Origin: Streptomyces sp. NBC_00433
GTDB lineage: Bacteria > Actinomycetota > Actinomycetes > Streptomycetales > Streptomycetaceae
DNA length: 64,000 bases
Reading direction: 5' to 3'
Assembly (NCBI GenBank): GCA_036015235.1
Contig: CP107926.1
Location: 1,240,001-1,304,000, forward strand
Below, in pieces: positions 1 through 64,000 of this stretch. A program made the position numbers and the translations under genes. The first letter of the stretch is position 1. Each line of letters starts with the position of its first letter. A model generated the notes under the pieces. That model ran no database searches. It was not told the DNA's origin and was given only the letters and a program-made list of their open reading frames with translations.

Positions 1-966
1 CAGGCAGGCGATGATCTTCGCCGACACCTTGTACCGCGCCGTGTCCTTCTGCACGGGCACGGTGACGAACTCGCCCCCGGTCGGGGCCGGAGCGGCGCCC
101 CCGGCGCGGCCGGGGATGCTGATCACGCCGTAGGGGAAGCCGGCCTTCTTGGCGTTGGCCAGCTGCCAGGTGCCGTTCTCGCCGAACGCGTACTGGCCGG
201 TGGCGAACTCCTGCCAGCTGGTCGTCTGGGTGTTGCTCAGCACGTCGTTGGGCGCGAGGCCCTGGGAGACCCAGCCCTTCCACAGCGTCAGGGCCGCCTG
301 CCCGTCGGCGTTGTCCAGGTGGGTCAGATCGCCCTTGGCGCCCCAGAACCACGGCAGGAACTGGAAGCTGCCCTCCTCGGTGCCGATCGCGGAGAAGGTG
401 ATGCCCTTCTTGCCCGCGGCCTTGACCTTCTTCAGGGCCGCTGTCAGCGAGTCCCAGTCCTTGATCGAGGCCGGGTCGACGTGGGCGGCGTCCAGGACGT
501 TCTTGTTGTAGTACAGCGCGAGGGTGTTGGCGCCGATGGGGATGCCGTAGGACGAGCCGTCCAGCGTGCCGGCGCCGATGATGTTGGCCTGGATCGACCC
601 GGTCGAGACCCCGACGTCGCCCATCTTGTTGAGGATCTCGGCCTGCACGAGGGTGGACACCACGGGGTTGTCCACGAGCATCACGTCGGGGGCGTTGCCC
701 TGCTGGGCCGCCAGCAGGGCCTTGTTGCCCAGGTCGGTGGTGTCGTACGCGGTGCGCTTGACGGTGACGCCGGCCTTGGTGCCGCAGGCGGCGACCAGCT
801 TCTCCCACGCCGAGGAGGCGTCGAACTGCGGGTAGGGGTCCCAGAAGGTGTAGGTCCCCGAGGCCGCGGACGAGGACGAGCCGCCGCCGGAGCCACCGCA
901 GGCGGTGACTCCGACCAGAGCGGTACAGGCCGCTACGGCAGCGATGGCGAAGCGTGTGTGTCTCAT
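1..966 (-). CDS. Sugar ABC transporter substrate-binding lipoprotein (C-terminus cut by window edge)
   Basis: Extracellular solute-binding protein of the maltose/oligosaccharide type, anchored outside the membrane and expected to deliver a sugar to a two-permease ABC importer. The N-terminus MRHTRFAIAAVAACTALVGVTAC ends in a lipobox (VTAC), followed by a Gly/Ser linker. The body has typical family-1 motifs: YGIPIGANTLALYYNKNVL and, near the edge, GEFVTVPVQKDTARY. About 322 residues are visible and roughly 90-110 are missing. It begins 61 nt after the GH127 gene on the same strand, so the two are probably cotranscribed and the permeases should lie just beyond the left edge. The pairing suggests import of beta-L-arabinofuranosyl oligosaccharides; this substrate is inferred from context only. 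Confidence 0.9.
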   Translation of the reverse strand, partial: MRHTRFAIAAVAACTALVGVTACGGSGGGSSSSAASGTYTFWDPYPQFDASSAWEKLVAACGTKAGVTVKRTAYDTTDLGNKALLAAQQGNAPDVMLVDNPVVSTLVQAEILNKMGDVGVSTGSIQANIIGAGTLDGSSYGIPIGANTLALYYNKNVLDAAHVDPASIKDWDSLTAALKKVKAAGKKGITFSAIGTEEGSFQFLPWFWGAKGDLTHLDNADGQAALTLWKGWVSQGLAPNDVLSNTQTTSWQEFATGQYAFGENGTWQLANAKKAGFPYGVISIPGRAGGAAPAPTGGEFVTVPVQKDTARYKVSAKIIACL

Positions 967-1027
967 GGTGGTCCTTGGGCTTGTACGTGATGGGTTGATG
1001 GGAATGAGCGCGGGCGGGATGCGGCGG

Positions 1028-2992
1028 CTAGCGGGTGGGTATCCACACCCGCATGGGCCCGTCCTGGCGGTTTGCCCAGGCGTAGTAGGGGACGGCAGTC
1101 AGGGTCACCGCTCCGTCCTCGGGCTCGGGGTGGCCGGCGGGGGTGCGGCCGGGGCCGGTGAAGTCGTGGTACGGCCACCAGCCGTGGTCGGGCAGGTCGC
1201 GGCGGTGGCCGGTGGCCGTCACCGTGACGACGCCGCCGAGCAGTTCGGGGTGTGGTTCCTCCGCGAGCGGCCGGTCGGTGTCGAGAACGACGGCGTCCAG
1301 TCCGCCGGGGTTGTCGACGCCCTCCAGGCAGTAGACGAGCGGCCCGCGTTCGACTGCGACGCAGCCGCGGACGGCGTCGACGCGCGGGTCGGCGGCCACC
1401 AGGCGTGCGGTGACGGCCAGTTCGAGCGTGATCTCGTCCCCGGGCGTCCAGCGGCCCTCCAGGCGCAGCCAGCCGGCGTCGAGGGAGCCGGGCTGGGCCT
1501 CCCGTCCCGCCACCGCGACGCGGTGGCCGGTGCACCACTGCGGGATGCGCAGGGAGAGGGTCCACGGCCGGTCCGTGGGGCAGTCCTCCACCGTGAACCG
1601 CACGGTCCCGGACCACGGGAAGTCTGTGTGAACGCTAACAACAACCGCGTCACCACCCATGTCGCCGGCGTAGCGGCCGGTGGCGTACTGGTGGATCTGC
1701 AGACCGCCCGCGTCGGTCGAGGCGATGTAGTGCTCAAGGCTGGCGAGCAGCCGCATGACGTTCGGCGGACAGCACGCGCAGCGGAACCACCGGGTCCTGC
1801 GGGCCGACTGGTCCCCGCCGGTGTCGGTGTGGCCGTCGCGGACCTGGAGCGGATTGACGTACAGCCAGCTCTCGCCGTCCAGCGAGACCCCGGCGAGGAA
1901 GCCGTTGAAGAGGGTGCGCTCGATCAGGTCGCTGTAGCGGGCCTCCCCGGTGAGCAGCGCCATCCGCCAGCTGAAGTGCACGGACGCGACCGCGGCGCAG
2001 GTCTCGCAGTAGGCGCGCTCGTTGGGAAGCTCGTACGGGTCGCCGAAGTCCTCCTCGTCGTGATGGGCACCGAGCCCTCCGGTGATGTGGGTCTTGGTGG
2101 CCACCATGGCGGCCCACAGCCGCTCGCACGCCGCCAGCAGTCCGGCGTCGCCGGTCTCCGCGGCCAGGTCCGCGGCACCGGCCAGCAGGTACAACTGGCG
2201 CACCGCGTGGCCCTCGACGTTCTCCTGGACCCGCAGCGGCGTCCGGTCCTGGCAGTACGCCTCACCGCCGAGCAGGCCGTGGCCGTGGCGCTCCACGAAG
2301 TAGCCCGCGAGATCCAGGTAGCGCCGCTCGCCGGTCTCCCGGTACAGCTCGACCAGCGCCGTCTCGACCTCCGGGTGTCCGTCGAAGCCGTCGATCTGCT
2401 TGTCAGGGCCGAAGACGGAGTCCACGTGGTCGGCGAACCGGACCGCCACGTCGAGCAGTTCCTTGCCGCCGGTCGCCCGGTGATGGGCGACCGCCGCCTG
2501 GATGAGGTGGCCGGCGCAGTACAGCTCGTGCCCCCAGCGCAGGTCCTCGTAGCGGCGGCCGTCCTTGGCCACCTGGAACCAGGTGTTCAGATAGCCGTCG
2601 GGCTGCTGGGCGTCCGCCACCAGGGCGATGACGCGATCCACGTCGGCGGCCAGCCCCGCGCCGGCGCCTTCGCCGCCCTCGACGGCCGCGGCGGACGCAC
2701 CGAGCTGCCAGGCCGCTGCCTCCAGCCACTTGTAGACGTCGGAGTCCATGAAGGGCAGGTCGCCCCGGAAGGCTCCTTCGGCCGTGCGGGCGGCCAGCCG
2801 CAGATTCTCCAGGTTCCCGGCCGACTCCAGCAGCCGGGGCCCCTGGGGAATGCCGACCCGGGCGTTGACCTCACGCCGACCGTGCCAGAAACCGCCCCTG
2901 ATGTCGGCGGCCGCGACGGGACGCAGGGCTCCCCCGGGCCCCGGCCGCACGGGCCCGACAGGGGCAGGCGATGTCGGTTTGCTCTGGGACAT
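1028..2992 (-). CDS. GH127 beta-L-arabinofuranosidase, cytoplasmic
   Basis: 654 residues with no signal peptide, so intracellular. The fold family is GH127 (formerly DUF1680), whose characterised members release L-arabinose from beta-L-arabinofuranosides using a zinc-coordinated cysteine nucleophile. The expected ligands are visible: Glu330 and Cys332 in YCETCAAV, and the Cys407-Cys408 pair in CACCPPNV. These match the Glu/Cys/Cys/Cys set of HypBA1. The ATG at 2992 (MSQSKPTS) is chosen over an upstream ATG at 3127 because the extra 45 residues are Arg/Pro-rich with no family similarity. It is followed by a sugar-binding lipoprotein 61 nt downstream and is divergent from the LacI gene, forming an uptake and hydrolysis unit. 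A LacI-type operator sequence lies inside the gene at 1628-1639. Confidence 0.9.
   Translation of the reverse strand: MSQSKPTSPAPVGPVRPGPGGALRPVAAADIRGGFWHGRREVNARVGIPQGPRLLESAGNLENLRLAARTAEGAFRGDLPFMDSDVYKWLEAAAWQLGASAAAVEGGEGAGAGLAADVDRVIALVADAQQPDGYLNTWFQVAKDGRRYEDLRWGHELYCAGHLIQAAVAHHRATGGKELLDVAVRFADHVDSVFGPDKQIDGFDGHPEVETALVELYRETGERRYLDLAGYFVERHGHGLLGGEAYCQDRTPLRVQENVEGHAVRQLYLLAGAADLAAETGDAGLLAACERLWAAMVATKTHITGGLGAHHDEEDFGDPYELPNERAYCETCAAVASVHFSWRMALLTGEARYSDLIERTLFNGFLAGVSLDGESWLYVNPLQVRDGHTDTGGDQSARRTRWFRCACCPPNVMRLLASLEHYIASTDAGGLQIHQYATGRYAGDMGGDAVVVSVHTDFPWSGTVRFTVEDCPTDRPWTLSLRIPQWCTGHRVAVAGREAQPGSLDAGWLRLEGRWTPGDEITLELAVTARLVAADPRVDAVRGCVAVERGPLVYCLEGVDNPGGLDAVVLDTDRPLAEEPHPELLGGVVTVTATGHRRDLPDHGWWPYHDFTGPGRTPAGHPEPEDGAVTLTAVPYYAWANRQDGPMRVWIPTR
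1628..1639. promoter_or_regulatory. Intragenic LacI-type operator-like site inside GH127 gene
   Basis: GTGAACGCTAAC, one variant of the GTTAGCGCTAAC operator that recurs ten times in this window. It sits in the coding sequence around codons 452-455. On the coding strand it forces the codons GTT GTT AGC GTT, which are unusual against the C/G-ending codons around it. This hints that the DNA sequence, not only the protein, is constrained. Confidence 0.5.
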
Positions 2993-3107
2993 GGATCTCC
3001 CCTGGAATGTACGGTCGGCGAGAGGTGCCGTGCCCGACGGGTGACACCGCCGGTCACGTCGGCGCGGCGCACACCGGCCGTCGACGGATCGGGGCCGCGC
3101 TGACGAT

Positions 3108-3121
3108 GAGCAACGGTTTTC
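3108..3121. promoter_or_regulatory. Shared promoter element GAGCAACGGTTTTC (copy 1)
   Basis: Lies in the 268-nt GH127/lacI divergent intergenic region, about 116 nt upstream of the GH127 start. A near-identical element, GAGCAAACGGTTTTC, lies about 126 nt upstream of the hydrolase gene at 4360-6102. The matching sequence, strand and distance suggest a common binding site or promoter part. The neighbouring LacI regulator is an obvious candidate ligand. Confidence 0.4.
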
Positions 3122-3260
3122 TTGCACGAAACCTAGGGACGCCCGGGCAGGCCGTCAAGACCTCTTGCACACTCACCATCCGATCTTTCCGGCGCACTTG
3201 GGGTACAGGCCGACTGCTGGCAGGATGAGTGCAGGCCTTCAGATGAGAAAAGGATTGTCC

Positions 3261-4280
3261 GTGACAGAGACTGATCGGCGCCCACGCTCGGGGCGGGTGA
3301 CGCTGACGGATGTCGCCGTCGTGGCGGGCGTGAGCGTGGGAACGGCGTCCAAGGCGCTGAACGGCAACGGCAGGATGCGTCCCGAGACGCGCGAGCGGGT
3401 GCTCGAGGCGGCTCGGCGCCTGGACTTCCAGCCCAACGAGCAGGCCCGAGCGCTGCTGGCGGGACGTACCTGGACGGTGGGACTGATCACCACCGACGGG
3501 ATCGGCCGTTTCAGCACACCGGTGCTGCTCGGCGCGGAGGACGCGCTCGGCGCGGGCAAGATCTCCGTCCTGCTGTGCGACACCCGCGGCGACGCGATCC
3601 GCGAACGCCACTACGTGCAGACCCTGCTGGCCCGCCGGGTGGACGGCATCATCGTCACCGGACGGCGCACGGACCCGAGGCCGCCGCTGCGGGGCCTGCA
3701 GGACGTCCCGACCGTCTACGCGCTGGCCCCGTCGGAGGATCCCGCGGACATGTCGGTGGCCAGCGACGACGAAGGCGGGGCCCGGCTGGCGGTGGAGCAC
3801 CTGATCGGCTCGGGGCGACAGCGCATCGCGCACGTGTCCGGCCCCGCCCACCACGCGGCGGCCCGCCAGCGGGCGGCCCTCACCCAGGACCTGCTCGGCC
3901 ACGCCGGCCTCGAACTCTCCGGCAGACAGGTGTATTTCGGCGACTGGAGCGAGGCCTGGGGACGGCGGGCCGCGCGCAGCGTGCTGCGTGCCGCGCCGGA
4001 CACCGACGCCTTCTTCTGCGGGAACGACCAGATCGCCCGGGGCGTCACCGACACGCTCCGCGAGGAAGGGCGGCACGTCCCCGACGACACGGCCGTCATC
4101 GGCTACGACAACTGGGACACGATGGCGCTCGCCTCCCGCCCCCCGCTGACGACGATCGACATGAACCTGGGCGAGATCGGCCGCATCGCCGCCCTGCGGC
4201 TCCTGGACGCCATGGACGGCACGACGGCCGGCGGTGTCCGGACCGTTCCCTGCCGGCTGGTCATCCGCGAATCGGCCTGA
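3261..4280 (+). CDS. LacI-family transcriptional regulator
   Basis: 339 residues. The N-terminal helix-turn-helix VTLTDVAVVAGVSVGTASKA is followed by the hinge helix PNEQARALLAGRT and a periplasmic-binding-protein-like sensor domain that includes DAFFCGNDQIARGV and IGYDNWD. The GTG at 3261 is preferred because AAAGGA sits 6-7 nt upstream; an ATG at 3243 would add six residues. Against E. coli LacI (Tyr17, Gln18, Arg22), the recognition helix here has Val, Gly and Lys, so its operator may differ from the common GTTAGCGCTAAC type. Being divergent from the GH127-transporter unit, it most likely controls that unit and binds an arabinose-derived effector (inference). Confidence 0.92.
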   Translation: MTETDRRPRSGRVTLTDVAVVAGVSVGTASKALNGNGRMRPETRERVLEAARRLDFQPNEQARALLAGRTWTVGLITTDGIGRFSTPVLLGAEDALGAGKISVLLCDTRGDAIRERHYVQTLLARRVDGIIVTGRRTDPRPPLRGLQDVPTVYALAPSEDPADMSVASDDEGGARLAVEHLIGSGRQRIAHVSGPAHHAAARQRAALTQDLLGHAGLELSGRQVYFGDWSEAWGRRAARSVLRAAPDTDAFFCGNDQIARGVTDTLREEGRHVPDDTAVIGYDNWDTMALASRPPLTTIDMNLGEIGRIAALRLLDAMDGTTAGGVRTVPCRLVIRESA

Positions 4281-4282
4281 CG

Positions 4283-4325
4283 CCCGGCCGGCCGCCACCC
4301 TGGACTTCGGGGGCGACCGGCCGGG
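4283..4325. terminator. Hairpin between convergent lacI and hydrolase genes
   Basis: Inverted repeat CCCGGCCGG (4283-4291) and CCGGCCGGG (4317-4325), with further G/C pairing possible in the loop. It is placed between two convergent stop codons, so it is probably bidirectional. There is no T-run, which is usual in high-GC actinobacteria. Confidence 0.5.
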
Positions 4326-4359
4326 ATGGTCCGCCGGCTCGGGAGCCGGCGACCGGGTG

Positions 4360-6102
4360 TCAGCGTGCGGTGAGCTTCCACAGGTGGTCGGCGGTTCCGT
4401 TGTCGTCCCACTGCAGGACCTGGGCGCCGCTGCTGGTGCTCATGTTCTGCACGCCCAGCAGCAGATGGCTGTTGCTGTTGACGATCTTGTAGTAGCCGGT
4501 GCCGTCGGGCACGACGCTCCACAGGTGGTCCGCGGTTCCGTTGTCGCCCCAGATCAGCGCGGTGCCGCCGTCCGAGGTGCCGGCGTTGGTGATGCCGAGC
4601 AGCAGACCGCTCGCCTGGTTGCGGATCTTGTACAGGCCGGAGCCGGCCGACACCAGGGTCCAGGTCTGGCTGGACGAGGAGTTGAGGGTGGCCTGGTCGA
4701 CCAGGGTGCCCTGGGCGGTGCCCCCGTTCTGGGTGTCGAGCGCGAGTCCGCTGTTCTTGTTGGTGATGCGGTAGTTGCCGTCCAGGGTGGTGGAACCGCC
4801 GCCGGTCCCCGGGGTGATGACGAGGTGGTAGGCGTCGGTGGTGTTGGTGGTCACCGGGACGGTGATGGAGCCGTTGCTCACGGTGTAGTTGCTCTCGGAC
4901 AGGGTGATCGGTCCGGACACCGCGGTGGTGCGGCCGCGCGAGGGTGTGTACTCGACCTTGACGTGTGCGCTCGACCCGAAGGCCGAGAGGGAGTTCAGGC
5001 CGTTCACGGTGACGGCGGAGTCGCCGGAGCTGCCGCCGAAGACGACATCGACCTCGTTGCCCGCGCTGTTGCGGGAGGCCGCTCCGTCGATGCCGGTCTG
5101 CGCGGGCGCGGTGGTGGTGAGCATCGAGCCGCTCATGTCGGCGTACCACTTGTAGAGCCAGTAGGCGCCGTTGGGGCTGCCGCCCTGGCCGGTCAGGAGG
5201 TCGCCGAGCGCTCCGGACTGGTTCCAGAAGGCCAGTTCGGCGTCGTGGACGCCGAGCCGTTCGAACTTGGCGATGTAGCCCACCAGTGCTCCGGGGATGC
5301 CGACTTCGGCGGGGGCGGCGTACTCCTCGATGGCGATCGGCCGCGGGCTGATGCCGTACTTGTTCTCCAGCGCGACGACGGTGGCGACGTCGCCGGCGAT
5401 CTTGGAGGACCGGATCAGCTCGTGCCAGGCGATGATGTCGGGCACGGTGTTGGTCGCGACCGCGTTGCGGAGGAAGTTGTCCATGTCGCTGATGTTGTCC
5501 GAGAAGCTCGGGCCCTGGATCGGCGTCGTGGCGTCCTTGGCCCGGATCTCACGGTAGGTCCGGGTCCAGAAGTCCTCGAAGGTACCGTTGGCGGTCTTCC
5601 AGGTGTTGTCGGACTCGTTCCACGGCGCGTAGGCGGCCAGGTTGGTGATCCCCGCCGCCTTGGTCCTCGCGATCTGGTCGTCGACCACGCTCAGCCAGTT
5701 GCTCCAGCTGAACTGGTACGGCCATCCGGCGTAGTAGTCGGACAGCCTGTTGACGACCTTCGCGCCCGCCCTGGCGGCCTTCGGCGCGACGACCAGGATG
5801 TCGCCCGAGCCCTGCTGGTGCCCGCCGGCGGGCATCTGCACGAACGTGTTCGGCTTGATCGCCTGCACCAGGTTGTCCGCCGGTGCGCTGGCGTTGGCGA
5901 GCCCGTACAGCGAGCCGGTCGCGACATGGGTGACCGGCCGCAGGACCTGATTGGCGCTGACCACCAGGGTCGTGGACGGAGTCGGGGCGGCCTGGGCCGA
6001 GGTGCCGAGGAACGCGGTCGAGACCACGCCCAGTGTTGCGGCTCCCAGGCCGATGGTGCGGCCCAGCGGCCGCACTGGCTGGAGATGCGCGAATCCACGC
6101 AT
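4360..6102 (-). CDS. Secreted clan GH-A-like glycoside hydrolase with C-terminal ricin-type lectin
   Basis: 580 residues. The ATG at 6102 follows AGGAGG with 7-nt spacing. The N-terminus is a signal peptide ending near TSAQA. The first ~310 residues after it look like a TIM-barrel retaining hydrolase: a candidate acid/base Glu in AAYAPWNESDNTW and a candidate nucleophile in PIAIEEYAAP, with FWNQSG near the end. A beta-sandwich follows, then a linker (GTGGGST) and three ricin-type repeats (SGLALDTQNGG, SGLLLGITN, HLLLGVQN) with the ending NGTADHLW twice. I cannot assign the CAZy family; GH39-like is a guess from the barrel motifs. Context points to a plant or arabinose-containing polysaccharide. 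Its promoter region shares an element with the GH127 promoter. Confidence 0.75.
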   Translation of the reverse strand: MRGFAHLQPVRPLGRTIGLGAATLGVVSTAFLGTSAQAAPTPSTTLVVSANQVLRPVTHVATGSLYGLANASAPADNLVQAIKPNTFVQMPAGGHQQGSGDILVVAPKAARAGAKVVNRLSDYYAGWPYQFSWSNWLSVVDDQIARTKAAGITNLAAYAPWNESDNTWKTANGTFEDFWTRTYREIRAKDATTPIQGPSFSDNISDMDNFLRNAVATNTVPDIIAWHELIRSSKIAGDVATVVALENKYGISPRPIAIEEYAAPAEVGIPGALVGYIAKFERLGVHDAELAFWNQSGALGDLLTGQGGSPNGAYWLYKWYADMSGSMLTTTAPAQTGIDGAASRNSAGNEVDVVFGGSSGDSAVTVNGLNSLSAFGSSAHVKVEYTPSRGRTTAVSGPITLSESNYTVSNGSITVPVTTNTTDAYHLVITPGTGGGSTTLDGNYRITNKNSGLALDTQNGGTAQGTLVDQATLNSSSSQTWTLVSAGSGLYKIRNQASGLLLGITNAGTSDGGTALIWGDNGTADHLWSVVPDGTGYYKIVNSNSHLLLGVQNMSTSSGAQVLQWDDNGTADHLWKLTAR

Positions 6103-6557
6103 GGCGAAATGCCCTCCTGAGAAGTTGAGGTGATGCCGCGCAGCCGGTAGCGCCGTCGACATCCGGGCCCGCCCGTCCTGCGGGACCCGGCACGATCGGC
6201 CCAGGTCATGTGGTGGTCTGCGCAACCGAGCAAACGGTTTTCCGGCGCATACCGTAGGACCGGCCGAACCCCCGGGTCAAGGGAGCGCACAGAGCCACTT
6301 CCCCCTTGGTGTGGGGCAATTGGCTCGGCGGGGAGCGGACGGCCCTTGCTGGGAAGACGCTTTCCTCAGCCATGCGTGAGCCGACCCGTCCCGGCCCTGG
6401 GAAAGCGGCCGGCGGCCCTACGGCGGGCGGGTCTTCCCCGGCGGCCGGCCACGCAGCACAGGACCGGTGATGCGTAGCACGTATCGCCTGGTAGGGGAGG
6501 TATGCGGGTACGATCCGTGTCCAGTCCCGCGATCCCCCAGCATGAAGGACGCAGCCC
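6103..6557. other. 455-nt divergent intergenic region
   Basis: Holds the promoter of the secreted hydrolase (minus) and of the small HTH protein (plus). Apart from the GAGCAAACGGTTTTC element at 6228-6242 I see no operator of the GTTAGCGCTAAC type and no RNA gene. Confidence 0.6.
6228..6242. promoter_or_regulatory. Shared promoter element GAGCAAACGGTTTTC (copy 2)
   Basis: About 126 nt upstream of the minus-strand hydrolase start at 6102. It differs from the copy at 3108-3121 by one extra A. The following bases, TTCCGGCGCATACC, recur exactly near 28740, downstream of the galM gene. Confidence 0.4.
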
Positions 6558-7157
6558 ATGTCTGAAGACCAACTGCCTCCGGCAGGTGTCAAAGCGCACT
6601 ACGCCGCCCAAGTGGCGGCGGATCTCAAGCGCAACGAGGAGGAGCAGGAGAAAGTCGCCGCTGACGCCGCGGCACTCGATGCGAAATTGCAGGTGCTCCG
6701 GCACGACCGGGATCTGCTGCTGAGTGTGCAGCGGGCCCTGGGCGACGAGGAGGCCGGAATCCCGGTCAAGACCGAGGTCGCACAGGTTCCCGAGCAGCGG
6801 TCGGCCGCCTCCCGGCCCACTTCGTCACCGCGCAGGAAGGCCGCCGCCACCCGGCCCGACACGAGCCCCTCCTCGGCGACGCGCACGAGGGCGCCGTCGA
6901 AGCGTTCGAAACCGACGCTGGTTGCCCTGGTCGGCGAGTACCTGGGCCAGAGTTCGGAGCCCCGCTCGGCGGCGGAGATCACCGCGGCGCTCAGCCAGAG
7001 CCACCTCGAACGGGAGATCAAGGCCACCGTGGTGCGCAACACGGTGGAGGCACTGGTCGCCAAGGGGAAGGCCGACCGCACCAGGCAGGGCTCCGCGGTC
7101 TTCTACACCGCTCCCACCGGCGAGCCGACCGAGAGTGCCGAGCCTGTCAGCACCTGA
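6558..7157 (+). CDS. Conserved hypothetical protein with coiled coil and winged-helix-like C-terminus
   Basis: 199 residues, cytoplasmic. Residues ~10-60 are charged and heptad-like (KRNEEEQEKVAADAAALDAK), suggesting a coiled coil. The middle (~75-115) is a Ser/Pro/Arg-rich linker. The C-terminal ~75 residues resemble a small winged helix: AEITAALSQSHLEREIKATV, then VRNTVEALVAKGKADRTRQG and a basic wing. This suggests a DNA-binding or adaptor role, but I do not recognise the family. Nothing ties it to sugar metabolism. It starts at an ATG and ends before a strong bidirectional terminator. Confidence 0.75.
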   Translation: MSEDQLPPAGVKAHYAAQVAADLKRNEEEQEKVAADAAALDAKLQVLRHDRDLLLSVQRALGDEEAGIPVKTEVAQVPEQRSAASRPTSSPRRKAAATRPDTSPSSATRTRAPSKRSKPTLVALVGEYLGQSSEPRSAAEITAALSQSHLEREIKATVVRNTVEALVAKGKADRTRQGSAVFYTAPTGEPTESAEPVST

Positions 7158-7181
7158 CCGCTGCACGGGATCCGCCGAGGA

Positions 7182-7216
7182 GAGGGACCCCGGCCGGCTC
7201 AGAGCCGGGGTCCCTC
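7182..7216. terminator. Strong bidirectional terminator
   Basis: Perfect 13-bp stem, GAGGGACCCCGGC (7182-7194) with GCCGGGGTCCCTC (7204-7216), and a 9-nt loop. It separates the plus-strand HTH gene from the convergent GH62 gene. Confidence 0.8.
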
Positions 7217-7294
7217 GGCGCGGTGGGTACCGGTCAGCAGGCCGGACCGCCCTGCGGCGGTGGCCGCCTGACCGCGATCACCGTGATCGGGTGG

Positions 7295-8701
7295 TCAGTG
7301 CTGCAGGGTGAGGAGGCCCGGACGCCAGGGCAGTTGGCCGTAGTCGCCGCTCGAACCCTTGGCCATGCCCTGGTAGAGGAACTGGAGGTTGCAGGGGTCG
7401 ACCGTCATGGTCTGGTCGGGGTTGTTGCGGACCAGGTCGCCGTGGCTGATGTCGTTGGTCCAGGTGGCGCCGCTGTTGGCCTTGCCGGCGAAGGGGTTGC
7501 TCTCGCTGGTGGCCTGCGGGGTCCACGAGCCGCTGAGGCTGGAGGCGGTGTAGGAGCGGAAGTAGCGCCCGTTCGCCCCTATCGCTTCGACGATCATGAG
7601 GTACTGGTTCTGGTTCTGGACCTTGTAGACCTGTACGGCCTCGAAGAGGTTGTTGGTGGAGTCGCTCATGACGGTGGTGTAGTTGGAGCCGAAGCTGCCG
7701 GGGAAGTTCCCGATGGGCATGCTGGCGCGGTAGATCTTGCCGTTGTCGCCGGCGAAGAAGAGGTACATGTTCTGGCCGTCGCCGATGAGGGTCTGGTCGA
7801 TGGGGCCGGTGCCGGAGCCGGAGATGCTGCCGGTGAACAGCGGCTGTGACGAGGACCAGCCGTTGGGGTTGGTCGGGTCGGTCGACGTCTTGTAGAAGAA
7901 GGGCCACGCGCCCCACTGGGACGCCAGCACCCAGATGTTCTTCGGCGCGAAGTAGAACAGGGTGGGTGCCACGGTGCCCTGGCTCATCCCGGTCTGGCCG
8001 GCCGATGCCATGTCCGACCAGTTCGTGAACGGCTTGAACGCCATCGACCCGTAGGACGATGCGTTGTGGTTCGAGGCGTAGACCAGGTGCTTGCCGTTGT
8101 AGACCACGTTGGTGAAGTCCTTCAGCGAGACCCACCCGTTCGCCGGCTGGGCCAGCGCACCCGTCGACGACCACCGGTACGACGACGGAAGAGAGCACGT
8201 ACCACCCGACGTCGGCGGGGTGGTGGGCGTCGTGGGCGGGGTGCTCGTCGGCGTGGTCGGCGACGTGGTGGTGACGGCGCCGGTGCAGACGGTGCCGTTG
8301 AGCACGAAGCTGGTGGGGATGGGATTGCTGGAGGTGTAGGCGCCGTTGAAGCCGAAGTTCGTGGACGAGCCGGTGGCCAGGCTGCCGTTCCAGGCGGTGT
8401 TCGCCACCGTGACCTGGGTGCCGCTCTGGGTGTAGGTGCCGCTCCACAACTGCGTGATGGTCTGTCCGCCGGCGAAGGCCCATGAAAGCTGCCAGCTGGT
8501 GACCGGCGCACCCAGGTTGGTGACGCTCACGCTCGCGCCGAAGCCGCCGGGCCACTCGTTCGTGATGCTGTAGTCCACCTGGCAACCGCTGGCCGCCTGC
8601 GCCGATGTCGCTACGAACGAGACCCCTGCGGCAGCCAGCACCGTGGAGAACAGAGCGATCGACAACGACTTGTAGCGCCTGGACATGTATGTCCGTTTCA
8701 C
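7295..8701 (-). CDS. Secreted GH62 alpha-L-arabinofuranosidase with N-terminal CBM2
   Basis: 468 residues. The GTG at 8701 is chosen because AAGGAG lies 6-8 nt upstream; the ATG at 8686 has no ribosome site. The signal peptide ends at SAQA. Domains: CBM2 (about residues 38-140, starting [17 protein letters not shown] and ending VLNGTVC), a Thr/Pro linker, and a GH62 five-blade propeller beginning [19 protein letters not shown]. Family landmarks include [18 protein letters not shown], the candidate acid in [11 protein letters not shown], and the C-terminal [14 protein letters not shown]62 enzymes remove arabinofuranose from arabinoxylan, and the CBM2 would dock it on xylan or cellulose. It stands alone between a terminator and a long gene-poor region. 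Confidence 0.95.
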
Positions 8702-9288
8702 AGAACACACTCCTTGGGTGATGAGCCATCGAGAGGACTGATCGCACCGACGTGCGCGCGGGCGCCGCAGCGGTCCACCCGCGCGCCGATCCGCCCGGCT
8801 CTGCGGACCCGAGGGAGCGGGATCCGGGAGCGGGCGCGCGACGGAGGCCGGCCGGGTACGGGGATCACGTGCGGGACGGCGACGGAACCGCATGGCGGAG
8901 AGCACCCACGACGAGGGCAGGCGCACGCGATCGCGATCATGGAACCTCCGGCAGCGTGAAGCAGCGATTACCTGTCAGGTACGCGCGAACCGCTAGGAGG
9001 GGCGATCTGCGAAAAGAGAAAACCAGGGCCGAACCCGCGCTTCCCGCGGGCAGGCGGCCTTCCCGCACTCGGCGTCCGATCCGGCAATCGGTCAGTCCCG
9101 GCGGGGGTGTGGAGAGCAAGACAAGCAGACCGCCCCGCCAGGCGTCAATGACACCGCGGTGCCCGCCTGCCGGAACCGCTGGGACTCGGCATGCCGGCTG
9201 TGACAAAGGTTGACACCACGCAACCCGGGGCGCACAGTGCAGACGTTGGAGCTGCCCGTTTCCCACGGACCGGCATCCGTGGTTCTCT

Positions 9289-9300
9289 GTTAGCGCTAAC
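9289..9300. promoter_or_regulatory. LacI-type operator GTTAGCGCTAAC
   Basis: Perfect palindrome extending to TGTTAGCGCTAACA. It is 588 nt upstream of GH62, too far for simple repression. In the plus direction it is followed by AAGGAG and a GTG codon at 9352, as if it once served a now missing gene. Confidence 0.75.
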
Positions 9301-9351
9301 AATCCACCCTCGCGTCGCCTTGCCCACCCCCCACTGCAAGGAGAATTCCGC

Positions 9352-9423
9352 GTGTACACCCTGAAGCCGCGCCCGCCCAGAGGTCCCGACGGTCGATCGA
9401 GACCGGTCCGCGTCCGCCACTGA
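9352..9423 (+). pseudogene. Possible remnant start of a lost operator-controlled gene
   Basis: A GTG codon 8 nt after AAGGAG and 52 nt after a perfect operator opens a 23-codon frame (VYTLKPRPPRGPDG...) ending in TGA at 9421. The start is basic, like the n-region of a signal peptide, but no hydrophobic core or domain follows in any frame. Operator, ribosome site and start are therefore present without a gene body. It could also be a real leader peptide. Confidence 0.3.
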
Positions 9424-9909
9424 GCCCCTGCGGGCGTCGACAGCCGACATGCCGCAGGCGGCCCCGCTCCCCCGGACGGCACATCCCTGGCACACGCGCG
9501 GAAGCCACCCTCCTTACGCGCGCCGCCGGCGACCGTGACGTCCTGGCGGAGCGGCCTGGCGTACCGGGAAGCGCCCCACCCCAGAGGCACCCCCACCCCA
9601 CGCTCCCCACCCGAGGCCGGCGACAGGCCGGGCACCAGCCGGCGGTCTCCTGCCGGGCCGCTCCCGCGCCGACGGTGGCCTTGCGGGCCTTGGCGCACCC
9701 GGCGATCGGGATGCGCGGCGTCACGATGTCGTGCTCGACGCCGACCTCGATCGCCTCGCCATCGCCTCGCCATCTCCGCGACACCCGCGGCGACGAGGCC
9801 CCCACGCGTGAACGCGGACCGCCCCCCTCATGTCCGGCCCGGGTAACCTCCGCTTCGAACATCGAAAAATCTATCGTGACTGAAGTAGACATTGGACGCC
9901 CGCGTGGTT

Positions 9910-9964
9910 ATGGTTTCTCTTGTAGCCAGAAGGACGCAGGGCCCGGCAGAGACGAACTGCCGGG
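9910..9964 (+). ncRNA. Candidate structured RNA / leader element
   Basis: An AT-richer stretch beginning ATGGTTTCTCTTGTAGCCAG leads into the hairpin CCCGGCAG / CTGCCGGG (9942-9949, 9957-9964). It is followed by CAGTTGCAGTT, an 11-mer that recurs at about 46080 in the cold-shock gene leader. It lies about 410 nt before the MerR gene on the same strand. A 46-codon frame starting here uses codons rare in this genome, so it is not called as a gene. Confidence 0.3.
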
Positions 9965-10314
9965 AAGCGGTATCAGCAGTTGCAGTTCGCAGGACGGTGC
10001 GGTGGTGGAGTTCCGAAGCCAGAGCGGTCGCAGGACGGCGACGGGGCTGACGACCGGACCGGGTGGCCCGCGGGATCAGGGGCCGCCGCAGCAGTTCGGC
10101 ATTTGTCACCAAGAGGGAAGAACGGAGGGGCTCCGCACCATCAGGATCGCCCGGGTGGAAACACCGAGCCCGGGTACCGCAGGACATCGATAGTGAGGTG
10201 GTCTCCGGTCAAGCAACCGCGATCCCCGCAATTCCCGCCCTCCTCTGGGCGGACCCGCGGACATGGAGAGCCGGCGCAGTTCCCAGGCCGGCAGATGGTG
10301 TAACCCGTTCCTTC

Positions 10315-10346
10315 GGGGCCTTGGTGCCGTACGGCACCAAGGCCCC
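10315..10346. promoter_or_regulatory. 32-bp perfect palindrome before the MerR gene
   Basis: Two exact 16-nt arms, GGGGCCTTGGTGCCGT then ACGGCACCAAGGCCCC, with no spacer, ending 27 nt before the MerR start codon. As RNA it would be a strong hairpin in the 5' leader. As DNA it is a dyad suited to a dimeric MerR protein. It could serve autoregulation, attenuation or termination of upstream transcription. Confidence 0.6.
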
Positions 10347-10373
10347 TCCAGGCGTGTTCCGCAGAGAGACGAG

Positions 10374-10706
10374 ATGACAGCAGACGACTCGTACAACCGG
10401 CTCGACGACGACGACTACCCCGCCTACACCATGGGCCGGGCCGCCGAACTGCTCGGCACCACCCAGGGCTTCCTGCGCGCCATAGGCGAAGCCCGCCTGA
10501 TCACCCCGCTGCGCTCCGCCGGTGGCCACCGGCGCTACTCCCGCTACCAGCTGCGCATCGCCGCCCGCGCCCGGGAACTCGTCGACCAGGGCACGTCGAT
10601 CGAGGCCGCCTGCCGCATCGTCATCCTCGAGGACCAGCTCGAAGAAGCCCAGCGCATCAACGAGACCCTGCGCCACTCCCAGGCGGACGAACACGCCGAC
10701 GCCTGA
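10374..10706 (+). CDS. Small MerR-family transcriptional regulator
   Basis: 110 residues. The winged-helix MerR domain is clear: YTMGRAAELLGTTQGFLRAI followed by the wing RSAGGHRRYSRYQL and ARARELVDQGTSI. A short helical tail (EDQLEEAQRINETLRHSQ) is all that remains where larger MerR proteins carry an effector domain, so any ligand must bind within this small core or it responds to partner proteins. The ATG at 10374 is favoured over upstream in-frame codons because the extension would run through the palindrome at 10315-10346. It has no obvious functional link to the neighbouring hydrolases and is convergent with the GH43 gene. Confidence 0.85.
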   Translation: MTADDSYNRLDDDDYPAYTMGRAAELLGTTQGFLRAIGEARLITPLRSAGGHRRYSRYQLRIAARARELVDQGTSIEAACRIVILEDQLEEAQRINETLRHSQADEHADA

Positions 10707-10722
10707 CCGGATCTTCCGGCGG

Positions 10723-10742
10723 GCTCGGGCCCCCACCCGAGC
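10723..10742. terminator. Short hairpin between MerR and GH43 genes
   Basis: GCTCGGG (10723-10729) pairs with CCCGAGC (10736-10742) across a 6-nt loop, between convergent stops. Confidence 0.5.
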
Positions 10743-10782
10743 ACCGCATACGGTGTGCCGGCTCCGCGACAAGGACGGGCCG

Positions 10783-12306
10783 TCAGACCGGGGATGCCTC
10801 CTCGTAGTGGAACCAGTCGAAGGCGACGGTGCCGTCGACGGCGTACATGCCGATCACCCGTCCCGTGAAACCGGTGGCGACCTCGGTGGACAGGTAGCGG
10901 CCTTCCAGTTCGGCGAGCGGCTCCGCGCCCGGGGCGTCGGGTTCGCCGAGCCAGAAAGCGACGGTGTCGGGGCCGGTGGGCTCGATACCGGGGAATTCGG
11001 GGGACGGGGACACGACGTCCGTGGTGCGGACCGTGACGGTGAGGGTGAGAGGGCCGGCCGTCACCGGACGACGGGCCAGCGTCTGGCGCAGCGGGCCGAT
11101 GCGCGCGATGACGCTGATCTCCCCGTCGCCGACCTCCAGGTCGTAGTGGTGGGCCTCGTCCATGCGCACGCTCAGGCCGCCGCGACCCCTCCCCGGGTCG
11201 AGCAGGGCGGCGACGCGGCAGTCGTGGTGCTGCTGGCGGTGGCCCACAAAGGTGTATCCGGGCCGGTCGAGGGTGGGTCCGGTGGCGGTGAGAGTGAGCC
11301 AGCCCTGGCGCTCGGTCAGCGACCACGAGTCGTCGGGGCGGGCGTAGGGCGATATCCAGTGCGGTGCGAGCCCCGGCGCGTCGAAGTCGTCGCGGGCGGG
11401 CGGCGCCGGGAGGGGGTGCCAGGCGCCCCCGGGCGCGGAGTGGCGTTCGGGCACGGGTGCCACCACCGGCCAGCCGCTGCCGTCCCACTCCACGGGAGTG
11501 AGGAATGTTTCGCGGCCGAGCACCTGGAAGTTGGGCGTGTAGCCGCGGGGCCGGGTGCCGAGCAGCACCATCCACCAGCTCCCGTCGGGCGCCGTGACCA
11601 GGTCGGCGTGGCCGGTGCTCTGGATGGGGCGGTCGGTGGCGCTGTGGGAGAGCACGGGGTTGGCGGGGGCGCCTTCCCAGGGGCCCCGCGGTGAGCGCGC
11701 GCGGGCGATGGACACCGCGTGGCCGCGCTCGGTGCCGCCTTCGGCGATCAGCAGATACCACCAGTCGTCCACGCGGTACAGGTGCGGCGCCTCGGGATAC
11801 TTCAGGCCGGTGCCCGACCAGGTGGGGAACGGTCCTTCCAGCACCTCGCCCTTGACGGGGTCGATCCGGGCGATGTGGATCCCGGGAACGGTGAAGGCGC
11901 ACCAGCAGGTGCCGTCCTCCTCCCACGCCAGGTCCGGGTCGATGCCGGGCAGGTCGATCCATACCGGGTCCGACCAGGGGCCCTCGGGCCGCTCAGCGGT
12001 GACGATGAAGTGGCCGCCGCCGCTGACATTGGTGTTGATCACCCAGAAGCGGCCGTCGTGGTGGCGGATCGTGGGCGCGTACAGCCCGCGGGACGCCATG
12101 GTGCCCGGCAGCGGAAGCGGCAGTTGCCCCGGCCGGTCGAGCACGTTTCCTATCTGCTGCCAGTGCACCAGGTCCTTGCTGTGGAAGAGCGGCAGACCGG
12201 GGACGTACTCGAAACTGGAGCACACCAGGTAGTAGTCGTCGCCGACCCTGCACACGCTCGGGTCGGGGTGGAACCCGCTGATCACCGGGTTGTCGAATGT
12301 CCGCAC
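10783..12306 (-). CDS. Cytoplasmic GH43 beta-xylosidase / alpha-L-arabinofuranosidase
   Basis: 507 residues with no signal peptide. N-terminal five-blade propeller with the GH43 triad: Asp15 (GFHPDPS), Asp123 (GIDPDLAWEEDG) and Glu172 (KYPEAPHLY). A C-terminal beta-sandwich (from ~320, APPARDDFDAPGLAPHW) is typical of intracellular xylosidase-type members. GTG start at 12306 with AGAAGGGA about 9 nt upstream. It should cleave imported xylo- or arabino-oligosaccharides. A perfect terminator-like hairpin separates it from the esterase gene upstream, so it may be only partly cotranscribed with the secreted enzymes. Whether it acts as xylosidase, arabinofuranosidase or both cannot be read from sequence. 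Confidence 0.9.
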   Translation of the reverse strand: MRTFDNPVISGFHPDPSVCRVGDDYYLVCSSFEYVPGLPLFHSKDLVHWQQIGNVLDRPGQLPLPLPGTMASRGLYAPTIRHHDGRFWVINTNVSGGGHFIVTAERPEGPWSDPVWIDLPGIDPDLAWEEDGTCWCAFTVPGIHIARIDPVKGEVLEGPFPTWSGTGLKYPEAPHLYRVDDWWYLLIAEGGTERGHAVSIARARSPRGPWEGAPANPVLSHSATDRPIQSTGHADLVTAPDGSWWMVLLGTRPRGYTPNFQVLGRETFLTPVEWDGSGWPVVAPVPERHSAPGGAWHPLPAPPARDDFDAPGLAPHWISPYARPDDSWSLTERQGWLTLTATGPTLDRPGYTFVGHRQQHHDCRVAALLDPGRGRGGLSVRMDEAHHYDLEVGDGEISVIARIGPLRQTLARRPVTAGPLTLTVTVRTTDVVSPSPEFPGIEPTGPDTVAFWLGEPDAPGAEPLAELEGRYLSTEVATGFTGRVIGMYAVDGTVAFDWFHYEEASPV

Positions 12307-12376
12307 AGGACGTGTTCCCTTCTCGTTCCCAGGGCCTGCTGCCCGAGCGACCGTATACGACCGCCGCGGCCCCGGG

Positions 12377-12406
12377 CCCGCCGGGCGCCTTGTGGCGCCC
12401 GGCGGG
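12377..12406. terminator. Perfect 13-bp hairpin between esterase and GH43 genes
   Basis: CCCGCCGGGCGCC (12377-12389), TTGT loop, GGCGCCCGGCGGG (12394-12406). Downstream of the GDSL esterase on the minus strand. Confidence 0.75.
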
Positions 12407-12474
12407 GTGTCACGGAGTACGGAGGGGGAACCCCGCGCGACTCCGCTGCCTTCCGGCAGGGGAAAGGAGTCACG

Positions 12475-13584
12475 TCATCCGCTGGTGAGGGTCCACTTCT
12501 GGTTGGCGTTGCCGTTGCAGTCCCACAGCTGGAGCTGCGTGCCGTTGACCGTGGACGAGGCGGGATCGTCCAGGCAGCGGCCGGAGACGGGGTTGCGGTA
12601 GCCGCCGTTGTAGCTCTGCCAGACCTGGTTCGTCCCGCCGTTGCAGGTCCATATCTCCACCTTGGTGCCGTTGGCGGTGCCCCTTCCTGTGGCGTCCAGG
12701 CACTTGCCCACGGCGCGCAGGGTGCCGTCGGCGTAGGCGGACCAGGCTTGGGCCGGAGCGTTGTCGCAGCTCCATATCTGCACCGGGGTGCCGTCGGCGC
12801 TGCTGCCGCCGTTGACGTCGAGGCATTTCCCGGCGATGCCCGACACCACCGGGGCACCCGCCGGCACCGGGCTGTGCAGCCAGCCGGCACTGTCCGCGGC
12901 CTGGACGCCCCGGTGGAAGGCGTCGGCCATCTTCTGGTAGCCCCCGTCGTTGGGGTGCAGGGAGTCGGACAGGTCGGCGCTGGTCAAGGCGCTCATGTCC
13001 ACGTAGCCGACATGCTTGCCTGCCGCCTGCTCGCTCTGCACGATGCCGGGAATGGCCTGGTTGTAGGCGGCCCGGTGCTGCTCCTCGCCGGCGCTGGTGG
13101 ACACGATCAGCGACGCCAGCAGCACGGTGGCGTCGGGCACGTCGGCGGTGATCTGGTCGACCAGGGACTTCAACCGGGCGGTGGCCGTGGAGACCTGGTA
13201 GTTCCCGTTGAGGTCGTTGGTCCCGATCTCCAGTGTCACGACATTGGGCCGGTAGCGGGCCAGGGCGGCGTCGGCCAGGGCGGCGATCTGGTCGATGCGG
13301 TACCCGGAGTGCCCTTCGTTGTCCGGGTCGGACATCGTGCCGTTGCGCAGGGTGCCGACGAAGTCCGACGGATGGCCGTCTGCCACCAGCTCGTTGCGCA
13401 GCGGGCCCCGGTAGCCGTTGCCGGTACTGCTCCCGACGCCCCACGTGATCGAGTCGCCCAGCGGCATCACGGTCAAGGCTGTCGTGGACGCCGCCGGCGT
13501 GGCGGCTGCCGCGGTCACGCCGGCCGCCGCGGCGAGCGAGCCGGCGGCGAGCGCGACCAGGAGGGCGGACAGTGGTTTTCTCAT
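12475..13584 (-). CDS. Secreted SGNH/GDSL esterase with CBM13 (acetylxylan-esterase-like)
   Basis: 369 residues with a signal peptide of about 28-33 residues (ends around AAATPAAS). The SGNH blocks are present: Ser in MPLGDSITWG (block I), Asn in LEIGTNDLN (block III), and Asp/His in DSLHPND (block V). From about residue 245 a ricin-type CBM13 follows (ISGIAGKCLDVNGGSS) with QxW repeats. By context it probably removes acetyl or related ester groups from hemicellulose; carbohydrate esterase families with this fold include acetylxylan esterases. Only 34 nt separate it from the GH54 gene upstream and there is no hairpin between them, so these two are very likely cotranscribed. Confidence 0.88.
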   Translation of the reverse strand: MRKPLSALLVALAAGSLAAAAGVTAAAATPAASTTALTVMPLGDSITWGVGSSTGNGYRGPLRNELVADGHPSDFVGTLRNGTMSDPDNEGHSGYRIDQIAALADAALARYRPNVVTLEIGTNDLNGNYQVSTATARLKSLVDQITADVPDATVLLASLIVSTSAGEEQHRAAYNQAIPGIVQSEQAAGKHVGYVDMSALTSADLSDSLHPNDGGYQKMADAFHRGVQAADSAGWLHSPVPAGAPVVSGIAGKCLDVNGGSSADGTPVQIWSCDNAPAQAWSAYADGTLRAVGKCLDATGRGTANGTKVEIWTCNGGTNQVWQSYNGGYRNPVSGRCLDDPASSTVNGTQLQLWDCNGNANQKWTLTSG

Positions 13585-13618
13585 CGCTTCACGCTCCGAC
13601 TCGGCGCGGGCACGGGGG

Positions 13619-15124
13619 TCATCGGTAGCCCGCCGCGGCGATGTCGGCCTGGACGGCGTTGTCGGTGGCGTCCGAGGGGTAGCCGGCGACGATGGCTCCT
13701 TCGTAGAAGGTGCCTTGGGACTGGTTGGTGTTGCCGTTGCAGCAGTCGCCGCCGCTGCCGAGGATGATGGCCCCTTGCTTCTTCATGGGGCTGTAGCCCG
13801 GGGGCAGTCCCCCGTCCCAGAGCGTGCTCAGGCCGCCGGACTGGGCGTTGGCGCCCTTGATCGCGAATCTGGACGTGCCGTTGTTCTTGAGCATCGCGGT
13901 GACGTACTTGCTGGTGAAGGCGTGCTGGTTGGAGTTCCAGGACTGGCTGCCGCCGGAGTAGAGGCCGTATTCGAGATCGGCCTGCACCCACGGTCCGCTG
14001 CCGGAGCAGCCGCCGAACCAGCAGCTGGTGCCGAAGTAGATGGCGTCCATGGCGCCGGCACCGTCGGCCCTGCGGTCGGTCTCGCTGTTGCCGTAGTCGA
14101 AGCAGCAGCCGCTGTTGACATGCGTACCGCTGGTCACCATGTACGCGCCTTCGGGTGCGCTGCCGGTGGGCACACCGGTCAGGTGGCCGTCCCGCCAGTA
14201 GCTGTTACCGGGCTTGATGTACAGCGAGTACGCCTTCGAGCCGCCGACGGTCAGCGACTCGGAGGTCGCGCTCGCGGCGGTGTCCGAGCCTCCGACACCG
14301 CCGGGGCCCTGGTAGCCCACGTTGTTCCCGTGCCCCGACTGGTCGTAGACCGTGGTGATCACGCAGGAGGTGCCGGAGCAGAAGGCGTCCTGCGCCGCTG
14401 CGTCGGCCGGGCCGCCCGCGCTGACCACCCCGATGTTCCGGGTGGCGCTGTCGGACGAGCGCCTGACCTGGTAAAGGCTACCGCTGTAGGACGAGTAGAG
14501 CGCCCTGACCGTGCTGTGCGCGGCCACGCACGGCGTGCCGCCGGCGGCGTAGATGTCGCACGCGTGGGATCCGCCGGTCGGCGGCGGCGTCGTCGTGGTG
14601 GAGGTGGTCCACTTCTGGTTGCCCTGCCCGTTGCACGTCCACAGGATGACCGCGGTTCCGTTCGCGGTACCCGCGCCGTTCACGTCCAGGCACAGCCCCG
14701 ACTGGACGCCGGTGATCGAGCCGTCGGAATTGTGCCGCCACTGCTGGTTCGACTGTCCGTTGCAGGTCCAGATGAGCACCGCCGTGCCGGGAGTGGTCTG
14801 CTGGTGCGAGGCGTCCACGCAGCGGGTGCCGCCCAGCGTCTGCAACTGCCCCGAGGAGGTGAACTCGAAGGCCTGGCCGGACTGACTGTTGCAGTCGTAG
14901 ATGTCCAGCACCGTGCCGGCCGTGGAATCACCGCCCTTCACGTCGAGGCAGCGTCCCGACGCCGTGCCCACCAGGGGCGCCGCCGCCGCCTGTGCGGTGT
15001 CGGGTGTCATCAGTACGGCTGTGACGATCGCGGCGAGCAGGGTCAGCACGGTGGCGACCGCGGCGAAGGGGCTGTGCCGTCTGTGCGGGCGCCAGGTGGA
15101 GGGGAGGGCGAGGGAAGGCAGCAT
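13619..15124 (-). CDS. Secreted CBM13-GH54 alpha-L-arabinofuranosidase (GH54-1)
   Basis: 501 residues. ATG at 15124 follows AAGGAG by 8 nt; signal-anchor-like leader ending DTAQA. CBM13 is N-terminal (residues ~48-175: APLVGTASGRCLDVKGG), then a linker (TTTTPPPTGG) and the GH54 catalytic domain starting HACDIYAAGGTPCVAAHST. The nucleophile is expected in WVQADLEYGLYSGG and the acid in LGSGGDCC, by comparison with Aspergillus AbfB; the buried CCFDYG cysteine pair is conserved. Unlike the copies at 25-26 kb and 35-36 kb, the acid loop carries an extra Cys pair (GGDCC in place of GGDN). Releases arabinofuranose from arabinan or arabinoxylan. Confidence 0.93.
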   Translation of the reverse strand: MLPSLALPSTWRPHRRHSPFAAVATVLTLLAAIVTAVLMTPDTAQAAAAPLVGTASGRCLDVKGGDSTAGTVLDIYDCNSQSGQAFEFTSSGQLQTLGGTRCVDASHQQTTPGTAVLIWTCNGQSNQQWRHNSDGSITGVQSGLCLDVNGAGTANGTAVILWTCNGQGNQKWTTSTTTTPPPTGGSHACDIYAAGGTPCVAAHSTVRALYSSYSGSLYQVRRSSDSATRNIGVVSAGGPADAAAQDAFCSGTSCVITTVYDQSGHGNNVGYQGPGGVGGSDTAASATSESLTVGGSKAYSLYIKPGNSYWRDGHLTGVPTGSAPEGAYMVTSGTHVNSGCCFDYGNSETDRRADGAGAMDAIYFGTSCWFGGCSGSGPWVQADLEYGLYSGGSQSWNSNQHAFTSKYVTAMLKNNGTSRFAIKGANAQSGGLSTLWDGGLPPGYSPMKKQGAIILGSGGDCCNGNTNQSQGTFYEGAIVAGYPSDATDNAVQADIAAAGYR

Positions 15125-15159
15125 CGGTGCGACTCCTTGGTGGGGGGATGGGACGCGGC

Positions 15160-15194
15160 GGCCGCCCGGTCGGCACGAGGCCTACCGGGCGGCC
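15160..15194. terminator. Perfect 11-bp hairpin between GH10 and GH54 genes
   Basis: GGCCGCCCGGT (15160-15170) with ACCGGGCGGCC (15184-15194), 13-nt loop. Confidence 0.65.
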
Positions 15195-15207
15195 TTCGGC
15201 GCAGGGG

Positions 15208-16728
15208 TCAGCCGAACGTCCAGTGCTGGTTGGACTGGCCGTTGCAGGTCCACAGCTCGGCCAGGGCGCCGTTGGCCGTCGAGGCGCCGGTGACGTCCAG
15301 GCACAAGCCGGACTGGGTGCCGGTGACGGTGCCGTTGGAGTTGACGCTCCACTGCTGGTTCGCCCCGCCGTTGCAGTTCCAGATCTCCACCTTCGTGCCC
15401 GGGGTGGTCTGGTGGTTGTAGGCGTCCAGGCACAGCTGGCCGCCACCGGAGGAGACCGCCAGCTGCCCCGACGAGGTCCGCGTCCAGGTCTGGTTCGCCT
15501 GGCCGTTGCAGTCCCATATCTGCACCTGGGTGCCCGCCGTGGTGGACGAGTTCGGCACGTCCAGGCACTTGCCCGCACCCACCGCGTGCAGCGCGCCCGA
15601 CGTACCCGTACTACCGCCGCCGCCGGTGGTGCCGCCGGTTCCCCCGCCCGTGGTGCCGCCCAGGGCGGCGACGGCGGCGTTGTAGGCGGGCTTGGGCTGG
15701 TAGTTGCTGTCGTACATGGTGGCGGCGCCGTAGCCGGGGAAGGTGCCGGGGATCCAGGAGTGGCCGTCGTCCACGCCCCACTGGCTCACTCCCACGCAGC
15801 GGGAGACCGCCAGGCAGTCGTTGACCACGGTGCCGTAGTCGTTGGCCTGCTGCTGGAGGTTGGAGCTGTTGGTCGGCAGCTGGATGCGGTCGTCCAGTTC
15901 GGTGATGGCGACGTCGAGGCCGAGGTTGGCGAAGCGCTGCATGTTCGCCAGCATCGACGAGGGGACCTGGCCGGCGATGAAGTGCGCCTCCAGGCCGATG
16001 CCGCCCAGCGGCACACCTTGGGCGACCATGGTCTGCGCCAGGCTGTAGAGGGCGTTGCTCTTCGCGTTCTCGCCCTCGATGTTGTAGTCGTTGATGTACA
16101 GCTTGGCGTTCGGGTCCGCGTTGTGGGCGGTGCGGATCGCGTCGGCGAGGTAGCCGGAGCCCATCGCCTTGTAGAACACGTCCTGGCGCAGGCTGCCGTC
16201 CTCGTTGTAGGGCTCGTTGATGACGTCCCAGGCGTAGATCTTGCCCTTGTAGTGGTTGGCCTCGGTGGTGATGTGGGACTCCATCACGCCCTGGACCTGG
16301 TTCAGCGGCAGGCTGCTGACCCAGCTGGGCAGTTGGGAGTGCCAGACCAGGTTGTGGCCGCGTACGCGGGCGTTGTGCGCCTGTGCCCAGTTGACGATCT
16401 GGTCGCCGGGGCCGAAGTTGTACGAGCCGTTGGACCGCTCGGTGGTGTCCCACTTCATCTCGTTGCCGGGGGTCACCATGTCGAACTGCGTGTTGGCGAT
16501 GGCCATCTCGCCGCTGATGTTCAGGTCGCCGTCGGTCAGCGCGGTGCCGAAGTAGCGGTTCTGCGCCTCGGCGAGGCTGCGCAGCGAGGTCGCCGCCTGC
16601 GCGGTGCCGGCTGTACCGAGAGCGAGCAGTGACGCGCCGGCCAGGGCGACGGCCAAACCCGCGGCCAGAGCGCCCGAGCGGGCCGACCGCAGACGCGGCA
16701 GCCGGTGGGTGGGGTTGTGGGGGGACAT
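15208..16728 (-). CDS. Secreted GH10 endo-1,4-beta-xylanase with CBM13
   Basis: 506 residues. ATG at 16728 with CAGGAG 5-6 nt upstream; signal peptide ends near GTAQA. The GH10 barrel starts SLRSLAEAQNRYFGTAL and includes FDMVTPGNEMKWD, VRGHNLVWHSQLPSW, the acid/base in WDVINEPYNEDG, and the nucleophile in AITELDDRI. A Gly/Thr linker leads to a three-repeat CBM13 (GALHAVGAGKCLDVPNSS). Domain order and length match the classic Streptomyces xylanase A type. It cuts the xylan backbone opened by the GH54/GH62 debranching enzymes and the esterase. Confidence 0.95.
   Translation of the reverse strand: MSPHNPTHRLPRLRSARSGALAAGLAVALAGASLLALGTAGTAQAATSLRSLAEAQNRYFGTALTDGDLNISGEMAIANTQFDMVTPGNEMKWDTTERSNGSYNFGPGDQIVNWAQAHNARVRGHNLVWHSQLPSWVSSLPLNQVQGVMESHITTEANHYKGKIYAWDVINEPYNEDGSLRQDVFYKAMGSGYLADAIRTAHNADPNAKLYINDYNIEGENAKSNALYSLAQTMVAQGVPLGGIGLEAHFIAGQVPSSMLANMQRFANLGLDVAITELDDRIQLPTNSSNLQQQANDYGTVVNDCLAVSRCVGVSQWGVDDGHSWIPGTFPGYGAATMYDSNYQPKPAYNAAVAALGGTTGGGTGGTTGGGGSTGTSGALHAVGAGKCLDVPNSSTTAGTQVQIWDCNGQANQTWTRTSSGQLAVSSGGGQLCLDAYNHQTTPGTKVEIWNCNGGANQQWSVNSNGTVTGTQSGLCLDVTGASTANGALAELWTCNGQSNQHWTFG
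15211..15600 (-). repeat. CBM13 cassette, near-identical DNA family (copy 1)
   Basis: Codes for the CBM13 of GH10. Its DNA is nearly identical over long stretches to the cassettes at 21420-21810, 25050-25440 and (plus strand) 38665-39056, for example the segment covering GAGKCLDVPNSSTTAGTQ. These are fused to four unrelated catalytic domains. Confidence 0.7.
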
Positions 16729-16749
16729 GCGGACTCCTGCGGTCGGTCT

Positions 16750-16778
16750 GGGGGCGCGGTGTCGGTGGCACCGCCCCC
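16750..16778. terminator. Hairpin between GH29 and GH10 genes
   Basis: GGGGGCGCGGTG (16750-16761) pairs with CACCGCCCCC (16769-16778) with a small bulge. Confidence 0.5.
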
Positions 16779-16784
16779 GGGCGG

Positions 16785-18767
16785 TCATATTCCGGTGATG
16801 GTCCATTCGTTGTTGGTGTTGGAGTTAGGTGCCCACATCACCGCGGTGGCGCCGGCCGTGGTGCTGCCGGCGCCGTCGAGGGCGGTACCGGTGCCGCGGT
16901 TGACGATCTGGTAGCGGTTGTTGCCGAGGCTGGTGAGGGACCACTGCTGGTTGTTGCCGCCGTTCCAGGCGGACTGCCGGGCGGGGGCGCCGTTGGCGGT
17001 GTTGCCCCAGCTGTCGGCCACCATGCCGTTGGTGCGGTTGACGATGCGGTAGTAGCCGCTGCCGAGGTCGACGAGCTGCCACTGCAGGTTGTTGCTGCCG
17101 TCGTAGTTCCACTGCTTGAGGTTGGAGCCCGAGGCGACGCTGCCGCCGCTGTCCAGGACCAGTCCGGTGGTCACGTTGGCGATCTTGACGTACCCGGTCC
17201 CGGTGCCGCCGCCGCCGAGCGAGGGGATCTGGCCGGAGAAGGTGAGCTTGACCGTGTATGCCAGCGCGCTGAAGGGTGCGCCGGAGGAGGGCATGGACAG
17301 GTGCAGCCCTGAACCGTCCTGCGTGGGGGCAGGCAGGTTGGTGTAGCTGCCCGCGGCGTTGTTGAGCAGCTGGGCGCTCGTCAGGCTGCTGATGTTGAAC
17401 TGGTTGGAGTTCAGCGTCGTGATGGTCATGGTGCTGCCCTGCCAGCCCAGTGCGGTGGCGTAGAGGACCTTGTTGTCCTGGCTGCGGGTGAACCGCACGT
17501 CCTTGGCGGTGCCGGCCTTGGGGCCGCTGAAGGAGCCGCCGCCCATCGCGGTCGGGCCCTCGCCGTAGCTGGACCAGGAGCGCGTGCCGTAGACGGCCTC
17601 TCCGAAGCGGCCGAGCCAGTCGCCCATGGCGCGCAGGATCGTCTGCTGCCCCGAGGGGATGGTGCCGTCGGCCATGGGGGCGATGTTCAGCAGCATGGTG
17701 CCGCCCTTGGCGGTCCGGTCGATCAGCGCGTGCAGCAGCGCCTGGGTGGTGTAGTAGCCGATGCCCACCGTGTAGCACCAGCTGGAGGACGAGATGCTGT
17801 CGTCGGTCAGCCAGTAGGGGGCCATCAGGCCCGCGGGGCCGCCCCGCTCGAAGTCGAAGACCTCGCCCTTGTTGTCGAAGCCGTCCTTGTAGGTGGCGAC
17901 GACGTCCTTGTTCCACGCGACGGCCTGGTTGTAGTAGTACGCCAGGAACTGCAGCCGAGTGGACTCCTGCACCAGGCCCAGGTCGAAGTCCTGCCAGATC
18001 AGGTCGGGCTGGTAGCCGTTGATCACCTCGGCCAGCTTGTTGTACCAGAGCTGGTTCTCCGCGGACGAGCCCTGCTGCCCGTAGAGGATACGCAGTGTCG
18101 CGTCCGACTGGTAGGGCACGTGGTCGTAGTAGCCGTTGAAGTGGTAGGCGTGGTGGAGCGAGGCCATGAACTTCAGTCCCTGCCCGCGGATGGCCTGCGC
18201 GTGCTGGCCCACGAGGTCGAGCTTGGGGCCGTGCTTGACCGAGTTCCACGGGTTGGACGAGCTGTTCCACATCGAGAACCCGTCGTGGTGCTCCGCGACC
18301 GGCCCGGCGAACCTCGCTCCCGCGGCCTTGAACAGCTGCGCCCACGCGGCGGGGTCGAAGTTGCCGCCCTGCGAGGCCAGTTTGGGAGCGAACTGCACGA
18401 AGTTGCCGGACTTGTCCCGGGCGCCGTCGATGAAGTTGTTGTACGGCCACGCCGAGGGATCGCCGTAGGTCGCGATGTGGTGCTGGTTCTCGGCCGAGCC
18501 GCCGATGTACATGTTCCGCGGATACCACTCGTTGCCGAACGCCGGGACGCTGAAGGCGCCCCAGTGGTAGTAGATCCCGAACTTCGCGTCCTGGAACCAG
18601 GCCGGCGCCGGAGGATGCTGGTCGACGGAGGACCAGCTCGCCGTATAGCTGCCGGGGCCGTCGGTCGCGCGCGCGTCGGGGGCGAACCGCAGCAGCCCGG
18701 CGGTAGCGGCCGCTCCGGCTGCCGCCAGCAGGCTGCGCCGGCTCGGCTGGAAGGATGAGGAGGACAT
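16785..18767 (-). CDS. Tat-exported GH29 alpha-L-fucosidase with ricin-type lectin
   Basis: 660 residues. The N-terminus carries a twin-arginine signal (SRRSLLAAAGAAATAGLL). The GH29 catalytic domain covers about residues 40-410: FGIYYHWGAFSVPAFGNEWY, HHDGFSMW, and the expected nucleophile Asp in PDLIWQDFDLG. A short beta-sandwich follows, then ricin-type repeats from ~525 (GYVKIANVTTGLVLDSGG) ending GTALDGAGSTTAG. It should release L-fucose from plant glycans such as arabinogalactan-protein side chains or xyloglucan. The fit with GH27, GH59 and the GH43 galactanase suggests arabinogalactan-protein (inference). Confidence 0.9.
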   Translation of the reverse strand: MSSSSFQPSRRSLLAAAGAAATAGLLRFAPDARATDGPGSYTASWSSVDQHPPAPAWFQDAKFGIYYHWGAFSVPAFGNEWYPRNMYIGGSAENQHHIATYGDPSAWPYNNFIDGARDKSGNFVQFAPKLASQGGNFDPAAWAQLFKAAGARFAGPVAEHHDGFSMWNSSSNPWNSVKHGPKLDLVGQHAQAIRGQGLKFMASLHHAYHFNGYYDHVPYQSDATLRILYGQQGSSAENQLWYNKLAEVINGYQPDLIWQDFDLGLVQESTRLQFLAYYYNQAVAWNKDVVATYKDGFDNKGEVFDFERGGPAGLMAPYWLTDDSISSSSWCYTVGIGYYTTQALLHALIDRTAKGGTMLLNIAPMADGTIPSGQQTILRAMGDWLGRFGEAVYGTRSWSSYGEGPTAMGGGSFSGPKAGTAKDVRFTRSQDNKVLYATALGWQGSTMTITTLNSNQFNISSLTSAQLLNNAAGSYTNLPAPTQDGSGLHLSMPSSGAPFSALAYTVKLTFSGQIPSLGGGGTGTGYVKIANVTTGLVLDSGGSVASGSNLKQWNYDGSNNLQWQLVDLGSGYYRIVNRTNGMVADSWGNTANGAPARQSAWNGGNNQQWSLTSLGNNRYQIVNRGTGTALDGAGSTTAGATAVMWAPNSNTNNEWTITGI

Positions 18768-18801
18768 GGGGGGCCTCTCAGCAGATCGATGGGGGGGGAG
18801 G

Positions 18802-18836
18802 GACCGGGGACCCCGGGTGCTGCGGGGTCCCCGGTC
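18802..18836. terminator. Perfect 14-bp hairpin between GH59 and GH29 genes
   Basis: GACCGGGGACCCCG (18802-18815), 7-nt loop, CGGGGTCCCCGGTC (18823-18836). Confidence 0.75.
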
Positions 18837-18854
18837 GGCCGGAGGGGCGACGGA

Positions 18855-21416
<2,562 letters not shown>

Positions 21417-23069
21417 TCAGCTCAGAGACCACTGCTGGTTGGACTGGCCGTTGCAGGTCCACAGCTCGGCCAGTGCGCCGTTGGCCGTCGAGCCGCCGGT
21501 GACGTCCAGGCACAGCCCGGACTGGGTGCCCGTGACCGTGCCGTTGGAGTTGACAGTCCACTGCTGGTTGGGTTGCCCGTTGCAGGTCCAGATCTCCACC
21601 TTGGTGCCGGGTGTGGTCTGGTTGTTGTAGGCGTCCAGGCACATCTGGCCGCTGCCGGAGTAGACCGCCAGCTGGCCCGAGGACGTCTTCGTCCAGGTCT
21701 GGTTGGCGCCGCCGCCGCAGCTCCAGATCTGCAGCTGGGTACCGGCGGTGGTGGAGGAGTTCGGCACGTCCAGGCACTTGCCCGCACCCACCGCGTGCAG
21801 CGCACCCGTCGTACCCGTACCGCCGCCGCCGCTCGTGCCGCCGGCGACCCTGTACATCACCGTGCCGTGCGAGGGCACCGAGGCGCTGATGGTGCCCGAG
21901 GTGGTGGACGTCGCGCCCGACCACAGGTCGGTCAGGTTGTAGCTCGACGCACCGGTCTTGCCGATGGCGGCGACCGACGTGCTGATGGTCGCCGTCGACC
22001 CGGTCTCGTTGAACAGCGCCACGGACACGTCGCCGTTGGCCAACGGCTTGGCCAGGACGTCCAGGCCGCCGGACGAGGAGACCATCGTGCCCTGCTTGCC
22101 CAGCGGGTCCTGGTCGACCGCGATCACCCGGGAGTTGGTCAGCGTCGACAGTGTGGCCGCGCTGGCCGAGGCGATGTTGGTGCCGGCGATCAGGGGTGCG
22201 GCCATCTCCGACCACAGGCTGAACTCGGAACGGCTCTCCGTGGTGGTCAGCGAGCCGTTGCCCACCTCCAGCATGTCCGGGTCGTTCCAGTGCCCCGGCC
22301 CGGCGTAGGAGGCCAGTCCCACGTTGCTGTGGAAGATGGACAGCATGCTGGAGTAACTGGCCTGGATGTCACCGGTGGTACGCCAGCTGTTGCCGACGCC
22401 GGCCCCCCAGGTCCACACGTTGTCCTGGCCCCAGTTGCACAGGCTGTAGAGGATCGGACGGCCGGTTGCGGCGAGGGCGTCGCGCATGGCGGTGTAGCGG
22501 GACTGGGCGTTCACGCCGGAGTTGTTGCAGTTGTCGTACTTCAGGTAGTCCACGCCCCAGGACGCGAACGACTGCGCGTCGGTGGTCTCGTGGCCCAGAC
22601 TGCCGGGGTATCCGGCGCAGGTCGCCGTTCCCGCGTCCTCGTAGATGCCCAGCTTCAGGCCGAGGGAGTGCACGTAGTCGGCGGTGCCCTTGATCCCGTC
22701 GGGGAACTTCGCGGGGTCGGGGACGAGGTGCCCGCCGCTGTCGCGTGAGTGGGTCAGCCAGCAGTCGTCGATGTTGACGTAGGTGTAGCCGGCGGCCTGC
22801 ATCCCGTTGCTGTGCATGGCCTGCGCCGTCGACTTGATCAGCGACTCCGACACGTTGCACCCGTAGGCGTTCCAGTCGTTGAACCCCATCTGCGGGGTTG
22901 TCGCCAGCCCGTTGCCCAGTGCGGCGGCGGGTTGGGCGGCGCCCAGGGTGGCCAGGGGTGCCGCTGCGGAGAGCAGGGCGACGGAGAATGTGAGCGCTAA
23001 CGTCCTCCGGAGGGACCGAGGGGCTGGCGGCTGGGGCGAACGCTTGGCTCGCGCACTGAACAGGGGCAT
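21417..23069 (-). CDS. Secreted GH27 enzyme with CBM13 (beta-L-arabinopyranosidase or alpha-galactosidase)
   Basis: 550 residues; signal peptide ends near QPAAALG. GH27 landmarks: TTPQMGFNDWNAYGCN, YVNIDDCW, nucleophile Asp179 in YLKYDNC, acid/base Asp234 in WRTTGDIQ, and GHWNDPDML. A C-terminal beta-sandwich and a CBM13 (GALHAVGAGKCLDVPNSS) follow. The loop LGIYEDAG carries Glu144 where typical alpha-galactosidases have LGIYSDAG. From memory, the Streptomyces avermitilis GH27 beta-L-arabinopyranosidase depends on a Glu at this region, so arabinopyranosidase activity is plausible. A LacI-type operator overlaps its signal-peptide codons. AGGAG and AAGGA both precede the ATG at 23069. Confidence 0.88.
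   Translation of the reverse strand: MPLFSARAKRSPQPPAPRSLRRTLALTFSVALLSAAAPLATLGAAQPAAALGNGLATTPQMGFNDWNAYGCNVSESLIKSTAQAMHSNGMQAAGYTYVNIDDCWLTHSRDSGGHLVPDPAKFPDGIKGTADYVHSLGLKLGIYEDAGTATCAGYPGSLGHETTDAQSFASWGVDYLKYDNCNNSGVNAQSRYTAMRDALAATGRPILYSLCNWGQDNVWTWGAGVGNSWRTTGDIQASYSSMLSIFHSNVGLASYAGPGHWNDPDMLEVGNGSLTTTESRSEFSLWSEMAAPLIAGTNIASASAATLSTLTNSRVIAVDQDPLGKQGTMVSSSGGLDVLAKPLANGDVSVALFNETGSTATISTSVAAIGKTGASSYNLTDLWSGATSTTSGTISASVPSHGTVMYRVAGGTSGGGGTGTTGALHAVGAGKCLDVPNSSTTAGTQLQIWSCGGGANQTWTKTSSGQLAVYSGSGQMCLDAYNNQTTPGTKVEIWTCNGQPNQQWTVNSNGTVTGTQSGLCLDVTGGSTANGALAELWTCNGQSNQQWSLS
21420..21810 (-). repeat. CBM13 cassette, near-identical DNA family (copy 2)
   Basis: Codes for the CBM13 of the GH27 protein; see the cassette at 15211-15600. 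The first third differs by only a few bases from the GH10 and GH54-3 copies. Confidence 0.7.
22990..23001. promoter_or_regulatory. LacI-type operator GTGAGCGCTAAC inside GH27 signal peptide
   Basis: Lies 68-79 nt inside the coding sequence and codes for part of RTLALTFS. It could block elongation or bind a repressor near an internal promoter for GH27 and the genes after it. Confidence 0.65.
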
Positions 23070-23128
23070 GATTCCTTGACTCCTGAACCTGATGGCGGGG
23101 GGACATGGGGCGGGGGGGCGGGTGCTGC

Positions 23129-23160
23129 GGTGGTCCTCCGGGGTGTCCCGGAGGACCACC
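23129..23160. terminator. Perfect 14-bp hairpin between GH54-2 and GH27 genes
   Basis: GGTGGTCCTCCGGG (23129-23142), GTGT loop, CCCGGAGGACCACC (23147-23160). Confidence 0.75.
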
Positions 23161-23186
23161 TACCCCACCCCCCACGGGTGAGGTGG

Positions 23187-24695
23187 TCAGCGGTAGCCGG
23201 CTGCGGCGACGTTGGCCTGGACCGCGTTGTCGACGGCGTCGGACGGGTAGCCCGAGACGATGGCTCCTTCGTAGAAGGTGCCCGCGCTCAGGTTGGCGCC
23301 GCCGCCGGGCTTGCAGCAGTCGCCGCCGCTGCCCAGAACGATCGCCCCTTGCTTCTTCATGGGGCTGTATCCGGACGGCAGGGCCCCGTCCCACAGTGTG
23401 GTGAGGCCGCCGGACTGCGCGTTCGCGCCCTTGAGCGCGAAGCGCGACGTGCCGTTGTTCTTCAGCATCGCGGTGACGAACTTGCTGGTGAAGGCCCGCT
23501 GGTTGCTGTTCCAGGACTGGCTGCCGCCGGGGTAGAGGCCCCATTCGAGATCGGCCTGGACCCACGGGCCGACGCCCGAGCACCCGCCGAACCAGCACTG
23601 CTTGCCGAAGTTGATGGCGTCCATCGCCCCGGCCGCGTCGGCCTTCCTGGTCGTCTCGCTGTTGCCGTAGTCGAAGCAGCAACCGCTGTTGACATGCGTG
23701 CCGCTGGTCACCATGTAGGTGGTCTCGGGTGCGCTGCCGGTCGGCACACCTGTCAGGTGGCCGTCCCTCCAGTAGCTGTTACCGGGGTTGACGTACAGCG
23801 AGTAGGCCTTGCTGCCGCCCGCGGTCAACGACTCCGTGGTCGCGTTGGCCGGGCTGCTCTGGCTCGATCCCGGCACCTGGGCGGATCCCTGGTACCAGAG
23901 GTCGTTGCCGCGCCCGGACTGGTCGTAGACCGCCGTGATGACGCAGGAGGTCCCCGAGCAGAAGGAGTCCTGTGCGGCGGCGTTGGCATAGCCGCCGGCA
24001 GCCAGTACGCCGATGTCCCTGGTCGTGCTGTCGGAGGAGCGCCGGACCTGGTAGAGCCTGCCGCTGTAGGAGCCGTACAGCGCCCGCACCGTGCTGTGGG
24101 CGGCGACACACGGGGTACCGCCGGCACCGTAGATGTCGCACGGGCCCGACCCGGTAGGCGGCGGTGTCGCCGAGGTGTTCCACTTCTGGTTGCCCTGGCC
24201 GTTGCACGTCCACAGGATGACCGCGGTTCCGTTGGCCGTGCCGGCCCCGTTGGCGTCCAGGCACAGGCCCGACTGGACGCCGGTGATCGACCCGTCGGAG
24301 TTCTGCCGCCACTTCTGGTTCGCCTGGCCGTTGCAGGACCAGATGATCGCCGGAGTGCCGGGGGACGTCTGGTTGTTGGAGGCGTCCACGCAACGGCTGC
24401 CGTTCATCGTCCGCAGCTCTCCCGCCGACGTGAACTCGAACGCCTGGCCCGCCTGGCCGTTGCAGTCCCATATCCGCAGTGCGGTCCCCTGGGTGTCGAC
24501 GCCGCCGGTGACATCGAGGCAGCGCCCCGAGGCGGCTCCGACCAGGGGCGCGGCTGCCGCCGACGCCGGTAGCGGCCAGGTCAGCGCCGTCGCCAGCATC
24601 GCGGCCAGCAGCGCCAACACGGCGATGACGGCGGGCGCCGGCGAGCTGCGTGCGAGAAGGGCAGGACTTCGGTACCGAACGGATGAAGACTGCAT
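23187..24695 (-). CDS. Secreted CBM13-GH54 alpha-L-arabinofuranosidase (GH54-2)
   Basis: 502 residues and a close paralogue of GH54-1, with the same domain order: signal peptide (ends PASAA), CBM13 (APLVGAASGRCLDVTGG), short linker, then GH54 from GPCDIYGAGGTPCVAAHST. Expected nucleophile in WVQADLEWGLYPGG and acid in LGSGGDCCKPGG. The Cys pair after the acid loop is shared only with GH54-1. ATG at 24695 with AAGGA 6 nt upstream. A perfect operator sits 38 nt upstream of the start, so this gene is the likely head of the minus-strand run of secreted hydrolases. Confidence 0.93.
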   Translation of the reverse strand: MQSSSVRYRSPALLARSSPAPAVIAVLALLAAMLATALTWPLPASAAAAPLVGAASGRCLDVTGGVDTQGTALRIWDCNGQAGQAFEFTSAGELRTMNGSRCVDASNNQTSPGTPAIIWSCNGQANQKWRQNSDGSITGVQSGLCLDANGAGTANGTAVILWTCNGQGNQKWNTSATPPPTGSGPCDIYGAGGTPCVAAHSTVRALYGSYSGRLYQVRRSSDSTTRDIGVLAAGGYANAAAQDSFCSGTSCVITAVYDQSGRGNDLWYQGSAQVPGSSQSSPANATTESLTAGGSKAYSLYVNPGNSYWRDGHLTGVPTGSAPETTYMVTSGTHVNSGCCFDYGNSETTRKADAAGAMDAINFGKQCWFGGCSGVGPWVQADLEWGLYPGGSQSWNSNQRAFTSKFVTAMLKNNGTSRFALKGANAQSGGLTTLWDGALPSGYSPMKKQGAIVLGSGGDCCKPGGGANLSAGTFYEGAIVSGYPSDAVDNAVQANVAAAGYR

Positions 24696-24733
24696 GGTCT
24701 GTCCTTGGCGATGTGGGGGGAAGAGCCCGCTTT

Positions 24734-24745
24734 GTTAGCGCTAAC
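24734..24745. promoter_or_regulatory. LacI-type operator GTTAGCGCTAAC at GH54-2 promoter
   Basis: Perfect palindrome 38 nt before the GH54-2 start. On the minus strand its last half (TAACAA) could double as the -10 box, the same layout as at the ara operon promoter. Confidence 0.8.
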
Positions 24746-25001
24746 CTCAAGGCTCCTCGACGCGGGCTGGCCGCGAGCCACAACAGCGAGGCATGGGATG
24801 AATTTACAGGTGGCTGGCTGGTCGATGTCCAGACCCCTGCGTCGCCTATCTCAATTCACGCGGAGCCACCAGGGCTCTTCATCTTTTGGGCAGCAGACGA
24901 CGTGCCGACTGTCGCCGCCGAAAGAGAGAGGAGATGGGATTGATCGCCCCGAATATCTCGTCTCATCGTCAGGGCGCCCGCCGGCGCGGGCAACTCGGTC
25001 G

Positions 25002-25033
25002 CACCCGTGGCCGGCTGTGGCCGGCCACGGGTG
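25002..25033. terminator. Perfect 13-bp hairpin after GH54-3
   Basis: CACCCGTGGCCGG (25002-25014), CTGTGG loop, CCGGCCACGGGTG (25021-25033). It ends the GH10-2/GH54-3 unit before the GH54-2 promoter. Confidence 0.8.
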
Positions 25034-25046
25034 TCAGCCGATCGAG

Positions 25047-26531
25047 TCAGCTGAGGTTCCACTGCTGGTTGCTGCCGCCGTTGCAGGTCCACAGTTCGGC
25101 GAGTGCGCCGTTGGCGGTGGAGGCTCCTGTGACGTCGAGGCACAGGCCGGACTGGGTGCTGGTGACGGTCCCGTTGGAGTTGACGCTCCACTGCTGGTTG
25201 GCGCCGCCGTTGCAGGACCAGGTCACGACCTTGGTACCGGCGGTGGTCTGGTTGTTGTAGGCGTCCAGGCACAGCTGCGAGCCGCCGGAGAAGACCGTCA
25301 GCTGGCCCGAGGAGGTACGCGTCCAGCTCTGGTTGGCCTGGCCGTTGCAGTCCCAGATCTGCAGCTGCGTGCCGGCCGTGGTCGAGGAGTTCGGCACGTC
25401 CAGGCACTTGCCCGCGCCCACCGCGTGCAGCGCGCCCGTCGTACCCGTACCACCGCCACCGCCGGAACCGTAGGCGACGGAGTTGATGTTGGTCTGGACG
25501 GCGTTCTCGGTGGCGTCGGAGGGGTAGCCGGAGGTCATGACGCCTTCGTAGAAGGTGCCTTGGGCGCCCTTGCTGTTGTCGCCGCCGGTGCCGAGGATGA
25601 TGGCGCCCTGCTTCTTCATCGGGTTGTAGCCCGAGACGTTGGGCCGGACCCCGTCGTAGAAGGTGGACAGGCCGCCGGACTGGGCGTTGCCGCCGCGGAT
25701 GGCCCAGTGGTTCGGGGCGCCCTTGATGATGGCGGTGGTGTAGCGGTAGTTGATGGTCGGGTCGTTGGAGTTGAGGTGCTGGTTGACGCCGGAGAACAGG
25801 CCGTTCTCCAGGTCGGCCATGATCCACGGGCCGTTCCCGGAACCGTAGCCCCAGACCTTGATGTTGCCGAAGTAGATGGCTTCCATCGTGCCGTTGCCGT
25901 CGTCGCGGCTGTCGGTCTCGGCGTTGCCGTAGTCGAAGCAGCAGCCGCCGTTGTAGTGGGTGCCGTCGAAGATCGCGTACATGCCCTCGGGGTTGTCACC
26001 CGTGGCGATGCCGTTGGTGTGGTTGTTGCGGTAGCCGGTGCCGGGGGCGACGAAGACGCCGTAGGCCTTGTGGCCGCCGACCATGGTGGGGGCCGCGGTG
26101 GCGTTCGCGAGGTTGTCCGGGCCGCCGGCCGCACTGCCGGCGGGCGCCTGGGTCAGGTTGTTGCTCCGCCCGGACTGGTCGTAGATCACGGTGATCACGC
26201 ACGAGGTCCCGGAGCAGAAGGAGTCCTGCGAGGCCGCGTCGGCGTAACCACCGGCACTCAGCAGCCCGATGTCCTTCGTCGCGTTGTCCGAGGCACGCCT
26301 GACCTGGTACAGAGGCCCGCTGTACGACGAGTACAGCGCCCGCGTCGTACTGTGCGCCGCCACACACGGCGTCCCACCGGACTGGTAGAGGTCACACGGC
26401 AGCGAGCCGGCCGCCTGCGAGGTATGTGTGCCGCCGACCAGGACGCCGGCTGCGAGCGCGACGGACGCACCCGCCGTCAGCATCCATCGCCTTATCCGGC
26501 GAAACCGTTGAGCAACTGCTGATGACGACAT
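25047..26531 (-). CDS. Secreted GH54-CBM13 alpha-L-arabinofuranosidase (GH54-3)
   Basis: 494 residues. The ATG at 26531 is chosen over the ATG at 26537 because AAGGAGG is 6 nt before it. Signal peptide ends at TSQAAG. Here the GH54 domain is N-terminal (LPCDLYQSGGTPCVAAHSTT), with the expected nucleophile in WIMADLENGLFSG, the acid in [10 protein letters not shown] and the conserved CCFDYG. CBM13 is C-terminal, the reverse of GH54-1 and GH54-2. The catalytic domain is strikingly close to fungal AbfB sequences, which carry CBM42 instead. It lies 281 nt after GH10-2 with a split inverted repeat (26777-26804) between. Confidence 0.94.
   Translation of the reverse strand: MSSSAVAQRFRRIRRWMLTAGASVALAAGVLVGGTHTSQAAGSLPCDLYQSGGTPCVAAHSTTRALYSSYSGPLYQVRRASDNATKDIGLLSAGGYADAASQDSFCSGTSCVITVIYDQSGRSNNLTQAPAGSAAGGPDNLANATAAPTMVGGHKAYGVFVAPGTGYRNNHTNGIATGDNPEGMYAIFDGTHYNGGCCFDYGNAETDSRDDGNGTMEAIYFGNIKVWGYGSGNGPWIMADLENGLFSGVNQHLNSNDPTINYRYTTAIIKGAPNHWAIRGGNAQSGGLSTFYDGVRPNVSGYNPMKKQGAIILGTGGDNSKGAQGTFYEGVMTSGYPSDATENAVQTNINSVAYGSGGGGGTGTTGALHAVGAGKCLDVPNSSTTAGTQLQIWDCNGQANQSWTRTSSGQLTVFSGGSQLCLDAYNNQTTAGTKVVTWSCNGGANQQWSVNSNGTVTSTQSGLCLDVTGASTANGALAELWTCNGGSNQQWNLS
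25050..25440 (-). repeat. CBM13 cassette, near-identical DNA family (copy 3)
   Basis: Codes for the CBM13 of GH54-3. Closest to the cassettes in GH10 (15211-15600) and GH27 (21420-21810), including the linker junction TGTTGALHAVGAG. Confidence 0.7.
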
Positions 26532-26776
26532 CAGCATCCTCCTTGTGTAGTGGGAGAACGCCGTCGGGAGCGGCGATACGAGCCTTCGAACGGCAGGACC
26601 GCAGAGCGCGAGACCCGACAGCAAGGGAAAAGGGCACGCGGAAGCCAGGAACTCAAGCCGGTGGTACGTGGTGTGTTCGGACCGGTCGCAGGTGGTGCCT
26701 TCCGCGCGCGGCGGTACGTGGCGTGCGGCGCCGCCCGTCGTACATGCTGGGGAGAGCAGGAACGGGCGGCACCGCT

Positions 26777-26804
26777 GTGAGCGTTACCCCATGCCAACGC
26801 TCAC
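26777..26804. promoter_or_regulatory. Inverted repeat of operator half-sites (split operator or terminator)
   Basis: GTGAGCGTT (26777-26785) and AACGCTCAC (26796-26804) face each other across 10 nt. The arms equal the half-site of the local LacI-type operator, but spaced apart. It lies just after the GH10-2 stop and about 246 nt before GH54-3, so it could be a terminator, an operator or both. Confidence 0.5.
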
Positions 26805-26811
26805 GTCTGCG

Positions 26812-28377
<1,566 letters not shown>

Positions 28378-28396
28378 TCACCAGGGAAGACTGTGA

Positions 28397-28408
28397 GTTA
28401 GCGCTAAC
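28397..28408. promoter_or_regulatory. LacI-type operator GTTAGCGCTAAC at GH10-2 promoter
   Basis: Perfect palindrome 119 nt before the GH10-2 start, next to a putative -10 box. Confidence 0.8.
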
Positions 28409-28570
28409 ATGCCAGGGGGCGGACGGGCTGTCAGCGTACTGAACGGCACGCACAGGTGCCGACGCACACCCTTCCGCGCGGAGAAGCGGCTCACGAGCCT
28501 CGACGGGCCGGCTGAGGCAACGTCACACCGATGACTGCGGGCAACCTGAGGGCGACTGGCCTGCGGTTCA

Positions 28571-28582
28571 GTGAGCGTTAAC
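28571..28582. promoter_or_regulatory. Second LacI-type operator GTGAGCGTTAAC
   Basis: 174 nt (centre to centre) from the operator at 28397. A pair at this spacing would allow a DNA loop by a tetrameric or paired repressor. Confidence 0.7.
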
Positions 28583-28656
28583 ATTCATCTCGCCCCATCC
28601 GCTTGTGCGATGCGACTCTGGGAGACACATGAGCGTGCCAAAACTTCCGAATGTTT

Positions 28657-28670
28657 CCCAAACGTTTCGG
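28657..28670. promoter_or_regulatory. Second-class dyad CCCAAACGTTTCGG
   Basis: Near-palindrome centred on CG (one mismatch). Its CGAAA/TTTCG half-sites resemble the elements upstream of the ABC transporter at 58.5-58.7 kb rather than the GTTAGCGCTAAC class. Confidence 0.45.
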
Positions 28671-28797
28671 GCACTCTAGGTCGCCGAGCGAGTCGCGTCA
28701 ATGCATCGCGCGGATTCCCTCCCCTCCGGTGGCCGGGCGGTTTCCGGCGCATACCTGGCGTGCCGCCCGACGACGGTCCCCGAAGGGACACATCCCG

Positions 28798-29889
28798 TCA
28801 TCCCACGGCGCCCGTCCGGTAGATCGTCGTCGAACGGTAAGGATGTCCCGGGTGCAGCCATGTGGGCGGATAGTCCGGCCGCCGGGGCGAGTCGGGGAAG
28901 TGCTGGGTCTCCAGCGCGACGCCGGTGTGCCGGGGCAGCGGATGGGATCCCGCGGCTTCGCCGAAGCCCTGCCCCGCCTCGACGGGGGCGGCAGGCGTGT
29001 TGGCCGTGTACACCTGCAGTCCCGGCTCGGTGGTGAGGCACTCGAGCACCCGGCCTGTCGCAGGATGGCTGAGCACCGCGGCCAGGCGCAGCTCACCGCA
29101 CTCGCCTCGCAGGACCCAGTTGTGGTCGTAGCCGCCCCCGGCGAGGGCGAGTTGCTCGTCATCGTAACGATCGAGCACCTGGCCCAGCCGGCACGGGGCG
29201 GTGAGATCGAAGGAAGTGCCCGCGACCGCCTGCGGCGGACCGGGCAGCGGGATGAGCGTGGGGTCCACCGGGGTGTAGGAGTCGGCCGCGACGTACAGCT
29301 CGTGGTCATGCACCGTACTCCGCCTGCTGCCGGAAAGGTTCCAGTACGCGTGGTTGGTGAGGCCGAACGGTGTCGCCGCGTCCGTCGAGGCCGAGTAGTC
29401 GAGCCGCAGTTCCCCGGCGTCGCTGAGGCTGTAGCGCACCGTCACTTCGACATTGCCGGGGAAGCCCTGATCGCCCGCCGGGCTGGCGAGGGTCAGCGCG
29501 ACGCCCACGCCCTCCGCGGTCCGGAAGGGGCTGGCGTCCCATATGCGCAGGTCAAAGCCTTCCGGACCGCCGTGGAGTGTATGGCCGTTCTCGTTGACGC
29601 TCAGCTGGACGGGGCCGTCGGGACCCGGCACCGAACCATGCGCGATGCGGTTGGCATAGCGGCCCACCGTGGCCCCGAGGTAGCGCGCCACAGTGAGCTT
29701 GTCCTGAACGCCGTCCGGAGTCAGCACCACGTCAGCCGACCGTCCCTCGCGGTCAGGAAAGCTCAGCGCGTGAAGGCTTGCTCCGAGGGTGAGGACGTCG
29801 GCACGGACCGCACCGGCGGCGAGCCGCCAGCGGTGGACGGTGCGGCCGTCGGCGAGAGTCCCCGCAGGTGAGCAGAATACGTCGGACAT
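28798..29889 (-). CDS. galM: Aldose 1-epimerase (mutarotase)
   Basis: 363 residues, cytoplasmic. Interconverts alpha and beta anomers of aldoses, here probably L-arabinose, feeding the isomerase. Motifs: GATVGRYANRIAHG, GHTLHGGPEGFD, the catalytic His in GLTNHAYWNLSG and the catalytic Glu in GVALETQHFPDSP. It is the last gene of the ara operon, 96 nt after araA, with a large hairpin in the gap that may lower its expression relative to araA. Confidence 0.93.
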   Translation of the reverse strand: MSDVFCSPAGTLADGRTVHRWRLAAGAVRADVLTLGASLHALSFPDREGRSADVVLTPDGVQDKLTVARYLGATVGRYANRIAHGSVPGPDGPVQLSVNENGHTLHGGPEGFDLRIWDASPFRTAEGVGVALTLASPAGDQGFPGNVEVTVRYSLSDAGELRLDYSASTDAATPFGLTNHAYWNLSGSRRSTVHDHELYVAADSYTPVDPTLIPLPGPPQAVAGTSFDLTAPCRLGQVLDRYDDEQLALAGGGYDHNWVLRGECGELRLAAVLSHPATGRVLECLTTEPGLQVYTANTPAAPVEAGQGFGEAAGSHPLPRHTGVALETQHFPDSPRRPDYPPTWLHPGHPYRSTTIYRTGAVG

Positions 29890-29925
29890 CGGTCTCCGAA
29901 AGGTCGAGGTGTCGCGTGGGCATAC

Positions 29926-29970
29926 CGCTGCACCGGACGGGCGCCGAGACCTCGGCCGTCCGGTGCAGCG
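29926..29970. terminator. 15-bp hairpin between araA and galM
   Basis: Arms 29926-29940 and 29956-29970 (CGCTGCACCGGACGG and its exact complement), with a second small stem CCGAG/CTCGG in the loop. Strong enough to attenuate transcription into galM or to protect the araA message end. Confidence 0.7.
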
Positions 29971-29985
29971 GGTCCGGCAGGGGCG

Positions 29986-31491
29986 TCACAGCCCCCTGGC
30001 GAGGTGGTAGTAGGCCTGGTTCCAGCGGATTTCCTTGGTGAATTGGCGGAGGTCGGTGTCGGCGTCGATCATGAGGAGTTCGGTGCCGAGGAGGTCGGCG
30101 AGGTCGGTGAGTTCTTCGGTGCCGATCGCGGTGGACAGCACGGTGTGGTGGGGGCCGCCGGCGGTCAGCCATGCCTCGGTGGAGGTGCGCAGGTCGGGTT
30201 CGGGGCGCCAGACCGCGCGGGCGACCGGGAGTGCGGGCAGGGGTTCGAGGGGGGCGACGATCTCGATGCGGTTGGCGACCAGGCGGAAGCGGTCGCCCAT
30301 GTCGGCCAGCCCGACCACGACCGCCGGGCCGGGGGCTGCGTCGAAGACCAGCCGGACGGGGTCCTCGCGTCCGCCGATGCCCAGCGGGTGGATCTCGCAA
30401 CTGGGCCGCCCGCCCGCGATGGTGGGGCAGACCTCCAGCATGTGGGCGCCCAGGATCAACTCGTTCCCCGGCGCGAGGTGGTAGGTGTAGTCCTCCATGA
30501 ACGACGTGCCGCCCGGCAGCCCCGCGCCCATCGCCTTGACCGTGTGGACCAGGGTCGCGGTCTTCCAGTCGCCCTCGCCGCCGAAGCCGTAGCCGTCGGC
30601 CATCAGCCGCTGCACCGCCAGGCCCGGCAGCTGCCGCAGCCCGCCGAGGTCCTCGAAGTTGGTGGTGAACGCCCCGAAGCCGCCGCCGCCGAGGAACGCC
30701 CGAAGGCCCAGCTCGATCCGGGCGGCATAGCGCAGCGAGCCGTGCCGGTCCCCGCCCGATGCCAGCTCCGGTGCCAGGCGGTAGGTGCCCGCGTACTCCT
30801 CGACCAGGGCGCCCACCTCCGCCTCGGAGGCCGCGTCGACCGCCTCGACGAGGTCGTTGACGCCGTAGGTGTTGACCGACACCCCGAAGCGGAGCTGCGC
30901 CTCGACCTTGTCGCCCTCGGTGACCGCGACATCGCGCATGTTGTCCCCGAAACGCGCCAGCCGCAGCCCGCGCAACGCCGCCCGCCCCAGCGCCGCCCGC
31001 ATCCACGCATGGATCCGCGCCCCGACCTGCGGATCCGAGACATGCCCCGCAACGGTCTTGCGGACCACCCCGACCCGGGACTGGACATACCCGAACTCCC
31101 GGTCGCCGTGCGCGGCCTGGTTGAGGTTCATGAAGTCCATGTCGATCGTCGACCACGGCAACTCGACATTGGCCTGCGTATGCAGGTGCAGCAGCGGCTT
31201 GCGCAGCAGATCCAGCCCACCGATCCACATCTTCGCCGGCGAGAAGGTGTGCATCCACGCGATCAGCCCCACACACCCCTCATCGGCATTCGCCGCCAGC
31301 ACCGTACCGGTGATCGCCGAGGCATCGGTCAGCACCGGCTTCCACACCACCCGCACCGGACCACCCGCCAACCCCGCAAGCCGCCCCGCTATCTCCCGCG
31401 ACTGCTCAGCCACCTGCGCCAACGTCTCCGGCCCGTACAAACCCTGACTACCCGTCAGGAACCACACCTCGGCAGTGGGAACGGCATTCAT
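29986..31491 (-). CDS. araA: L-arabinose isomerase
   Basis: 501 residues, the usual length. Converts L-arabinose to L-ribulose in the cytoplasm; Mn-dependent family. Typical start [20 protein letters not shown], then [45 protein letters not shown] with the metal-site Glu, and a catalytic region [25 protein letters not shown]. Its start overlaps the araD stop by four bases (ATGA type), showing translational coupling. Codon use changes inside the gene: the first third uses many T- and G-ending codons, the rest uses mostly C-ending codons. Confidence 0.97.
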
Positions 31492-32318
31492 GCACTGGCT
31501 CCTCGATCGATACCGGAAGACACATCAGAAGCAGGGACAGGCTCGCCGGCGATGGGCGCGGGCGCCGCCTCGGAAACAGGCACGGGCACGGGTGCGGGGG
31601 CGGCCTCGGAAACGGATACAGGTGCGGGTGCGGGTGCGGGCTGGCCGTAGACGTTCTGGTAGCGGTCGTAGAGCCGGTCGATATCGGCCCCCGCGATCGG
31701 CACCGGCTCACCCAACTGCCGGGAGATGTGCACCGTCCGCGCCACGTCCTCGCACATCACCGCCGCCTTCACCGCCGCCCGCGCGTCCCCGCCCACGGTG
31801 AAGACCCCGTGGTTGCGCATCAGCACCGCCGGCGAGCGATGCCCCCGCAGCGTCTCCACGATGCCCCGCCCGATCGAGTCGTCCCCGATCAACGCGAACG
31901 GCCCCACCGGGATCTCCGCCCCGAACTCGTCCGCCATCGCCGTCAGAACACACGGCACCGCCTCACCACGCGCCGCCCACGCACACGCATACGTCGAATG
32001 GGTGTGCACCACACCCCCCACCTCCGGCATATGCCGATACACATACGCATGCGCCGCCGTGTCCGACGACGGCGCCAACCCACCACCCTCCACCACCCCA
32101 CCGTCCAGATCACACACGATCATGTTCGACGGCGACAACCGCTCATAATCCACACCACTCGGCTTGATCACGAACAGATCCGCACCCGGCACCCGAGCCG
32201 ACACATTCCCAGCCGTCCACACCACCAACTGATACCGAACCAACTCCTGATGCAAATCACTGACCTGCGCCCGCAGACGCGCGACAGCGCCCGGCGACGC
32301 GGGAGAACTGCTGCTCAT
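31488..32318 (-). CDS. araD: L-ribulose-5-phosphate 4-epimerase with unusual Ala/Pro tail
   Basis: 276 residues. Class II aldolase/epimerase fold, converting L-ribulose 5-phosphate to D-xylulose 5-phosphate. The zinc motif [13 protein letters not shown] and the later [10 protein letters not shown] are present, as is GNVSARVPG near the N-terminus. The family core ends near [11 protein letters not shown] (~residue 227). The last ~49 residues are an Ala/Pro/Val tail with repeated SEAAPAP, absent from typical AraD and coded by a tandem DNA repeat. The start at 32318 is preceded by GAGG about 9 nt upstream. An operator lies 30 nt before the start. Confidence 0.93.
31568..31639 (-). repeat. 36-nt tandem repeat coding the AraD tail
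   Basis: Two copies containing CCTCGGAAAC starting at 31568 and 31604, in a G/C-rich Ala/Pro-coding tract just before the araA start. Possible replication-slippage site. Confidence 0.65.
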
Positions 32319-32347
32319 GGCGAAGAACCTCGGTCTCGTCTCTCATA

Positions 32348-32359
32348 GTGAGCGCTAAC
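32348..32359. promoter_or_regulatory. LacI-type operator GTGAGCGCTAAC between araB and araD
   Basis: 30 nt before the araD start, in a 100-nt gap inside the operon. Suggests an internal regulated promoter or a roadblock site for araD-araA-galM. Confidence 0.75.
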
Positions 32360-32418
32360 AACAAGAGCGGCCGCCCGGAAGGAGCGATCACCGGCAACCA
32401 CCCCCCGACGACCCCGCC

Positions 32419-34080
32419 TCACGCCGCCCGCGCAGTACGCAAGGCGCGGAGCCGGTGCATGACGTCATTGCCGCCACGGCCGAAATAGTCGTGCAGAGTC
32501 CGGTACTCGGCATAGAGCCCGTCGTAGGCGGCCGCCCGCTCCGGATCCGGGACATAAACGGCCCGCTCGATCCGCCCCATCGCCGCCGAAGCCGTACGAA
32601 TGTCCGGATACACCCCCGCCGCGACCGCCGCATGGATCGCAGCCCCCAACGCCGGCCCCTGCTCCGAGGCCAGCACATTCACCGGGCGGTTCAGCACATC
32701 ACTGTAGGTCTGCATCAAAAAGGTGTTCTTCAGCAGCCCCCCGGCCGCGGTGAACTCCCCCACCGCCACCCCCGACCCCTCGAACGCCTCGATGATCGTA
32801 CGCGTCCCGAACGCCGTCGCCTCGACCAGCGCCCGATAGATGTCCTCCGGCCGGGTGTCCAACGTCAACCCCACGATCAAACCCGACAGATGGTGGTCGA
32901 CCAGCACCGAACGATTCCCGCTGTGCCAGTCCAACGCCACCAGCCCATGCCCCCCCACCGGCTGCGACGCCGCCCTGCGCGTCAACAGCTCATGCACCGA
33001 CACACCCTCACGCCGCGCCTCGGCCACATACCCGTGCGGCGCCGCCGTACGCACCGCCCACGCCAGGATGTCCCCCACCCCGCTCTGCCCCGCCTCATAA
33101 CCCCACAACCCCGGCACCACACCGTCCCGCACCACCCCGCACATACCCGGCACCTCGGCCAGCACATCGGAATTCATGATGTGACACGTCGACGTCCCCA
33201 TGATCGCCAACATGTGACCCGGCTCCAACGCCCGCGCCGCCGCACTCGTGACATGAGCATCCACATTGCCCACCGCCACGACCGTCCCCTCACGCAACCC
33301 CGTCAACGCCGCCGCCCGCGCACTCAACACCCCCGCGGGCGAACCCAACTGCGACAACGGAAAATCCAGCTTCTTCGTGAAATCCGCGAAATCCGGATGC
33401 AACGACGCAAGGAACTCCGCATCCGGATAAACACCGTCCTGATGAATCCCCTTGTAACCCGCCGTACACAGATTACGATTCTCCGCGCCCGTCAACTCCC
33501 ACACGATCCAGTCGGCCGCCTCGATCCACCGCTCAGCCGCCGCATAAACCCCCGGATCCTCCCGCAGCACCTGCAACGCCTTCGCGAACTGCCACTCACT
33601 GGAAATCTTCCCCCCATAACGAGCCAGCCACCCCTGCCCCGACCCCACAGCCGCCGCCACGATATCGTCCGCCTCCGGCTGCGCCGCATGATGCCGCCAC
33701 AACTTCGCAAACGCATGCGCACGCCCCGCGAACTCCGCCACCTCACTCAACGGCGTACCATCCGCCAACACCGGCAACACCGTACAAGCAGTGAAATCCG
33801 TCGCGATCCCCACCACCTGCTCCGCCCGCACCCCCGCCGCCGCCAACGCCCGCGGCACCGCGAAACGCAACACATCACGCCAGTCCTGCGGCACCTGCAA
33901 AGCCCAATCCGGCGGCAACACCCCCCCACCACCAGGCAGCACACCCTCCACCACACCATGGGTGTACTCATGCACCGCACTACCCAACTCAGCCCCGTCC
34001 TCGACCGCGACAACCAACGCACGCCCGGACAAGGTCCCAAAATCCACACCCACGGTCACCGCGGGCGAATGGGTGGTCAT
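32419..34080 (-). CDS. araB: L-ribulokinase
   Basis: 553 residues, cytoplasmic FGGY-family carbohydrate kinase that phosphorylates L-ribulose with ATP. N-terminal phosphate motif VGVDFGTLSGRALVV, FTACTVLPVLADGTP, the substrate loop GLVALDWHSGNRS, and the C-terminal ATP-site motif FTAAGGLLKNTFLMQTYSDV. ATG at 34080 with GGAG about 9 nt upstream. First gene of araB-araD-araA-galM, transcribed from a well-formed promoter at 34363-34391. Codons end in T or G much more often than in the neighbouring hydrolase genes (GGT, GTG, TTG, CAT), which marks the araB/araD part as compositionally distinct. Confidence 0.96.
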   Translation of the reverse strand: MTTHSPAVTVGVDFGTLSGRALVVAVEDGAELGSAVHEYTHGVVEGVLPGGGGVLPPDWALQVPQDWRDVLRFAVPRALAAAGVRAEQVVGIATDFTACTVLPVLADGTPLSEVAEFAGRAHAFAKLWRHHAAQPEADDIVAAAVGSGQGWLARYGGKISSEWQFAKALQVLREDPGVYAAAERWIEAADWIVWELTGAENRNLCTAGYKGIHQDGVYPDAEFLASLHPDFADFTKKLDFPLSQLGSPAGVLSARAAALTGLREGTVVAVGNVDAHVTSAAARALEPGHMLAIMGTSTCHIMNSDVLAEVPGMCGVVRDGVVPGLWGYEAGQSGVGDILAWAVRTAAPHGYVAEARREGVSVHELLTRRAASQPVGGHGLVALDWHSGNRSVLVDHHLSGLIVGLTLDTRPEDIYRALVEATAFGTRTIIEAFEGSGVAVGEFTAAGGLLKNTFLMQTYSDVLNRPVNVLASEQGPALGAAIHAAVAAGVYPDIRTASAAMGRIERAVYVPDPERAAAYDGLYAEYRTLHDYFGRGGNDVMHRLRALRTARAA

Positions 34081-34362
34081 ATGTGATCTCCAGAAGAAAT
34101 GGAATCGATAAGAGGCCCGACGGGTCGCCGGCGGGCAGGCGACCGGTCAGGACGCCGTGCCGCAGCGCCGGACGGTCTGCCGGGGTTCGGTCACCACGCG
34201 CTCACCGTCACGGCTGGTCGAACCGGACCCCAACCGGGACACCAGCAGGACGACACGTCTGCCACCTGCGCGACGTCCGCCATCGTGGGGACCCAGCGGC
34301 GAGGCTCCCGATGAGGGGTCTCCGCGGTATGCGACATGGCTCTCCGATCCGTGATGGCGTAA

Positions 34363-34391
34363 GTGTTAGCGCTCACAGGTGCACCAGTCAA
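34363..34391 (-). promoter_or_regulatory. Promoter of araBDA-galM
   Basis: On the minus strand TTGACT (34391-34386), 17-nt spacer, TAACAC (34368-34363), a good match to the main actinobacterial sigma consensus. The operator overlaps the -10 box. Confidence 0.7.
34365..34376. promoter_or_regulatory. LacI-type operator GTTAGCGCTCAC at ara promoter
   Basis: Covers the spacer and -10 box of the ara promoter, the classical position for repression. Confidence 0.85.
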
Positions 34392-34667
34392 GACGTCGCC
34401 CGGCCTGACCAGAGGATTGCTTTGCCAAGGGATTGCTTTTGCTCCCGCCTGTGACCGCGCCACAGCTCTGTGCGTCTTCCGCGGCGACGGACGGCCCGCG
34501 GTGGCCCGCGGGGAGCGACCAGGGACTCCCGTCCAGGTGCCGCCGAACGGGAAGAGGGGAAGCCCCGCGTGCACGCCTCTTGAGGTTCGGACCGAGAATG
34601 TGTCAGTCTCATTTCGGCACTCGTCAGCCTGGTTCTCTTGAATCCGATCGCCTGTACCTACCCCAAT

Positions 34668-34679
34668 GTGAGCGCTCAC
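34668..34679. promoter_or_regulatory. LacI-type operator GTGAGCGCTCAC upstream of GH54-4
   Basis: Perfect palindrome extending to ATGTGAGCGCTCACAT (34666-34681), 291 nt before the GH54-4 start on the plus strand and 303 nt from the ara operator. Confidence 0.8.
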
Positions 34680-34721
34680 ATCCCCCCAGGAGTTGTTCCG
34701 TGGTCAGAGGAACAGGATTGA

Positions 34722-36506
<1,785 letters not shown>

Positions 36507-36516
36507 CACCGCCGTC

Positions 36517-36542
36517 TGCGGCTCGCCTGCCGTCGAGCCGCA
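36517..36542. terminator. 9-bp hairpin after GH54-4
   Basis: TGCGGCTCG (36517-36525) with CGAGCCGCA (36534-36542). Confidence 0.5.
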
Positions 36543-36577
36543 AGGCGAGGCACAGCCGCAGCAGTACGTCCTGACCC

Positions 36578-36612
36578 GAGGGCGGCGCCCGGACCGCCGC
36601 GGCGCCGCCCTC
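36578..36612. terminator. 12-bp hairpin before the beta-helix gene
   Basis: GAGGGCGGCGCC (36578-36589) with GGCGCCGCCCTC (36601-36612), 11-nt loop. Confidence 0.65.
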
Positions 36613-36650
36613 TCGCACCGTCCCTCCACGACGCAGAAAGCGAGCAGTCC

Positions 36651-39059
36651 ATGAATTTCCTCCGTCGCAGCCGCCCCGGCCGCAGCCGGCCACCGAGAGC
36701 GGCTCTTGTCGCGACCCTCGCCATCGGTGCGGTCGTCGCCGCTCCGGCCGTGACATCGCACGCGGCCACGATGACGACCCTGTACGTCTCACCCACCGGC
36801 AGCGGCACCGCGTGTTCCGCCTCGGCCCCCTGCTCGGTGACCCAGGCGAAGTCCTCGGTCCAGGCCATCGACGGGAACATGAGCGGCGATATCGTCGTGC
36901 AACTGGCCGGCGGAACGTACCGCTTGTCCTCCCCGCTCGTGCTGGGCAGCGCGGATTCGGGCAGCAACGGCCACCAAGTGATCTGGCAGGCAGCGTCCGG
37001 GCAGAGTCCGGTGCTGTCCGGCGGGCAGCAGGTGACGGGCTGGACGGTCAAGGACGCGTCGAACAACATCTACGCGGCGTCCGTACCCAGCGGGGCCGAC
37101 TCCCGGCAGCTGTACGTGGACGGCGCTCTGGCACCGCGGGCGGCGATCTCCATCTCCCGCAGCGACGTGAACATCACCGCCAGCGGGATGACGATCGTCA
37201 ACTCGGCGCTGAACTACCTCGCCTCGCTGCCGCAGCAGAACCGGATCGAGCTGGAGAGCCAGAACTCCTTCACCGACCGCTATGCCCCCGTGCAGTCCAT
37301 CAGCGGCAGCACGATCACGATGCAGCAGCCGGCCTGGAACAACAACAACTGGGGCTACGACACGCTGGCCAAGCCCTTCGCCGGCGGCAGCCTCCAGCTG
37401 GAGAACTCCTACTCCTTCCTGAAGACCGCCGGCCAGTGGTTCCTCGACCCGCAGGCCGGACAGCTCTACTACAAGGCGCCGTCGGGGTGGTCGCCCACAG
37501 CCCACGACATTGAGCTGCCGCGCCTGACCTCCCTGCTGCAGATCGGCGGCAGCTACTCCAGCCCCGCCCACGACATCACCGTCCAGGGGATCGCCTTCGA
37601 GCACACGACCTGGCTCCAGCCCAGCAGCTCCGTCGGCTACGCCGACCAGCAGAGCGGTGCCTTCCTGGGGCGTAGCTTCACCCAGCCCTCGGACTTCATG
37701 ACGTCCTGCCAGTCGGGCTGCTCCCTCTTCGAAGCCGCCCGCAACAGCTGGAGCCAGGTGCCCGCGGCCGTGCAGGTCTCCGCGGCCCGCGGCATCACCT
37801 TCACCGGCGACACCTTCGCGCACCTCGGCCAGGTGGGCCTCGGCATCGGCAACGACGCGAACGCGCACGCCTCCGGGGTGGGCCTCGGCGCGTCGTCGGT
37901 CACCGTCAGCGGCAGCACCTTCTCCGACGACTCCGGCTCGGGCATCGTGGTCGGCGGCGTCCAGCCCGACGCCCACCACCCCTCCAACACGGCGATGACC
38001 AACCAGGACATCACCATCCAGAATAACCGGATCAGCGGCGTGGCCAAGGACTACAAGGACATGGCCGGCATCCTGTCGACCTACGTCACCCACGCCGTCA
38101 TCACCCACAACGAGGTCTCGAACCTCGCCTACGACGGCATCGACGTCGGCTGGGGCTGGGGCGCCAACGACCCCAACGGCAGCCAGGACTACCGCAACCG
38201 CGGCCTCTACAACTACCAGCCCGTCTACACCACACCCACGACCCTGAAGAACACCGTCGTCAGCTACAACCTCGTCCACGGCACGAAGAAGGTCTTCCAC
38301 GACGGCGGGAGCATCTACAACCTGTCCGCCAACCCCGGCGCCAGCATCGACCACAACTACATCTACGACAACCAGCACACGGTGGGCCTCTACCTCGACG
38401 AGGGCTCCCGCTACGTCAGCCTCAAGAACAACGTCATCCAGGACTCCGGCGTGTGGGCCTTCACCAACGCCGGCGGCTCGAACAACACCAACGACAGCAC
38501 CTTCGACACCAACTGGTACAACTCCGGTGCCACCCAGGTGGCCACCGGCTCACCCCACAACAACGTCCTGACCGGCAATGTCCAGGTCAGCGGCACCAAC
38601 TGGCCGTCAGGAGCGCAACAGGTCATCGCCCAGGCCGGCGTGACCAGCGGCGGCGGCACGGGGAGCACCGGGGCGCTGCACGCGGTAGGCGCGGGCAAGT
38701 GCCTCGACGTGCCGAACTCCTCCACCACCCCGGGCACCCAGACGCAGATCCGGGACTGCAGCGGCCAGGCCAACCAGACCTTCACCCGCACGTCCTCCGG
38801 GCAGTTGACGGTCTACAGCGGCACCGGCCAGATGTGCCTGGACGCCAGCGGCCAGGGCACCACCCCGGGCACCAAGGTCGCCATCTGGACCTGCAACGGC
38901 CAGAGCAACCAGCAGTGGACCCTCAACGCCAACGGCACCGTCACCGGCGTCCAGTCCGGACTCTGCCTGGACGTCACCGCGGGCTCCACCGCCAACGGCG
39001 CCCTGGTCGAGCTGTGGACCTGCAACAGCCAGAGCAACCAGCAGTGGACGCTCGGGTGA
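36651..39059 (+). CDS. Secreted right-handed beta-helix protein with CBM13, probable polysaccharide-active enzyme
   Basis: 802 residues; signal peptide ends near VTSHA. The N-terminal motif LYVSPTGSGTACSASAPCSV and the repeated short strands with Asn/Asp turns (ITVQGIAFEHT, ITFTGDTFAHLG, VTVSGSTFSDDSGSGIVVGG, AVITHNEVSNLAYDGIDVG, SIDHNYIYDNQHTVGLYLDE) indicate a parallel beta-helix of the kind found in several glycoside hydrolase and lyase families. I cannot place it in a CAZy family. The C-terminus is a CBM13 of the same cassette type as in GH10, GH27 and GH54-3. Its place after GH54-4 in the arabinose region suggests a role on arabinan, xylan or pectic side chains. Hydrolase or lyase activity is not proven by visible catalytic residues. 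Confidence 0.75.
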   Translation: MNFLRRSRPGRSRPPRAALVATLAIGAVVAAPAVTSHAATMTTLYVSPTGSGTACSASAPCSVTQAKSSVQAIDGNMSGDIVVQLAGGTYRLSSPLVLGSADSGSNGHQVIWQAASGQSPVLSGGQQVTGWTVKDASNNIYAASVPSGADSRQLYVDGALAPRAAISISRSDVNITASGMTIVNSALNYLASLPQQNRIELESQNSFTDRYAPVQSISGSTITMQQPAWNNNNWGYDTLAKPFAGGSLQLENSYSFLKTAGQWFLDPQAGQLYYKAPSGWSPTAHDIELPRLTSLLQIGGSYSSPAHDITVQGIAFEHTTWLQPSSSVGYADQQSGAFLGRSFTQPSDFMTSCQSGCSLFEAARNSWSQVPAAVQVSAARGITFTGDTFAHLGQVGLGIGNDANAHASGVGLGASSVTVSGSTFSDDSGSGIVVGGVQPDAHHPSNTAMTNQDITIQNNRISGVAKDYKDMAGILSTYVTHAVITHNEVSNLAYDGIDVGWGWGANDPNGSQDYRNRGLYNYQPVYTTPTTLKNTVVSYNLVHGTKKVFHDGGSIYNLSANPGASIDHNYIYDNQHTVGLYLDEGSRYVSLKNNVIQDSGVWAFTNAGGSNNTNDSTFDTNWYNSGATQVATGSPHNNVLTGNVQVSGTNWPSGAQQVIAQAGVTSGGGTGSTGALHAVGAGKCLDVPNSSTTPGTQTQIRDCSGQANQTFTRTSSGQLTVYSGTGQMCLDASGQGTTPGTKVAIWTCNGQSNQQWTLNANGTVTGVQSGLCLDVTAGSTANGALVELWTCNSQSNQQWTLG
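38665..39056 (+). repeat. CBM13 cassette, near-identical family (copy 4)
   Basis: Codes for the CBM13 of the beta-helix protein, on the opposite strand to the other copies. Shares the GALHAVGAGKCLDVPNSST start and QSGLCLDVT end. Confidence 0.65.
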
Positions 39060-39115
39060 CTCGCGTCAGCGTGCTGTCCCTGCCCGTAGCCTGCCGCTGA
39101 ACCGTGCGTCAGGAC

Positions 39116-39153
39116 CGCCGCCTCACCCCGGGCACTTCCGGGGCGGGGCGGCG
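39116..39153. terminator. Bidirectional terminator
   Basis: CGCCGCCTCACCCCGG faces CCGGGGCGGGGCGGCG with two weak positions, lying between the convergent beta-helix and GntR genes. Confidence 0.7.
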
Positions 39154-39214
39154 TGCGTCGGGCCTTCGTGGGTCGCGATCCGCGTGCACCCGCCGGAGCG
39201 GGCCGGCGGACGGC

Positions 39215-39994
39215 TCAGCCGAAAACGCGGCGCTGGATCTCGCGCCGGTAGTCCTCAAGGGTCTGGTCCAGGTGGAGCGCGGCCGCCAGCGCCGCCGCCT
39301 CCGCATCGCCGTCCTTGATCGCCTGGTGGATCGCCGCGTGCTCCGCCACGGCCTCCTCGGCATGCCCGCCGACCGTCCCGTGCAACCCGATGGTGCTGGA
39401 CTGCCGCTGGAGACGCCGGGCCTCGCGGACCGCGTCCACCAGGAACGGATTCTGCGAAGCCTTGGCGACGCTGAGGTGGAAGTCGTCGTCACCCCGGTCG
39501 AACAGGTCACGCCGGCCCGTCAGATGGCCCTCCCGACACGTCTGAGCGGCCTGCTCGATCGCGCGCAGGTCCGCCGGCGTCGCACGCGTCGCCGCCAACC
39601 GGCTGGCCGCGGCCTCCTGCACCCGCCGGAACTCGAACAGCCGGTAGACGTGATCGAGGTCGGTCGGCAGGAAGAAACTCCCCCACAACGACGAACCCAG
39701 CATGCCCTCATCGTTCGCCACGAACAGACCGCGACCCTTCTGCGCGCGGATCCGCCCGATAGCAGACAGGATCTTGACAGCCTCACGCACCACCGTCCGA
39801 CTGGTACCCAACCGCGACGCCAACTGGTTCTCCGTAGGCATCCGATCACCCGGCTGCAACTGCAACTCGGCAATCAGCCGCAGGATCTCCTCGGCCACAC
39901 GCTCATAACCAGGTCGATAAGCCGTCGAGTCCGGCTCGTCCGACGGCGCTGGTGCGGAGTTGCCGGTCGCCGCGCCTACGGGGCTGCCGTCCAA
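39215..39994 (-). CDS. GntR-family (FadR/FCD type) transcriptional regulator
   Basis: 259 residues. N-terminal winged helix: PGYERVAEEILRLIAELQLQ, MPTENQLASRLGTSRTVVRE, AVKILSAIGRIRAQKGRGLF. The C-terminal helical FCD domain has the metal-site pattern typical of the family (Asp/His in DDDFHLSVAKAS, His in EHAAIHQAIKDGD). The TTG at 39994 is preferred because GGGAGG lies 7 nt upstream; no ATG fits. The ligand is probably a sugar acid or sugar metabolite. It sits between two hydrolase units and may control one or both (inference). Codons are T/G-ending more often than in its neighbours. Confidence 0.88.
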   Translation of the reverse strand: MDGSPVGAATGNSAPAPSDEPDSTAYRPGYERVAEEILRLIAELQLQPGDRMPTENQLASRLGTSRTVVREAVKILSAIGRIRAQKGRGLFVANDEGMLGSSLWGSFFLPTDLDHVYRLFEFRRVQEAAASRLAATRATPADLRAIEQAAQTCREGHLTGRRDLFDRGDDDFHLSVAKASQNPFLVDAVREARRLQRQSSTIGLHGTVGGHAEEAVAEHAAIHQAIKDGDAEAAALAAALHLDQTLEDYRREIQRRVFG

Positions 39995-40090
39995 CGGCCC
40001 GCCTCCCTCATCTCCTGTGGCCGGCCGAGCGTCCGCACGGCCGGTCGGATGCCACGCCGAAGCTTACATCGGCCATCCCGAAGATGAATA

Positions 40091-40103
40091 TGTGTACGAC
40101 TTA
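40091..40103. promoter_or_regulatory. Candidate GntR operator
   Basis: TGTGTACGACTTA contains GT-ACG-AC, the GT-NNN-AC core of FadR-type sites, about 100 nt before the GntR start and in the gap to GH53. A weak motif, offered as a candidate for autoregulation. Confidence 0.3.
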
Positions 40104-40243
40104 TCCTGTCCTCTCACCTCTCTCGTATCCGTTGATCCGGTTGATACCGCGCGCTATGTCCTCGTAGCGGGAAATCCTCGCGGAAATAAACATGCCCATT
40201 CTGTTGGCTGGAGCCTCACGCCGGCGGAACGAGCGTCGCGCGC

Positions 40244-41365
40244 CTATGGTCTCCATCTGACGTTGGGGTTGATGTGGCCTGTCCAGTCGAAGACGGCCAT
40301 GTTGTCCCAGCCGTCACCGCTGTGGTTGATGTCCGCCGGGTCCCAGCCGTTGCCCGGGACCGCGTACCAGGTCGGCTCCCAGTAGAAGACGCCGATCGCA
40401 CCGGCGCTGCGGGCCGTGCTCTGCACCGCGTCGAACTCGGCAGCCTGGCCCTGCCAGGTGAGCGGGTATCCCGCGCATCCGGAGGTGACCGAGTTGCCGG
40501 TTCCGTCGGCGTCCGCCGCGGTGAACGGGTACGCGGTCTCGGCGATGACGACGTCCTTGCCGTAGCGGGACCTCATGTCGGAGACGACGCCGCCCATGGT
40601 GGACAGCGAGCCGTGCCACATGCAGTAGTACGACAGACCGGTGATGTCCCAGTTGACGCCCTTCGCCTTGATCCCGTCGTAGAACCAGCGTGCGTGCGCG
40701 TCGCTGTCCGCGTCCGCGGTGTGGATGACGACCTGGGTGGTGCCGCTGCACGCCTTGGTCGCGTTGTAGCCGGACTTCAGCAGCAGGCTGAGGTTGGTGA
40801 AGTCGTTGTTCACCACCTTGCCGTCGTTCCACAGCATCCCCGTGTTGATCTCGTTGCCGATCTGCACGCTGTCCGGCGTGGTGCCCTGGGCCTTGAGGCT
40901 GTTGCAGACGTCGTAGGTGTAGTTGTAGACGTCCGTCTGCAGCTGGCCGATGCCGTGGCTCGCCCATGCCGCCGGCTTGTTCTGCTGCCCCGGGTCCGCC
41001 CAGCTGTCGGAGTAGTGGAAGTCGACCAGCAGTTTCAGCCCCTTGGCCTTGACCGTCTTCGCGTACTGCAGCACCTTCGCCTTGTTGTTGTAGCCGCCGG
41101 CCGGGTTGTTCCAGACGCGCAGCCGGACGTAGTTGACGCCGGCGTCCTTGAGGATGTCCAGCGGATCGCGGGCGTTGCCGCTCGCGTCGTAGTATTTCGC
41201 GCCGAGATCCAGTGCCCGCTGGGCGGTCGACACGTCCGCGCCGCGCATGCCGAGCGAGGTCGCCGCCGACGCGGACGACGAGGTGCCCGGTATGGCCACC
41301 GGCAGGACGAGGGCCGCCAGGAGCAGAGCAGACTTCACGCTCCTGCCCGGTTTGCCCGTCACCAT
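40244..41365 (-). CDS. Secreted GH53 endo-beta-1,4-galactanase
   Basis: 373 residues; signal peptide ends near SASAA. Single GH53 barrel with no binding module: GMRGADVSTAQRALDLGAKY, VNYVRLRVWNNPAGG, LLVDFHYSDSWADPG, the acid/base in VQIGNEINTGMLW and the nucleophile in VVIAETAYPF, ending YWEPTWY. Cuts the beta-1,4-galactan backbone of type I arabinogalactan in pectin. ATG at 41365 with GAGGAG 7 nt upstream. Only 34 nt after the GH9 gene and without a hairpin, so it should be cotranscribed with it and share the CebR box. Confidence 0.94.
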   Translation of the reverse strand: MVTGKPGRSVKSALLLAALVLPVAIPGTSSSASAATSLGMRGADVSTAQRALDLGAKYYDASGNARDPLDILKDAGVNYVRLRVWNNPAGGYNNKAKVLQYAKTVKAKGLKLLVDFHYSDSWADPGQQNKPAAWASHGIGQLQTDVYNYTYDVCNSLKAQGTTPDSVQIGNEINTGMLWNDGKVVNNDFTNLSLLLKSGYNATKACSGTTQVVIHTADADSDAHARWFYDGIKAKGVNWDITGLSYYCMWHGSLSTMGGVVSDMRSRYGKDVVIAETAYPFTAADADGTGNSVTSGCAGYPLTWQGQAAEFDAVQSTARSAGAIGVFYWEPTWYAVPGNGWDPADINHSGDGWDNMAVFDWTGHINPNVRWRP

Positions 41366-41399
41366 TGTCGATCTCCTCTCCGTGACCCGCCGAGGGCTC

Positions 41400-44063
41400 T
41401 CACGTGACGGTGTCGCAGAGGCCGCCGTTCATGCTCAGCGCCACCGGATCGGCCACCTGGCCGCTCGAAGTGCCGTTGAAGCCGAAGTAGACGGAGGCGC
41501 CGGGTGCGAGGGAGCCGTTCCAGCTGACCGGCTTGGCGCTGACCTGGTGCCCGTTCTGGGTGATCTCGGCCTGCCAGCGGTCGGTGATCTGCTGGTTGTC
41601 GGCGAAGGACCACTTCAGTTCCCAGGGGGAGACGGCCGTCGTGCCGGTGTTCTTCAGGTACACCAGGGTGGTGAAGCCGGCGCTCCACCGGTAGGAGGTG
41701 TAGGTGACCTGGCAGGCCGCCTTGCCGCCTCCGTGGCCGCCGCTGCCGCCGAGGTCGTCCGCGTAGGAGGCGACCCAGGCCAGTGGCGCGTTCCAGTTGA
41801 TGGCGCTCTCGTTGGTGGAGTAGGACTCGATGTCGTCGATGTAGCACATCGCCGGCGCGCAGCCGGTCAGCTTGCTCTGCGCGGTCGGGTCCTCCAACTG
41901 GCTGTCCGGGCCTCCGGCCAGGGTGCCCGCGGGCGGGTTGGGCAGGTCGGCGTCGAGCTGGTGCGCCCAGATGCGGCTGTGCTGGTTGTGGGAGTTCCGC
42001 TCGCCGAAGCCGGTGACGTAGGACTCGTTCAGCGGGTTGCGGCCCAGAATGTAGTCCAGGGCGTGCAGCACCGCGTCCTGGTACTTGGCGCTGCCGGTCA
42101 GGTCGCCCGCCACGCCCAGCACCACGGCGTTGTTGAGGACCTGGCTGTTGGACCCCCACACGTAGTGCTGGCCGGAGGGCGCGTAGGGCAGGCCGTAGAG
42201 CGCGGTCTGCGAGTCCTCGGCGTAGCCGTCGGCGGCGTCGGTCACCATGGAGCGCACGGTGGCGAGCTGGCTTGCGGTCAGCTTGTTGGGCACGGTCGCG
42301 AGGTCCAGGGCGCCGAGTGCGGCGGTGGAGCCCCAGGAGAACCCGTCGGGCGGGAAGACGGCGGCGGTGTCGCCGTGCAGCGGGGAGCTGAGCACCGCCT
42401 GGCGGTAGGAGTCGTCGCCGGTGGTGATGAAGAGCTCTGACGCAGCCCAGTAGAACTCGTCGGTGACGTCGCTGTCGCTGTAGGCCCCGCCGCCGGTGGC
42501 GTCGTTGGGGTCGGCGTAGACGGCCGGGTGGGCCTTGGCGGCGGTCCACGCCTTCTGCGAGGCGGCCAGGCACCGATCGGCGAACGCCGCGTCGTAGGGC
42601 CGGAACAGCCGGGCGCACTGGGCGCCCGCCGCGGCCAGGTTGAGCGTGGCGGCGGTTGACGGCGGGTGCAGCAGGCGCGGCTGGGAGTCCTTGTCCGGTG
42701 CCTGCGGGAGGCCGGTCCACGCCTGGTCGTGCAGCTTGTGGTGGGCCATGCCGGCCAGCGGCTGCCCGTCGGGGACCTGCATCTCCATCAGGAAGCCGAG
42801 TTCCCAGCGGGCCTCGTCGAGGATGTCCGGCACGCCGTTGCCCGTCTCGGGCACCTTCAGCCTGCCGTCGCCCAGCGCCGCGCCGTTCGCCCCCTCGGCG
42901 GTCAGCGTGCGCTCGTAGGAGTTCATCAGCTCGGAGACCGCGATGCCGCCGTTGACGACGTACTTGCCCTGGTCGCCCGCGTCGTACCAGCCGCCTGCCG
43001 CGTCCAGGGTGTAGTCGCACACGCCCGGCTGGCAGGGCACATCGTTGTCACCGGTGTTGGGGGCGACGTTGAGGTGCCCGGCGGGTCGGGCGTACGCGGC
43101 GCCGGCTATGGAGCCGTCGATGGCGATGCCGCTGCGCTGGTTGTAGTAGTAGGCGAGGGAGTCGGTCCGCAGCGCGGAGTAGACGTCGTCGGCGATGGAG
43201 AACGGCTCGCTGGTCTGGTCGCCGATGGTGACGGTGTAGCCGTCGCCGGGGGTGGTGTAGCTGCCGAAGTCGAACGTCTGGACGTTCTGGTCCGAGGTCG
43301 GGTCGGTGCCGCCGGGCTCGGTGGTGCCGGTCGCGACAGCGGTTCCCGCGGCATTCCTGAGCGTCCATGCCCGCGGCTCGGTGGCGTCGGTGACGAACGT
43401 GCCGTCCTTCGGACCGCTGGGCAGGTAGCCGACCTGGTCCACCCGGACCGGGGAACCGGTGTCAGGCGTGTAGACGGGCGGCTCGGCGCCGCCGCGCAGC
43501 GAGATGTCGTCGAGGCACAGCGTGAACGCATGGGAGCTGCCGCCGACCTGGAAGGCGAGTTGGGCGGCGTCGTTGTCCGCCCTGGCGGTGAAGGTGTGGG
43601 TGATCGGCGCCGCGGTGTCGTCGATCTGGTCGTGCTCGGACAGCTCGGTGGTGTAGGGGTCGACAGCCATCTGCACGTTGGTGGTGATGGTGACCGGCAC
43701 CGAGGCGGTCGCGGTGTAGCTGAGGGTGTAGCTCTCGCCTGCGATGAGGGGAAGGTCGCTCTGCCCGATGATGGCGTCCCACGGATTGGCCGTGCCCCCC
43801 GGGATGTCCGCGCAGAGCCTGCCGTCCACCACGGAGGCCGGGTTGTTCGCCGTCCACCACCAGGGAGCCGTGCCTCCGCCTGAGAAGTCGCCGTTGACGA
43901 TCTGCTCCGGCGGGTCGTCGGCGGCGCTGGCCGCTCCGACCGGGGCGACCAGCGCGGCGCCGAGCAGGCCGGCCACGGCGAGCGTGCCCAGTGCGCGGCT
44001 GCGGAGCCGCCGGACCTGTCGGGGACGTCTCGGAGGGTGGGAGCGTGGTGAGTGGGGGATCAC
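41400..44063 (-). CDS. Secreted modular GH9 cellulase (CBM4-type, Ig-like, GH9, CBM2)
   Basis: 887 residues. GTG at 44063 with GGAAGGA 7 nt upstream. Signal peptide ends near ASAAD. Domains: a CBM4/9-type jelly roll (IVNGDFSGGGTAPWWWTANN; ~45-200), an Ig-like cellulase N-domain (VRVDQVGYLPSGPKDGTFV; ~215-300), the GH9 (alpha/alpha)6 barrel with catalytic Asp in GGWYDAGDQGKYV and acid in STNESAINWNAPLAW plus NSHNQHSRIW, and a C-terminal CBM2 (CQVTYTSYRWSAGFTTLVY). Endoglucanase or processive endocellulase. A perfect CebR-type operator lies 30 nt upstream, so cellobiose or cello-oligosaccharides should induce it together with the GH53 gene. Confidence 0.94.
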   Translation of the reverse strand: MIPHSPRSHPPRRPRQVRRLRSRALGTLAVAGLLGAALVAPVGAASAADDPPEQIVNGDFSGGGTAPWWWTANNPASVVDGRLCADIPGGTANPWDAIIGQSDLPLIAGESYTLSYTATASVPVTITTNVQMAVDPYTTELSEHDQIDDTAAPITHTFTARADNDAAQLAFQVGGSSHAFTLCLDDISLRGGAEPPVYTPDTGSPVRVDQVGYLPSGPKDGTFVTDATEPRAWTLRNAAGTAVATGTTEPGGTDPTSDQNVQTFDFGSYTTPGDGYTVTIGDQTSEPFSIADDVYSALRTDSLAYYYNQRSGIAIDGSIAGAAYARPAGHLNVAPNTGDNDVPCQPGVCDYTLDAAGGWYDAGDQGKYVVNGGIAVSELMNSYERTLTAEGANGAALGDGRLKVPETGNGVPDILDEARWELGFLMEMQVPDGQPLAGMAHHKLHDQAWTGLPQAPDKDSQPRLLHPPSTAATLNLAAAGAQCARLFRPYDAAFADRCLAASQKAWTAAKAHPAVYADPNDATGGGAYSDSDVTDEFYWAASELFITTGDDSYRQAVLSSPLHGDTAAVFPPDGFSWGSTAALGALDLATVPNKLTASQLATVRSMVTDAADGYAEDSQTALYGLPYAPSGQHYVWGSNSQVLNNAVVLGVAGDLTGSAKYQDAVLHALDYILGRNPLNESYVTGFGERNSHNQHSRIWAHQLDADLPNPPAGTLAGGPDSQLEDPTAQSKLTGCAPAMCYIDDIESYSTNESAINWNAPLAWVASYADDLGGSGGHGGGKAACQVTYTSYRWSAGFTTLVYLKNTGTTAVSPWELKWSFADNQQITDRWQAEITQNGHQVSAKPVSWNGSLAPGASVYFGFNGTSSGQVADPVALSMNGGLCDTVT

Positions 44064-44092
44064 GGTTCGTTCCTTCCGGCGGACACGAGAGA

Positions 44093-44108
44093 GTGGGAGC
44101 GCTCCCAC
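44093..44108. promoter_or_regulatory. CebR-type operator GTGGGAGCGCTCCCAC
   Basis: Perfect 16-bp palindrome containing TGGGAGCGCTCCCA, the known Streptomyces CebR (cellulose utilisation repressor) site, 30 nt before the GH9 start. Confidence 0.9.
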
Positions 44109-44175
44109 GCATGGTGATGCGCGCCGGGGGCACCGTCAAGGTGCCGAACCGGCCGCGCTCGGGGTGCCGACTCGC

Positions 44176-45624
44176 CTACTGGCGGGTCCACTGCTGGTTG
44201 CTGCCGCCGTTGCAGGTCCACAGTTCGACCAGCGTGCCGTTGGCGGTGGCGGCCCCGGTGACGTCCAGGCACAGGTTGGAGCCGACGTTGGTGACCGTGC
44301 CGTTGCTGTTGAGGTTCCACTGCTGGTTCGCGCCGCCGTTGCAGTCGTAGATGGTGACGGCCGTGCCGGCGGTGGTCCCGTTGTTGTCGGCCTCCAGGCA
44401 CTTGCCGCCGTTGGAGACCACCAGCTCCTTCGTGGAGTTCAGGGTCCAGGACTGGTTCGCGCCCCCGTTGCAGTCCCATATCTCGGTCCTGGTCGCGTTG
44501 GCGGTGCTGCTGTTCGGCACGTCCAGGCACCGGCCGGAGCCCGTCCCGCGCAGCGCGTTCGTACCACCGCCGGTGGCGCCGCCCACCACACCCGTCTCCG
44601 TGTCGACGGTCCACGAGCTGTTGCAGGCGATGGAGGCGTTGGTGCCGCTGATGTTCAGCGGCTCCCAGACGTAGCGGGAGTCGCTGAGATTGCCGGAATT
44701 CCAGCGGTCGCCGAGGAAGAGGTAGCTGGTCGTGGTGGAGCCGGCGATCGGGACGATCGCTGTGGTCTGGGAGTTGCAGGTGTTGGTTCCGGAGGGCGCG
44801 AAGCTCTTGAAGGACGACCAGGTGCCGCTGATCGAGCCGGCGGTGGCGTACTGGTTGTCGTTGGTCGACCAGCCGGTCAGGTGCGAGCCGAAGAGGTAGT
44901 AGGTGCCGCCGATCTTCGCCATGGCCGGTGCCTCGTACTGGTTCAGGGTCTTGACCAGGGAGGACACGCTGAGAAAGTCGGCCGAGAGCTTGTATATCTG
45001 CAGCTTGGCGCTGGTGCGGTCCTCGCTCATGAAGTAGCCGGTGCCGTCGTCGAGGAACAGGTTGTCGTCCAGGCTGTCGTGGCCCAGCGGCTTGGAGCTG
45101 CCGCGGTAGGTGTAGGCGCCGCAGACACTGCTGCTGGTGGCGACGCCGGCCTTCCGCTCGGAGTAGCTGCTGTTGTCGATGTGCATGTACATCACATAGG
45201 TCGACGTCGAGGCGTTGTAGATCACGTGCGGCCGCTCCACGACCCGGTTGGGCCCGAGGTCGCCGCTGGACTGCCGGGTCAGGACGTTGCGGACGAACGT
45301 CCAGGTCTTGAAGTCGGTCGAGGAGTAGCACGTGATGTTCTGGAAGGGCGACCCGTCGGTCTTGTCCTCGCCCAGCCAGTAGTAGGTGCTGCCCACCTTG
45401 ACGATGCCCTCGCCGTGCGCCTGGATCACTTTCCCCGACGTGTCGTACGCCACCGTGCCCGGGTAGTTGGTCACGCTCGCGGCCGAGGCGGTCTGGGTCA
45501 CCGCGACGAGGAGGCTGAGGGCGAACGCGAGAACGACCATGACCCCCCTCGCCCCGGCTCCCCCGCGGCTGCTGCCGACCCCGACTCCGGTGGTGCTCCT
45601 GCTCCAGGGCGATCGCGTTGTCAT
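44176..45624 (-). CDS. Secreted GH43 (subfamily 24-like) exo-beta-1,3-galactanase with CBM13
   Basis: 482 residues. ATG at 45624 with AAAGGA 8 nt upstream; signal peptide ends TASAA. The GH43 propeller begins AYDTSGKVIQAHGEGIVKVG. Family members of this type (fungal Pc1,3Gal43A and a Streptomyces homologue) lack the usual base Asp, and here the N-terminal blade reads QAHGEG instead of HxDP. The acid is probably in NQYEAPAMAK; VVERPHVIYN is another landmark. CBM13 is C-terminal ([18 protein letters not shown]). Acts on the beta-1,3-galactan main chain of type II arabinogalactan. A 28-bp palindrome lies 218 nt upstream. Confidence 0.88.
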   Translation of the reverse strand: MTTRSPWSRSTTGVGVGSSRGGAGARGVMVVLAFALSLLVAVTQTASAASVTNYPGTVAYDTSGKVIQAHGEGIVKVGSTYYWLGEDKTDGSPFQNITCYSSTDFKTWTFVRNVLTRQSSGDLGPNRVVERPHVIYNASTSTYVMYMHIDNSSYSERKAGVATSSSVCGAYTYRGSSKPLGHDSLDDNLFLDDGTGYFMSEDRTSAKLQIYKLSADFLSVSSLVKTLNQYEAPAMAKIGGTYYLFGSHLTGWSTNDNQYATAGSISGTWSSFKSFAPSGTNTCNSQTTAIVPIAGSTTTSYLFLGDRWNSGNLSDSRYVWEPLNISGTNASIACNSSWTVDTETGVVGGATGGGTNALRGTGSGRCLDVPNSSTANATRTEIWDCNGGANQSWTLNSTKELVVSNGGKCLEADNNGTTAGTAVTIYDCNGGANQQWNLNSNGTVTNVGSNLCLDVTGAATANGTLVELWTCNGGSNQQWTRQ

Positions 45625-46244
45625 TGACGCGTTCCTTTCCGGTAGCTGTCAGCTGTCCGATCCGTCGCGCAGCATCCGCGCTTCACCTCGGGGGCCGCTG
45701 CGGTTCGAATTCACCGCGAAGCAGACATTCGGAATTGCTCACCACCGCACACCGTATGCATTTCCGCATTCCTCGGTTCGGCCTCCGTGGGGCGATGGTT
45801 ACGATAGGGGCGCGTGGTGGGTGCACGTCAAGACTCGGGAGCGGGTGATGTTTGCGCAAACATCACCCGTCCGACCGGCCCTGGCGCGATGACCAGGGAG
45901 CGGGGGTCGCCGGCCCGTACGCAGGCCTGGCGCCGCGCTCGGGCGGCAGGACACACGACAGCATGAAATCTGATGCCGCGAGCACAGAAATACCGGTACG
46001 CCGCCCGAAGCCTTTTACGCTCTCGGCGGCACGGAAATCAACGGGCCCACACAATCCGTTGCCGTGTGCTAAGGTCTTCACCAGTTGCAGTTGTGGTTCC
46101 CGAAGACTTCAAGTGCCCTCGCTGTCGTGTACGGCGGGAGCACTTTTGTATTTCCGGCGTTCTTCCGGACGGGGTAATCATCGCGGCGACGCGGAGTCCG
46201 TACTGTGCGGATTCCGGGCACTGCCCCTGAAGGAGATTTTTCAT
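45625..46244. other. 620-nt region between GH43-24 and cold-shock gene
   Basis: Holds the GH43-24 promoter (minus) and the cspA-type promoter and long leader (plus). Contains the 28-bp palindrome at 45842-45869, TGGTTACGATAG (45796-45807, repeated at 54699-54710) and CAGTTGCAGTT near 46083, shared with the leader upstream of the MerR gene. No gene. Confidence 0.6.
45842..45869. promoter_or_regulatory. 28-bp perfect palindrome centred on TTTGCGCAAA
   Basis: Arms CGGGTGATGTTTGC (45842-45855) and GCAAACATCACCCG (45856-45869) match exactly with no spacer. The centre TGTTTGCGCAAACA looks like a LacI-family operator of a class different from the others in this window. Confidence 0.7.
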
Positions 46245-46448
46245 ATGGCATCTGGCACCGTGAAGTGGTTCAACGCGGAAAAGGGCTTCGGCTTCATCGA
46301 GCAGGACGGTGGCGGCGCTGACGTCTTCGCCCACTACTCGAACATCGCCGCCTCCGGCTTCCGCGAGCTGCAGGAGGGCCAGAAGGTGAACTTCGACGTC
46401 ACCCAGGGCCAGAAGGGCCCGCAGGCGGAGAACATCGTTCCCGCCTGA
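46245..46448 (+). CDS. Cold-shock protein (CspA family)
   Basis: 67 residues, a single cold-shock OB-fold. RNA-binding motifs KGFGFIEQD (RNP1) and DVFAHYSNI (RNP2) are intact, after the canonical start [14 protein letters not shown]. It destabilises RNA structure and acts as an RNA chaperone. AAGGAG precedes the ATG by 8 nt. The long leader upstream is usual for cold-shock genes. A very strong terminator follows, so it is monocistronic, but the DEAD-box helicase downstream is a natural functional partner. Confidence 0.97.
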
Positions 46449-46460
46449 CGCTGACGCGTA

Positions 46461-46506
46461 CAGCAGGCCGGGGCCCGCACCTTGGGGTGCGGGCCCCGGC
46501 CTGCTG
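46461..46506 (+). terminator. Very strong terminator after the cold-shock gene
   Basis: Perfect 21-bp stem, arms 46461-46481 and 46486-46506 (begins CAGCAGGCCGGGG), TTGG loop, followed by CTTTT. Confidence 0.93.
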
Positions 46507-46701
46507 CTTTTGCCAGGCAGTCTCCCTGGCCGCGCCCGGAGGCGCCGTCGCAGCCGCCCGGCGTGTCGGGCATTTTCCCCGGGCACCTCGGGCGTCGGCC
46601 CGTTTCTTACCCGCATTTACACCGGTTCGTTGTTGTGCTCCCATTCGCGGCCTGGCGCCGCCCGGGATTCCTCGACGTACCGCATCGAGGGAAGGTTCTC
46701 C

Positions 46702-48225
46702 ATGAATCGCACGTCTCGCACGACCGACCGGTCCTCCCGCGGCCGCTCCGCCGGCTCCGACCGCGGCGGCTACCGTGGCCAGACGCCGGGCCGCCGCGGC
46801 GGCCCGTCCCGCTCCGGCAGCCACGGAAGCCGCCGACCGGCCGCGCAGCAGGGGGAGTTCGCCCTGCCCGTCACCCTGACGCCCGCCCTGCCCCCGGTGG
46901 AGACCTTCGCCGAGCTGGACCTGCCGTCCACGCTGCTGAAGACGCTGGCCACCCAGGGGATGGCCGTGCCGTTCCCGATCCAGGCCGCCACGCTCCCCAA
47001 CTCCCTGGCAGGGCGCGACGTGCTGGGCCGCGGCCGCACCGGCTCCGGCAAGACGCTGGCGTTCGGGCTGGCGCTGCTCGCCCGCACGGCCGGACAGCGC
47101 GCCGAGCCGGGACAACCGCTGGCCCTGGTCCTGGTCCCGACGCGGGAGCTGGCCCAGCAGGTCACCGACGCCCTCACCCCGTACGCCCGCGACCTGCGGC
47201 TGCGGCTGACCACGGTTGTCGGCGGCATGTCCATCGGCCGCCAGATCAGTGCCCTGCGGGCGGGCGCCGAGGTCGTCGTGGCGACCCCCGGACGGCTCAA
47301 GGACCTCATCGACCGCGGTGCGTGCCGGCTGGACCGGGTCGCCGTCACCGTGCTCGACGAGGCCGACCAGATGGCCGACATGGGATTCATGCCCCAGGTC
47401 ACGGCGCTGCTGGACCAGGTGCGCCCGGGAGGTCAGCGGATGCTGTTCTCCGCCACGCTGGACCGCAACATCGACCTGCTGGTGCGCCGGTACCTGACGG
47501 ACCCGGTCGTCCACTCCGTCGACCCCTCCGCGGGCGCGGTCACCACGATGGAGCACCACGTTCTGCACGTGCAGAACGCGGACAAGCAGGCCACGACAAC
47601 CGAGATCGCGGCCCGCGACGGCCGGGTGCTGATGTTCCTCGACACCAAGCACGCCGTGGACAAACTCACCGCGCACCTGCTCCACAGCGGCGTACGGGCG
47701 GCGGCGCTGCACGGCGGCAAGTCGCAGCCGCAGCGCACCCGCACGCTCGAGCAGTTCAAGACCGGTCACGTGACCGTGCTGGTGGCCACCAACGTGGCAG
47801 CCCGCGGTATCCACGTCGACGACCTCGACCTGGTCGTCAACGTCGATCCGCCCAGCGACCACAAGGACTATCTGCACCGCGGCGGACGCACCGCGCGGGC
47901 CGGCGAGTCCGGCCGCGTGGTCACCCTGGTCCTTCCCAACCAGCGCCGGGAGATGACCCGGCTGATGGCCACCGCCGGCATCACCCCGCAGAGCGCGCAG
48001 ACCCACTCCGGCCACGCCGAACTGGCGCGCATCACCGGTGCCCGCACCCCCTCCGGTGTGCCGGTCACCATCACCGCACCGGTCGTGGAACGCAGCAGGC
48101 GCAGCACGTCCGCCTCCTCGCGGGGCCGGCGCAGCCGCCCGTCGCAGGCCCGGCGCTCCACCCGGTCCGCCCTGGCGCCGGCGGGCACCCCCCAGCGCGG
48201 CTCCGCCCTCAGCCCGGCAGCGTGA
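46702..48225 (+). CDS. DEAD-box ATP-dependent RNA helicase
   Basis: 507 residues. ATG at 46702 after GGGAAGG; upstream in-frame codons run into the terminator of the cold-shock gene. A basic Arg/Ser/Gly N-terminus (~50 residues) precedes the core: Q motif (PFPIQAATLPN), motif I (GRTGSGKT), Ia (PTRELAQQ), Ib (TPGRLKD), II (VLDEADQM), III (SAT), then helicase C with LHGGKSQPQRTRTLEQF, RGIHVDDLD and HRGGRTARAGESG. The C-terminal tail is again Arg/Ser-rich. It unwinds RNA, probably in the cold-shock response or ribosome assembly. A 195-nt leader after the csp terminator suggests its own promoter. Confidence 0.95.
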   Translation: MNRTSRTTDRSSRGRSAGSDRGGYRGQTPGRRGGPSRSGSHGSRRPAAQQGEFALPVTLTPALPPVETFAELDLPSTLLKTLATQGMAVPFPIQAATLPNSLAGRDVLGRGRTGSGKTLAFGLALLARTAGQRAEPGQPLALVLVPTRELAQQVTDALTPYARDLRLRLTTVVGGMSIGRQISALRAGAEVVVATPGRLKDLIDRGACRLDRVAVTVLDEADQMADMGFMPQVTALLDQVRPGGQRMLFSATLDRNIDLLVRRYLTDPVVHSVDPSAGAVTTMEHHVLHVQNADKQATTTEIAARDGRVLMFLDTKHAVDKLTAHLLHSGVRAAALHGGKSQPQRTRTLEQFKTGHVTVLVATNVAARGIHVDDLDLVVNVDPPSDHKDYLHRGGRTARAGESGRVVTLVLPNQRREMTRLMATAGITPQSAQTHSGHAELARITGARTPSGVPVTITAPVVERSRRSTSASSRGRRSRPSQARRSTRSALAPAGTPQRGSALSPAA

Positions 48226-48309
48226 ACCCCGCCGGTACCGCCCTTCCCGGCGTGCGGAGATGACACCTCCGTCCGGTGGCCGCTGTCGTGCGAAGGGCGC
48301 TTACCGGCT

Positions 48310-48750
48310 TCAGCTGTAAGTCAGCGAGGTGAGGGAGCAGTAGCGGACGTACGGGCCCGGGTAGACGTACATGTCCTGGCAGTTGCCGTTCGCGCTGATG
48401 GTCGAGGTGCCCGCGGTGATGCTGTAGCGGTAGCCCTCCCAGTAGGGGGTCTTGGGATCGTTCTCGCAGAAGCCGGTGTTGATCGCGAGAGACGTGGCGG
48501 AGGCGGGGATGTAGACGGTGAAGTACTTGACGCCGCCGGACGCGTAGCTCGATCCGTCGGGGTAGTACCAGCCGGAGCCGTTGTCCACGCTCATGCCGTA
48601 CGGCAGGCCCGCGGAGCAGCTGAGGGCCACCTGGAGCGTGCGCATGGTGTCGGCCGAGGCCGCCTGCGGTGCGGCGACCGCGATGAACAGCACGGAGGCG
48701 GCCGCCGACAAGACGGCGACGAGTCTCCTGCGCAGACGTCCTGAGATCAT
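48310..48750 (-). CDS. Small secreted protein of unknown function
   Basis: 146 residues. Signal peptide MISGRLRRRLVAVLSAAASV... ends near AASAD. The mature ~105 residues (MRTLQVALSCSAGLPYGMSV) are rich in Tyr/Gly/Ser with four or five Cys (LSCSAG, GFCENDP, GNCQDMY, RYCSLTS), suggesting two disulfides. I do not recognise the fold; a small extracellular beta protein is likely. AAGGA is about 13 nt from the ATG, a weak spacing, but no better in-frame start exists. It is convergent with the helicase gene and divergent from the NB-ARC gene. Confidence 0.7.
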   Translation of the reverse strand: MISGRLRRRLVAVLSAAASVLFIAVAAPQAASADTMRTLQVALSCSAGLPYGMSVDNGSGWYYPDGSSYASGGVKYFTVYIPASATSLAINTGFCENDPKTPYWEGYRYSITAGTSTISANGNCQDMYVYPGPYVRYCSLTSLTYS

Positions 48751-49005
48751 GGGTGCACCACTGTCCTTCCAGGTGTCCTCTCGCGCGTCGGGGACCCGCG
48801 TCCCGGACGGCGGCGGCGGCACACTGCGGCCGTGCGGCCCATGGTGGCTGGCGGCCGCCGCGGGCACCTCGGATTCCGTGCACCGCCGGACACCGCCGGA
48901 CGCCACCGGAAACCGGCGTACGCCCTTCGCCGGTGCCCACCCGCTGTTAAGCTGCGATCACGCCATCAGTGTCCGATCCCGTACTCACCGGAGAACGATG
49001 CGACG

Positions 49006-51453
49006 ATGGAACGCGGCGTACAGCAGACAGTGCCGGAACCCCCCGATTCGCCGGCCGCGGCCGCGGCGGCGGTGCGGACGCTGGAGGAACTGGCCGCGCT
49101 GCTGCGCGATCTGCGGCGCCGGCACGCGCGCAGCCGCCGGGACAGCACCCTGACCTACCGCGAGCTGGCCACGATGACCGGGTGGTCCCGGACGGCGATC
49201 GCCGAATACTTCACCGCCCGCACCCTGCCACCGACCGAGCGCTTCGACGCACTGCTCGACGTGCTGGGCGCCACACCGGCCGAGCACCGCGCGCTGGCCA
49301 CCGCCCGCGACCGGATCGAGGAGGCCAACCGCCGCTCCAGGGGGGCCGGGAGCGCGCATCGCACACCTGCCGCTCCCCCGGCCGGCCGGCCGTCCGCACG
49401 GCCGCGGGAGGAGCCGACGCCGCGCCAACTACCCGCCGGATCGGGCATGTTCACCGGTCGCACCCGCGAACTTGCCTGCCTGGACGCCGCTCTTGCCGAG
49501 CAGTCGAAGGCCGACGGCACACCGGTGATCTGCACGATCGGCGGGATGGGCGGCATCGGCAAGACCTGGCTGGCCCTGCACTGGGCCCACGGACGCCTGG
49601 ACCGGTTTCCTGACGGCCAGTTGTACGTCGACCTGCGCGGGTTCGACCCCACCGGCCGGCCCCTGGACCCGGCGGCCGCGCTGCGCGGCTTCCTGGCCGC
49701 CCTGGGCGTGGCGCCGACCGCGATCCCGCCGGAACAGGAGGCCCAGGCCGCGCTGTACCGCAGCATCACGGCCAACAGGCGAATGCTGCTCGTGCTGGAC
49801 AACGCGCGCGACACCGCCCAGGTCGTCCCCCTGCTGCCGGGCGGTGCGGCATGCTCGGTGCTGGTCACCAGCCGCAGGCAGCTGACGGGACTGATCACCG
49901 CGCACGGCGCTCGTCCCCTGCCCCTCGACGTGCTGCCCGAGGACGAGGCACGCCAGTTGCTCGCCCGCCACCTCGGCCCCGGCCGGCTGCACCTGGAACC
50001 GGAGGCGGCAGCCACCGTGCTGACCTGCTGCGCCGGGCTGCCGCTGGCGCTGGGCATCGCCGCCGCCTGCGCCGTCACCCACCCCGGCCCGTCGCTGACG
50101 GCGCTGGCCACCGAGCTGGGCGACACCGCCCATCGGCTCGACGCCCTGGACGGCGGAGAGCCGCAGGCCGACCTGCGCGCCGTACTGTCCTGGTCCCGCC
50201 ACGCGCTGTCCCCGGATGCCGCCGATGTGCTGGGCCTCCTGGCGATCGCTCCCGGGCCCGACATCACGGCGGCCGCGGCCGCGAGCCTGCTCGCCCTGCC
50301 GCCCGCGGCGACCCGCGCCCTGCTGCGCGAGCTGGACCGCGCCCACCTGATACAGCTGCACGCCCCCGGCCGCTACCGCATGCACGACCTGCTCAGGCTG
50401 CACGCCGCCGAAAACGCCCGCGACCACCACACTCCGGCGGACCGACAGGCGGCACTGCGCCGGGTGGTGGACTTCTACGCGGTCACCGCTCGGGCGGGCG
50501 CCCGATTACTCGCGCCGCACCAACCCGCACCGCGGTCGGGCGAATCCGCGCCGGACCGCGTACCGCACCCGCTGCGGGACGCGGCGTCGGCGATGAGCTG
50601 GTTCGATGCCGAGCACACCAACCTGCTGGCCGCCCAGCAGGTGGCCCGCGGCCACGGCTGGGACGCCCAGGTCTGCGACCTGGCCTGGGCGCTGGACCCC
50701 TACAACCGCCGACGCGGACACCTGGAGGCGCAGGCCGACTCCTGGCAGCGGGCCGTTGCCGGCGCCCAGCACCTCGACGACCCCGCACTCCGCGCCCAGG
50801 CCCACCAGATGCTCGGTGACGCCCACGCCCAGCTCGGCAGGACCGCCGACGCCCTGCGGCACCTGGCTCAGGCCCTCGACCTGGCCGAGCTCTCCGGCGA
50901 CGTCGCGGCTCAGGGCGAGATCCACCACAGCCTCGGCGGCGCCTGGGAGCGGCACAGCGACGACCGCCGCGCGCTGCAGCACGCCCAGCGCGCGCTGACG
51001 ATCTTCCGTGCGCAGGGCGACACCTACCGGCAGGCCCGCGCGCTCAACGGTGTGGGCTGGCTGCAGACCCGGCTCGGCGACTACACCGAAGCACGGGCCA
51101 ACTGCCGGGCCGCCCTCACCCTGCTGCGCCAGCACCCCTCCGACCACCGCCAGCTCGGCGAGTCCAGCACCCTCGACAGCCTCGGCCACATCGCCCGCTG
51201 CCTCGACGAACACGACCGCGCCCTCGACTACTACCGCCAGGCCCTGGCCATCTGCCGCACGCAGGGCCACAGCCACCTCGAAGCCGACGTCCTGCGCCAC
51301 ATCGCCGAGATCCTCCTCGCACAACGCCGCCCCGGCCGGGCCCGCGACACCTGGCAGCAGGCCCGCGAGCTCCTCACCGCCCAGCACCGGCTCAACGACG
51401 CCGAGCACGTCCAGCGGCAACTGGACAGCCTCGGTCAACCGCCGGTCGCCTAG
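49006..51453 (+). CDS. HTH / NB-ARC / TPR regulator (AfsR-like, without SARP domain)
   Basis: 815 residues. N-terminal helix-turn-helix of XRE type (LTYRELATMTGWSRTAIAEY, FTARTLPPTERFDALLDVLG), a linker, then an NB-ARC ATPase: Walker A CTIGGMGGIGKTWLALHWA, Walker B RMLLVLDNARD, sensor CSVLVTSRRQ, CCAGLPLALGIAA and MHDLLRLHAAE. The C-terminal ~270 residues are tetratricopeptide repeats (GRTADALRHLAQALDLAELS, YTEARANCRAALTLLRQHP, DRALDYYRQALAICRTQG). Such STAND proteins switch by ATP-driven oligomerisation after signal binding to the TPRs. Target and signal are unknown. GGAGAA lies about 10 nt before the ATG; the longer upstream frame is not family-like. Confidence 0.9.
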   Translation: MERGVQQTVPEPPDSPAAAAAAVRTLEELAALLRDLRRRHARSRRDSTLTYRELATMTGWSRTAIAEYFTARTLPPTERFDALLDVLGATPAEHRALATARDRIEEANRRSRGAGSAHRTPAAPPAGRPSARPREEPTPRQLPAGSGMFTGRTRELACLDAALAEQSKADGTPVICTIGGMGGIGKTWLALHWAHGRLDRFPDGQLYVDLRGFDPTGRPLDPAAALRGFLAALGVAPTAIPPEQEAQAALYRSITANRRMLLVLDNARDTAQVVPLLPGGAACSVLVTSRRQLTGLITAHGARPLPLDVLPEDEARQLLARHLGPGRLHLEPEAAATVLTCCAGLPLALGIAAACAVTHPGPSLTALATELGDTAHRLDALDGGEPQADLRAVLSWSRHALSPDAADVLGLLAIAPGPDITAAAAASLLALPPAATRALLRELDRAHLIQLHAPGRYRMHDLLRLHAAENARDHHTPADRQAALRRVVDFYAVTARAGARLLAPHQPAPRSGESAPDRVPHPLRDAASAMSWFDAEHTNLLAAQQVARGHGWDAQVCDLAWALDPYNRRRGHLEAQADSWQRAVAGAQHLDDPALRAQAHQMLGDAHAQLGRTADALRHLAQALDLAELSGDVAAQGEIHHSLGGAWERHSDDRRALQHAQRALTIFRAQGDTYRQARALNGVGWLQTRLGDYTEARANCRAALTLLRQHPSDHRQLGESSTLDSLGHIARCLDEHDRALDYYRQALAICRTQGHSHLEADVLRHIAEILLAQRRPGRARDTWQQARELLTAQHRLNDAEHVQRQLDSLGQPPVA

Positions 51454-51607
51454 GGTCTGTCGTCTGGATCTCCGCGGCGTCGCGATTTCCTCAAGCTCAG
51501 TCCTGACGGGCAGTCAGGCGAACGAAGGTTCGCCCGACCCCTTCCGGGCGCAGCCGTCCGGTGGCGCGTCACGGCACGGTCGGCGCCGGACCCGGACCCC
51601 CGCCCGG

Positions 51608-52501
51608 CTACCGGTCGGCCGCCGGGCCGGGCAGCGTGTCGACGAGCCGCAGCAGCTCCCGCAGGGCCGGGCTTGCGGCACGCGGCTGGTGGGCCAGGGC
51701 GAGATCCACGGTGGGCATGGGTGCGGTCACATGCTTGAACCGCACCCCGGGGATCCGCAGCGCACGCGCCCGCCCCTCCGGCACGGGGGCGATTCCGGCG
51801 CCGGCTGCCACGCTGAGGAGGAGCTGCTCGTCGTCGGGTTCCTCCCGCACGATGCGCGCGCCGTCGGGCCACAGCTGGCGGGTGATCCGGTCATGCATTC
51901 CGGGGGCGTTCTCGCGAGGCCAAAGGATCACGGGCTCGGCGGCGATGCGCTCGCGGGTGACCCTGCGTTCCCTGGCGAGGGGATGGCCGGCGGGTACGGC
52001 CAGGAGGAGTTCCTCGCGGGCGATGTGCCGGCACTCCACCTCCGCGGTGTCCAGCGGAGGGCGTACGAAGGCCGCGTCCAGCCTCCCGGCCAGCAGTTCG
52101 GCGACGTTGCGCGCCGACCACCCGGTCCGCACGACGAGATCCACCTCCGGGTGATGCGCGCGGAAGGCGGCGATGAGGGCGTCGACGGGGCCGCCGCGCG
52201 CCGACCGGGTGAGAGCCAGGCGCAGTTGCCCCTGCCGTCCGCCGGCCGCCGCCCGGATGCGTTCCTGCGACGCGGCGGCGTGGGCCAGCAGCGCGTCGGC
52301 CTCGCGGGCCACCACCTCGCCGACGGCGGTCAGCCGGCAGCCGCGGTGGTGCCGTTCGATCAGCGGGGCGCCGACCTCGCGTTCCAGTGCCCTGATCTGC
52401 TGGCTCAGGGCGGGCTGGGCGATGTGCAGCCGTTCCGCGGCCCGCGTGAAGTTCAACTCCTCGGCCAGCGCCAGGAAGTACCGCAGCCGCCGCAAGTCCA
52501 T
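51608..52501 (-). CDS. LysR-family transcriptional regulator
   Basis: 297 residues. Typical N-terminal winged helix MDLRRLRYFLALAEELNFTR, AAERLHIAQPALSQQIRALE, then the effector domain (GQLRLALTRSARGGPVDALI). The ATG at 52501 gives the canonical family start; an upstream frame would add 28 atypical residues. Divergent from the D-amino-acid oxidase gene with a 109-nt gap, the usual arrangement for LysR regulators controlling the divergent gene. Probably senses an amino-acid-derived ligand (inference). Confidence 0.93.
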   Translation of the reverse strand: MDLRRLRYFLALAEELNFTRAAERLHIAQPALSQQIRALEREVGAPLIERHHRGCRLTAVGEVVAREADALLAHAAASQERIRAAAGGRQGQLRLALTRSARGGPVDALIAAFRAHHPEVDLVVRTGWSARNVAELLAGRLDAAFVRPPLDTAEVECRHIAREELLLAVPAGHPLARERRVTRERIAAEPVILWPRENAPGMHDRITRQLWPDGARIVREEPDDEQLLLSVAAGAGIAPVPEGRARALRIPGVRFKHVTAPMPTVDLALAHQPRAASPALRELLRLVDTLPGPAADR

Positions 52502-52610
52502 CTTGCGACTATAAGCGCGTCTTATGGAGTTGGGCAGAACTGGTCTTGGACAGCGCGTCAACTCCCCGCCGACAGTGGGACGCACACAGCCCGGCGGTCA
52601 AGGAGGAGGC

Positions 52611-53591
52611 ATGGGCGACATGTTCGACGCGGTCGTCATCGGCGCCGGAGTCATCGGCCTCACCAGCGCGCTGCGCCTCCAGGAGGCGGGCGCCCGGGTC
52701 GCCGTGGTCACGGCGGAGCCGTCGGCCGAGACGACGTCCTCGGTGGCGGCGGCCGTCTGGTACCCGACCCGCACGGCGTTCGAGGACCGCGTCCTTGGCT
52801 GGGCCACCCGGACCTACGACGAGTTCGCCCGCGAGGCGGCGGACGGTGTGCCCGGCGTGGTGATGCGCCCGACCCGCATGCTGCTGCGCGGCGCGGCATC
52901 CGGCCCTCCCTGGTGGGCCGCGGCCGTCCCCGACTTCCGTGCCCTGGGGAGGGAGGACGTACGCGCCCCCTTCGCCGCGGGCTGGGCTTTCACCGTTCCG
53001 TCCGTGGAGATGTCCCGCTACCTCCCGTGGCTCCAGGGGCGTTTCACCGGAGCGGGCGGCACCCTGATCCGACGCCGTATGGACGCCCTTGAGCAGGCTG
53101 GCGTGTGGGCTTCCACGGTGGTGAACGCCTCCGGCCTGGGCGCTCGCACCCTGTGCGGCGACACCGACGTGCGGCCTGTGCGGGGGCAGTTGGTCCTCGT
53201 GGCGAACCGGGGCCTGGACACGTCCGTGCGCGACGAGGACAACACCGACGGCTACACCTACGTCCATCCGCGCAGCACGGACATCGTCCTCGGCGGCAGC
53301 TTCGAGGTGGGCGAGTGGGACACCGCCGCGTCCCCGGCCGTCGCGGCCGCCATCCTGCGCCGCTGCACCGAGCTGCTGCCCGAGCTCGCGGGCGCCCCTG
53401 TGATCGGCCACCAGGTCGGTCTCAGGCCCCACCGCAACGGCGGCGTCCGTCTGGAGACCGACCTGCGCCCTCCGGGCAGGGTGAAGCGGATGGTCCACAA
53501 CTACGGCCACGGAGGCGCCGGCGTCACCCTGGCGTGGGGCTGCGCGGACGCCGTCGCGGCCCTGATCGCCGGGGCCGCCGGCCCAGAGTGA
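52611..53591 (+). CDS. FAD-dependent D-amino-acid oxidase
   Basis: 326 residues, family length. N-terminal Rossmann motif VVIGAGVIGLTSALRLQEAG, the STSSV-like loop TTSSVAAAVWYPT, RGQLVLVANR, the substrate-carboxylate Arg in VGLRPHRNGGVRLE, and the C-terminal family signature HNYGHGGAGVTLAWG. Oxidises D-amino acids to 2-oxo acids with release of ammonia and hydrogen peroxide; no signal peptide. AAGGAGGAGG directly precedes the ATG at 52611, giving a confident start. Likely regulated by the divergent LysR protein. Confidence 0.95.
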   Translation: MGDMFDAVVIGAGVIGLTSALRLQEAGARVAVVTAEPSAETTSSVAAAVWYPTRTAFEDRVLGWATRTYDEFAREAADGVPGVVMRPTRMLLRGAASGPPWWAAAVPDFRALGREDVRAPFAAGWAFTVPSVEMSRYLPWLQGRFTGAGGTLIRRRMDALEQAGVWASTVVNASGLGARTLCGDTDVRPVRGQLVLVANRGLDTSVRDEDNTDGYTYVHPRSTDIVLGGSFEVGEWDTAASPAVAAAILRRCTELLPELAGAPVIGHQVGLRPHRNGGVRLETDLRPPGRVKRMVHNYGHGGAGVTLAWGCADAVAALIAGAAGPE

Positions 53592-53659
53592 GCCGCCGCC
53601 GGCAACTCCCGCTCGTACTTCTCCCGCCGCTCTCGTTCCCGAGGATTGGGTGTGCGCTG

Positions 53660-54280
53660 ATGGATACGGATCCCGTGCCGGATGTGGACTCCGCCGGACC
53701 CGCGGAGATCAGTACGTCCACCACCGCGGCCCCGGCCAAAGGGCTGGAAGGCCCGGTCACGCCCGGGAGACCGTTCCTGCCACCGGGCAAGTGGTACGCC
53801 CGCTCCGCGCTGACCTGCCTTTTCGTCGTCGGCCTGCTCTTCCGCGCACTGAAAGGCGACCGGTCCCTCGCCGAGCTGTGGGCCCTCGCCTTCCCGGTCT
53901 TCCTGGTCGGCTGCGCCGTCGTCCGCGGCACGTGGCGGGCCACGGCGACGTGGTGGCTGCTGCACCGCCACGGCGTGACCACCGTCGCCACCTACGCGGG
54001 CTACGAGCCCGGTGAGGACGGCAACTCGCCCGGCACCAGGATCTACCACTTCACCGCCCTCTCCGGCACCACCCACGAAATCCGCCGCAGCGGTTTCGAG
54101 TCGGGGCCCTTCGAGGCGGGGATCTCCTACGACCCCGCCAGGCCCGACCTCGCGAGAGGCCCGGCCCAGCCGTGGGCGAGAACCCTCATCCTGCTGGCCC
54201 ACCTCCTCACCGGCGTGCCGGTCACGCTCCTCACGGTGGCCTACCTGCTGTGGTATTTCACCACCGCCCCGCGCGCCTAG
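53660..54280 (+). CDS. Membrane protein of unknown function (DUF3592-like)
   Basis: 206 residues. A Pro/Thr-rich cytoplasmic N-terminus (~45 residues), two close hydrophobic segments (ALTCLFVVGLLFRALKG and WALAFPVFLVGCAVV), a soluble domain (VTTVATYAGYEPGEDGNSPG, HFTALSGTTHEIRRSG) resembling DUF3592-type extracytoplasmic domains, and a final membrane segment (LILLAHLLTGVPVTLLTVAY). The ATG at 53660 is a likely start though its ribosome site (GAGG) is far. It begins 68 nt after the oxidase gene and could be cotranscribed; no functional link is visible. Confidence 0.72.
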   Translation: MDTDPVPDVDSAGPAEISTSTTAAPAKGLEGPVTPGRPFLPPGKWYARSALTCLFVVGLLFRALKGDRSLAELWALAFPVFLVGCAVVRGTWRATATWWLLHRHGVTTVATYAGYEPGEDGNSPGTRIYHFTALSGTTHEIRRSGFESGPFEAGISYDPARPDLARGPAQPWARTLILLAHLLTGVPVTLLTVAYLLWYFTTAPRA

Positions 54281-55272
54281 GCCTGGCCGTGCATCGGGAG
54301 CGTGGTGGGCCCCTTCGGCCGGGGCGTGGAGGGCCGGCGGCAGGCAGCTGTCGTGCCGGGCACACCGGGGATGCGCTCCCGTACGGCCTGCGGCAGTCGT
54401 GCAACTGCGATGTTGTCGGTGAGGCCGGTCGGCAGGAGCGGCTCGGATACGGCTCATTCCTCGAAATCCGGCAGAAGCGCAGTTGCCCGCAGGTGTGGAA
54501 ATGCAGGAACACGGGGCGCGGAGTACAGGAATACGAGAAAGAGCACGGGCTGGTATCAGCCGGCCGCAGGAGGCAAGAAAATACAGGCCGGGAGGGCGAC
54601 CTGAGGGAAAGGGACCACTTGGCCGCGAGGGCGGTTAAGGGACAACCCGACAGGAGCGCTTGTGCGGAGCTGTCGTTCTGGGCTGCCAACACCCTTCTTG
54701 GTTACGATAGTTGACGAATCGTCGGTCATGCTAGCCGCGGCCGTCGCAATCCGTCAATACGGGGAATTTGGGGCCTGTGTGATGGATCGGCACGGCAGAG
54801 ATGGATGAGGTATTTGCGGTCCTCCCGGACGGGGGCTTGACAGCGCAGAATTCAGCGATGAAAGTTCGGAGTGGGAATACGGCACACCCTCGCCGACAGT
54901 TCCGCCTCCCATTGATCCAGACCATCGGCCGACGCAGGCCGGTCGATAAATACCGTCGGGGACGAGACCTTCACCGGTTCACCGGTTCCGGCGCCTGCCG
55001 CTGTTCCCGCCGGCTACGCCGTTCCCGGTAAACCGGGAGCGGGCAAAGCTGGAAACGCGGACGGGGTTCGGGGTTCGGTCGCCCGACGCAGGCCGACTCG
55101 ACGCGTCCTGGGCAGGAGCGGGAGCGGCCGCCCCCGATTCCCCCTGGGCGGTCGGCCTGCTCGCGGCCACCTTGGCCGTCGCACGGGCCGAGCCCGTCGG
55201 CGGCGGCGAAAGGAGCGGACGGCGGTTGAGGCGGGACGACATGACGACAGGTCGACACGAAGGAGGAACGCC
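54281..55272. other. 992-nt region without a convincing gene
   Basis: Less G+C-rich than its surroundings around 54400-54960. Short frames on both strands lack ribosome sites and family features. Contains TGGTTACGATAG (54699-54710), also present at 45796-45807, directly followed by TTGACG. The last ~300 nt should hold the promoter of the adenylation-condensation gene. No IS element or tRNA was recognised. Confidence 0.6.
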
Positions 55273-58200
55273 GTGACCGGCAAGGACATCCGGGCCCGGC
55301 TCGCCGCTGACCCCGAGTTGGGGGCGGGCAACGTGCTGTCCGCGCTGCTGGCTCTCGGGGCCGACCCGGCGGGCCCCGGCGCGGCCTTCGACACCCCCGT
55401 TGACGGCCGCCCCGCCGGCCGTCCGCTGACGCTCGGCGAGCTGCGCGAGCGGGTCGCCGCTCGGGCGGCCTGGTGGCACGCGCACGGCGTCGGCCCGCGC
55501 GACCCGGTGGCGGTGTACGTGTCGGGGGCCGCGGACTGCCTGCTGACCTTCCTGGCCCTGACCTGGCTCGGGGCGATTCCCGCGCTGATGGACCGGTCCC
55601 TGACGGGCGACGCCGCCGCCGAGTACGTACGGCGGCTGCGCCCGGTGGCACTGGTGACCGACCCCGGGCACCGCGCCCTGCTGGCCGACTACGACCTGGG
55701 GGGCGTCGCCCTGCACGCGGAAGCGGCGGACACCGGCACCGCGGACCCGGCGGACGCGCCCGCGCACTACCGCCACCACGCCGACGACCCGGTGGCCGTC
55801 ACCCACTCCGCGGACACCACCCGGGTGCCCGCGGCCGTGGTGCACTCCCACGCCGGCCTCTTCGCGGCCATGCGGCTTTTCCAGCTGACGGCCCCGCCCG
55901 CCCAGGGCGCCGAGCGGATGCTCGGCGCGCTGCCCGCCGCCCACGCGGCCGGCGTCCAGGCGCTGAACATGGCGCTGTGCCTGCGCAGCGACCCGCTGTT
56001 CCTGTCCGCGCCGAACGACGGCCCCGCGGTGGTGGCCGCGATCGAGCACTGGAAGCCCGGTGGGGTCCTCGGCTCCGGCGCCACCTGGGCGCAGCTGGCC
56101 GGGATGGACCTGACGGCGCACGACCTCGGCTCCGTGTCGCTGTGGTGGAACACCGGGGACTGCGTGCCCGAGCCGTACATCCGCAAGCTGGTCGCGGTCG
56201 GCTCGCACGAGACCGTCACCCGCGAGGGCGTCCGCCGTACCGCCGGCTCCAGCTTCCTGGACGGCATGGGCTCCACGGAGGCGGGCCACCCCGTCTTCCA
56301 CATCACCCACACCCGCACGACCGAGAAATACGGGCGATGCGTCGGCGTCCCGCACGGCTTCGCCGAGGTGGCACTGCTCGACCTGGCGACGGGCCGGGAG
56401 GTCCCGGTCGGCGAGGTCGGCCACCTGGGCGTGCGGGGACCGGCCCTGGCGCCAGGCCACTGGAACGACTCGGCGGCGACGTACCGCAGCCGGCGGGACG
56501 GCTACCACCTCACCGGCGACCTGATGTACCGGGACGAGGCGGGTTTCTATTACCACGTCGACCGGGCGGCGGACGCGGTGCCGCTGGGCGGCGGGGAGTG
56601 GCTGTACGCGGCGATGTCGGAGGAGCGCGTCCTCGTCGCGTGTCCCGAGGTGCACGACTGCACGGTGGTCTCCGACCGGGTCCACGGCGAGGTCGTCACC
56701 GACGTCCTGCTCGCCCTGCACGCGGGCGCCGACCGGCGGACCGACCGTACGGGCGCGGTCCGCGCCGCCCTGACGTCCGCCGCAGCGGCGACGCTGCGCA
56801 GGGTCGTCGTGGTCGACGACGCGGACCTGGCCGCCGGCCTGGTGCACAAGTCCCTGACGCGCGAGCGGCATCGCGCGCGGACGGCGGGTGCTGACGCGAG
56901 GGCCGCGGAGGGGCCGCCGGTGCCGCCGCTCGCCGAACAGGTGGCCGTCGGCTTCACCGGGGACGGCGAGGGCGAGGGCGAGATGTCCTGGGGCATGTGG
57001 GAGATATGGGGTGCGATGTGCCGGCAGGAGTCCGGACTGCCGATCGGGGGGCGGGCACCGCTGGAGGCCGGCAGGACGCTCGCCGACATCGCGGAGGAGC
57101 TGCGCTACCTGATGGGCCGCTTCCCTGCCATGCGCACCCGGCTGCGCTTCGACGCCACGGGACGGCCCCGGCAGCGCCTCTTCGCCGCCGGCGAGACCGC
57201 CCTTGAGGTCTACGACGCCGACCCGGACGCCGACCCGGACGAGGTCGCCGCGGCGGTCGAGGCGCACTACCGGCGCACCCCCTTCGACTACGCGAACGCC
57301 TGGCCGGTCCGTATGGCGGTGGTGCGGCAGCACGGCAGGCCGGTGCAGCAGGTGACCATCCTGCACCACCTGGTGATGGACGGGCGCGGCGGTGCGATCA
57401 TGCTCCGCGACGTGGGGAAGCGCGAGACCGCGCCGGCCACCGGTATGCAGCAACTCGAACAGGCGCGCTGGCAGCGGTCGTCCGCCGGGCAGCGGCAGAG
57501 CGAGCGGACGCTGCGGTTCTTCGAGAACATCCTGCGGACGGTGTCCGCGGGGCAGTTACCCGGACCCACGGACCCGCGCACGCCGCGGCACTGGATGGCC
57601 GAGTTCCGCTCACGGGTGCTGGCCGAGGCCCTGCCGATGATCGCCGCGCGAACGGGCGCCGGGACGCCGGCCGTCCTGCTGGCGCTGTTCGCGCTCGGCC
57701 TGCACCGGGCCACCGGCATCAGCCCCGTGGTGGTCCGCCCGGTGATCAGCAACCGCTTCCGGCCGGGCCTCTCGGACGTGGTGTGCCCCGTCTCGCAGTC
57801 GGGCATGTGCTCCCTGGACGTCGAGGGAGCCACCGCCACCGAGGTCGTCGAGCTGACCGGGCGGGCCAGCATCTCCGCCTGGAAGTACGCCTATTACCAG
57901 CCGGAGGACCTGGACGCGCTGATCGCCCGGCTCTCCCGCGAGCGCGGCGAGGACATCGTCATCGGGACGTACTTCAACGACCGCACCGCGCACGCCCCGG
58001 CGCCGGACGCCGCCCGGCAGGTGACCGCCGACGAGCTGGCGGAGCAGCTCCGGGCCGCGCGCGACGACACCGCCTTCGCCTGGACCCGGCGGCAGGACAC
58101 CTCGTCCGAGCGGTTCTTCGTCTACGCCGACGACGCGCCGGACGGCGGCCTGGTGTTCGACATCCGCATCGACACTCACTACGTCTCGCCCGCCCAGGCC

Positions 58201-58314
58201 GAGGCCTTCGCCCGGTGCATGGAGGACGCGGCGGTCGAGGCGGCGCTCGAGGACGCGGGCGGCCGCGGGGAACTGCTGGCCGTCGCCGCGCCGCCGGAAA
58301 GGCCGGCCCGTTGA
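55273..58314 (+). CDS. NRPS-like adenylation-condensation didomain protein without carrier domain
   Basis: 1013 residues. GTG at 55273 with AAGGAGG 6 nt upstream. Residues ~10-550 resemble an AMP-forming adenylation/acyl-CoA ligase domain: GVGPRDPVAVYVSGAADCLL, DGMGSTEAGHPVFH (A5), YHLTGDLMYRDEAGFYYHVD (A7-A8), LVHKSLTRE (A10 Lys). The P-loop (A3) is degenerate: THSADTTRVPAAVV where active enzymes have a Ser/Thr/Gly-rich loop ending in Gly-x-Pro-Lys-Gly. From about 570 a condensation/acyltransferase-like domain follows with an intact HHLVMDG (698-704). No carrier-protein Ser motif and no thioesterase are present. The gene stands alone. It may acylate a free amine or alcohol, but substrate and product cannot be inferred. 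Confidence 0.82.
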   Translation: MTGKDIRARLAADPELGAGNVLSALLALGADPAGPGAAFDTPVDGRPAGRPLTLGELRERVAARAAWWHAHGVGPRDPVAVYVSGAADCLLTFLALTWLGAIPALMDRSLTGDAAAEYVRRLRPVALVTDPGHRALLADYDLGGVALHAEAADTGTADPADAPAHYRHHADDPVAVTHSADTTRVPAAVVHSHAGLFAAMRLFQLTAPPAQGAERMLGALPAAHAAGVQALNMALCLRSDPLFLSAPNDGPAVVAAIEHWKPGGVLGSGATWAQLAGMDLTAHDLGSVSLWWNTGDCVPEPYIRKLVAVGSHETVTREGVRRTAGSSFLDGMGSTEAGHPVFHITHTRTTEKYGRCVGVPHGFAEVALLDLATGREVPVGEVGHLGVRGPALAPGHWNDSAATYRSRRDGYHLTGDLMYRDEAGFYYHVDRAADAVPLGGGEWLYAAMSEERVLVACPEVHDCTVVSDRVHGEVVTDVLLALHAGADRRTDRTGAVRAALTSAAAATLRRVVVVDDADLAAGLVHKSLTRERHRARTAGADARAAEGPPVPPLAEQVAVGFTGDGEGEGEMSWGMWEIWGAMCRQESGLPIGGRAPLEAGRTLADIAEELRYLMGRFPAMRTRLRFDATGRPRQRLFAAGETALEVYDADPDADPDEVAAAVEAHYRRTPFDYANAWPVRMAVVRQHGRPVQQVTILHHLVMDGRGGAIMLRDVGKRETAPATGMQQLEQARWQRSSAGQRQSERTLRFFENILRTVSAGQLPGPTDPRTPRHWMAEFRSRVLAEALPMIAARTGAGTPAVLLALFALGLHRATGISPVVVRPVISNRFRPGLSDVVCPVSQSGMCSLDVEGATATEVVELTGRASISAWKYAYYQPEDLDALIARLSRERGEDIVIGTYFNDRTAHAPAPDAARQVTADELAEQLRAARDDTAFAWTRRQDTSSERFFVYADDAPDGGLVFDIRIDTHYVSPAQAEAFARCMEDAAVEAALEDAGGRGELLAVAAPPERPAR

Positions 58315-58380
58315 CCGTGCCGGGTGGCGGCGGCCGATCACCTGTAGGGGACCGCGCCCCAGGGGCGCCTCGCATTCAGC

Positions 58381-58401
58381 CGTGACCGTCAGGCGGTCAC
58401 G
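58381..58401. terminator. Hairpin after the adenylation-condensation gene
   Basis: CGTGACCG (58381-58388), TCAGG loop, CGGTCACG (58394-58401). Confidence 0.55.
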
Positions 58402-58547
58402 CCCCCGGTGCTGCGACCGCACGCAATCCCCCACGGCGGAAAGCCTGCGGACCCGCCGCGGGCAGCCGGCACGATGCGCGAATCCGGCGGGCTGCCGCCC
58501 GCCGGACGCCCGCACCACCTCATCGAAACATGAGTCAGCACCATACT

Positions 58548-58559
58548 CGAAACTTTTCG
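58548..58559. promoter_or_regulatory. CGAAA-type dyad CGAAACTTTTCG
   Basis: CGAAA and TTTCG half-sites with two bases between, about 95 nt upstream of the -35 box of the transporter promoter. Confidence 0.45.
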
Positions 58560-58648
58560 CACAGCCTGCTCGCCGAAGGGGGCTCGCACCAGGCAGGCGG
58601 GCAGCGCGGGACCACATCAGGGTCCCAGACCTGTTTGTGTGAGATGTA

Positions 58649-58678
58649 TTGACGTGTGCCGATGGCTCGACCTAAGGT
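58649..58678 (+). promoter_or_regulatory. Promoter of the ABC transporter operon
   Basis: TTGACG (58649-58654), 18-nt spacer, TAAGGT (58673-58678), close to the major actinobacterial sigma-factor consensus. Confidence 0.7.
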
Positions 58679-58681
58679 GCC

Positions 58682-58692
58682 CGAAACGATCG
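58682..58692. promoter_or_regulatory. CGAAA-type site CGAAACGATCG at the expected start of transcription
   Basis: Begins four bases after the -10 box. Imperfect dyad related to the one at 58702. Confidence 0.4.
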
Positions 58693-58701
58693 CAAGGCGC
58701 A

Positions 58702-58712
58702 CGAAACTTTCG
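58702..58712. promoter_or_regulatory. Perfect CGAAA-N-TTTCG dyad
   Basis: CGAAACTTTCG. Sites built from CGAA-N-TTCG repeats are known (from memory) for the xylobiose-operon repressor BxlR in Streptomyces, also a LacI-family protein. Confidence 0.55.
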
Positions 58713-58836
58713 ATCCGGAGCGGGAGTTCAGGGCGACATCGGGGAGCGTTCGGCTCCCCATCGGGGGCTTGCGAGGCGTAAAAGGGGAGGCGAGCACGCA
58801 TTCCCAGGCGACCCGAAGCGGGAGAATATGCTGAAT

Positions 58837-58848
58837 GTTAACGCTAAC
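58837..58848. promoter_or_regulatory. LacI-type operator GTTAACGCTAAC in transporter leader
   Basis: About 160 nt downstream of the promoter and 432 nt before the binding-protein start, so it would act as a roadblock or serve a second promoter. Confidence 0.7.
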
Positions 58849-59279
58849 CAGGCAAACCATGCGCTGAACCACGGCTTCCGGATTCCCGCCGCATTCGAAG
58901 AGTGCCCGCCCCCGCCGTAATCGGACTCCGTATCGCCACCCCGCAACACCCCGCTCATGGTGCGGTATACATTTGCGCTCACCCTCAGCAAAACGGCCGC
59001 CCTTCGCCTGCTTACCGAACGAACCTCCTCGTCGGCGATGACACGCCGCGTGCCGTCGCCGCCGCTCGTCGCGCACCGCGCGACGGACACCGCGGCGCGG
59101 CGGCTGCCGTTGGGCGACGGTTCGTTCGGGGGCTCCCCGGCCCGCCGTACCAGCCTGCGGCCGGACGACCAGATCAGCACGTGCACGAGACCTTCGGTGC
59201 CCACCAGGCCATCGCCGTTGCACAAACCCCACCAATCCCACTCATTGCGACAGTGACGACAGATCAGGGAGATTCCACG

Positions 59280-60596
59280 ATGACGAGGAAGATTCGCAGC
59301 GCAACAGCTGTGGGGATCGGCTTGGGCATCGCGCTTGCAGCCACCGCCTGCGCCGGCGGCAGCGACGACAGCAGCACCAGCAGCGACAACGGCGGCAGCG
59401 GTTCGTCGGGCGGCAAGGTCACGGTGACCGTCTGGGAGAACGCGCAGCCCGGACCCGGCGCGGAATACTGGAAGACCGCTGCGGCGACGTACCACGCGCA
59501 GCACCCGAACGTCACGATCAAGATCCAGTACGTCCAGAACGAGGACCTCGACGGCAAGCTGCAGACCGCGCTCAACTCGAACTCCGCGCCGGACGTCTTC
59601 CTGCAGCGCGGCGGCGGCAAGATGCAGGCCATGGTCAACGCCGGCCAGCTCCAGACGCTGAACCTGACCGACACCGACAAGGCGAACGTCGGCGCGGCCG
59701 CTCTCGCGGGCGACACGATCGACGGCAAGATCTACGCGATGCCGCTCGACACGGCGCCTGAGGGCATCTACTACAGCAAGGACCTGTTCAAGCAGGCCGG
59801 CATCACCGCCACGCCGACCACGATGGACGAGCTCACGGCGGATGTCGCGAAGCTGAAGGCGATCAAGGTCGCGCCGATCGCGGTGGGTGCCAAGGACGCC
59901 TGGCCGGCCGCGCACTGGTACTACAACTTCGCCTTGCGCGAGTGCAGCCAGGACACCATGACCGAGGCCGGCAAGTCGCTCAAGTTCGACGATCCGTGCT
60001 GGACCAAGGCGGGTGACGACCTGGCCTCCTTCCTGAAGATCAGCCCCTTCCAGAACGGATTCCTGACGGCCCCCGCGCAGCAGGGCGCCGGGTCCTCGGC
60101 AGGCCTGCTGGCGAACCACAAGGCCGCCATGGAGCTCATGGGCAACTGGGACCCCGGAGTGATCGGCACCCTGACCCCGGACCAGAAGCCCCTCCCCGAC
60201 CTGGCCTGGTTCCCCTTCCCGGCCGTGGCCGGCGGCAAGGGCGACCCGAGCGCCATCATGGGCGGCAGCGGCGGATACTCGCTGTCCAAGAACGCGCCGA
60301 AGGAGGCCTTCAACTTCCTCCAGTTCCTGGTGACCAAGGAACAGCAGGAGGGCTACGCCAAGGGCTTCTTCACGATCCCGGTGAACCCGGCCGCCCAGTC
60401 GGTCGTCACCGACTCCTACAACATCTCGGCGCTGCAGGCCTTCAACAAGGCCGCGTACTCCATGCAGTTCCTTGACACCGAGTACGGCCAGAACGTCGGC
60501 AACGCCCTGAACACGGCCGTCGTGAACCTGCTCGCCGGCAAGGGTTCCGCGGCCGACATCGTCAAGGACACGAACAAGGCTGCCGAGAGGGGCTGA
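59280..60596 (+). CDS. Sugar ABC transporter substrate-binding lipoprotein
   Basis: 438 residues. ATG at 59280 with GGGAG 8 nt upstream; the longer upstream frame crosses regulatory DNA. Lipoprotein signal ending LAATAC, then an Asp/Ser/Gly linker. Family-1 binding-protein motifs: VTVTVWENAQPGPGAEYWKT, KLQTALNSNSAPDVFLQRGG, YAMPLDTAPEGIYYSKDLF, MELMGNWDPGVIG, GGSGGYSLSKNAPKEAFNFL. First gene of a four-gene operon ending in GH51, so its likely ligands are arabino-oligosaccharides or related pentose oligomers (inference). It sits outside the membrane and hands sugar to the two permeases. Confidence 0.95.
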   Translation: MTRKIRSATAVGIGLGIALAATACAGGSDDSSTSSDNGGSGSSGGKVTVTVWENAQPGPGAEYWKTAAATYHAQHPNVTIKIQYVQNEDLDGKLQTALNSNSAPDVFLQRGGGKMQAMVNAGQLQTLNLTDTDKANVGAAALAGDTIDGKIYAMPLDTAPEGIYYSKDLFKQAGITATPTTMDELTADVAKLKAIKVAPIAVGAKDAWPAAHWYYNFALRECSQDTMTEAGKSLKFDDPCWTKAGDDLASFLKISPFQNGFLTAPAQQGAGSSAGLLANHKAAMELMGNWDPGVIGTLTPDQKPLPDLAWFPFPAVAGGKGDPSAIMGGSGGYSLSKNAPKEAFNFLQFLVTKEQQEGYAKGFFTIPVNPAAQSVVTDSYNISALQAFNKAAYSMQFLDTEYGQNVGNALNTAVVNLLAGKGSAADIVKDTNKAAERG

Positions 60597-60607
60597 GTAA
60601 GAAGCCC

Positions 60608-61624
60608 ATGAGCGACACCCTGGGTACTGACGCGGCCATCGGCCGCCAGTCGCAGGGCACGTCTCGGGTCGGGGGCGCCGCCACGCCCCCGACCTCGCCG
60701 CGAGCGGCTTCACGCCGCCGCGGCCGTGCCAAGATGCGACTCGAGATCGCCCTCCTGTCCGGACCGGCGATCCTCATGTTCCTGGCTTTCGTGATCTTTC
60801 CGGTCGCGCTCGCCGCGTACTACGGCTTCTACCGCTGGCACGGCTACGGAGCACCCACCGACTGGGTCGGCCTGAACAACTACAAGCTGATCCTCACCGA
60901 CCCCGCGTTCCAGCAGGTCCTGAAGCACAGCTTCATGATCATGGGACTGTCCCTGGTCATCCAGGGGCCGCTGGCGATCATCCTCGCGCTCCTGCTCAAC
61001 CAGAAGATCCGCGGCCGCTCGATCATCCGGGTGCTGATCTTCGTGCCTTACATCATCTCCGAGGTCATCGTCGGCACCGGCTGGAGCCTGATGCTCCAGG
61101 GCGACGGCGCCATGAACGGCCTGCTGCGGCAGATCGGCCTGGGCTCCCTGCAAGCAGACTGGCTCTCCGACCCGAAGCTGGCCATCTGGACGCTGATGGC
61201 CATCATCTCGTGGAAGTACGTCGGCTTCGCGGTGATCCTGATGCTCGCCGGCCTCCAGTCGATCCCCGAGGAGCTCTTCGAGGCCGCCCAGATCGACGGC
61301 GCCTCCTACTGGCAGATACAGCGCCGCATCACGCTGCCGCTGCTGGGACCGACGATCCGCATCTGGGCGTTCCTGTCGATCATCGGCTCCCTGCAGCTGT
61401 TCGACCTCGTCTACATCATCTGGGGCCAGTACGTCTCGGGCACCGCCGGCACCTCGACCATGGCGATCTACATGCTCGCCCAGGGCCGCAACGCGGGCAA
61501 CTACGGCTACGGGAGCGCCATCGCGGTCGTGATGTTCCTGATATCGCTTATCGTGGCGCTGATCTACCAGCGCTTCGTCCTGCGCCGTGACCTACGGGGA
61601 GCCGTCACGGAGGGAACCGTCTGA
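60608..61624 (+). CDS. Sugar ABC transporter permease (MalF type)
   Basis: 338 residues. A basic N-terminal tail (ASRRRGRAKMRLE) then six predicted membrane helices beginning GPAILMFLAFVIFPVALAAYY. The ATPase-docking EAA loop is clear: EELFEAAQIDGASYWQIQRR. Starts 11 nt after the binding-protein gene and overlaps the next gene by one base. No ATPase gene is present; Streptomyces oligosaccharide importers commonly share one ATPase (MsiK) encoded elsewhere. Confidence 0.95.
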   Translation: MSDTLGTDAAIGRQSQGTSRVGGAATPPTSPRAASRRRGRAKMRLEIALLSGPAILMFLAFVIFPVALAAYYGFYRWHGYGAPTDWVGLNNYKLILTDPAFQQVLKHSFMIMGLSLVIQGPLAIILALLLNQKIRGRSIIRVLIFVPYIISEVIVGTGWSLMLQGDGAMNGLLRQIGLGSLQADWLSDPKLAIWTLMAIISWKYVGFAVILMLAGLQSIPEELFEAAQIDGASYWQIQRRITLPLLGPTIRIWAFLSIIGSLQLFDLVYIIWGQYVSGTAGTSTMAIYMLAQGRNAGNYGYGSAIAVVMFLISLIVALIYQRFVLRRDLRGAVTEGTV

Positions 61625-62526
61625 TGAGCGCGACCACTGCAAGATCCTGGTTCTCCTCCGCCGCCGGGCCGAACGGCCAGAGCGGTCGTCGGGTCGGTCG
61701 TGACGCGCCGCAGAAGTGGGGGAGCCCCTTCACCTACTTCGTCGCGCTGCTGTTCATCGGGGTCTGTATCGCTCCGGTGATCTACATCGTGCTCGGCGGA
61801 TTCCGCACCAACTCGCAGATCACCACGAGCCCTGCCGGGCTGCCGCACCCCTGGATCACCGCCAACTACATCAACATCCTGAAGTCCACGAGGTTCTGGG
61901 GCGAGTTCGCGAACTCCGTCCTGGTCGCGCTGGCGAGCACCGTCGGCATCGTCGTCCTCGGCCTGATGGTGAGCTTCGTGATCGCGCGCTACGACTTCAA
62001 GCTCAAAGGCGCGATGTACTCGCTCTTCGCCGCCGGCCTGATGTTCCCGATGGTCATCGCGATCACTCCGCTCTACATCGTCATCAAGGACCTCGGCCTC
62101 ATCGACAACCTGCTCGGCGTGATCGTCCCGCAGATCGCCTTCGGCCTGCCGACGACTGTCATCATCCTGGTGCCGTTCCTGCGCGCCATACCCAATGAGA
62201 TCGAGGAGGCCGCCGCGATCGACGGTACGAGCCGACTCGGATTCTTCGTCCGCATGGTGATCCCGCTGTCGGTGCCCGGTGTGGTGACAGTCGCCATCCT
62301 CGCTTTCATCGGCAGCTGGAACAACTACGTCCTGCCTCTGTACATCCTCAATTCGCAGGCCAATTTCACCCTGCCACTCGGCGTCCAGGCGTTCTCCTCG
62401 CAATACTCCACCGACACGGCGAAGGTCCTCGCGTTCACCTCGCTCGCGATGCTGCCCGCGCTGGTCTTCTTCTCCATTTTCGAGAAACGGATCGTCGGCG
62501 GTCTCACGGGCGCTGTGAAGGGCTGA
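61624..62526 (+). CDS. Sugar ABC transporter permease (MalG type)
   Basis: 300 residues, six membrane helices (FVALLFIGVCIAPVIYIVLG first). EAA loop NEIEEAAAIDGTSRLGFFVR. The stop of the preceding gene and this start share a base (TGATG), so translation is coupled. It forms the membrane channel with the MalF-type partner. Confidence 0.95.
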   Translation: MSATTARSWFSSAAGPNGQSGRRVGRDAPQKWGSPFTYFVALLFIGVCIAPVIYIVLGGFRTNSQITTSPAGLPHPWITANYINILKSTRFWGEFANSVLVALASTVGIVVLGLMVSFVIARYDFKLKGAMYSLFAAGLMFPMVIAITPLYIVIKDLGLIDNLLGVIVPQIAFGLPTTVIILVPFLRAIPNEIEEAAAIDGTSRLGFFVRMVIPLSVPGVVTVAILAFIGSWNNYVLPLYILNSQANFTLPLGVQAFSSQYSTDTAKVLAFTSLAMLPALVFFSIFEKRIVGGLTGAVKG

Positions 62527-62586
62527 TATCCGCTGCAGAACACGCACCCGTTGTGAGCCTGCCCGTGCCGTACCCCGGCAGGGGCA

Positions 62587-62601
62587 GGCCGCTGAGCGGC
62601 C
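62587..62601. terminator. Small hairpin between permease and GH51 genes
   Basis: GGCCGC, TGA loop, GCGGCC. May tune GH51 expression; weak as a terminator. Confidence 0.35.
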
Positions 62602-62643
62602 CCTTCGCTCGGCCCGCGCCACCCCCAGACAAGGACCACTGAA

Positions 62644-64000
62644 TTGCCCCGCGCGCACATCACGCTCAACAGGCAGGCGCTCATCGCTCCTGTCCGACGA
62701 CGCACCTTCGGCTCGTTCGTCGAGCACCTCGGCCGCTGCGTCTACACCGGCCTCTACGAGCCGGGACACCCGACCGCGAACGACGACGGATTCCGCATGG
62801 ACGTCGTCGAACTCGTCAAGGAGCTCGGCAGCACGACCGTCCGCTACCCGGGCGGAAACTTCGTCTCCGGCTTCCGGTGGGAGGACGCGGTCGGTCCGCG
62901 GGAGCAGCGCCCGGTGCGCCGCGACCTCGCGTGGCACGCACTCGAATCGAACCAGGTCGGCCTCGACGAGTTCGCCAGATGGCTCAAGCTCACCGGCTCC
63001 GAGCTGATGCTGGCGGTCAACGTCGCCACGCGAGGCATCCTGCCCGCCCTGGACCTGCTCGAGTACGCCAACCACCCGTCCGGCACGGCGCTGTCGGACC
63101 TTCGCGTCGCCAACGGCACGCCGGACCCACACGACGTCCGCATGTGGTGTCTCGGCAACGAGATGGACGGACCCTGGCAGACCGGCTTCATGACGGCTGA
63201 CGACTACGGCAAGATCGCCGCCCGCACCGCCGCCGCGATGAAGATGGCGGACAAGGACCTCGAACTCGTCGTCTGCGGTTCCTCCGGGTCCGGCATGCCG
63301 ACGTTCGGCGACTGGGAGCGCACGGTACTGGAGCACGCCTACGACCATGTCGACTACGTCTCGTGCCACGCGTACTACCAGGAGCACGACGGCGACCTCG
63401 GCTCCTTCCTCGCCTCGGCAACCGACATGGACTACTTCATCGACACCGTCGTCGCGACCGCCAACCACGTGGGGTTCAAGAAGCGCTCGGACAAGAAGAT
63501 CAACATCTCCTTCGACGAGTGGAACGTCTGGTACCTCAAGGAGCACATGGAGTCGCAGGAGGTCGACACCGAGTGGCGGCACGCTCCTCGGCAACTGGAG
63601 GACATATACACGGTGGCGGATGCCGTCGTCGTCGGCAACCTCCTGATGACGCTCCTCAAGCGCAGCGACCGCGTCACCTCGGCGTCGCTCGCACAACTCG
63701 TCAACGTGATCGCGCCGATCATGACCGAGCCCGGCGGGCCGGCCTGGCGGCAGACGACCTTCTACCCGTTCTCGATCACCAGCCGGCTCGCGTCCGGCGA
63801 CGTGATCCGGCCCGTGATCGAGACGCCGGCCTATGAGACGGCGCGGCACGGCGAGGCAGCCGTCGTCGACGCCGTCGCGACCGTCGACGGGGACCGCGCC
63901 GCGGTCTTCCTCGTCAACCGCGACCTCGCCGAGGCCGCGCAGGTCACGATCGACGTGCGCGGCCTCGGCTCGTCGCGCGTCGTCGAGGCGGTCACGCTCG
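62644..64000 (+). CDS. abfA: GH51 alpha-L-arabinofuranosidase, cytoplasmic (C-terminus cut by window edge)
   Basis: At least 452 residues visible of a family usually near 500. No signal peptide. TTG at 62644 with AAGGA 8-9 nt upstream; it gives the family start LPRAHITLNRQALIAPV. GH51 landmarks: RTFGSFVEHLGRCVYTGLYE, TVRYPGGNFVSGFRWED, the acid/base in WCLGNEMDGPWQ, the nucleophile in ISFDEWNVWYL, and QLVNVIAPIMTEPGGPAWRQ. Removes terminal arabinofuranose from imported oligosaccharides. Last visible gene of the transporter operon, 117 nt after the permease. Confidence 0.95.
   Translation, partial: MPRAHITLNRQALIAPVRRRTFGSFVEHLGRCVYTGLYEPGHPTANDDGFRMDVVELVKELGSTTVRYPGGNFVSGFRWEDAVGPREQRPVRRDLAWHALESNQVGLDEFARWLKLTGSELMLAVNVATRGILPALDLLEYANHPSGTALSDLRVANGTPDPHDVRMWCLGNEMDGPWQTGFMTADDYGKIAARTAAAMKMADKDLELVVCGSSGSGMPTFGDWERTVLEHAYDHVDYVSCHAYYQEHDGDLGSFLASATDMDYFIDTVVATANHVGFKKRSDKKINISFDEWNVWYLKEHMESQEVDTEWRHAPRQLEDIYTVADAVVVGNLLMTLLKRSDRVTSASLAQLVNVIAPIMTEPGGPAWRQTTFYPFSITSRLASGDVIRPVIETPAYETARHGEAAVVDAVATVDGDRAAVFLVNRDLAEAAQVTIDVRGLGSSRVVEAVTL

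What the first reader, a model, noticed from the sequence alone, without database searches (positions are those of the whole stretch)
55273..58314. Solo adenylation-condensation protein with degenerate P-loop and no carrier domain
The order A then C without a T domain is not a normal NRPS module. The A3 loop has lost Gly and Lys while A5, A7, A8 and A10 features and the HHxxxDG of the C domain remain. It may join an acyl-adenylate or acyl-CoA directly to a free nucleophile, or use a carrier supplied in trans. No biosynthetic neighbours are present. This is the best candidate here for undescribed chemistry.
Basis: partly seen in the sequence, partly recalled or inferred. Interest (0 to 1): 0.7.

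Follow-up and report, generated by a model that had tools for sequence, protein, structure and literature searches.

The report
Orphan condensation enzyme with eroded diazotase
A soil actinomycete carries a stray copy of two biosynthetic-cluster genes fused into one, whose first half (related to ATP- and nitrite-using enzymes) has lost key catalytic parts while the second half (a bond-joining domain) looks intact, so it is most likely a leftover re-used as a simple joining enzyme rather than new chemistry.

Summary
The 1013-aa ORF is real: an ANL-type A domain followed directly by a condensation (C) domain, with no carrier domain. In the same genome, 4.36 Mb away, the same pair lies as two adjoining genes (74% and 66% identical) inside a conserved 19-gene type II PKS-like cluster with separate carrier proteins and a PPTase. 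Ten of 35 genus genomes and five Kitasatospora loci carry it. The A domain belongs to the diazotase/N-nitrosylase clade (CmaA6, AvaA6, Tri17). Its A domain has about three times the omega of cluster A domains, but is not neutral; its C domain is as constrained as theirs and keeps HHxxxDG. Elsewhere, only C is left or both are broken. Best reading: a stand-alone condensation enzyme with a pseudo-diazotase N-terminal domain, probably using carriers in trans. A slow relic is the main rival. Interest is moderate; the uncharacterised parent cluster is more interesting.

The parts
55273..58314 (+). Whole ORF, 1013 aa, fused A-C protein (orphan copy)
   Evidence: orthologues in G030 (92%) and G015 (81%)
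55273..56892 (+). N-terminal ANL domain of the diazotase/N-nitrosylase clade (aa 1-540), eroded active site
   Evidence: AvaA6 model E 4.6e-122 but 408 bits against cut-off 975; top fold hit CmaA6 8ZTZ, 37% identity
55807..55836 (+). A3/P-loop (aa 179-188), SADTTRVPAA; cluster copies SSGTTRxP[AT]A; canonical [ST]SGTTGxPK in 5 rows
   Evidence: low model confidence at 182-184
56137..56187 (+). Family motif GD-xx-HE (aa 289-305); His299 is Pro in all 3 orphans
   Evidence: motif picked out after seeing the data
56269..56280 (+). A5 motif GSTE (aa 333-336), Glu kept
   Evidence: a conserved Glu of CreM (E352) coordinates Mg2+ (PMC11705231, passages); equivalence by motif, recalled
56512..56520 (+). 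A7 motif TGD (aa 414-416), kept
56815..56871 (+). A10 region (aa 515-533); the TGK of all 24 non-orphan rows is lost
56878..56919 (+). Linker at the fusion point; in two-gene cluster copies a stop and a start lie here
56920..58257 (+). Condensation domain (aa 550-995)
   Evidence: model pLDDT 86.9, pTM 0.85; C-domain fold, Z up to 26.5
57364..57384 (+). HHxxxDG motif (aa 698-704), intact

Best explanation
An orphaned, fused duplicate of the adjoining diazotase-family A gene and C gene of a conserved type II PKS-like cluster. Shown: relationship to that pair, loss of P-loop core residues, of the A10 Lys and of a family-wide His in A, retention of the C catalytic motif, and maintenance of the whole reading frame. 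Inferred: the A domain no longer activates anything and persists as a folded N-terminal platform (pseudoenzyme), while the C domain works as a stand-alone acyl transferase that takes an acyl group from a carrier protein supplied in trans (likeliest the carriers of the paralogous cluster in the same genome) and joins it to an amine or alcohol.
For: Pair with 74%/66% identity in the same genome, adjoining, in a cluster with ACPs and PPTase. The 3 orphans form one clade (100/100) in both A and C trees, among the genus's cluster copies. A10 Lys lost 3/3, kept 24/24 others; His299 lost 3/3, kept 24/24. Of positions invariant in 24 rows, 8 of 16 core motif residues are changed against 12 of 100 elsewhere (p=0.0011); with wide motif windows 10 of 33 against 10 of 83 (p=0.028). 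Omega (GY+F3X4): solo A 0.166 (bootstrap 0.126-0.223), cluster A 0.056-0.061 (0.038-0.077 and 0.040-0.071); solo C 0.125 (0.085-0.175), cluster C 0.082-0.164. Cluster-invariant positions changed: A 76/330, C 15/127. No stop in the three copies; neutral simulation at the window-G015 divergence gives a mean of 4.2-7.3 stops and stop-free genes in 0-6 of 300 runs per setting. C kept where A is lost: SM10 (decayed A, open C) and A. acididurans (C alone). All 3 orphans lie in genomes that also carry the cluster, which is in 10 of 35.
Against: Solo A is still under purifying selection: omega=1 rejected, lnL -2950.3 against -3016.4, more than dead weight needs. Within the orphans, A and C omega do not differ significantly (ratio 0.84-2.2). 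The core-motif set was drawn after I had seen the alignment, and on the 15 cluster rows it gives only p=0.051 (8/19 against 68/311). A stop-free A part alone arises in 10-48 of 300 neutral runs, and a stop in A would also cut off C. In Tue 6430 the orphan C is broken too, and SM10 keeps C without the cluster. No neighbour, substrate or expression evidence. Co-occurrence of orphans and cluster is not independent, as the orphans share one origin.
Confidence: 0.57

Rival explanations
1. A non-functional relic in slow decay: duplicated, fused, no longer used; the frame has simply not yet broken.
For: Orphan A omega about threefold that of cluster A; P-loop eroded differently in G015 and in G000/G030; other stray copies are broken wholly (Tue 6430) or in part (SM10); found in only 3 of 150 family genomes sampled.
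Against: omega=1 rejected for both domains; no stop or frameshift in 3 copies, against a neutral mean of 4.2-7.3 stops; active-site positions hit more than other invariant ones, which points to a fold retained without catalysis (with the caveats given above); C as constrained as in the cluster.
Confidence: 0.28
2. A working enzyme with altered A chemistry: the remodelled P-loop and A10 now serve a different activation or an ATP-independent step, coupled to C.
For: A still constrained; A5 Glu and A7 Asp kept 3/3; the parent clade is strongly conserved (omega about 0.06) with an unusual P-loop.
Against: The three orphans do not share one new motif: SADTT, SADTT and SSGDA at A3; AGLVHK, SGPVDK and PAGEARK at A10. 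A new function should hold its new residues.
Confidence: 0.1
3. One reading: an acyl-adenylate made by A is handed to C with a free nucleophile.
For: Domain order A-C and no carrier in the ORF; ANL amide bond synthetases such as McbA are in the fold list (6SQ8).
Against: Nearest relatives of known function are diazotases and an N-nitrosylase; A10 Lys and P-loop core lost; the parent cluster has its own carriers.
Confidence: 0.04

Closest known systems
ATP-dependent diazotases CmaA6 / AvaA6 (ava- and cma-type clusters)
   Same: Best family and fold match of the A domain: AvaA6 model E 4.6e-122, CmaA6 structure 37% identity, TM-score 0.88 by target length; the parent cluster also has an AMP ligase, ACPs and KS-type genes in similar order (PMC10777205, passages)
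   Different: A C domain is fused on; P-loop core, A10 Lys and the family His are lost; score well under the AvaA6 cut-off; no nitrite genes beside it
Tri17 (N-nitrosylase, 8TF7/9BQ0)
   Same: Same clade, 30-32% identity; identity of the entries from PMC11705231 (passages)
   Different: Tri17 has a canonical SSGTTGxPK loop (alignment) and no C domain
Condensation enzymes that release or join outside a module: 6CGO (enacyloxin PKS chain release), SgcC5 (4ZNM), OaaC
   Same: C-domain fold; 6CGO is the best profile hit (E 4.8e-18; 18% identity in the fold search); SgcC5 also near; OaaC is free-standing and joins ACP-bound acyl groups to free amines (PMC13142362, a preprint, passages). That 6CGO and SgcC5 are free-standing is recalled
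   Different: None has an N-terminal diazotase-family domain in what I saw; donor and acceptor of the present family are unknown

Membership tests
ATP-dependent diazotase / N-nitrosylase (ANL) | Sequence and fold similarity | tested here: met
   but the AvaA6 equivalog cut-off 975 is not reached (408 bits)
ATP-dependent diazotase / N-nitrosylase (ANL) | P-loop [ST]SGTT core | tested here: not met
   SADTT here and in G030, SSGDA in G015; SSGTT or TSGTT in 24/24 other rows
ATP-dependent diazotase / N-nitrosylase (ANL) | A10 catalytic Lys (TGK) | tested here: not met
   absent in 3/3 orphans, present in 24/24 others; catalytic role recalled
ATP-dependent diazotase / N-nitrosylase (ANL) | Mg2+ Glu of A5 | tested here: met
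   GSTE kept 3/3; role of the CreM Glu from PMC11705231 passages, equivalence by motif
ATP-dependent diazotase / N-nitrosylase (ANL) | Nitrite source nearby | tested here: not met
   the genome's one nitrosuccinate lyase over cut-off is at 5.63 Mb, not beside the gene; a source in trans is not excluded
NRPS condensation domain superfamily | Profile and fold | tested here: met
   PF00668 E 4.5e-18
NRPS condensation domain superfamily | HHxxxDG motif | tested here: met
   HHLVMDG; second His and Asp invariant in 20/20 rows of alignment A3
NRPS condensation domain superfamily | Carrier-bound donor substrate | not testable with these tools
   carriers exist in the paralogous cluster; use by this protein is inferred
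Canonical NRPS module | C-A-T order with carrier in the ORF | tested here: not met
   A-C only
Pseudogene | Stops, frameshifts or neutral evolution | tested here: not met
   frame open in 3 genomes, omega=1 rejected; A omega about threefold raised

The most novel reading that the evidence does not exclude
The parent clade is a diazotase-family enzyme with a rewritten P-loop (SSGTTRxP[AT]A) that works beside a C domain in an uncharacterised, widespread type II PKS-like cluster, and the orphan is a pseudoenzyme-C fusion that diverts or tailors that cluster's carrier-bound product in trans: a secondary-metabolite pseudo-diazotase with a real second life.
Probability: 0.25. Interest if true: 0.6.

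Novelty: new variant of a known kind. Interest (0 to 1): 0.36.

Why it matters
It gives a series (adjoining pair in a cluster, fused pair in a cluster, fused orphan with eroded A, C alone, both broken) for how a condensation enzyme can outlive or leave its cluster. It also points to an unstudied cluster family in which a diazotase-like protein with a non-canonical P-loop is strongly conserved next to a C domain; that parent system is the better place to look for new chemistry.

Tried and rejected
Horizontal spread of the orphan: the helicase control (dS 0.71) suggested it, but that match may be a paralogue (three other matches at 57-72%). rpoB on the right strand gives dS 0.16 (G000-G015) and 0.12 (G000-G030) against 0.21 and 0.08 for the orphan, which fits vertical descent. 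The rpoB figures were read on the wrong strand and are discarded. Cluster copies differ more (dS 0.51 and 0.33 for A), so they may have been exchanged.

Link of the parent A to nitrite: nitrosuccinate lyase over cut-off in 19 of 35 genus genomes, 9 of 10 with the cluster against 10 of 25 without (Fisher p=0.0098), and 21-22 kb from the A gene in 4 of 10 (G000, G004, G005, G011). Suggestive only: in G030, G025, G028, G006 and G015 it lies elsewhere, and G018 has none over cut-off.

Motif enrichment with the GDxxH motif included (15/41 against 5/75, p=1.4e-4) counted a motif chosen after the fact; one search redoes it without that motif: wide windows 10/33 against 10/83 (p=0.028) on 24 rows and 26/67 against 50/263 (p=0.0011) on the 15 cluster rows; core residues 8/16 against 12/100 (p=0.0011) and 8/19 against 68/311 (p=0.051). 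NG86 omegas are higher than the codon-model values; I rely on the latter. One search, a first neutral control per domain, is superseded, which matches the divergence of the whole gene.

Literature: no paper naming the parent cluster was seen in the listings (3 of 3 shown; 3 of 4), nor one on such an A-C fusion (20 of 29 shown; 15 of 40 shown). The library holds open PMC papers only. The cluster's product was not identified. Domain geometry in the full-length model (pTM 0.57) is too unsure to use.

Full report
Observation. The ORF at 55273-58314 (+) is 1013 aa from GTG. Pfam finds AMP-binding at 49-397 and Condensation at 610-881, a weak AMP-binding_C, and no carrier domain. The start agrees with that of the separate A proteins of relatives.

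What the A domain is. NCBIfam's best model is the 3-aminoavenalumate diazotase AvaA6 (E 4.6e-122, 408 bits against a cut-off of 975). The best sequence match of known structure is 8ZTZ, titled 'Structure of ATP-dependent diazotase CmaA6' in the fold search, where it also ranks first (37% identity). Tri17 (8TF7/9BQ0) is near too (identified in PMC11705231, passages seen). These enzymes use ATP and nitrite to make N-N bonds (PMC10777205 and PMC11705231, passages seen). So the domain belongs to a diazotase clade rather than to amino-acid-activating A domains.

Where it comes from. The same genome holds, at 5,655,483-5,658,498, an A protein (74% to aa 1-541) and a C protein (66% to aa 550-1003) as adjoining genes, 4.36 Mb from the window gene. 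They lie in a run of 19 genes: AMP ligase, two small ACP-like proteins (PP-binding just under Pfam's cut-off) and one clear ACP, three ketosynthase-type proteins, HPPD-type enzyme, PhyH, E1 alpha and beta, A, C, KAS III-like protein, a 300-aa protein without clear match, FMN dehydrogenase, aminotransferase, PPTase, LipP1-type esterase. Ten of 35 genus genomes carry A next to C in this cluster (matches at E up to 1e-100), as do five Kitasatospora loci among the 30 loci. In G028 A and C are fused inside the cluster. Of ten two-gene junctions looked at, the genes abut or overlap at a stop/start, eight in different frames and two (G025, G018) in the same frame with a TGA between. None of 44 aligned A, C and fused proteins matches a carrier domain. 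Named records of the same contigs show the genus to be Actinacidiphila and relatives filed under Streptomyces.

Orphan lineage. Outside any cluster, the full-length fusion is found in G000 (window), G030 (92%) and G015 (81%): 3 of 35 genus genomes and the same 3 of 150 family genomes sampled. Window and G030 share the flank (94% nucleotide identity over 54450-64000); with the 20 kb fetched around the G015 copy only 55220-58323, the gene and 53 bases upstream, is shared. The three form one clade (100/100) in both the A and the C tree, among the cluster copies (27 rows each). All three genomes also carry the cluster.

Erosion of A. Of 24 non-orphan rows, 19 read SSGTTRxP[AT]A at the P-loop and 5 read [ST]SGTTGxPK; thus Gly to Arg and Lys to Ala/Thr are old and are shared by strongly conserved cluster enzymes. 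The orphans add S180A/G181D (window, G030) or T182D/T183A (G015). The A10 TGK, kept in 24 of 24 rows, is gone in 3 of 3. His299 of a family GDxxHE motif is Pro in 3 of 3 (kept in 24 of 24). The A5 Glu and A7 Asp are kept in 3 of 3. Motif names and roles are recalled, apart from the CreM Glu. In the full-length model both eroded loops, 182-184 and 522-524, fall under pLDDT 50, as do 1-3, 397-405, 540-546 and 996-1013.

Selection. Codon-model omega: solo A 0.166, cluster A 0.056-0.061, Kitasatospora A 0.083; solo C 0.125, cluster C 0.082-0.164, Kitasatospora C 0.146. Bootstraps (100 each) separate solo A (0.126-0.223) from cluster A (0.038-0.077; 0.040-0.071), while solo C (0.085-0.175) overlaps cluster C (0.059-0.120; 0.119-0.221). 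The A-to-C difference within the orphans is not significant by itself (ratio 0.84-2.2). Omega=1 is rejected for solo A (lnL -2950.3 against -3016.4) and solo C (-2508.4 against -2583.7). Neutral simulation at the window-G015 divergence (377 of 3033 sites) gives a mean of 4.2-7.3 stops over eight settings, and 0-6 of 300 runs per setting without any; none is seen in the orphans. For the A part alone 10-48 of 300 runs are stop-free, so the open A by itself says little. Positions invariant in 15 cluster rows are changed in at least one orphan at 76 of 330 sites in A and 15 of 127 in C. Core motif residues are hit more than other invariant sites: 8 of 16 against 12 of 100 on 24 rows (p=0.0011), but 8 of 19 against 68 of 311 on the 15 cluster rows (p=0.051); the core set was drawn after seeing the alignment. 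The pattern suits a fold that is kept while catalysis is not. The purifying selection left on A also leaves room for a residual role.

Other stray copies. Streptomyces sp. SM10 (L062) has an A remnant with stops beside an open C, and no further A or C copy above 70 bits in the genome. A. acididurans (L063) has a C alone; its genome holds a separate A homologue at 55%. In Streptomyces sp. Tue 6430 (L071, contig end) the C itself is spread over three frames; an assembly fault is not excluded. SM10's C groups with cluster copies of G006/G015 and not with the window's, so separation from the cluster happened more than once; SM10 may have lost its cluster rather than duplicated the pair.

The C domain. 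It keeps HHLVMDG; the second His and the Asp are invariant in 20 of 20 aligned C domains. Modelled alone it scores pLDDT 86.9 and pTM 0.85 and matches C domains with Z up to 26.5. The best profile match in the PDB is 6CGO, titled as condensation-domain chain release from the enacyloxin PKS, and SgcC5 is also near. OaaC, a free-standing C, joins ACP-bound acyl groups to free amines (PMC13142362, preprint, passages seen). By analogy I infer an acyl transferase with a carrier in trans.

Verdict. No held PMC paper describing this fusion or its parent cluster was seen (listings only, two of them cut); subscription papers are not covered.

Noticed in passing
L034:6421-19998 and L035:1-5222 (G000:C1 5.646-5.665 Mb): Uncharacterised, conserved type II PKS-like cluster with a diazotase-family protein whose P-loop lacks the canonical Gly and Lys, HPPD-type enzyme, E1 alpha/beta and a separate C protein; seen in 10 of 35 genus genomes and 5 Kitasatospora loci.
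   Followed up: partly
L036:7595-13274 (G000:C1 about 5.633-5.638 Mb): Nitrosuccinate lyase (779 bits, cut-off 650), NAD_binding_9 protein (CreE-like by my reading), a small cupin-like protein (my reading, no NCBIfam match) and a second AMP-ligase, 8-14 kb upstream of the cluster's first gene.
   Followed up: partly
L037:7882-9360 (-), also G015:C14 and G018:C124: A more distant C-only paralogue, 50-51% identical to the window's C domain, away from the cluster.
   Followed up: no
L059, L066, L067 (Phytohabitans, Micromonospora): Related clusters carry two C-domain genes, apart from the A gene and on the other strand (in L059 one is short).
   Followed up: no
window 44304-54450: About 10 kb of the window, from 44304 to 54450, has only about 0.4 kb in its place in G030 (L038:14077-14473), while both flanks match at 94%.
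   Followed up: no
window 4360-45540: By eye, from the predicted proteins, this part looks rich in secreted carbohydrate-active proteins; not searched.
   Followed up: no
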